From a virus, in the IMG/VR virus record IMGVR_UViG_3300044984_001899, positions 1 through 29,872 of that record: 29,872 nucleotides of DNA; one strand, written 5' to 3'. This document shows positions 1 to 29,872 of the stretch, one piece after another. The notes under the pieces are model-generated. The model was not told the origin of the DNA. It made no database searches and was given only the letters and a program-made list of their open reading frames with translations. Made by a program: the position numbers and the translations under genes. Position 1 is the stretch's first letter; each line of letters starts with the position of its first letter.

Positions 1-150
1 CCTCCAACTATCGCGGCTGACCCATGGTGGGGCAATGTATCGCTATTACTAGACGGTAACACAACTGACGCATACGACCCGTATTGGCAGAATGTGTCAC
101 TGATGTTAACTGGTGATGATTTTATTGATTGGTCTAATCAACATAATGCT
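1..150 (+). repeat. Direct repeat of 6131-6280 (LamG linker block)
   Basis: These 150 bases match 6131-6280 with 5 differences that I count by eye (in Ile, Ala, Pro, Leu and Gln codons), all synonymous. They encode the AADPWWGNVSLLLDG ... DFIDWSNQHNA linker. Similarity drops sharply right after, at the LamG core. Further conserved linker blocks follow in the same order through to the gene ends. Confidence 0.9.
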
Positions 151-3100
151 ATTACAGTAACAAATGCAGTTATCGATAAAACCAATAAGAAATTTAATTC
201 TAGTTCTATTTCTTTTGATGGTGCAGGTGATTATATTAGTGCTGGTACAAGTCCAGGTGTTTTTGGTACTAATGACTTTACTTTTGAATTTTGGGTACGT
301 GCTACGGGAGCACCTCAGGGTAATCAAGTAATAATTTCAAATTATGCATACCCTAGTACTACAGGATTTTCACTGTTGTATCATGATGCTACTGCATTAA
401 AATTTGCTTCAGGTACAACAGTGTTACTGACTAGCAGTGGTGGATGGTCATTTAACGAGTGGCATCATGTAGCTATTGTTAGAAGTAGCGGAACTGTTAC
501 TATGTATATTGATGGGGCAAGTCGTGGTTCAGTTGCGTTTACTAATAACTGTTCTGATGGGTTGCAATATATTGGTAGACCCAGTGATACAAGTAGTTTT
601 GCATTTCAAGGTCAAATAGCAGACCTCCGAATTACCAAAGGTGTCGCTAGAACTATTACAGTACCAACCGCAGCCCTCCCAGCATTTAAAATCCAAGACC
701 GTACTCAGAACAACCTGACGCTTACACCTCATGGTAATGTTCAACTTAACACTGATGTTAAGAAGAACGGTACTGGTAGTATGTTCTTTGATGGTACTGG
801 GGATTATTTGTCTACAGGTACATTAGTTACAGGTTTACAATTAGGTACAGTAGATTTTACAGCTGAATGTTGGGTATACCATGTATCTAGTGCAGTAGGT
901 AATGAAACATATTTTTGCTGTGGTAGCACGGGATTTGATATTCGTAGATCTAACACAGGTAAATTTGAAGTAGTGTGCCCAGGTGTAGCACTTATCAAAT
1001 CGTCTACTGCATCTATTCTAAGTAACCAATGGGTACATGTGTGTGCAGTCCGAATATCGGGGATTACGTATTTGTACATAAACGGCGTTTTAGATAGTAG
1101 TGTTGCGGATACAACTAATTACACCGGTACTGGCTATTTTGCTATTGGTGCCACCGCAGAAGTCGTAGGTGTGTTTCCAATGAAAGGCTACATCGACGAC
1201 CTACGCATAACCAAAGGTTACGCCAGATACACTCAAAACTTTACACCGCCTAGTCAGTCATTTGCTACTCAGTATATCTCAACAGGGTTCGATGCTAATT
1301 ACGCTGATGTATCGTTGTTATTGACAGGTGAAGGAACTAATGGTAGCACAACGTTTACAGATTTGAGCAGTAGTCCTAAGACTATTACTCCTTATGGTAA
1401 TGCGCAGATTAGTACTGCACAGAAAAAGTATGGAACTGGTTCTATTGCGTTTGACGGTAGTGGTGATTATTTGACAGTTCCTAGTAGTGATGGATTTAAT
1501 TTTGGTTCTGGCAACTTTACTATTGAGGTTTGGGTTTACGCTAGTGGTTTAGATTCTTTTAACGCTGTATTTGCACAATGGCCTGACAATGGTGCTACGT
1601 CAAATAACTCTTATGTTATGGAATCAGTTGGGTCAAGTATGTATTTTTATTGGGTAACCGATGGCGGTTATACAGGGGCAACACTTGGAACGATTACCAC
1701 GGGGTCGTGGATTTATTACACAATTTGCAGAAGTGGAAATACTTTATATCCGTTTAAAAATGGGGTTTTAGGAACACCTGTATCAATTACTCAAACATTG
1801 AATAGTCCAACATCTAATGTAACTGTTGGGGGTAATGTTGCAGGTAGTGGTTTTTGGAACGGTTACATAGACGACCTTCGCATAACCAAAGGCATAGCCC
1901 GCTATACAACCAACTTCACACCACCAACCTACGCATTAGCTACTACAGCTGGTACACCATTTGACGTTAACCGTGCTGATACGTCGTTATTGCTAAGAGG
2001 CAATGGCACTAATGGTAGTACATCGTTTACAGATGAATCGCCTAATAACTTGACTATTACTAATAATGGTGCTGTTACTGTTAATACAACTACTAAGAAA
2101 TACGGTACTGGTAGTATGTCGTTTAGTGGAAGTAATTATTTAACCGTTGCAAGTAATTCTTCTATAATTATGGGTACAAGTGATTTTACAATTGAATACT
2201 GGTACTATCCAAATGCTTTCAATAATGTTACTCATCTTAGAGCAGGTGCAGATTCAGCATCTACTTTCCGTATATTTTCACAGACGGGTGCTAATGTTGG
2301 TTGGTACGCAGGTTCAATAAAACTTAGTAGTTCTGGCTCTACGCTTTTAACTATTTCCACGTGGAACCATATCGCATTTACTAGAACGAGTGGTGTTTTA
2401 AAACTATTTGTAAATGGTGTACAATTTGGTACTACTTACGCAGATACAACTAATTATGTAAGTGCTATAGACACAATAGGTGCGTATAGCTCTGGAAGTG
2501 AAAACATTAACGGTTACATAGACGATCTAAGAATTACCAAAGGCTATGCAAGATACACTGCTAACTTTACCCCACCAACATACGAAGCCCCAATCACACC
2601 TGGTACTGTGTATGATTACAACTTTCCGCAAGTATCATTGCTATTGAATGGTGATGGGACAAACGGTAGTACAACGTTTACGGATTTAAGTAGTAGTCCT
2701 AAGACTATTACAGCTAATGGTAATGTTCAGCTTAGCACAGCTGTTAAGAAATTTGGTACAGCTTCGTTATTGTTTGACGGAACAGGTGATTACCTGGCAG
2801 TATCAGCAAATACTGCATTTAATTTTGGTACTGGAGATTTTACTGTTGAATTATGGTTTAATTCCTCATCTTTTGCAGCACAACGAGGATTAGTTTCCAC
2901 TGGTGGATATTATACTGCAGGTATGAATGGTAATTGGAATCTTCGTGTTACTAACTCATCGACAATTGCATTTGCCCAGTATAATGGACAGAGTGATGCT
3001 CAAGGTGGGTGGGATTTTCCTATCCCAGCGCCCGTAACACCATTATTAATTAACACCTGGTATCACTTAGCATTAGTTAAAAGAAATAATACTGTTTCAG

Positions 3101-3309
3101 TATACATAAATGGTGTAGCAAGCGGTACAACTTATAATAATACATCCAGTGTTAGTGACGGAGGAGTATCTACAGTATTTATTGGGCACAATGGTTTTGA
3201 TAGTGATTGGTATGGCTATATCGACGATCTACGAATTACCAAAGGACTTGCCCGTTACACAGCCAATTTTACACCACCAACCGCACCATTACCAACCTCT
3301 TACTCATAA
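1..3309 (+). CDS. LamG-repeat phage adhesin / tail fibre, 5' end cut by window
   Basis: The frame is open from base 1, so the gene begins outside the window; 1102 codons to a TAA are visible. Five concanavalin A-like LamG (laminin G/pentraxin) modules of about 200 residues are seen, each closing with a GYIDDLRITKG-ARYTANFTPP signature near visible residues 208, 396, 621, 838 and 1072. Inside each are an FDGTGDYL-type strand, a 'GDFTIE.W' strand, a 'W.H.A..R' strand and a 'Y.NG' turn. LamG domains in phage fibres are generally thought to bind surface glycans; here that is inference. The visible part aligns module for module with modules 3-7 of the gene at 4757-9496, which has 458 codons upstream of the equivalent point, so a similar amount may be missing here. 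Module 1 ends abnormally (ITKGVARTITVPTAALP, about three residues short and lacking ARYTANFTPP). It is followed 8 bases later by a chaperone-like gene. Confidence 0.9.
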   Translation, partial: PPTIAADPWWGNVSLLLDGNTTDAYDPYWQNVSLMLTGDDFIDWSNQHNAITVTNAVIDKTNKKFNSSSISFDGAGDYISAGTSPGVFGTNDFTFEFWVRATGAPQGNQVIISNYAYPSTTGFSLLYHDATALKFASGTTVLLTSSGGWSFNEWHHVAIVRSSGTVTMYIDGASRGSVAFTNNCSDGLQYIGRPSDTSSFAFQGQIADLRITKGVARTITVPTAALPAFKIQDRTQNNLTLTPHGNVQLNTDVKKNGTGSMFFDGTGDYLSTGTLVTGLQLGTVDFTAECWVYHVSSAVGNETYFCCGSTGFDIRRSNTGKFEVVCPGVALIKSSTASILSNQWVHVCAVRISGITYLYINGVLDSSVADTTNYTGTGYFAIGATAEVVGVFPMKGYIDDLRITKGYARYTQNFTPPSQSFATQYISTGFDANYADVSLLLTGEGTNGSTTFTDLSSSPKTITPYGNAQISTAQKKYGTGSIAFDGSGDYLTVPSSDGFNFGSGNFTIEVWVYASGLDSFNAVFAQWPDNGATSNNSYVMESVGSSMYFYWVTDGGYTGATLGTITTGSWIYYTICRSGNTLYPFKNGVLGTPVSITQTLNSPTSNVTVGGNVAGSGFWNGYIDDLRITKGIARYTTNFTPPTYALATTAGTPFDVNRADTSLLLRGNGTNGSTSFTDESPNNLTITNNGAVTVNTTTKKYGTGSMSFSGSNYLTVASNSSIIMGTSDFTIEYWYYPNAFNNVTHLRAGADSASTFRIFSQTGANVGWYAGSIKLSSSGSTLLTISTWNHIAFTRTSGVLKLFVNGVQFGTTYADTTNYVSAIDTIGAYSSGSENINGYIDDLRITKGYARYTANFTPPTYEAPITPGTVYDYNFPQVSLLLNGDGTNGSTTFTDLSSSPKTITANGNVQLSTAVKKFGTASLLFDGTGDYLAVSANTAFNFGTGDFTVELWFNSSSFAAQRGLVSTGGYYTAGMNGNWNLRVTNSSTIAFAQYNGQSDAQGGWDFPIPAPVTPLLINTWYHLALVKRNNTVSVYINGVASGTTYNNTSSVSDGGVSTVFIGHNGFDSDWYGYIDDLRITKGLARYTANFTPPTAPLPTSYS

Positions 3310-3317
3310 GGAACATT

Positions 3318-3761
3318 ATGGAAATCGCAATCGTAAAAGACGACCAAATTATTGAAATTGGTCATTATAAAAAAATATTCTCAGCTACATCATTCCCGTC
3401 AACTGGACCGGACAATGATTTCATGGTGGCTAATAATGCACTTGGGGTAACAATTTGGAAACAACATGATAAAGCAACTCAAAAGCTAATATCATGTGAG
3501 CCATACATTGAAGATAATCAAGTCTTTACAGTCGAAGTAGCTGATAAAACCGAAGAAGAAATAGCCGCTGATCTTGCAATTGAAGCTGCTAGTGTCAGAG
3601 CAAAGCGCGACCAACTACTAAAAGAATCAGATTGGACTCAAGTTGCCGATGTACCGTTTACTAAAGCGGTTAAAACCACATGGGCTGATTATAGACAAGC
3701 ACTAAGAGATATTACAACTCAAGAAGGTTTTCCAGTTGAAGTGATTTGGCCAACAATATAA
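3318..3761 (+). CDS. Tail assembly chaperone-like protein, copy 1
   Basis: 147 residues. The ATG at 3318 is chosen over an upstream in-frame GTG because a TAAGGA Shine-Dalgarno lies 5 bases before it, overlapping the stop of the adhesin, and because it gives exactly the length of the two paralogues (19001, 26877). The C-terminal 50 residues carry the signature of the phage tail assembly chaperone family that I recognise as Phage_tail_APC: R..QLL..SDWTQVAD, then YRQALRDIT, then GFP.EVIWP. The N-terminal 80 residues form a variable domain starting MEIAIVKDDQI. Family members sit next to tail-fibre genes and are thought to assist fibre folding or assembly; no enzymatic residues are expected. Its position directly after a LamG adhesin suggests it serves that adhesin, which is inference. 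Confidence 0.85.
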   Translation: MEIAIVKDDQIIEIGHYKKIFSATSFPSTGPDNDFMVANNALGVTIWKQHDKATQKLISCEPYIEDNQVFTVEVADKTEEEIAADLAIEAASVRAKRDQLLKESDWTQVADVPFTKAVKTTWADYRQALRDITTQEGFPVEVIWPTI

Positions 3762-3766
3762 TCGAC

Positions 3767-3772
3767 TAAATA
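3767..3772 (+). promoter_or_regulatory. Candidate late-promoter core TAAATA
   Basis: TAAATA in GACTAAATACG, 24 bases before the ATG at 3796, in a 34-base gap. It matches the core of the T4-type late promoter TATAAATA at 6 of 8 positions. There is no -35 element, as expected for that class. It could be chance in AT-rich DNA. Confidence 0.35.
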
Positions 3773-3795
3773 CGTAATAAAGGAACTTGGTAATA

Positions 3796-4137
3796 ATGAA
3801 AAATTTATCTGCATTGTTAAGAGGGTCTAACTACGGTACACTACCAGTAAATAACGGTGGCACTGGGTTAGCATCAGTAGGTACAACCGGTAATGTGTTA
3901 ACTAGTAATGGAACAACATGGGTATCGCAGGCTGCATCTGTTTCATTGCCCGCTCAGCCGAGCAATTCAGGTAAATACCTAACAACAGATGGTACAACTG
4001 CTAGTTGGGGCGCAATACCAAAAACCGTTTCTGTTCTAACAAGAAATGGTTCAACTATGTCTAATATTGCAGTAACTGTTAATTATGTAGCAGTACTATC
4101 ACGATCCAGTGCAACAATACAAGTGAGTATAAGTTAA
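3796..4137 (+). CDS. Short tail-fibre-like protein
   Basis: 113 residues from the ATG at 3796, preceded by AAAGGA at 3779-3784; an in-frame upstream TTG (3787) is less likely. Residues 15-45 hold VNNGGTG and GNVLTSNGTTWVS, and residues 55-75 hold NSGKYLTTDGTTASWG. These fibre repeats recur in the genes at 21769 and 27361. The C-terminal 40 residues (RNGSTMSNIAVTVNYVAVLS) are not recognised. The protein looks like a fibre shaft segment without a receptor-binding tip, so it may be a truncated fibre or a spacer subunit. Its TAA stop shares one base with the next ATG (TAATG), so translation is probably coupled to the adaptor gene at 4137. A TAAATA element lies in the gap before it. Confidence 0.75.
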   Translation: MKNLSALLRGSNYGTLPVNNGGTGLASVGTTGNVLTSNGTTWVSQAASVSLPAQPSNSGKYLTTDGTTASWGAIPKTVSVLTRNGSTMSNIAVTVNYVAVLSRSSATIQVSIS

Positions 4138-4760
4138 TGACAGCAAGATATCCAGTAGTACTTAGCGGTGCAACATTTCAAGAATTGCAAATTGGTGATA
4201 CACTGGCAGGTCAGGCTGCATCTGGAGCCAATAGCGATATTACTTCATTAACCGGGTTAACCACTGCGTTAAGTGTTGCACAAGGTGGTTCTGGTGCTGC
4301 AACATTAACGGGTATATTAAAAGGTAACGGTACTAGTGCGTTCACCGCAATATCTGCACCAACTGGTGCTATTGTTGGGACTACTGATACTCAAACATTA
4401 ACTAATAAAACAATTACAGCGACTGCCAACTACGAAACTAGAGTTGATATGTCAACCGGAACTACTATTGATTTAAGTTTAGGTAACTGGTTTTTAAAAA
4501 CAGCAACTGCATCAATTAGTACCTTTACATTATCAAATGCTCCATCTACTCCTACTACAACCGCTGCTAGTTTTGTTCTTGAGATAACAAACGGTGGGGC
4601 TCAATCTATCACATGGACATTCAGTGGAGTTGCTAGTAGCATTAAATGGGTCGGTGGAACTGCTCCTACACTAACAAGTTCAGGTAAAGATGTACTTGGA
4701 TTTTATTTAAACACGGATGGTACCTGGTCTGGATTTATATTTGGTAAGGATGTAAAATGA
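4137..4760 (+). CDS. Tail-fibre adaptor-like protein, copy 1
   Basis: 207 residues. The first half has fibre-type repeats (QGGSGAATLTGILKGNGTSA, then GAIVGTTDTQTLTNKTI), a common phage tail-fibre pattern. The last 110 residues form a domain shared with the genes at 9636 and 21769: FVLEITNGGA, IKWVGGTAPTLTSSGKD, LGFY, ending FGKDVK. In all three cases this domain is immediately followed by an overlapping large adhesin gene, so I infer a connector to which the adhesin attaches. The GKD codons contain AAGGA (4746-4750), 6 bases before the next ATG, and stop and start overlap as ATGA, so the end of this gene is also the ribosome binding site of the adhesin. No catalytic motif is visible. Confidence 0.8.
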   Translation: MTARYPVVLSGATFQELQIGDTLAGQAASGANSDITSLTGLTTALSVAQGGSGAATLTGILKGNGTSAFTAISAPTGAIVGTTDTQTLTNKTITATANYETRVDMSTGTTIDLSLGNWFLKTATASISTFTLSNAPSTPTTTAASFVLEITNGGAQSITWTFSGVASSIKWVGGTAPTLTSSGKDVLGFYLNTDGTWSGFIFGKDVK

Positions 4761-7700
4761 GTTCACGAGTAATGCTAAATGCTTCAGCTGGTTATGCTGC
4801 AAGCATTGCTACTTCAGCTGCACCATCTGACCTATATTATGATAAAGTATCGTTATTGTTAAATGGTGATACTGGTATCGATACTAACTTTGCTAATGTA
4901 TCATTATTGTTAACAGGTAATGATTTGTTAGATAAGTCGAACGTTAGATCAACGATTACAAACACTGGATCAGTATCAGTATCAAGCACCATTAAGCGGT
5001 TTGGTACCGGAAGCATGCATTTTAGTGGTTCGTCTACCGGTGCGCAAGGTACAATATTAACCGTGCCAACCTCATCAGCATTAGATATTAAAACTGGGGA
5101 CTTCACTATTGAGATGTGGATTTACACTACATCTATACAAAATTATAGTCGCATATTTATGATTAACTCAACATATACTACAGGTAGTGTAGGGTTGTTG
5201 TATGATACAGGTACCGGCAAAATTAACTTCTTCACGTATGATACTGGAGTTGGGTTACTATCGCTTGCTGCCCCTGCGTTTAATATGTGGCATCATGTTG
5301 CAGTAACTCGAAGTGGTAGCACATTTACTTTATTTTTAAATGGTGTGCTGCAGGCAACAGCTACTAATGCAAGCGCAATGTATAGCACATCTACACCGTA
5401 CTATACAATTGGTAATGGTGATGCAAGTGTAGGTGGTTATTCTCCATTTACCGGATATATCGACGACCTCAGAATAACTAAAGGTCTAGCCCGGTACACT
5501 ACTAATTTTACCCCCCCTACGCAAGCTTTGCCATCCCATGAGATATTAGATAGGTCTGTTTATAGATTCCCTGTAACAACCTACGGTAACGCTAGAATTG
5601 ATACAGCTACTAAGAAATATGGTACTGGTGCTATGTATTTTGATGGTACCGGGGATTACCTGTCTATCCCGGTATCTTCCAATACTGCAATAAACGGTAC
5701 AGAAAATTTTACTGTTGAAGCTTGGTTGTACCCAATGGTAGCAACCTCATATCATTGTTTTTATTCTATTGGAAACTGGGCAGTTCAGTTATATGTGACT
5801 TCCGGAGGACAAATATCGATCTATTTTTCTTCATCAGCTACAGGAAGTAGCTATATAGTAGCTCATAGCTCAACAGGTACGTTAACACTAAATCGGTGGA
5901 CACACGTTGTAGTGCAACGCGCAGGCAACAATTTTACTATTTTCTTAAACGGTGTATTGGATTCTACATACGTGTCAGCTGGTAGCATAGCGTTAGACAC
6001 AACATCACAGGTTGGTGGTATTGGCGGTACATATTTATTTACCGGTTACATCGATGACCTAAGAATAACCAAAGGCTACGCACGATATACAGCTAATTTT
6101 ACACCACCAACAGCATCATTACCAACAATACCTCCAACTATTGCAGCTGACCCTTGGTGGGGCAATGTATCGTTATTACTAGACGGTAACACAACTGACG
6201 CATACGACCCGTATTGGCAGAATGTGTCACTGATGTTAACTGGTGATGATTTTATTGATTGGTCTAATCAGCATAATGCTGTTACAAATAATGGTACTGC
6301 TACGCTAAGTACAGCAACTAAGAAATTTAATGCTAGTTCTTATTATCTTAGTGGCGGTGCACAATGTATTAGTTTAACTGCTTCTAGTAATTTGACATTT
6401 GATACCAACAACTTCACATTTGAAATGTGGTATAGACCAGAAACAAAAACGGGTACGAATGCACCTTGTCTATGGTCTAATCATATAGTTAATGGCGGTT
6501 GGGGAGCTAGTGGTTATGTTTTATGTGACAGGCACCCATTTTATACCACTAAATTCACGTTTTGGGTATATAATATTAATAGCAGCTCTCCTATATTAAC
6601 TAGCACAACCGTTGTAAACAATGGTTCTTGGTATCACATAGCTATTACTAGAAGTGGTTCTACTTTTTCTTTATATATCAACGGATTTTTAGAAAATACA
6701 TTAACATCCTCAACAAGTCTTGACGGTAACGCACAAAGAACTATTTATATTGCAGGCGATACTAACTCTGCCGATTCAATAAACGGTAACGTTGCAGACC
6801 TCCGTATAACCAAAGGTATTGCTCGATACACAGCTAACTTTACACCACCTATTGCAGCCCTCCCAGCATTTAAAATCCAAGACCGTACTCAGAACGCTCT
6901 GACACTCACACCTTATGGTAATGTTCAACTTAGCACTGATGTTAAGAAGAATGGTACTGGTAGTATGTTCTTTGATGGTAATGGGGATTATCTAACATTA
7001 ACAACTAGCTCAAATTTTAGCTTCGGCACGGGTGATTTTACAATTGAAATGTGGGTAAATCCATCTTCAGTTGCAGCAACTATAAGAGGATTATTTGCTG
7101 TAAGTGGTGGAGCAGGAGCAAGTATTCCTAAATTTGTAGTTCATCTGAATTCAGGAACACCATCAATTCACTATAACGGATTAACTAATGGTTCAAATAT
7201 TTACACTACAAGTACAAGTGCAATTTCAGCCAATATTTGGACACACTTGGCTTTTGTTAGAACGAACAATACGTGGACGTGGTATATAAATGGTATAGCA
7301 TCTGGTACTGGAAGTAATTCTACAGATATTACGTTTACATCACAACCCACTTATGCTGGGTATGGCGGAGAATCTTATTTTGATGGATTCAACGGCTACA
7401 TCGACGACCTACGCATAACCAAAGGCTACGCTCGCTACACTCAAAACTTTACTCCACCTAGCCAGTCATTTGCCAATCAGTATATTTCAACAGGTTTTGA
7501 CCCTAATTACGCTGACGTGTCGTTGTTATTGACAGGTGAAGGAACTAATGGTAGTACAACATTCACAGATTTGAGCAGTAGTCCTAAGACTATTACAGCT
7601 TATGGTGATGTTAAAATCAGTACTGCAGTTAAAAAGTATGGTACTGGAGCTATGGCGTTTGACGGTACAGGTGATGTGATAGGGCTACCAGCAAATAGTG

Positions 7701-9496
7701 CATTCTTGCTTAATGGTGACTATACAATCGAATTGTGGGTATACCCATCTACTCAGGTCCAATCATATCCGTGTATTTTTGCCAATAGTGATTATGGAGT
7801 AGCTGAAAATATGATGCTATATTTTAGCCATTCATCTAACGCTAACAAATATTCGTTTTATATAGGTTCCAGCGTATTTATACTTACCGGTACTATAGCA
7901 CCAGGTTTTAATGCATGGAATCATGTGGCGATTGTAAAAAGCGGTACAAAAATATCGTTATATGTTAATGGTGTTTTAGATGTATCCGGAACGTACAGTT
8001 CAACATTATATACATCAAATCCAACATTTTTTATTGGTAATGAATCTAGTACTAGAACGATAACTTGGTTTACAGGTTATATAGATGATTTCCGTATAAC
8101 AAAAGGCATAGCTCGTTACACAGCCAACTTTACACCACCAACCTACGCATTAGCTACTACAACTGGGACCCCTATTGATATTAACCGTGCTGATACATCG
8201 TTATTGCTAAGAGGTAATGGTACTAATGGTAGTACATCGTTTACAGATGAATCACCTAATAATTTGACTGTTACTAATAACGGTTCTGTTACTGTTAATA
8301 CAAGCGTGAAGAAATATGGTACAGGTAGTATGTACTTTGATGGTACAAATTATTTAAGTTTAGCGTCAAATGCTGCTTTAAATTTATCAGGTGTAAGCTG
8401 GACCGTTGAATTATGGTGTTATCCAACAACAGCGTCATTAGCAAATAGAATATTATTCACAAAGCGTGTTCCCAATAGCGGAACTTGTAGCTATCAGGGT
8501 TACTTGAATGTTAGTAATAGTGGAATAAGTTTTTTTAACGGTACCGAGTATCAGTCATCAACTACTTTAGATTTAAACGCGTGGAATCATATTGCATATG
8601 TTTGTGATAGAACAAATGTAAAAGTATATAAGAATGGTGTGCTTATACTTACTGCATCAGCTACAGAAGCTGCAAATAATACCGAACCGCTATTAATTGG
8701 TAACGGGCTATATACTGGTTATAGTTTGCAATTTCCAGGGTATATTGATGACTTCCGTATAACCAAAGGTTACGCAAGATACACTGCTAACTTTACACCA
8801 CCTACCTACGAAGACCCAATCGTAACTGGTACTCAGTATGATTATAATTATGCTCAGGTTAGTTTGTTGTTAAATGGCGATGGTACTAATGGTAGCACAA
8901 CGTTTACGGATTTAAGTAGTAGTCCTAAGACTATTACAAATATTGGTAGTGTGACTGTTAATACAACTACTAAGAAATTTGGAACTGGTAGTATTGCATT
9001 TAGTGGTAGTAATTATTTAACTGTTCCGTGTAATCCAATATTTGATTTTGGTACTGGAGATTTTACATTAGAATCATGGGTATATGTAGCACCCTCTGCT
9101 ACATTACAAGGATTATTCGATACCCGCTCCGGTCAAACATACACAAATTATATTTGGCATTTTGAAACTGGACCTAAATTATGCTTCTGGTTATCTGGTA
9201 CATATTGTACAACAACTAACAATATTCCAACAAATCAATGGGTTCATATAGCTACAGTAAGAGCTTCCGGTACCATTAAACATTATGTAAATGGGGTGGT
9301 TGACAATAATACTGGTTTTTCACAACCGGGCACTATTAATAGCACTAATACTACTGCACTGATTGGTCGATTATGGGATACATCTGCATATTACCTTAAC
9401 GGTTACATTGATGATTTCAGAATCACTAAAGGTTTAGCGCGTTATACAACCAACTTCACACCACCAACAGCACCATTCCCGACTTCTTACTCATAA
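4757..9496 (+). CDS. LamG-repeat adhesin, 7 modules
   Basis: 1579 residues, starting at the ATGA overlap with the upstream adaptor. The N-terminus MSSRVMLNASAG resembles the starts of the adhesins at 10232 (MSVRALVPASG) and 24363 (MSIRPLIKN). Seven LamG modules follow, with GYIDDLRITKG closing motifs near residues 232, 430, 678 (degenerate: NGNVADLRITKG), 880, 1106, 1327 and 1548. It ends TAPFPTSYS, almost identical to the end of the gene at 1-3309 (TAPLPTSYS). Modules 3-7 are paralogous to that gene: linkers are nearly identical and domain cores are divergent. No signal peptide or membrane segment is evident. The likely role is a host-surface glycan adhesin on the tail. Unlike the other LamG genes it has no chaperone-like gene after it. 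A C7 tract at 5511-5517 lies in the TPP codons of module 1. Confidence 0.9.
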   Translation: MSSRVMLNASAGYAASIATSAAPSDLYYDKVSLLLNGDTGIDTNFANVSLLLTGNDLLDKSNVRSTITNTGSVSVSSTIKRFGTGSMHFSGSSTGAQGTILTVPTSSALDIKTGDFTIEMWIYTTSIQNYSRIFMINSTYTTGSVGLLYDTGTGKINFFTYDTGVGLLSLAAPAFNMWHHVAVTRSGSTFTLFLNGVLQATATNASAMYSTSTPYYTIGNGDASVGGYSPFTGYIDDLRITKGLARYTTNFTPPTQALPSHEILDRSVYRFPVTTYGNARIDTATKKYGTGAMYFDGTGDYLSIPVSSNTAINGTENFTVEAWLYPMVATSYHCFYSIGNWAVQLYVTSGGQISIYFSSSATGSSYIVAHSSTGTLTLNRWTHVVVQRAGNNFTIFLNGVLDSTYVSAGSIALDTTSQVGGIGGTYLFTGYIDDLRITKGYARYTANFTPPTASLPTIPPTIAADPWWGNVSLLLDGNTTDAYDPYWQNVSLMLTGDDFIDWSNQHNAVTNNGTATLSTATKKFNASSYYLSGGAQCISLTASSNLTFDTNNFTFEMWYRPETKTGTNAPCLWSNHIVNGGWGASGYVLCDRHPFYTTKFTFWVYNINSSSPILTSTTVVNNGSWYHIAITRSGSTFSLYINGFLENTLTSSTSLDGNAQRTIYIAGDTNSADSINGNVADLRITKGIARYTANFTPPIAALPAFKIQDRTQNALTLTPYGNVQLSTDVKKNGTGSMFFDGNGDYLTLTTSSNFSFGTGDFTIEMWVNPSSVAATIRGLFAVSGGAGASIPKFVVHLNSGTPSIHYNGLTNGSNIYTTSTSAISANIWTHLAFVRTNNTWTWYINGIASGTGSNSTDITFTSQPTYAGYGGESYFDGFNGYIDDLRITKGYARYTQNFTPPSQSFANQYISTGFDPNYADVSLLLTGEGTNGSTTFTDLSSSPKTITAYGDVKISTAVKKYGTGAMAFDGTGDVIGLPANSAFLLNGDYTIELWVYPSTQVQSYPCIFANSDYGVAENMMLYFSHSSNANKYSFYIGSSVFILTGTIAPGFNAWNHVAIVKSGTKISLYVNGVLDVSGTYSSTLYTSNPTFFIGNESSTRTITWFTGYIDDFRITKGIARYTANFTPPTYALATTTGTPIDINRADTSLLLRGNGTNGSTSFTDESPNNLTVTNNGSVTVNTSVKKYGTGSMYFDGTNYLSLASNAALNLSGVSWTVELWCYPTTASLANRILFTKRVPNSGTCSYQGYLNVSNSGISFFNGTEYQSSTTLDLNAWNHIAYVCDRTNVKVYKNGVLILTASATEAANNTEPLLIGNGLYTGYSLQFPGYIDDFRITKGYARYTANFTPPTYEDPIVTGTQYDYNYAQVSLLLNGDGTNGSTTFTDLSSSPKTITNIGSVTVNTTTKKFGTGSIAFSGSNYLTVPCNPIFDFGTGDFTLESWVYVAPSATLQGLFDTRSGQTYTNYIWHFETGPKLCFWLSGTYCTTTNNIPTNQWVHIATVRASGTIKHYVNGVVDNNTGFSQPGTINSTNTTALIGRLWDTSAYYLNGYIDDFRITKGLARYTTNFTPPTAPFPTSYS
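6131..6280 (+). repeat. Direct repeat of 1-150 (LamG linker block)
   Basis: Second copy of the linker block within module 3 of the 7-module LamG gene; same protein sequence as 1-150 with only silent changes. It marks the point from which the two LamG genes align to their ends. Confidence 0.9.
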
Positions 9497-9537
9497 TGAT
9501 AATAATTATGTAAGAGGTCCAAAGTAGTGTGGCTACC

Positions 9538-9545
9538 GATAAATA
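9538..9545 (+). promoter_or_regulatory. Candidate late promoter GATAAATA
   Basis: GATAAATA, differing from the T4 late consensus TATAAATA at the first base only, lies in the largest gap of the window, about 90 bases upstream of the adaptor gene at 9636 and 23 bases upstream of the mini-ORF start. Confidence 0.45.
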
Positions 9546-9555
9546 TACATTTTAA

Positions 9556-9579
9556 TGAGGTGATCATATGATTACCTCA
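9556..9579 (+). promoter_or_regulatory. RNA hairpin over the start of a mini-ORF
   Basis: TGAGGTGATC (9556-9565) pairs with GATTACCTCA (9570-9579), giving ten pairs including one G-U and an ATAT loop. The 5' arm is itself a good Shine-Dalgarno (GAGGTGAT), and the ATG at 9568-9570 spans the loop and 3' arm, so folding would hide the initiation site. There is no T-run directly after it, so it does not look like an intrinsic terminator. Folded RBS hairpins are known in T4 for some late genes; that parallel is inference. Confidence 0.55.
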
Positions 9580-9609
9580 CTATATTCTGGTACCGGTAAC
9601 CGCTGGTAG
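9568..9609 (+). CDS. Candidate 13-residue leader peptide
   Basis: ATG at 9568 with GAGGTGAT ending 4 bases upstream; encodes MITSLYSGTGNRW, then TAG. It lies in the 139-base gap between the 7-module LamG gene and the next adaptor, downstream of a GATAAATA element. The Shine-Dalgarno and start are inside a hairpin (9556-9579). The peptide resembles nothing I recognise. It could be a leader peptide controlling the following gene, a remnant of a lost gene (a chaperone-like gene would be expected here), or chance. Confidence 0.35.
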   Translation: MITSLYSGTGNRW

Positions 9610-9635
9610 TTGCAATGTTTTTTGGATAATATATT

Positions 9636-10235
9636 ATGTCGAAGTTATTTTCAACCATCATTAGCGGTACACCAACAACCGTTACTGTTAATTACACTAG
9701 CTTAACTGGAACCGTACCTACGTGGAATCAGAACACCACTGGAACTGCTGCAGGATTAAGCACAACATTAACGGTAACTGGTGGTGGAACTGGAGCTACA
9801 ACATTAACCGGACTATTAAAAGGTAATGGAACTAGCGCAGTCACTACTGTGTCAGCCCCAACTGGTGCTATTGTTGGAACAACAGATACGCAGTCATTAA
9901 CCAATAAAACCGTTACCGCAGTTGCAAATTTTGAAACAAAAATTGCATTATCATCTGGTGCTATTGATCTTGCCACTGGTAATTTATTTACCATCACTAT
10001 ATCATCAAACACCACTTTTACTATCAGTAATACACCCACCACTGGAACTGTTACCACGTTCGTATTAGAAATTACAAACGGTGGGGCTGGTACGATAACT
10101 TGGTGGACAGGGTTAAAATGGGTAGGTGGAACCGCACCAACGTTAACAACAGCAGGTCGCGACTCAGTTGGCTTCTACTCACACGACGGTGGCTCCACCT
10201 GGACTGGACTAGTTATGGGCAAGGATATTAAATGA
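9636..10235 (+). CDS. Tail-fibre adaptor-like protein, copy 2
   Basis: 199 residues, paralogous over most of its length to the gene at 4137: GGGTGATTLTGLLKGNGTSA, GAIVGTTDTQSLTNKTV, FVLEITNGGAGTITWWTGLK, WVGGTAPTLTTAGRD, ending MGKDIK. The N-terminal 35 residues (MSKLFSTIISGTPTTVTVNY) are unrelated to copy 1, as expected if the N-terminus docks at a different site. The upstream Shine-Dalgarno is weak (TGGATAAT), and the gene follows the mini-ORF region. The stop overlaps the giant LamG gene start (ATGA), and AAGGA at 10221-10225 in the GKD codons lies 6 bases before that ATG. The inferred role is a connector for the 13-module adhesin. Confidence 0.8.
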   Translation: MSKLFSTIISGTPTTVTVNYTSLTGTVPTWNQNTTGTAAGLSTTLTVTGGGTGATTLTGLLKGNGTSAVTTVSAPTGAIVGTTDTQSLTNKTVTAVANFETKIALSSGAIDLATGNLFTITISSNTTFTISNTPTTGTVTTFVLEITNGGAGTITWWTGLKWVGGTAPTLTTAGRDSVGFYSHDGGSTWTGLVMGKDIK

Positions 10236-13200
10236 GTGTACGTGCATTAGTACCAGCAAGTGGTAATAGCGCTACTAGTAGCGACCCGTACTGGTCCAAT
10301 GTTTCATTATTAGTAAATGGTGAAAACACATCATATGACGCTAATTGGTCAAACGTATCATTACTATTAAATGGTGATAGTAAGACCAGTGATTTTGATC
10401 AATATTGGGGAAATGTATCACTATTACTAACTGGAGATGATTTTGTTGATGCGTCAAACGTCACAAATACTATTACCAACACAGGTTCAGTTACAGTAAA
10501 CACTGGCACTAAAGTATATGGAACTGGATCATATTATTTTAATGGTAGTAATTACTTAATTACTAATGCTAATGTAGCAGGTCTCAACTTAGGATCAGGT
10601 AGTTTTACGGTCGAAATGTGGCTTCGATTTGATTCATTTACGCAATACGATAGACCGTTTTCAATTGGATACGGTACTAGTAGTGGAAACTATTTATATA
10701 CAGAAGGCTTAGTATTTGAAGCGCTATCAACTGGATCATCATCAGTTGTATCAGCTATATGTATGGGTAATGGTGCAAGTGTAAGTGTAAGCACGCCAAC
10801 ACTATCAGCTAATACATGGTATCATATAGCGTTTGTTAGATCTGGTAACAGTGTGTGTGTGTTTACTAACGGGATACCTAGTGCAACAGCATCCTTCTCC
10901 CAAGCGGTGAATTTTGACTCAACCACACGGTTAACGTTAGGTGCATGGTACGTAACAGGGTGGAATTCGTATAATAGGCTATTTAAAGGTTATATTGATA
11001 ATGTACGAGTTACTAAAGGTGTAGCTAGATACTGGCCCGCATTCACTCCACCTACTAGTGCATTACCAGCGAATAGTACAGATCCATATTATAGTAGTGT
11101 AGCGCTATTAATTTCTGGAGATGGTGCAAACGGCTCGACCACTATTACAGATTCAAGTAGTAGTCCTGTTGCTATTACCGTTAACGGTAATGCTCAAATT
11201 AGTACTGCTCAGAAGAAGTACGGTACTGGGGCTATTATGTTTGATGGATCTGGCGATTACTTAACAATTTCAAATAGTACTACATTTGCATTAGGTACAA
11301 ACGACTTTACTATTGAACTATGGGTATATCCAACTACTTTAAATGCGTATGCTGGTATATTGAGTTCTGCTGCAAATACTAGCCCGTACTGGACATATTT
11401 TACGGGTGCATGGCAGATAAATTTTGGAGCATCATCGAGCGTTGTGGGATTTGCAGTAAGTACGAGTCCAGGATCATACTGGGCAAGCACTGAAACACCC
11501 GCAATACCACTAAATCAATGGAATCATATTGCAGTAACCAGGTCTGGACTGGTTATTAGAAAATATTTAAACGGTGTGTTAAGCACAACCGATACTATGC
11601 CTGGAAATTACACATTTGCAAGTGATGGTACCAGTGTGGTTGGTAAGCACGATATACGTGGAGGTATGGACTTCACTGGTTACATGGATGATATACGTAT
11701 AACCAAAGGTGTTGTTAGATATACCGCTAACTTTACACCGAGCTCATGCCCAGTAAATTCAATTTTAGATAAGTCAGCTAGTCCACTCACATTAACTGTG
11801 TATAATGCAGTGCAACTAGCTGCAATGGCAAAATACGGTAATGCTAGCATAAGTTTTAATGGTAGTAATACAGCAATATCGTTTGCTCAAGCCAAAACAG
11901 TAACAGGTACTGAAGATTATACCGTGGAATCGTGGGTTTACTTAACCTCAACCACTGGCTCTCCGGCTATTATTGGAAACGCCAACGATAACGGGTTCTT
12001 TTTTGGATTTAACACTACGTACAACGTTAGTGGTACATCAAACGGTTTGAGAGTAGGTCGAGCCAACATTATCGATTGTGAATACGTGCCATATCAATTT
12101 TTAGCTAATACATGGTACCATGTAGCTGTTACTAGAACAGCTAGCACTATACGTTTCTTTATCAATGGTGTATTACAAACGACAAGTGGTACTGGTACCG
12201 CCACATACTCGTATCCAACTACTGGTACTACTCCATACATCGGACAGTACGGTAATGCTATTGGATATCTAAACGGATATCTTGATGATCTACGTATAAC
12301 AAAAGGTGCCGCTAGATATACCAGTAATTTTACCCCTCCTAGCTCTGCTCACCCTATTCTTTCAATAGTAGATAGATCTCTAAACACATTACCTGCAACT
12401 TTGACCGGTAACGCTCAATTAACCGCAGCGGTAAAGAAGTACGGTAACTATTCATTAGCGTTTGATGGTGATACTGATGCAGTATCATTTGGACCATCAC
12501 AGCTATTAGCATTTGGTACAAGTGATTTTACAATTGAATGTTGGTACTATCACGCTGGAAAATCCACCAGCTACCCTGCGATATATGCAAATGCGCCAAG
12601 TTGGACTACAAATACTATAACACTTAACGCGTGTCATGATCTTGCTTCAACGGTATTTTCCGTATCGCTGTATAATGCAAACTCGTCAACCTTGTCGTTA
12701 GCAGGTACAACTACAGTAGCTGTAAATACCTGGTACCATGTTGCCTTAGTTAGAAGTGACGTCAACATCAGATTATTTGTTAACGGTGTACTAGAGTCGA
12801 CGCTAGTATTTTCCGGATCGGTTGATAACGGTACATCGATGCCGTGTTATATCGGTTACGATCTTGCAAACAGCACGTCACTAAACGGTTATGTAGATGA
12901 TTTTCGTATTACACAAGGTGTAGCACGATATAAAAGCAATTTTACACCACCTACCACCACATTCCTAACAAACACTGATGCAACTACCGACCCATATTGG
13001 GATAAAGTTACATTACTATTAGATGGAGAATCAACAGAGGTCGATTCTTATTTTGGTAATGTCAGCTTATTATTAAAATGTGATGGTGCTAATGGTGCAA
13101 CAACATTTACCGATCTATCAAATAATCATGCAACAGTTACAGTTAATGGTAGTGCTCAGGTATCCACTAGTACTAAGAAATACGGTACAGGTAGCTTATA

Positions 13201-16200
13201 TTTGCCTAGTACTGGATCGAACTACTTATCGTTAGCTGATAGTACTGCGTTTAATTTAGCTGGCGGTCCGTATACGATTGAGTGTTGGATATACCCAACC
13301 GGAGATTATTCAAATTATAATACTATTATAGCTAAACGGGTATTAGGTGGAGGTACAACCGCTTGGGAATTATATTTGCGCATCAGTACCGGTGTTTTAT
13401 CATTCTATAATGGTGCCAATTACGAGTCTACTATTACCCCAACTGCAAACACTTGGAGTCATGTAGCTGGTGTTTATAACGGTACATATATAAATTTATT
13501 TTTAAATGGTGTTAATGTTTATTCAGCTGCAGTATCAAACGTTGACCAATCAGCATCAATATATATTGGTACATTTACTACTTATAGTGAACAATTTAAA
13601 GGTTATATTGATGATGTGCGGGTAACAAAAGGTGTGGCGAGATATCCAGTACCTTTTACACTAGCGGCAGAATTACCATCTACTTTGAACGATGATATAT
13701 CTTATTCGAACGTGAGTTTATTGCTGTTAGGTAATGGTACTAATGGATCAACAACAATAACTGATTCAAGTAGCACACCAAAAACAGTTAGCGTTTTTGG
13801 AAATACACAAATTAGCACATCAACAAAAAAATACGGTACCGGTTCTATATTTTTTGATGGTAGTGGAGATTATTTAACAGTACCGTCGAGTACTGACATG
13901 ATACTCACCGGTGTTGATTTTACAATGGAATGCTGGATATATCCAACCCGCGCTGCAGGAACTGGATCAATGTCTGGTTCAGGCCTTATTCAATCTATTA
14001 TTACTCAAGGTGATGGTTGGTGGACAGGTGGATTACAAGGTAACTTTTTATGGCATATTAATAATACAGGTATTCAAGTATCAGCTATTTCGTCTGGAGC
14101 TGTCGGGTTATCCGCATCATTTACGATGTCGCTAAACACATGGACGCATATTGCAGTTACCAGAGTTGGTACTACGATGCACGGCTATGTAAATGGTACA
14201 TTAGTTGGAACACAAAAGGGTTGTACTGACTTTGGCAGCTCAACGTCGTGGACCAATAATATTGGGCTAGGTTACTTTGGTGATTCAAAAGTTGCCAACT
14301 ATTTCCAGGGTTATATCGATGATTTGCGTATAACAAAAGGGGTGGTAAGATACACCGCTAATTTTACACCACCCACCGCTACATTACCAGTGGTATCAAT
14401 TAACGATACATCCACTAATGGACTAATGTTGATGTCATCCGGTGGTGTAGGTATTGATTCAAATACTAAAAAAGTTGGCACTGGCTCGTTATCATTTAAT
14501 GGAACATCGAGCTACACGTACTATCCAGGAAATACATCTATATTTAATATGGGTAGTTTAAACTGGACTGTTGAAGCTTGGGTATATTTAAAAGCAATGC
14601 CCACCAGTGATGCATGGCCTACTAACTGGAGTAGCCATATGGTCGTACTAGGAGTAGGGTCTGTTAATGCTGCTGACGGCTTCAATTGTATTATTGGACA
14701 AACTAAATTACTATGTCATAGTAACGATGTGCAGTATGCTGGAACAGCTCACGGAATGGTAATTAATACATGGTACCACCTTGCGTTTGTTAGATATTCT
14801 AATACATTATTATTTTTTGTTAATGGTGTTGCCACCGGCACCGTTGCTTTTTCAGGTGCAATCGGTGTTGGTACTAATACTTATTTTGGTACTGAAACTG
14901 GCCAGGGCGCATATTTTAATGGGTATATGGATAATTTACGTGTGACGAAAGGTGTTGCACGATATCTAACTACATTCACACCACCTACTTCAGCATTTCC
15001 AACTAAATTAGGTCTAACATCCGATCCGTATATTAGTAACGTTAGTTTATTATTAACCGCAGATGTTGCTGCGGTTGATGCTAACTGGTCAAATGTAACC
15101 CTACTACTAAGTGGTGACACATTAACAGACTCATCAAATAATCGTGCAACTATAACAGCAAGTGGTAATGCTAGAATCACTGCTACTGTAAGAAAATACG
15201 GTGAAGGGTCGATATACTTCGATGGTGTGGGTGATTACTTGATATCACCATCAAACACGTTATTTCAACTTGGTACCGGGGATTTTACAATTGAAATGTG
15301 GGTAAACCAACGCACTTCGAAAGATTGTGTTTATTTTGAAATTAGGGATGATGTCGCTGGTGCAAACTGCATTGTTGTTGGGTGCGGTGTAGCTAATTAT
15401 GTATATGCTTGGAGTGCGAATACATATATTATAACCAGCTCTACGGCAATTACACTGAATACTTGGAACCATGTTGCTTGCGTTCGTAAAGGATCTACAC
15501 TAACACTATATTTAAATGGTGCAGCTGTTGGTACAGCTACATTTACAACTAATGTTTCAGTTACTAATGTTACTATTGCCGCTCCAATAGATCACCGTGA
15601 CACTACAGGCTCGTGGCAATTTAATGGATACCTAGATGATCTACGTATAACAAAAGGTGTCGCTAGATATACTTCAACATTTACCCCCCCAACTACAGCA
15701 CTACCAACTAGCAGTATGTCAATCACAGGTGATGCAAATTGGTCTAGTGTATCATTATTACTTGATGGTGAGACGACTACACTTGGGGACTCTAGTTGGT
15801 CTAGTGTATCGTTAAGATTAACAGGTGATGATTTGTTAGATAAATCACCTACACCTAAAACATTGACAGTGGTAGGTAGCGTGTCTGTTTCAACTAGTAT
15901 CAAGAAGTATGGTACTGGTAGTTATTATTTTCCAAATAATGGTGACACCAACACTCACGGATCTTACTTGCGTGGAGATGCTAGTGAAGCCTATAACTTT
16001 GGTACAGGTGCATTTACTGTAGAAGGTTGGGTGTATATTACAGGTCAGTCGACGTTTGGTGGTGATGGTGCTACTAGGATAGGTTATGCATTAGCAGCGT
16101 ATCGGGTGCCCGGTGGTGATCAAGGATGGATATTTATAATCGGTAATAATGGCTCATCATTATCAATGGCATACAGCCCATCATCGAACATATATTACGG

Positions 16201-18988
16201 TACTTCAACGTTTACGTGTACTATACCCTTAAATTCGTGGCATCATGTTGCAGTAAGTGGGTCCGGTGCATCTATGACGTTTTTTGTGGACGGTGTAAGT
16301 ATCGGAACCGGTGCAATGTCTGGAACCACAAACTTAGCGTGTAATGCATCCGGTAACTACTTAGGTATTGGTGGTTACTATTATGGTAACAACTATGATT
16401 GGCCAATGGTTGGTTATATAGATGATGTTAGAATTACTAAAGGTGTTGCTAGATATACCGCTAATTTTACACCACCTACTAGTGCACTACCAACTTCAGG
16501 TGGCGGTGCAATACTAGATAGATCACCATATAATCTTACAGTAACTAATACCGGATCTGTTTCAATAGATGCCAACACTAAAAAGTTTGGTGCAAGTTGT
16601 ATGGCGTTTAGTGGTAGTAATTATTTGACGGCAAACGCAGGTTCGTTAGTTGCAATGGGTACCGGTGATTATACTGTAGAGTTCTGGTTTTACCAAACAT
16701 CTGTACCTGGTAATTCTATGCAAATGTTTGATACTAGAAACGCTTACCTAAACGGTATTATTGTAGCTAACGGCACCAATCGAGCACCTTATTTTTATTC
16801 TGGAAATACATATGTAATATCATCAGTAATCACTAATTTAAATCAGTGGTACCATATTGCTGCTGTTAGATCCGGTACAACTATGACAATGTACTTAAAC
16901 GGAGTAAATGTTGGTAGCGCCACTTCAACCTATAATATAGTCGGAACTAATTGCTACATTGGTCAGTCTTATGATTTATATCAAGCTACATTTGGTTACA
17001 TTGACGACCTACGTGTAACAAAGGGTGTGGCCAGATATACCGCTAATTTTACTCCACCTACAGCTGCACTACCACTACCAACTGGTTCAGAATCTGGTGA
17101 CGCATTATGGCAAAGTGTATCATTATTAATCAACGCAGATGGAATACCAACAGATCCATACTGGGATAAGGTAGCATTCATATTAAGTGGTGATACTGCA
17201 TCTGACAGCTCTACGAATCATATTGCTATAACAAATAATAACGTTACACTAAGCACGACAACTAAAAAATACAACTCAGGTTCACTTGCATTTACCGGAA
17301 CAGGTGTAACAAAATATCTATCACCTCCGGCAAGTAATCTCGATTTATCAACAGGTAACTTTACTATTGATTTCTGGGTAAATTTTAATTCGTTTGGAAC
17401 AGATCGTAAATATATCGCCACGACTATTTCTGGTGGGTATTGGCAATACGTGCATGATGTAAGTTTTGGTGCAAGTCTTAGAGTTACCGGTTATTCAGCA
17501 ATAGTAAATCAGGGTAGTAATGCAGGTTGGACAACCGGGGTCTGGTACCATGTTGCGTTTGTTAGAAATGGGTCAACATTTACCATCTTTAGAGATGGTG
17601 TATCTATTGCAACCGGGACTAGTTCAGCTGCACTTGGTGTAAGTTCTGCAATATACATCGGAGGTTACGATAACAACACAACATTAGATGCGTATATTGC
17701 AGATTTTAGAGCTACTAAAGGTGTTGCAAGATACACAGCTAACTTCACTCCACCTACGGCAGCATTATCACCAACACTTTTAGATAAGTCAACTAATATG
17801 CTAGGTGTAGCACCATATGGTGATGTAACATGCACATCAATCAATCAAGTAAAATACGGTATCGGTAGTATATATTTTGATGGTAGTGGTGATTACGTAT
17901 CTATACCATACACTACTACATATTTTGATTGGTGGACTACTGATTATACATTAGAATGTTGGGTGTATCCTATATCGCTAGCTAATTTTGAGTACTTCCA
18001 TACAACGTACAGCATTCATATACCTAATATGATTGGTAATATGAGTACATCTACGGATATAAATTATTGGTCATTTGGTCCAGTTGCATCAGGTGCTATT
18101 GCATTATATTACTATAACGGATCAGTAGTAACTCCAATCGCATCCACGCTAACAATTAACCCAAACGCATGGTCTCATATTGCACTAACCAAAACTAGTA
18201 GTGGATTTCAATTATGGGTTAACGGGGTAGGCAATGGCTATACTGCAATATCCGGAACACCACAATCTAATGCAGGTTATCCATTATCGATGGGACAATA
18301 CTTAACTTCGACTGCATTTGGATATATCGATGATTTAAGAATAACTAAAGGTGCCGCTAGATACACATCAACATTCACACCACCATCATCTGCACTACCA
18401 GCACTATCAATTTCTGATAGCGCACTAGTACCAACTACAGTAACATCATATGGTAATGCAGCATTGAACAGCAGTAATAAAAAATATGGTACTAATTGCA
18501 TGTATTTCGACGGTTCTGGTGATTATATTACGACACCTTGGGCTGTAATGCCAACAGGCACTACTGACTTCACAATTGAGTTTTGGAAATACACGATAAC
18601 TACAAGAACGGGTGGGATTCTTGGGTTTAGGGCTAGTGGATCAGATAATTTTCAGGTGTATGAAGGGTGGCCAACTGCAGGTGAGTATTTATTATTAGAT
18701 GATACAACATTACAAGTCGGTATTAGTAGAACTGTACCGTTAAATACGTGGGAACACTTAGCCTGGGTAAGATCCGGCACAAAATTCTATTTCTTTATTA
18801 ACGGATCATTACAAAAAACATCAACTAGTAGTGCCAGTGTGACAAAATCATACTCAGCATGGTATCTAGGTGACAGACTATATTCAGCTGCTGCCGACTT
18901 TAATGGTTATATTGATGAATTACGTATAACAAAGGGTGTTGCAAGGTATACGTCTGATTTTGTCCCACAACAACTACTAACTAAATAG
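10232..18988 (+). CDS. Giant LamG-repeat adhesin, 13 modules
   Basis: 2918 residues, one uninterrupted frame starting at an ATGA overlap. After MSVRALVPASG come three short copies of a 'YW.NVSLLLNG' strand (residues 20-65), then 13 LamG modules. Closing motifs (GYIDD.R.TKGVARY) lie near residues 253, 483, 681, 886, 1124, 1360, 1564, 1799, 2061, 2256, 2488, 2697 and 2890. Modules are joined either by short linkers of the ILDKS/IVDRS type or by long linkers with doubled NVSLLL strands, so they group into clusters. The last module ends abruptly (FVPQQLLTK) without the usual TPP tail. Size and repetition indicate a long flexible fibre or multivalent glycan adhesin. A chaperone-like gene follows 12 bases later. 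A C7 tract lies at 15684-15690 at the end of module 8. Linkers are less similar to those of the other two LamG genes than those two are to each other. Confidence 0.9.
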   Translation: MSVRALVPASGNSATSSDPYWSNVSLLVNGENTSYDANWSNVSLLLNGDSKTSDFDQYWGNVSLLLTGDDFVDASNVTNTITNTGSVTVNTGTKVYGTGSYYFNGSNYLITNANVAGLNLGSGSFTVEMWLRFDSFTQYDRPFSIGYGTSSGNYLYTEGLVFEALSTGSSSVVSAICMGNGASVSVSTPTLSANTWYHIAFVRSGNSVCVFTNGIPSATASFSQAVNFDSTTRLTLGAWYVTGWNSYNRLFKGYIDNVRVTKGVARYWPAFTPPTSALPANSTDPYYSSVALLISGDGANGSTTITDSSSSPVAITVNGNAQISTAQKKYGTGAIMFDGSGDYLTISNSTTFALGTNDFTIELWVYPTTLNAYAGILSSAANTSPYWTYFTGAWQINFGASSSVVGFAVSTSPGSYWASTETPAIPLNQWNHIAVTRSGLVIRKYLNGVLSTTDTMPGNYTFASDGTSVVGKHDIRGGMDFTGYMDDIRITKGVVRYTANFTPSSCPVNSILDKSASPLTLTVYNAVQLAAMAKYGNASISFNGSNTAISFAQAKTVTGTEDYTVESWVYLTSTTGSPAIIGNANDNGFFFGFNTTYNVSGTSNGLRVGRANIIDCEYVPYQFLANTWYHVAVTRTASTIRFFINGVLQTTSGTGTATYSYPTTGTTPYIGQYGNAIGYLNGYLDDLRITKGAARYTSNFTPPSSAHPILSIVDRSLNTLPATLTGNAQLTAAVKKYGNYSLAFDGDTDAVSFGPSQLLAFGTSDFTIECWYYHAGKSTSYPAIYANAPSWTTNTITLNACHDLASTVFSVSLYNANSSTLSLAGTTTVAVNTWYHVALVRSDVNIRLFVNGVLESTLVFSGSVDNGTSMPCYIGYDLANSTSLNGYVDDFRITQGVARYKSNFTPPTTTFLTNTDATTDPYWDKVTLLLDGESTEVDSYFGNVSLLLKCDGANGATTFTDLSNNHATVTVNGSAQVSTSTKKYGTGSLYLPSTGSNYLSLADSTAFNLAGGPYTIECWIYPTGDYSNYNTIIAKRVLGGGTTAWELYLRISTGVLSFYNGANYESTITPTANTWSHVAGVYNGTYINLFLNGVNVYSAAVSNVDQSASIYIGTFTTYSEQFKGYIDDVRVTKGVARYPVPFTLAAELPSTLNDDISYSNVSLLLLGNGTNGSTTITDSSSTPKTVSVFGNTQISTSTKKYGTGSIFFDGSGDYLTVPSSTDMILTGVDFTMECWIYPTRAAGTGSMSGSGLIQSIITQGDGWWTGGLQGNFLWHINNTGIQVSAISSGAVGLSASFTMSLNTWTHIAVTRVGTTMHGYVNGTLVGTQKGCTDFGSSTSWTNNIGLGYFGDSKVANYFQGYIDDLRITKGVVRYTANFTPPTATLPVVSINDTSTNGLMLMSSGGVGIDSNTKKVGTGSLSFNGTSSYTYYPGNTSIFNMGSLNWTVEAWVYLKAMPTSDAWPTNWSSHMVVLGVGSVNAADGFNCIIGQTKLLCHSNDVQYAGTAHGMVINTWYHLAFVRYSNTLLFFVNGVATGTVAFSGAIGVGTNTYFGTETGQGAYFNGYMDNLRVTKGVARYLTTFTPPTSAFPTKLGLTSDPYISNVSLLLTADVAAVDANWSNVTLLLSGDTLTDSSNNRATITASGNARITATVRKYGEGSIYFDGVGDYLISPSNTLFQLGTGDFTIEMWVNQRTSKDCVYFEIRDDVAGANCIVVGCGVANYVYAWSANTYIITSSTAITLNTWNHVACVRKGSTLTLYLNGAAVGTATFTTNVSVTNVTIAAPIDHRDTTGSWQFNGYLDDLRITKGVARYTSTFTPPTTALPTSSMSITGDANWSSVSLLLDGETTTLGDSSWSSVSLRLTGDDLLDKSPTPKTLTVVGSVSVSTSIKKYGTGSYYFPNNGDTNTHGSYLRGDASEAYNFGTGAFTVEGWVYITGQSTFGGDGATRIGYALAAYRVPGGDQGWIFIIGNNGSSLSMAYSPSSNIYYGTSTFTCTIPLNSWHHVAVSGSGASMTFFVDGVSIGTGAMSGTTNLACNASGNYLGIGGYYYGNNYDWPMVGYIDDVRITKGVARYTANFTPPTSALPTSGGGAILDRSPYNLTVTNTGSVSIDANTKKFGASCMAFSGSNYLTANAGSLVAMGTGDYTVEFWFYQTSVPGNSMQMFDTRNAYLNGIIVANGTNRAPYFYSGNTYVISSVITNLNQWYHIAAVRSGTTMTMYLNGVNVGSATSTYNIVGTNCYIGQSYDLYQATFGYIDDLRVTKGVARYTANFTPPTAALPLPTGSESGDALWQSVSLLINADGIPTDPYWDKVAFILSGDTASDSSTNHIAITNNNVTLSTTTKKYNSGSLAFTGTGVTKYLSPPASNLDLSTGNFTIDFWVNFNSFGTDRKYIATTISGGYWQYVHDVSFGASLRVTGYSAIVNQGSNAGWTTGVWYHVAFVRNGSTFTIFRDGVSIATGTSSAALGVSSAIYIGGYDNNTTLDAYIADFRATKGVARYTANFTPPTAALSPTLLDKSTNMLGVAPYGDVTCTSINQVKYGIGSIYFDGSGDYVSIPYTTTYFDWWTTDYTLECWVYPISLANFEYFHTTYSIHIPNMIGNMSTSTDINYWSFGPVASGAIALYYYNGSVVTPIASTLTINPNAWSHIALTKTSSGFQLWVNGVGNGYTAISGTPQSNAGYPLSMGQYLTSTAFGYIDDLRITKGAARYTSTFTPPSSALPALSISDSALVPTTVTSYGNAALNSSNKKYGTNCMYFDGSGDYITTPWAVMPTGTTDFTIEFWKYTITTRTGGILGFRASGSDNFQVYEGWPTAGEYLLLDDTTLQVGISRTVPLNTWEHLAWVRSGTKFYFFINGSLQKTSTSSASVTKSYSAWYLGDRLYSAAADFNGYIDELRITKGVARYTSDFVPQQLLTK

Positions 18989-19000
18989 CGGAGCATTTAA

Positions 19001-19444
19001 ATGGATATTGCGATTGTTGAAAACAATCAAGTAACTAAACTTGGTGACTATAAAAAGTTATTTCCCAACGTATCGTTTGCATCATCTGGGCCAGATTCAT
19101 CATTTTTACAAGATAACTCAGCACATCCGGTAGCGGTGTGGCGTGACTATGATAAAGACAATCAAAAACTAACACCAGTTTACCCGTATTACGAAGATGG
19201 TGTAGTGTATACTGTTGCAGTAATAGATAAAACAGATGATGATCGTGCGTATGATGCAGAAATTGCAGCTTCTAGTATTAGATCTACTAGAAATCAGTTA
19301 TTATCTGCATCAGATTGGACACAAGTACTAGATGCACCAGTGAATCAGGAACAATGGGCAGCTTACAGGCAAGCGCTTCGGGACATTACATTAGAAATAG
19401 GTTTTCCACAAGGTGTTACATGGCCTGAAACACCTAATAACTAA
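19001..19444 (+). CDS. Tail assembly chaperone-like protein, copy 2
   Basis: 147 residues, ATG at 19001 with GCGGAG 7 bases upstream. It starts MDIAIVENNQVTKLGDYKKL, parallel to copy 1 (MEIAIVKDDQIIEIGHYKKI), and carries the C-terminal family signature R..QLLSASDWTQVLD, WAAYRQALRDIT, GFPQGVTWPE. It sits 12 bases after the 13-module LamG gene, matching the placement of copy 1 after its LamG gene. Copies 1 and 2 are more alike in the N-terminal half than either is to copy 3, which follows a beta-propeller gene instead. This fits an N-terminal part that recognises the adhesin and a C-terminal part that does a common job, which is inference. Confidence 0.85.
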   Translation: MDIAIVENNQVTKLGDYKKLFPNVSFASSGPDSSFLQDNSAHPVAVWRDYDKDNQKLTPVYPYYEDGVVYTVAVIDKTDDDRAYDAEIAASSIRSTRNQLLSASDWTQVLDAPVNQEQWAAYRQALRDITLEIGFPQGVTWPETPNN

Positions 19445-19447
19445 ATA
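19442..19447 (+). promoter_or_regulatory. Candidate late-promoter core TAAATA
   Basis: TAAATA overlaps the stop of chaperone-like copy 2, 18 bases before the S74 fibre start at 19466. The stop supplies the first three bases, so the match is weaker evidence than the octamers. Confidence 0.25.
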
Positions 19448-19465
19448 ACGCTAAAAGGTTTTATA

Positions 19466-20920
19466 ATGGCAAATAGATTATCAGTTACTATACGTGGTGA
19501 AACACTAGCTGACAAGGTTACCAGTGATGTGCCTCCTATATGGAATCAAGATACAACTGGTACCGCTAACACCGCAACCACCACTACGCACATATCTGGT
19601 GGTAAGTATGGTTGTATACCATATCAAGCTGGTGTGAGCACCACAACTATGCTTAATATTGGGCGGGTAGGTGAAGTGCTTGCAGTTGACACAGATGGAG
19701 CATTGAGTTGGGTAAATAACATTGCAGTAGGTGTAGCTGGTGGGAAAACAGGTCAAGTGTTATATCAATCTGGTCCAAGTATTACGTCATTCACTAGCAC
19801 TGGTGATATCGGACAGGTACTTACATTAAATAATGATAAAGTACCAGTGTGGGAGGATATTATATCGACTACAACGATTAATATTAAAGGTGGTGCAGCA
19901 GGGCAACTTCCGTATCAAACTAATACAGGTTCCACGTCATTTACAACCACTGGTAGTGTTGGGCAGATACTATCAGTAAATAAGTTTGGGGTACCTGATT
20001 GGATTGACTTTAATAGCAGTGCAAATAATATTATTGGTGGTAGAGCTGGTCAGGTACTATATCAAGCCGGTACCGGAATAACATCGTTTACCACTATAGG
20101 TACACCAGGTCAAGCGCTAATATTAAATAATAATGGTGTACCGGAGTGGTCTGATATAGTAACCGCGAACATCACATCATCAACTAGTACTTCATCAACC
20201 AGTGGTGGTACAGCAACTGGTGTATTTGCGTTAAAATCAAATACCACCGGTGTAGGTAATGATGCTCATGGATACAGTGCATTACGGTCAAATACTACTG
20301 GCAGTAACAACTCTAGTTATGGTTACAATTCATTAAAATTAAACACAGCTGGTGATAATAATATAGCTCTTGGCAGCTCTGCACTACAATCAAACACTAC
20401 TGGTAGTAATAATACCGCTATAGGTAAACAAGCGCTACAAGACAATACAACAGGTAACGGTAATATCGCTATTAGCCCGTGTGACTCTAAAGGTGCATAC
20501 AACCCAGTATTTAATTCAACTACTGAAAGTAATCGATTATGTCTTGGATCATTAAATATAACTAACGCATACGTAAGTGTACCATGGACCACTAGATCGG
20601 ATGAACGAGATCAAATATATGTTGAAGACTTACAGCTTGGGCTTGCGTTCGTAGCTAAATTGCGCCCAACTCAATATCAGTTTACAGACACGCGTAAATC
20701 TACTGCATCACCCGGTATAGTTAGATACGGATTCTCTGCACAAGCGGTGTTAGATATTGATAATACTGCGCATATAATAGACAGCGAAGATGCAGATAAC
20801 TTAAAAATTAACGAGTCTAGTTTAATTGCGGTGCTGGTAAAAGCTATTCAAGAGCTGCAAATAGAAGTAAATCAATTAAAGCAAGCTGGGTCTAGAACTA
20901 AGTCTAACAAAACTACATAG
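19466..20920 (+). CDS. Tail fibre with S74 (endosialidase-type) C-terminal chaperone
   Basis: 484 residues, AAAAGG 7 bases before the ATG. Domain order: N-terminal 45 residues; four repeats of about 45-50 residues with GG..GQVLYQ.G..ITSFT..G..GQVL..NN.GVP.W.D (about 46-235); Thr/Ser linker (235-250); LSNTTGSNNTA.G..AL head-like repeats (about 250-345), similar to YadA-type beta-roll repeats; then the intramolecular chaperone of endosialidase from SDER at residue 378 to about 475, ending in a likely coiled coil (AIQELQIEVNQLKQ). In this family the chaperone trimerises the fibre and cleaves itself off between the Ser and Asp of the SD motif. The sequence after SDER (DQIYVEDLQLG) departs from the commoner LKTNI form, but YGFSAQAVLD and the final helix are in place. 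Confidence 0.85.
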   Translation: MANRLSVTIRGETLADKVTSDVPPIWNQDTTGTANTATTTTHISGGKYGCIPYQAGVSTTTMLNIGRVGEVLAVDTDGALSWVNNIAVGVAGGKTGQVLYQSGPSITSFTSTGDIGQVLTLNNDKVPVWEDIISTTTINIKGGAAGQLPYQTNTGSTSFTTTGSVGQILSVNKFGVPDWIDFNSSANNIIGGRAGQVLYQAGTGITSFTTIGTPGQALILNNNGVPEWSDIVTANITSSTSTSSTSGGTATGVFALKSNTTGVGNDAHGYSALRSNTTGSNNSSYGYNSLKLNTAGDNNIALGSSALQSNTTGSNNTAIGKQALQDNTTGNGNIAISPCDSKGAYNPVFNSTTESNRLCLGSLNITNAYVSVPWTTRSDERDQIYVEDLQLGLAFVAKLRPTQYQFTDTRKSTASPGIVRYGFSAQAVLDIDNTAHIIDSEDADNLKINESSLIAVLVKAIQELQIEVNQLKQAGSRTKSNKTT

Positions 20921-20926
20921 TTATTA

Positions 20927-20934
20927 GATAAATA
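20927..20934 (+). promoter_or_regulatory. Candidate late promoter GATAAATA
   Basis: The same octamer as at 9538-9545, 7 bases after the stop of the S74 fibre and 28 bases before the ATG at 20963, a suitable spacing for a late transcript start. Confidence 0.45.
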
Positions 20935-20962
20935 CAGCTAGACAAATAAATTTGGGTACCGC

Positions 20963-21769
20963 ATGCCTACTGTAATTGACAATAAGACCTCAAACTACGC
21001 TATACCGTTACCTACGGTATCAAATCGATTAGTAGATGATATCGCTAGACTTTCTAGTGCATTATTTACTATTGATCTTGTTTTAGCGTTAAAACAAGAT
21101 CAGTCTACCGTTGGCGCTGTTAATGGGGTAGCCACATTAGATAGCAGTGGTAGGTTAACATCGACTCAACTACCAGCATTGACAGGTGATGTTACGTTAA
21201 CCGCTGGATCCACGGTATTAACACTATCAAACACTGGGGTCACTGCAGGTACATACAACTCTGTAACGGTTGATACTAAAGGTCGTGTAACATCGGGGAC
21301 AACGGCGTCTTCATCGACTCTTCAACCTACCGGAATTATAACAACAAATTATACTGCATCTGTATACCAGCTTATCAAAGCAAGTACTGTTGATGGTATT
21401 ATTACTATTATATTGCCGTCTACTCCGATAGACGGTGCAATGATAGGTATTGTTGATGTTGGAAATCATTGTGGATTTAATGCAGTAACGATTCAATCCG
21501 GTGCAGGTGATACGATTAATTTTACATCATCGCAGGTATTAAATAATAATGGTATGTGCATTACATATGTGTACATAGCCACTTCTACCAATTGGCAGAT
21601 ATATAGCACCTCATTAGCAACTAGCGGTTCGACAAGTGGGTTTAATGGAGTTGAAACAAGATTAGATGGGGGAGCTCCATACATGGATGCAAGTACAACG
21701 ATTATAATTGATGGTGGATCACCGATTACGGTATTAGGTGTTCAAAATATTGATGGAGGTAGTGAATAA
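20963..21769 (+). CDS. Tail-fibre protein
   Basis: 268 residues. The N-terminus contains NYAIPLPTVSNRLVDDIARL, a pattern I recognise from fibres of large myoviruses, where it probably attaches to the tail. Residues 50-115 hold VNGVATLDSSGRLTSTQLPA and the common fibre motif AGTYNSVTVDTKGRVTSGT. Residues about 125-215 form a domain (LPSTPIDGAMIGIVDVG ... TNWQIYSTSL) homologous to the one duplicated in tandem in the next gene. The C-terminal 40 residues contain DGGAP, DGGSP and DGGSE. The Shine-Dalgarno is weak. The stop shares a base with the next start (TAATG), so the two products are likely made in coordinated amounts. Confidence 0.8.
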   Translation: MPTVIDNKTSNYAIPLPTVSNRLVDDIARLSSALFTIDLVLALKQDQSTVGAVNGVATLDSSGRLTSTQLPALTGDVTLTAGSTVLTLSNTGVTAGTYNSVTVDTKGRVTSGTTASSSTLQPTGIITTNYTASVYQLIKASTVDGIITIILPSTPIDGAMIGIVDVGNHCGFNAVTIQSGAGDTINFTSSQVLNNNGMCITYVYIATSTNWQIYSTSLATSGSTSGFNGVETRLDGGAPYMDASTTIIIDGGSPITVLGVQNIDGGSE

Positions 21770-24363
21770 TGACAACGAGAATACAATTTAGACGCGGATT
21801 AGCGTCAAATTGGGCGATAACAAATCCTACATTATATCAAGGTGAATTAGGGCTTGAGTTAGATACTAATAATATAAAGATAGGTGATGGGGTAGCTGCC
21901 TGGAACTCGTTGAATTATAGTAAATTTTTACCTGTACAAACAAATAACAGTGGTAAATATTTAACTACTAATGGTACAGATGCATCGTGGGCATCAACCA
22001 CTGGAACTGGCACATTAGTTCTATCTACATCACCAACATTAACTACACCGATATTAGGCACACCCACATCCGGAGACTTAAGTAATTGTACTAACACTGT
22101 TGGATACGGATTAAAATCAGCTACAACAATAGTGAGTGTAAGTGCCGCAACAGCACCATCTGCAGGTCAAGTGTTAGTCGCTACCAATTCAACGACAGCA
22201 CAATGGCAAACACCTGCAGTATCGTTACCTACTCAGACTGGAAACAGTGGTAAGTACTTAACAACAGATGGATCGAGTGCATCATGGGCATCTACCACCG
22301 GTACTGGAACATTAGTATTAGCAACATCACCTACCATTGATGCGCCAAGAATCACTACAACCGTACTAGTTGGACCAAGTACTGCAGCAAACCTAACACG
22401 CTTTCCAAACGCTGTAGCTGTTGTATCTAGTACGGTAGCTGGTATACAACATAATGAATCACATAATATTGGATTAATTGCGGAGGGAACTGCAAATGCT
22501 GCTGATTCTACTATTTACGGTATCGGTGTTTATGGTGTTGGTTATACTAACGCTGGAACTCGTTCTGGAGGAATAGTTGGTGAAGGACATGTATCAAACA
22601 CTACAGATGGTGGTAGTGCGATAGGTGTACGGGGATACTCAAACGATACTCATGCAGGTGGTACGAATATCGGGCTATATGCTGATGCTGGTGGTAGTGC
22701 GGTTAATAATTACGCGTTATACATGAACAGTGGTGATATTACTAATATTGCCGCACAAACATGGAATTTAGGTGGTAACTTAACCTTTAGTGGGGCATAC
22801 ACGGTCTCCGTGCCAACATTGAGCTTAACTAACGCACTTAGTGTGGTTAGCGGTGGGACTGGTACAAGCTCGTTAGCGCTTAATAATATTTTATTAGGTA
22901 ATGGTACTAACGCTGTGCAAGCGGTACCACCGGGCACATCTGGTAATATATTAACCAGTAACGGTAACACGTGGGTTAGCGCTACACCCACTGCAACATT
23001 ACCGTTGCAAACCGGTAATGCTGGTAGGTTTTTAGCTACTGATGGAACTGGAACATCATGGCAAGCTGTATCTAGTGGGTTAGTATCGACACCAGTGAAA
23101 ACATCAGCTTATACAGCTGCAGTATATGAGTTAGTATGTACCAATACAACATCTGGGTCATTTACAGTTACGCTACCAGCATCACCGATAGATGGTGCAC
23201 AAGTAGGTGTTATAGATATTGCAAAAACATTTGGATCGTTTCCATTAACATTAGCTCCGGGTGTAGGTGCAACTATTGAAGGTGATAGTACTGCAATATT
23301 ATTAGATATTAATGGTGCTTATGTTGCGTTTGTATATACGGCATCCCTAACAAATTGGCGGTTATTATCTATACCATTTGGAGGTAATGGTGTGATTAGT
23401 AACGGCGGCTTATTACCAACTACTGTTAAAATTGCAAATTACTCTGCATCCAGTAATGAGTTAGTACGTACCAATACAACATCTGGGTCATTTACAGTTA
23501 CATTACCTGCATCACCAATTGATGGTGCTCAAATTGGTGTTATCGATATAGCTAAAACATTTGGATCGTATCCATTAACATTAGCACCAGGTGTTGGTGC
23601 AACTATTGAAGGTGATAGTACTGCAATGTTATTAGATATTAATGGTGCTTATGTTGCGTTTGTATATACGGCATCCCTAACAAATTGGCGGTTATTATCT
23701 ATACCATTTGGAGGTAATGGTGTGATTAGTAACGGTACAGTAACTAATGTAGCAGCGCTAACAATAACAACAACCGGTACAGATTTAACTTCTACAGTAG
23801 CTACTGGAACTACAACTCCAGTTATTACTATTAATGTTCCAAATGCAAGTGCAACTGCTAGAGGGGTTTTAACTTCTGCTGATTGGACAACTTTTAACTC
23901 CAAACAAGCAGCAATTACTTTTGGTACTGATGTTTTAACCTTTATCGGAACACCTTCAAGTGCAAATTTATTAGCCGCTATTACGGATGAAACTGGAACT
24001 GGTAATCTTGTATTTAATACAAATTCATCTTTAATTACGCCTACTATAACTTCTGGACGAGAGGTAAAAATTGTATTAACGGCAAATAATATAGATGTTG
24101 CAACAGGAAGTTGTTTTACTAAAACAATTACAGCAGCTACTACATTTACATTAAGTAATGCAGGAGCTAGTGGATTACTTTGCTCCTTTATACTAGACTT
24201 GACAAATGGGGGGGCTTTTACAATTACATGGTGGACTGGAGTTAAATGGGTAGGTGGTACATTACCTACTTTGACTGCATCTGGCAGAGATAGCTTAGGC
24301 TTCTTCACGCATGATGGTGGAACTACTTGGACAGGTATTATTCTCGGCAAGGATTTAAAGTAA
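21769..24363 (+). CDS. Mosaic tail fibre with tropism-determinant-like N-terminus and adaptor C-terminus
   Basis: 864 residues. Residues 1-55 (TTRIQFRRGLASNW ... GELGLELDTNNIKIGDGVAAWNSL) match the N-terminal domain of the phage major tropism determinant, a trimerising/attachment domain. Then come two SGKYLTT.G..ASWASTTGTG repeats (about 60-195); a domain shared with the gene at 27361 (about 195-345; IGLIAEGTANAADST, GVRGYSNDTHAGG); LTSNG/NGGTG repeats (345-440); two tandem 110-residue domains (about 437-655); TSTVATGTTTPVI ... GVLTSADWTTFNSKQ (655-705); and the adaptor domain ending LGKDLK. The C-terminal part from about base 23735 is more AT-rich than the rest, indicating a recombination joint inside the gene. 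AAGGA at 24349-24353 and TAATG couple it to the beta-propeller gene. Confidence 0.85.
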   Translation: MTTRIQFRRGLASNWAITNPTLYQGELGLELDTNNIKIGDGVAAWNSLNYSKFLPVQTNNSGKYLTTNGTDASWASTTGTGTLVLSTSPTLTTPILGTPTSGDLSNCTNTVGYGLKSATTIVSVSAATAPSAGQVLVATNSTTAQWQTPAVSLPTQTGNSGKYLTTDGSSASWASTTGTGTLVLATSPTIDAPRITTTVLVGPSTAANLTRFPNAVAVVSSTVAGIQHNESHNIGLIAEGTANAADSTIYGIGVYGVGYTNAGTRSGGIVGEGHVSNTTDGGSAIGVRGYSNDTHAGGTNIGLYADAGGSAVNNYALYMNSGDITNIAAQTWNLGGNLTFSGAYTVSVPTLSLTNALSVVSGGTGTSSLALNNILLGNGTNAVQAVPPGTSGNILTSNGNTWVSATPTATLPLQTGNAGRFLATDGTGTSWQAVSSGLVSTPVKTSAYTAAVYELVCTNTTSGSFTVTLPASPIDGAQVGVIDIAKTFGSFPLTLAPGVGATIEGDSTAILLDINGAYVAFVYTASLTNWRLLSIPFGGNGVISNGGLLPTTVKIANYSASSNELVRTNTTSGSFTVTLPASPIDGAQIGVIDIAKTFGSYPLTLAPGVGATIEGDSTAMLLDINGAYVAFVYTASLTNWRLLSIPFGGNGVISNGTVTNVAALTITTTGTDLTSTVATGTTTPVITINVPNASATARGVLTSADWTTFNSKQAAITFGTDVLTFIGTPSSANLLAAITDETGTGNLVFNTNSSLITPTITSGREVKIVLTANNIDVATGSCFTKTITAATTFTLSNAGASGLLCSFILDLTNGGAFTITWWTGVKWVGGTLPTLTASGRDSLGFFTHDGGTTWTGIILGKDLK
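22462..22514 (+). repeat. 53-base direct repeat with 27781-27833
   Basis: Identical by eye to 27781-27833 in the S74 fibre gene and embedded in a longer homologous block (about 22340-23000 versus 27680-28320) in which flanking sequence differs at many silent sites. It is a possible recombination or gene-conversion tract. Confidence 0.8.
23077..23735 (+). repeat. 330-base tandem duplication inside the mosaic fibre gene
   Basis: Two units offset by 330 bases (about 23077-23406 and 23407-23735), each encoding one 110-residue domain (TNTTSGSFTVTLPASPIDGA ... YVAFVYTASLTNWRLLSIPF). The 3' 135 bases (23271-23405 and 23601-23735) differ at only one position by eye (ATATT/ATGTT), while the 5' parts differ more, suggesting recent duplication or gene conversion of the 3' part. 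Confidence 0.9.
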
Positions 24364-26864
24364 TGAGTATTCGACCTTTAATAAAAAATATAGAAGCAGG
24401 AATTCCTTATAATAGCTGGATTGCAAACTCCTATAATACGGTTGGGTATGCTTATGATAGTTATCCTACAGATTTTTATGTAGATGGAAATGGTGAAGTA
24501 GTTGTTGTTAGTAATATCGTAAATACTGTTACTACAGATATTGCAGTCGCTGTTGTACGATATAGTTCTAGTGGTGCAGTTATTTGGTCTAAAAAAATTA
24601 CCGATGATATAACTCCCGAAAACTCACGAGATGCTAAGATTGTAGCTGGGGAATCTGGGAATTTATATATTGCATATATTACATATAGTAATGTTCGAAA
24701 TAATTATGATATTAACTTACTAAAGATAGATTCAACTGGAGCTACTATTTGGATTAAAGGATTTGACGTAGAATCTGACATTGTGGCTGCTATGTCTTTT
24801 AAAAATTCAAAAGTTTATATTCTATCTCGAAGTGGTTATAATAGTAATATAATTATCTATGACGTGAATGGCACTATAGTAGAAAAATTATCAATAGCTT
24901 CTAACCAACTACAAAACTTTTTTGTTACCAGTTCTGATGAAATTTATGTTTGTGGTGGGTGGTCTGCTAATCCAGGCACCACTCCTACCGATGGTTATAT
25001 TTTTAAAATAAATGCAAATAGAACTACAAATTCTCATTTTACCTATTATCCAAGTACGGGTAATACGGTAGCGGAGTATATTACAGATATTACAATAGAT
25101 AGTCAAGGTAATATCTATTTTGTTCTACGAGCAACAACTAGTGTAGTATATAAGTTAAATAGTTCCTTTACAGTTTTATGGAAGAAAAACATAACTTCTA
25201 GAACTGCGGATAAAGTTTTAGTAGATTCTCTCTTTAACGTATATGTAACTTCTACACAATACGCAGGAACTGGCACAACTTATACAGTATATGTAGATAA
25301 GTTTAACGCGGCAGGAACCTCTACTGGAGAATTTATTGTAAGTTCTAATGATAGTTCCGCTAATTTAAATACAACACCACCTTTAGTAAGTTTAGATTCT
25401 ACACTACTTAGTATTTATATACTAACTTCAATTAAAGGTGTAAACTTATTTAAATATCCTTTAGATGGCAGTACTTTAACTGGAACTGAATATGTTGCTA
25501 ACCCTAATTTACCTACTAATACGACTTTGACTAGTGCTGCTGGTACGGCTTTAGCAGTTAGTCCATTGACAACGGAAGCGTACTACTGGACAATGTATGA
25601 TTGGGTTAGTTCTGGAACTAGTAGTCATGGTCGCGGAATTTTCTCTGCTAATTATATTTATATAAATCCTACAAGAGGTTATATTGTAGGAAAATTAATA
25701 AAATTAGCTAAAAATTTATCTTCAACATTAGAAATGCTTCACCCAGAAGGCTTCGTTTATAATTCCATGAATGCTACTGCATCTGTCCTGGCATTAGACT
25801 CTTCTGAGAATATTTATCAGACTATATACGATGCAGCGTATTCCAGATATTGTCTTTTTAAAAGGTCTTCTGTAGATGGCTCTATTTCAATGGCTTATGC
25901 TTATTCGGGATTAACTGAAAATATTTTAAACACTAAAGTTGATAGTTCTGGTAATATTTATATTCTAACTAAGACTTGGCTTTTAAAAGTAAATTCAGCA
26001 GGCACTCCTCAATGGTTAAAAAGATTTACAGGTGGCGGTGGTCCTTATACTTTAAACCATATATCTATGGCCTTAGACTCTACTGGTAATATTTATATTC
26101 TAGTTCAAGCATATAATAGTACTACAAATAGAGGTATAGGTGTTATTAAAGTAAATTCTTCTGGAATTATCGCTTGGGGGACTCGTTGGACTAATTATAA
26201 TAGTTATACCGAAGGCGATATTGTTTTAGATTCTAGCGGTAATATCTATTGCGCTATCCAGTTATATACAACCCCAGGGTCTGGTGCATTACTTTGTTTT
26301 AACAATTCTGGGGTTTTGCAGTGGTCTACTAATTTAAAAAGCACAGCCGACATATCTTGTACAGCTATTACTATAAAAGATACTAACTTATATGTAGGGA
26401 CAAGTACTGGTGTTTTATACAAATATACTACGGCAGGTGTTAAAGTTGCTAGAGTTGTGGCTTGTAATAACATAGAGATACAGCAAATTCATGTAGATGG
26501 GACAAAAATATACTTAGTATTTCAAAATGGTGTAATGACTATGGATGATGTTTTTTCTATAGCTGGAACATATTATTTATATGCTAATGGCAGTACTGCC
26601 CATAGCACTACAATAGGAACAACCTCGGTTACTTTATCTGAAGCTGCGCTTTCTCCAGCCGTCACAACAGCTTCACTTGCTACTTTGGCAACTGTTACAG
26701 GTACAACTCCAACAGCCACAGCACTTGTGACAACAGTAGTAGGAACTCCAGCAACTACTCCTCTTGTTTATACATATTTTAAAAAACCATTAACTGAGAT
26801 TACACCGCTACATACAATTAAAACTTTAACTCCTTATGTAAATAACCGTACTGTACGTTTTTAA
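24363..26864 (+). CDS. Beta-propeller repeat adhesin
   Basis: 833 residues from the ATG at 24363 (TAATG overlap); an earlier in-frame start at 24327 would lie inside the adaptor gene and is not used. The N-terminus MSIRPLIKN resembles those of the LamG adhesins, but the body is different: about 12-13 blade-like repeats of the SBBP/PQQ-like kind, 'DSSGNIYIL...LLKVNSAGTPQW', clearest near residues 525, 570 and 621 and recognisable from about 40 to 740, enough for two propellers. The last 95 residues are Thr/Ala-rich and end YVNNRTVRF. I infer a receptor-binding protein occupying the same slot as the LamG adhesins. Two 60-base samples (24481-24540, 25921-25980) contain 19 and 15 G+C, against 24 and 27 in samples of the 13-module LamG gene, so it is probably of foreign origin. 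Confidence 0.75.
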   Translation: MSIRPLIKNIEAGIPYNSWIANSYNTVGYAYDSYPTDFYVDGNGEVVVVSNIVNTVTTDIAVAVVRYSSSGAVIWSKKITDDITPENSRDAKIVAGESGNLYIAYITYSNVRNNYDINLLKIDSTGATIWIKGFDVESDIVAAMSFKNSKVYILSRSGYNSNIIIYDVNGTIVEKLSIASNQLQNFFVTSSDEIYVCGGWSANPGTTPTDGYIFKINANRTTNSHFTYYPSTGNTVAEYITDITIDSQGNIYFVLRATTSVVYKLNSSFTVLWKKNITSRTADKVLVDSLFNVYVTSTQYAGTGTTYTVYVDKFNAAGTSTGEFIVSSNDSSANLNTTPPLVSLDSTLLSIYILTSIKGVNLFKYPLDGSTLTGTEYVANPNLPTNTTLTSAAGTALAVSPLTTEAYYWTMYDWVSSGTSSHGRGIFSANYIYINPTRGYIVGKLIKLAKNLSSTLEMLHPEGFVYNSMNATASVLALDSSENIYQTIYDAAYSRYCLFKRSSVDGSISMAYAYSGLTENILNTKVDSSGNIYILTKTWLLKVNSAGTPQWLKRFTGGGGPYTLNHISMALDSTGNIYILVQAYNSTTNRGIGVIKVNSSGIIAWGTRWTNYNSYTEGDIVLDSSGNIYCAIQLYTTPGSGALLCFNNSGVLQWSTNLKSTADISCTAITIKDTNLYVGTSTGVLYKYTTAGVKVARVVACNNIEIQQIHVDGTKIYLVFQNGVMTMDDVFSIAGTYYLYANGSTAHSTTIGTTSVTLSEAALSPAVTTASLATLATVTGTTPTATALVTTVVGTPATTPLVYTYFKKPLTEITPLHTIKTLTPYVNNRTVRF

Positions 26865-26876
26865 TAGGTAAATAAT

Positions 26877-27320
26877 ATGCTATTAGCAAAAATAGAAAAT
26901 AATGTAGTTACTCAAGTTGATGACAGCTCTAAATTCTTTCCTAATACTTCTTTCCCAGTTACAGGAATTGATTTAACTTTATTACAAGAAAATTCATTAG
27001 TTGAAGTAGAAAGTTACCCAGAGCTTGATTCAGCTACTCAAAAAATAGAACCAACCGCTCCCTATTTACTAGATGGAAGAGTTTACAGTTATAAAATTGT
27101 AGCTAAAACGCAAGAAGACTATGATTTAGAGCGTGGTAGAGTTGCTTATGGTGTTCGTTTTAAAAGAAATGAATTACTTAAAGCCTCTGATTGGACTCAA
27201 ATAGCTGATGCCACTGTTGATAAACAGGCTTGGTTGATATATAGGCAAGCATTACGAGACGTTACTGCACAAGCAGGTTTTCCATTTGATATTATATGGC
27301 CAGATACTCCAACTGCATAA
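26877..27320 (+). CDS. Tail assembly chaperone-like protein, copy 3
   Basis: 147 residues, the same length as copies 1 and 2. The C-terminal signature is intact: R.NELLKASDWTQIAD, YRQALRDVTAQAGFP, IIWPDTP. The N-terminal 80 residues (MLLAKIENNVVTQVDDSSKF) are the most divergent of the three. It sits 12 bases after the beta-propeller gene and shares its AT-rich character, so the two probably arrived together. The Shine-Dalgarno is poor (AGGTAA at close spacing). Confidence 0.85.
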   Translation: MLLAKIENNVVTQVDDSSKFFPNTSFPVTGIDLTLLQENSLVEVESYPELDSATQKIEPTAPYLLDGRVYSYKIVAKTQEDYDLERGRVAYGVRFKRNELLKASDWTQIADATVDKQAWLIYRQALRDVTAQAGFPFDIIWPDTPTA

Positions 27321-27322
27321 AC

Positions 27323-27330
27323 AATAAATA
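27323..27330 (+). promoter_or_regulatory. Candidate late promoter AATAAATA
   Basis: AATAAATA followed by TATG, in the 40-base gap before the S74 fibre at 27361; 30 bases to the ATG. It differs from TATAAATA at the first base only. Confidence 0.4.
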
Positions 27331-27360
27331 TATGTTTTAGATGTAATTAAGGAATCACAC

Positions 27361-28860
27361 ATGACTGTAAGCTTGTCAACATTAGTAGGTGCAACATCTA
27401 TCGCAGGAACACTTACCGTATCCGGTGGTGGGACTGGTTCAACTACGCTTGTACTCAACAGCGTACTATTAGGCAATGGTTCATCAGCATTGCAATCAGT
27501 GGCTCCAGGTACGAGTGGTAACGTATTAACTAGCAATGGAACCACCTGGGTATCGGGAGCGGTACCATCTGCTAGTATAGGTATTAGTGTACCTACAGAT
27601 TTTTTAACCGTTACCAACTCACCGCTAACATCCAGTGGTACTATTGCATTATCACTAGCAACAAACCCATTATTACCAAAATTACTTATTGGTCCAACAG
27701 CCTCAGCAAACTACACGCGGTTTCCAAACACGTTAGCTGTTATATCTAGCACCAGTGCTGGAATACAACATAATGAACCACATAATATTGGATTAATTGC
27801 GGAGGGAACTGCAAATGCTGCTGATTCTACTATACATGGCGTTGGGGTTTATGGGGTTGGTTATACTAATGCTGGAACTCGTGCTGGAGGGGTAATAGGT
27901 GAAGGTCATGTATCTGCAACCGGGGATACTGGTAGTGCAATAGGAGTTCGTGGATATTCAAACGATACACATTCTGGTGGAATGAATATTGGGTTGTTTG
28001 CAGAAGCTAGTGGTAGTGCGACTAATAATTACGCACTATACATGAGTAGTGGAAACATTACTAATATTGCTGCACAGACATGGACCTTGGGTGGTAACTT
28101 AACATTTAGTGGAGCCTATACAGTAGCAGTACCAACACTAAGCTTAACTAACGCACTAACAGTTGCTAATGGTGGTACAGGAGCTGCAACGTTAGCTACT
28201 AATAATGTACTGCTGGGTAATGGTACGAGTGCACTACAGGTAGTTGCACCAAGTACTACTGGGAACGTATTAACCAGTAACGGGACTACTTGGATATCTT
28301 CCACCCCTACAGCACCTACAGCGCTAGGCACACCGGGTAGTGGTAATTTTAGCACTGGCACGTTTACATGGCCAACTTTTAATCAAAACACCACCGGTAC
28401 AGCTGCTTCGTTTACGAGCACCACTCAAAACTCACAATTCAACTCAATCGGTATCGGTACCGCAGCATCAGCAACCGCCGGTGAAATTAGAGCAACTAAT
28501 AACATTACTGCGTATTATTCAGATGAACGATTAAAAACTAATATTGTAAATATTTCAAACGCGTTAGAAAAAGTACTGCAATTGAATGGTGTTACATTTA
28601 ATGCAAACGATCTTGCAGCAACTTACGGGTATACTAATCAATCACAACAAGTTGGAGTTATAGCGCAACAAGTTGAGTTGATATTACCTCAAATCGTAGT
28701 ACCAGCTCCGTTTGATATTGGTCAAGATCTAGACGGTAATGAGTTCTCAATTAGCGGTGAGAATTATAAGACAGTTCAGTATGAAAAACTAGTACCGTTA
28801 CTAATTGAAGCAATTAAAGAACTAACAATTGAAGTTAATAAATTAAAAGGTGGTAAATAA
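27361..28860 (+). CDS. Tail fibre with canonical S74 chaperone
   Basis: 499 residues, TAAGGA 8 bases before the ATG. Residues 1-75 hold VSGGGTGSTTLVLNSVLLGN and GNVLTSNGTTWVS. About residues 103-320 are homologous to the middle of the gene at 21769 (IQHNEPHNIGLIAEGTANAA, GVGVYGVGYTNAGTRAGG, GVRGYSNDTHSGG, NNYALYMSSG). After a second set of LTSNGTTW repeats and ATAGEIRATNNI, the S74 intramolecular chaperone starts with SDERLKTNIVNI at residue 387, with VGVIAQQVELILPQIV and VQYEKLVPLLIEAIKEL further on, ending in a short coiled coil. Self-cleavage at S387/D388 after trimerisation is expected from the family. The stop overlaps the next start (TAATG). Confidence 0.9.
   Translation: MTVSLSTLVGATSIAGTLTVSGGGTGSTTLVLNSVLLGNGSSALQSVAPGTSGNVLTSNGTTWVSGAVPSASIGISVPTDFLTVTNSPLTSSGTIALSLATNPLLPKLLIGPTASANYTRFPNTLAVISSTSAGIQHNEPHNIGLIAEGTANAADSTIHGVGVYGVGYTNAGTRAGGVIGEGHVSATGDTGSAIGVRGYSNDTHSGGMNIGLFAEASGSATNNYALYMSSGNITNIAAQTWTLGGNLTFSGAYTVAVPTLSLTNALTVANGGTGAATLATNNVLLGNGTSALQVVAPSTTGNVLTSNGTTWISSTPTAPTALGTPGSGNFSTGTFTWPTFNQNTTGTAASFTSTTQNSQFNSIGIGTAASATAGEIRATNNITAYYSDERLKTNIVNISNALEKVLQLNGVTFNANDLAATYGYTNQSQQVGVIAQQVELILPQIVVPAPFDIGQDLDGNEFSISGENYKTVQYEKLVPLLIEAIKELTIEVNKLKGGK
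27781..27833 (+). repeat. 53-base direct repeat with 22462-22514
   Basis: Partner copy in the S74 fibre gene, encoding HNIGLIAEGTANAADSTI. Confidence 0.8.
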
Positions 28861-29846
28861 TGAAAGAATATACTTACGAGATACTATCGTTATATACCAC
28901 CCCTTCAGTCGATAATTTAACTAGCGTGGTTAAACGGGTTACTTGGAGATATCAAGTTAAAGAAGATACGTATGTAGCAGATGTGTATAACGACACATAT
29001 TTTAATTCTGTTGATCCTAATAACTTTATTGATTATAATAGCTTAACAGCTGAGTTAGTGTTTGATTGGATTAGTCAAGTCGAAGATATAGATAATATTA
29101 AACTGCAGCTAGATGAAAAATTACTAGGTATTAAAATACCGGTAATAGTAGAGAAAGAAATACCATGGAATAGATCTACTGAATACACTGGCACAGAGCA
29201 ATTTATTGTAACACTATCAGGTGATATAATTTTAGGTCCAATGAATTGGAATAGCAGTGAATTTAATAAAATATTAAATCAAAATGGTGTTGATGATTTA
29301 TTACCTACTGATATATTAGCATACAAACAAGGTATTGTACCTATTAGTACTCCGTTAGCAGTATCAGACACGTTAAAGATATACCAGGTAGATATTATAA
29401 ACAATAATACCGGGTTTGATAATATTCTATTCGATGGTACAGATATTACATGGGATTTAACATCAGGTAAAGCTGTTGGTACATATACACCAACATTAAA
29501 ATCAATCGAACATATTAAAACGACTCTTAAACAAAATCTAAGAAATAAATTAGATGTTTTAGAAACCACACCAATTGAAGTAGATGTAGATGGGGTTACA
29601 TTTACAGTATCTGCTACAAATTGGGGACGGTTATTTATTATGACAAAAATACTTCGATTAGCTGACGGTGAAAGTTGTAGTTGGTATAATAATAAAGTTA
29701 AAGTTTCTGTAACAAAAGATCAATTGATGACTATGTTGATTGCTGTTGATGATTATATTGACTCATTATTAGATCAAGAAATTCCAAAAATTGTAGAAAT
29801 TGATAGCTGCACCACTATTAGTCAACTAAAACAAATAGAGATATAA
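28860..29846 (+). CDS. Tail-associated protein of unknown function, DUF4376-like C-terminus
   Basis: 328 residues, start overlapping the stop of the S74 fibre (TAATG). The N-terminal 80 residues (YEILSLYTTPSVDNLTSVVKR, VTWRYQVKEDTYVADVYNDT) resemble small proteins found among tail genes of large phages. The middle is acidic and not recognised. The C-terminal 100 residues (VDVDGVTFTVSATNWGRLFI, W.NN...SVTKDQLMTMLIAV) resemble DUF4376, which occurs in tail-fibre assembly-like proteins; I hold this loosely. There is no signal peptide or membrane helix. From its position between two fibre genes I infer an assembly or baseplate-associated role. Confidence 0.65.
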   Translation: MKEYTYEILSLYTTPSVDNLTSVVKRVTWRYQVKEDTYVADVYNDTYFNSVDPNNFIDYNSLTAELVFDWISQVEDIDNIKLQLDEKLLGIKIPVIVEKEIPWNRSTEYTGTEQFIVTLSGDIILGPMNWNSSEFNKILNQNGVDDLLPTDILAYKQGIVPISTPLAVSDTLKIYQVDIINNNTGFDNILFDGTDITWDLTSGKAVGTYTPTLKSIEHIKTTLKQNLRNKLDVLETTPIEVDVDGVTFTVSATNWGRLFIMTKILRLADGESCSWYNNKVKVSVTKDQLMTMLIAVDDYIDSLLDQEIPKIVEIDSCTTISQLKQIEI

Positions 29847-29847
29847 T

Positions 29848-29872
29848 ATGGCATTACCCACAGCAGGATCAG
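29848..29872 (+). CDS. Start of a tail-fibre-like gene, cut by window end
   Basis: ATG at 29848, one base after the preceding TAA, reading MALPTAGS and running off the window. The start MALPT[AS]G is typical of short fibre or tail proteins in T4-like environmental phages. Only eight codons are visible, so the call rests on this motif and on context. Confidence 0.5.

Follow-up and report, generated by a model that had tools for sequence, protein, structure and literature searches.

Among the closest described phage receptor-binding systems is the T2-type gp37-gp38 pair (S16, PP01), in which a separate gene product caps the trimeric fibre, attaches to it by its N-terminus and determines host range; PP01 gp38 worked on the T2 fibre only with the T2 N-terminus (excerpts of PMC12892980 and PMC6851490). 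The chaperones of the Pam3 gp24-gp25 and Mu Tfa type comprise a variable fibre-binding N-terminal domain and a conserved C-terminal domain involved in trimerisation and assembly (excerpts of PMC9608196). A tail fibre and its cognate chaperone, as in Alteromonas phage A5/V22, are common to distant phages (excerpts of PMC10579305), and cryoconite phages with near-identical core genomes carry swapped receptor-binding genes, homing endonucleases being among their most frequent variable genes (excerpts of PMC7468147). In the open-licence literature we found nothing that joins beta-propeller, laminin G and phage tail fiber, no mention of DUF7483, and no such cassette under its own terms.

The locus analysed here lies in a window of 29,872 nucleotides (positions 1 to 29,872 of IMG/VR virus record IMGVR_UViG_3300044984_001899). 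The first-pass annotation had presented 23735-27320 as a complete AT-rich imported cassette, and its gene layout, with the propeller ORF at 24363-26864 and the chaperone ch3 at 26877-27320, was reproduced. We consider it probable that this block represents an allele of a receptor-binding cassette that phages exchange through conserved arms, the resident allele being a predicted two-propeller adhesin; such exchange belongs to the known mosaicism of phage fibres. The parts of the cassette and the other slots of the window are:

21769-24363, plus strand: fibre/adaptor gene f864 (864 aa), with N-terminal Mtd_N, fibre modules and an adaptor C-terminal domain with the end GKDLK
23120-23735, plus strand: fibre segment duplicated in tandem (at 23120-23405 and again at 23451-23735, 94% identical, 286 bp), adjoining the left arm upstream
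23733-24363, plus strand: left arm, the C-terminal 210 aa of the adaptor, with DNA 74-79% alike in contigs L101, L127, L334/L335 and L336
24353-27387, no strand: low-GC segment (0.333), found by likelihood segmentation at threshold 8 only
24363-24398, plus strand: adhesin N-terminal plug position, MSIRPLIKNIEA, atypical against the consensus MSVRDIIMAAAG
24363-26864, plus strand: adhesin of 833 aa with two predicted beta-propellers (residues ~32-366 and ~424-728)
26877-27155, plus strand: variable N-terminal two-thirds of the chaperone ch3, which would move with the adhesin
27156-27320, plus strand: right arm, the ch3 C-terminal domain (PF16778, Phage_tail_APC), where DNA similarity to L336 restarts at 27160
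27361-28860, plus strand: next fibre gene f499 (Peptidase_S74), which from 28312 onward has 83% DNA identity to sister phages with a different cassette
9636-19444, plus strand: second slot of the same design, with adaptor ad2, LamG13 adhesin (MSVRALVPASGN) and chaperone ch2
4137-9496, plus strand: third slot, with adaptor ad1 and LamG7 adhesin (MSSRVMLNASAG), directly downstream of which no chaperone was found

The last ~100 aa of the adaptor form a beta-sandwich knob in the predicted fold (pLDDT ~95). Compared with connector and collar domains of the T4 gp9/gp10 type, the knob gave middling matches, to the Pa223 spike (Z 7.9), CBA120 TSP4 (6.6) and T4 gp9 (5.8), all below 8; the adaptor profile matched nothing among the sequences of solved structures at E up to 1. 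The adhesin ATG overlaps the adaptor stop codon (TAATG). Its model contains two all-beta units with many tandem-propeller matches (pLDDT 62 overall, below 50 for residues 1-32), and a profile of five such propellers matches CylK (E 5e-40) and PknD, which places it among SBBP-type beta-propellers, although the Pfam score of the window propeller itself just reaches the SBBP cut-off (20.5 vs 20.5). The chaperones belong to PF16778, with 75.2 bits for ch3 (cut-off 26.6, residues 93-145) and 72.3 bits for ch2.

We propose that the fibre protein terminates in the conserved knob, and that the adhesin, encoded by the next gene (overlapping the adaptor stop by 1 or 4 nt), would dock on it by its first ~12 residues, which are conserved across folds. 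The variable N-terminal part of the two-domain chaperone may handle its own adhesin, the C-terminal PF16778 part being conserved. During co-infection, homologous recombination in the arms (at left the adaptor C-terminus and plug, at right the chaperone C-terminus) could then replace the adhesin together with the client-specific chaperone part, and a phage would acquire another surface specificity along with the folding factor that fits it.

Block and flanks have separate relatives, as had been expected of an exchanged cassette. L005/L006/L163 match the right flank (28312-29872) at 83% identity, and their corresponding slot is occupied by a LamG adhesin with a chaperone of LamG type, whereas the left arm has its nearest relative in L101 (79%), followed by L127 (76%) and by L336 and L334/L335 (74%), all with propellers. 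Across 23000-27700, DNA similarity to L336 is limited to 23729-24383 and 27160-27287 (74.2% each); L334 matches at 23740-24368 (73.8%) and 27072-27283 (67.9%) and, left of 23907, more weakly in the repeated fibre module. The DNA common to other phages runs from ~23735 to 24368-24383 and is followed by a propeller and a chaperone. Position 23735, proposed as the left edge of the block, is therefore an edge of homology, and it is also the end of a 286-bp tandem copy. The adaptor, propeller and chaperone occur together in all five contigs with the left arm from ~23735 (L334 and L335 being near-copies). The block nevertheless consists of arms plus cargo, and the moving part is smaller. Compared with seven relatives or paralogues, ch3 has DNA identities of 56-61% in its N part and 64-67% in its C part.

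No close relatives of the propeller turned up when viral contigs were scanned plainly, and 50,697 phage records gave one weak match (E 7e-4). A profile scan returned 80 loci, 14 of them also with the adaptor C-terminus; the best single tblastn match to the propeller among these loci was L336 (25.6% over 810 columns). Six sister loci identified by gene g328 have different slot contents wherever the contig extends far enough. In bacterial genomes, 36 loci were found, mostly matching the generic first ~60 residues of the left arm, the adaptor knob being present in the Undibacterium umbellatum genome. A separate search for tRNA genes as integration marks found none.

Swapped cargo is seen between contigs with well-conserved arms. 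Of 123 pairs of non-redundant slots whose adaptors are alike to 80% or more, 86 had no adhesin BLAST match. A breakpoint test covered 67/105 closed slots, with open-ended slots and slots without a chaperone set aside, and compared all cross-contig pairs with adhesins at most 60% identical; both arms were present in 21 pairs. Of these, 14 have unrelated adhesins and one (L101/L127) has adhesins 29% identical; in these 15 pairs the left breakpoints lie +5 to +54 nt into the adhesin and the right breakpoints 150-166 nt before the chaperone stop. Near-copies are included, so that few independent events lie behind this count. L101 and L127 are 89.9% identical to +28 nt of the adhesin, have no DNA similarity beyond, and are again 95.6% identical from -161 nt of the chaperone stop; L007 and L009 are 93% identical to +54 nt and 98.5% from -162 nt. 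In the other six pairs (five with L112, and L095/L096) the adhesins are related (44-48%), and the right breakpoint lies 509-541 nt before the stop. In recent-swap pairs the moving part starts within the first ~18 codons of the adhesin and ends inside the chaperone gene; because the similarity gap reaches from the adhesin start to ~160 nt before the chaperone stop, the cargo is the adhesin with the N-terminal two-thirds of the chaperone. In two slots a homing endonuclease sits exactly in the junction. Recombination is the process that this pattern suggests.

For the window itself, the contigs yielded no pair whose flanks are near-identical, the nearest arms being 74-79% alike, and this distance leaves some room for the view that nothing was exchanged at this locus and that the adhesin evolved in place between conserved arms until DNA similarity was lost. 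The window and its left-arm relatives all carry propellers with 24-26% amino acid identity, as rapid divergence predicts. We nevertheless consider in-place evolution unlikely: the flanks of L101/L127 and L007/L009 are 90-98% alike with no DNA similarity in between, and the right-flank sister phage carries another fold (LamG) in its slot. The window's own allele may have arrived by import.

Base composition tells less about this history than had been supposed. The block is AT-rich, as claimed (GC 0.342 vs 0.388 for the rest of the window), and lies below all 20,149 non-overlapping positions of the same length (minimum 0.368). Segmentation at threshold 8 gave 1-24352 (0.390), 24353-27387, 27388-28483 (0.448) and 28484-29872 (0.31); since only the break at 28483 persists at thresholds 10 and 15, and none at 20, the GC step of the block is modest and the strongest break of the window is elsewhere. 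Of the two steps foreseen, the right one was present at 27320-27387 (0.337 to 0.422; 0.328 to 0.442), whereas none was found at 23735 (0.373 on the left, 0.375 on the right, 600 b per side); on this side GC declines at 24353 (from 0.378 to 0.303), coinciding with the adhesin gene start, and GC3 drops further left, at ~23009 (0.249 to 0.150). The 60-base counts offered earlier (19 and 15 inside, 24 and 27 in the 13-module LamG gene) are single samples out of broad ranges, namely 11-30 inside the block (mean 20.5, SD 4.0) and 14-31 in LamG13 (mean 23.4, SD 3.2).

The AT-richness could also reflect a propeller rich in N, T, S, Y and I rather than its history. The GC contrast of the window's slot (-0.045) ranks 22/71 among genes in such slots, which on average lie below their flanks (mean -0.027, SD 0.063, n=71), and propeller GC2 is 0.450 against ~0.5 in LamG genes. 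Because this contrast is ordinary, composition is not the direct support for cassette exchange that it was taken to be; homology between contigs supplies that support. As the sole source of the AT-richness, amino acid composition is somewhat less probable still than in-place evolution, since propeller GC3 is also low (0.176 vs ~0.25 in LamG genes) and the choice among synonymous codons, with amino acids conditioned on, is strongly odd in the propeller gene only (z 10.3), which also speaks against in-place evolution. The different codon style attributed to the whole block therefore holds for the propeller and not for the adaptor 3' part (0.6) or ch3 (1.0); the fibre segment 23008-23731 (3.4), g0 (3.6) and the 13-module LamG gene (3.3) lie in between.

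Of 239 adaptor loci, the best 80 were used. The adhesins of 59 slots are diverse (LamG, DUF7483, propellers, others), and in 53 of them a ~12-residue N-terminal plug scored higher than the 99th percentile of the controls (371 N-termini). Two endonuclease slots were left out of the plug statistics, and one slot whose next ORF has only 42 aa was dropped. Because the adhesin was taken to be the longest ORF close to the adaptor stop, some starts may be wrong; L114 and L133 fail the plug criterion, yet the motif can be read there at an offset of one or two residues. The window propeller scores -9.6 (control 99th percentile 0.3), that is, at the 91st percentile of controls. Adaptor and adhesin overlap by exactly 1 or 4 nt in 54/61 slots, which makes translational coupling likely, and the chaperone is at most 20 nt away in only 30/53 closed slots. 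Such coupling raises the alternative that the first codons are a signal for re-initiation after the overlapping stop and not a docking peptide. We regard this as improbable, because conservation resides in codon positions 1 (0.61 bits) and 2 (0.85 bits) and is weak in 3 (0.19), as expected for conservation at the protein level, and extends over 12 codons in a hydrophobic pattern. Diversification by a DGR or an invertible segment of the phage itself is the most remote of the alternatives: the Mtd_N domain at the f864 start (E 1.1e-12) is named after a DGR-diversified protein, but the swapped adhesins are non-homologous rather than point-mutated, and the sole inverted repeat of at least 18 nt in 21700-28900 is a 19-nt overlapping palindrome within the propeller gene.

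The order fibre/adaptor, plug gene, chaperone recurs in Limnohabitans phage DC31 and Roseobacter phage CRP-603, both isolates; the plug is missing in two of four isolates scored (PVP-SE1, DT01), and in BUCT-ZZ01 chaperone-like and propeller genes stand in reverse order. Chaperones cluster by adhesin type: their tree (40 rows, leaving out 37/77 chaperones with unclassified neighbours) requires four adhesin-class changes vs 13.8 when shuffled (0/200 shuffles as low), and ch3 joins the propeller chaperones at an open fork. This clustering is consistent with chaperones specific for their own adhesins.

We are evenly divided on a broader proposal, a widespread, undescribed plug-and-socket standard in which one knob and a ~12-residue plug, common to many phage lineages, serve unrelated folds; the adhesin plus the client-binding chaperone part would be the unit of exchange, and the arms that bound it would be functional domains, sometimes with a homing endonuclease that might promote the exchange. 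If so, one short peptide would predict, irrespective of fold, receptor-binding genes in many uncultured phages, and would reveal which chaperone part accompanies the adhesin. The long-standing question of how receptor specificity changes without loss of assembly would become testable, and a role of homing endonucleases at adhesin junctions is suggested.

Similarly to T2-type gp38, the window adhesin is encoded by a separate gene directly 3' of the fibre gene. The attachment domain of S16 gp38 has three helices and conserved tryptophans, whereas the plug type found here has ~12 conserved residues, with no conserved tryptophan in columns 1-12 of the alignment. S16 gp38 also has a polyglycine sandwich; the adhesins here are LamG, propellers, DUF7483 and others, and the propeller sequence contains predicted propellers instead of repeated polyglycine runs. 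CylK, an SBBP-type propeller, is an enzyme, whereas the window protein is a putative adhesin that may bind a receptor. The excerpts on Alteromonas A5/V22 (PMC10579305) concern whole modules and describe neither a plug-and-arms anatomy nor a within-chaperone breakpoint, and those on cryoconite phages (PMC7468147) describe neither an adaptor/adhesin/chaperone unit nor breakpoints. When the window chaperone profile was compared with PDB sequences (E up to 1), 2kz6 was the sole strong match and Pam3 gp25 was not among the matches. In Pam3 the client of the chaperone is the fibre itself, unlike the separate adhesin here; the two-domain plan of Pam3 gp25 and Mu Tfa, as given in the excerpts cited above, nevertheless matches the travelling (N) and staying (C) chaperone parts of this cassette.

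The window, a 29,872-base IMG/VR virus record, is made up of tail-fibre genes and holds three slots of one shared design, each comprising an adaptor C-terminal domain (the knob), an adhesin gene and, in two of them, a chaperone gene:

4137-4760, adaptor ad1, followed by a LamG adhesin gene (4757-9496)
9636-10235, adaptor ad2, followed by the gene of a 2918-aa LamG adhesin (10232-18988) and then chaperone ch2
21769-24363, fibre/adaptor gene f864, followed by the propeller adhesin gene (24363-26864) and then chaperone ch3 (26877-27320)
besides these slots, chaperone ch1, 3' of a LamG gene truncated by the window start

Over its last ~100 residues, f864 shares 62% identity with ad2 and 55% with ad1.

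The unit of exchange was delimited by comparing all cross-contig pairs of 67 closed chaperone-bearing slots with adhesins at most 60% identical. Both arms, namely the adaptor C-terminal part (23733-24363 in the window) and the chaperone C-terminal PF16778 domain (27156-27320), were present in 21 pairs. In 15 of these, with adhesins unrelated (14 pairs) or 29% identical (one pair), the left arm ends +5 to +54 nt into the adhesin gene and the right end lies 150-166 nt before the chaperone stop; in the other six the adhesins are related, and the right end is found 509-541 nt before that stop. The 15 swapped pairs include near-copies and perhaps represent four to six events in our judgement. Pairs whose flanks are well conserved show this best: L007/L009 (93% to +54 nt of the adhesin, then none, and 98.5% over the final 162 nt of the chaperone), L101/L127 (89.9% to +28 nt, 95.6% resuming at -161 nt) and L038/L041 (86% to +5 nt, 97% resuming at -159 nt). 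These breakpoints therefore split the chaperone gene: its N-terminal part travels, and the PF16778 domain acts as an arm.

The first-pass annotation had read 23735-27320 as an imported adhesin and chaperone cassette. The block, at its left arm, and the right flank differ in closest relatives. The left arm resembles L101 (79%), L127 (76%), L336 (74%) and L334/L335 (74%), with similarity beginning at 23729-23740, and in 5/5 of these contigs (four distinct cases, L334 and L335 being 99.98% copies) it adjoins a propeller and a 150-aa chaperone. Between 23000 and 27700, DNA similarity to L336 is limited to 23729-24383 and 27160-27287. The right flank is 83% identical to L005/L006/L163 from 28312, and 78-79% identical to L164, L165, L166 and L248 from about 28325-28480. 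The corresponding slot of L163 holds a LamG adhesin and a chaperone 69% identical to ch1, only 43% to ch3; that of L164 has no such cassette, the end of f499 (the next fibre gene) being joined to a long fibre. Contig L243 (IMGVR_UViG_3300042894_003413) is 99.4% identical over 28004-29872 and extends further right, and is probably the same phage as the window, judging by this match.

The AT-richness claimed for the block holds, with its left GC step at 24353 rather than 23735; strongly deviant synonymous codon usage is confined to the propeller gene. Because the first ~60 residues of the left arm are a fibre module in wide use (L372-L392), 23735 is a common module edge. A 286-bp tandem duplication in f864 (23120-23735, 94% identical) ends at the same position. 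The GC contrast of the propeller gene to its flanks ranks 22nd among 71 genes 3' of such adaptors, three window genes included, so composition gives no direct support for exchange, and by itself would not prove import. The strongest GC break in the window (28484-29872, 0.31) lies in a DUF7936 gene kept in sister phages. A 600-bp module is directly repeated around the propeller cassette (22364-22964 and 27683-28283, 78% DNA identity, 5.3 kb apart); recombination between the copies could remove the cassette.

At the left junction, the adaptor stop is overlapped by the next gene by 1 or 4 nt in 54/61 slots (window included; adaptor-query slots from the best 80 of 239 loci, after copy removal at 80% aa identity). 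The adhesin begins with a conserved N-terminus (the plug, consensus about MSVRDIIMAAAG) that would dock on the knob, and information falls past residue ~17. In 53 of the 59 endonuclease-free slots it scores above the 99th percentile of controls (371 N-termini taken from these loci); conservation acts at the protein level. One of the six adhesins below that percentile is the window propeller (score -9.6), which retains MSIR and hydrophobic residues without AAAG. An Undibacterium umbellatum contig, perhaps a prophage (L393:6001-7019), encodes both the adaptor knob and a protein with a plug-like start (MLRNLIFAAAG). Behind the plug the bodies vary: Pfam assigns 23 of 73 representatives to DUF7483, 13 to Laminin_G_3, 8 to SBBP and 3 to FG-GAP_2, some possibly to more than one family.

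Homing endonuclease genes occupy the junction between adaptor and plug gene in 2/61 non-redundant slots: GIY-YIG/NUMOD3 at L105:6270-6866 (4-nt overlap with each neighbour) and HNH at L120:6033-6530 (1-nt overlaps), with the next ORF in L124 and L125 equal in start and length to that at L120. Such endonucleases may drive adhesin exchange.

Chaperones cluster by adhesin class. On a tree of 40 chaperones with a classifiable upstream adhesin, adhesin class changes 4 times vs 13.8 in shuffles (0/200 that low). Chaperones ch1 and ch2 group with LamG chaperones, and ch3, at an open fork, is closest by path to four propeller chaperones.

The propeller model (mean pLDDT 62) contains two all-beta units matching tandem-propeller proteins and CylK. 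The knob model (overall pLDDT 86, with residues 31 onward at about 85-97) has a predicted fold resembling phage spike and connector domains, with matches to the Pa223 spike (Z 7.9), TSP4 (6.6) and T4 gp9 (5.8) all within the chance-match range. No description of the plug, the knob or within-chaperone breakpoints was found in open-licence literature; fibre-gene mosaicism, separate fibre-tip adhesins and chaperone co-transfer are already known from published work. The isolate Limnohabitans phage DC31 (L253:5497-8444) has the gene order of the window slots, with a fibre/adaptor-like gene, a plug adhesin and a chaperone, and is a possible laboratory model for the slot design.
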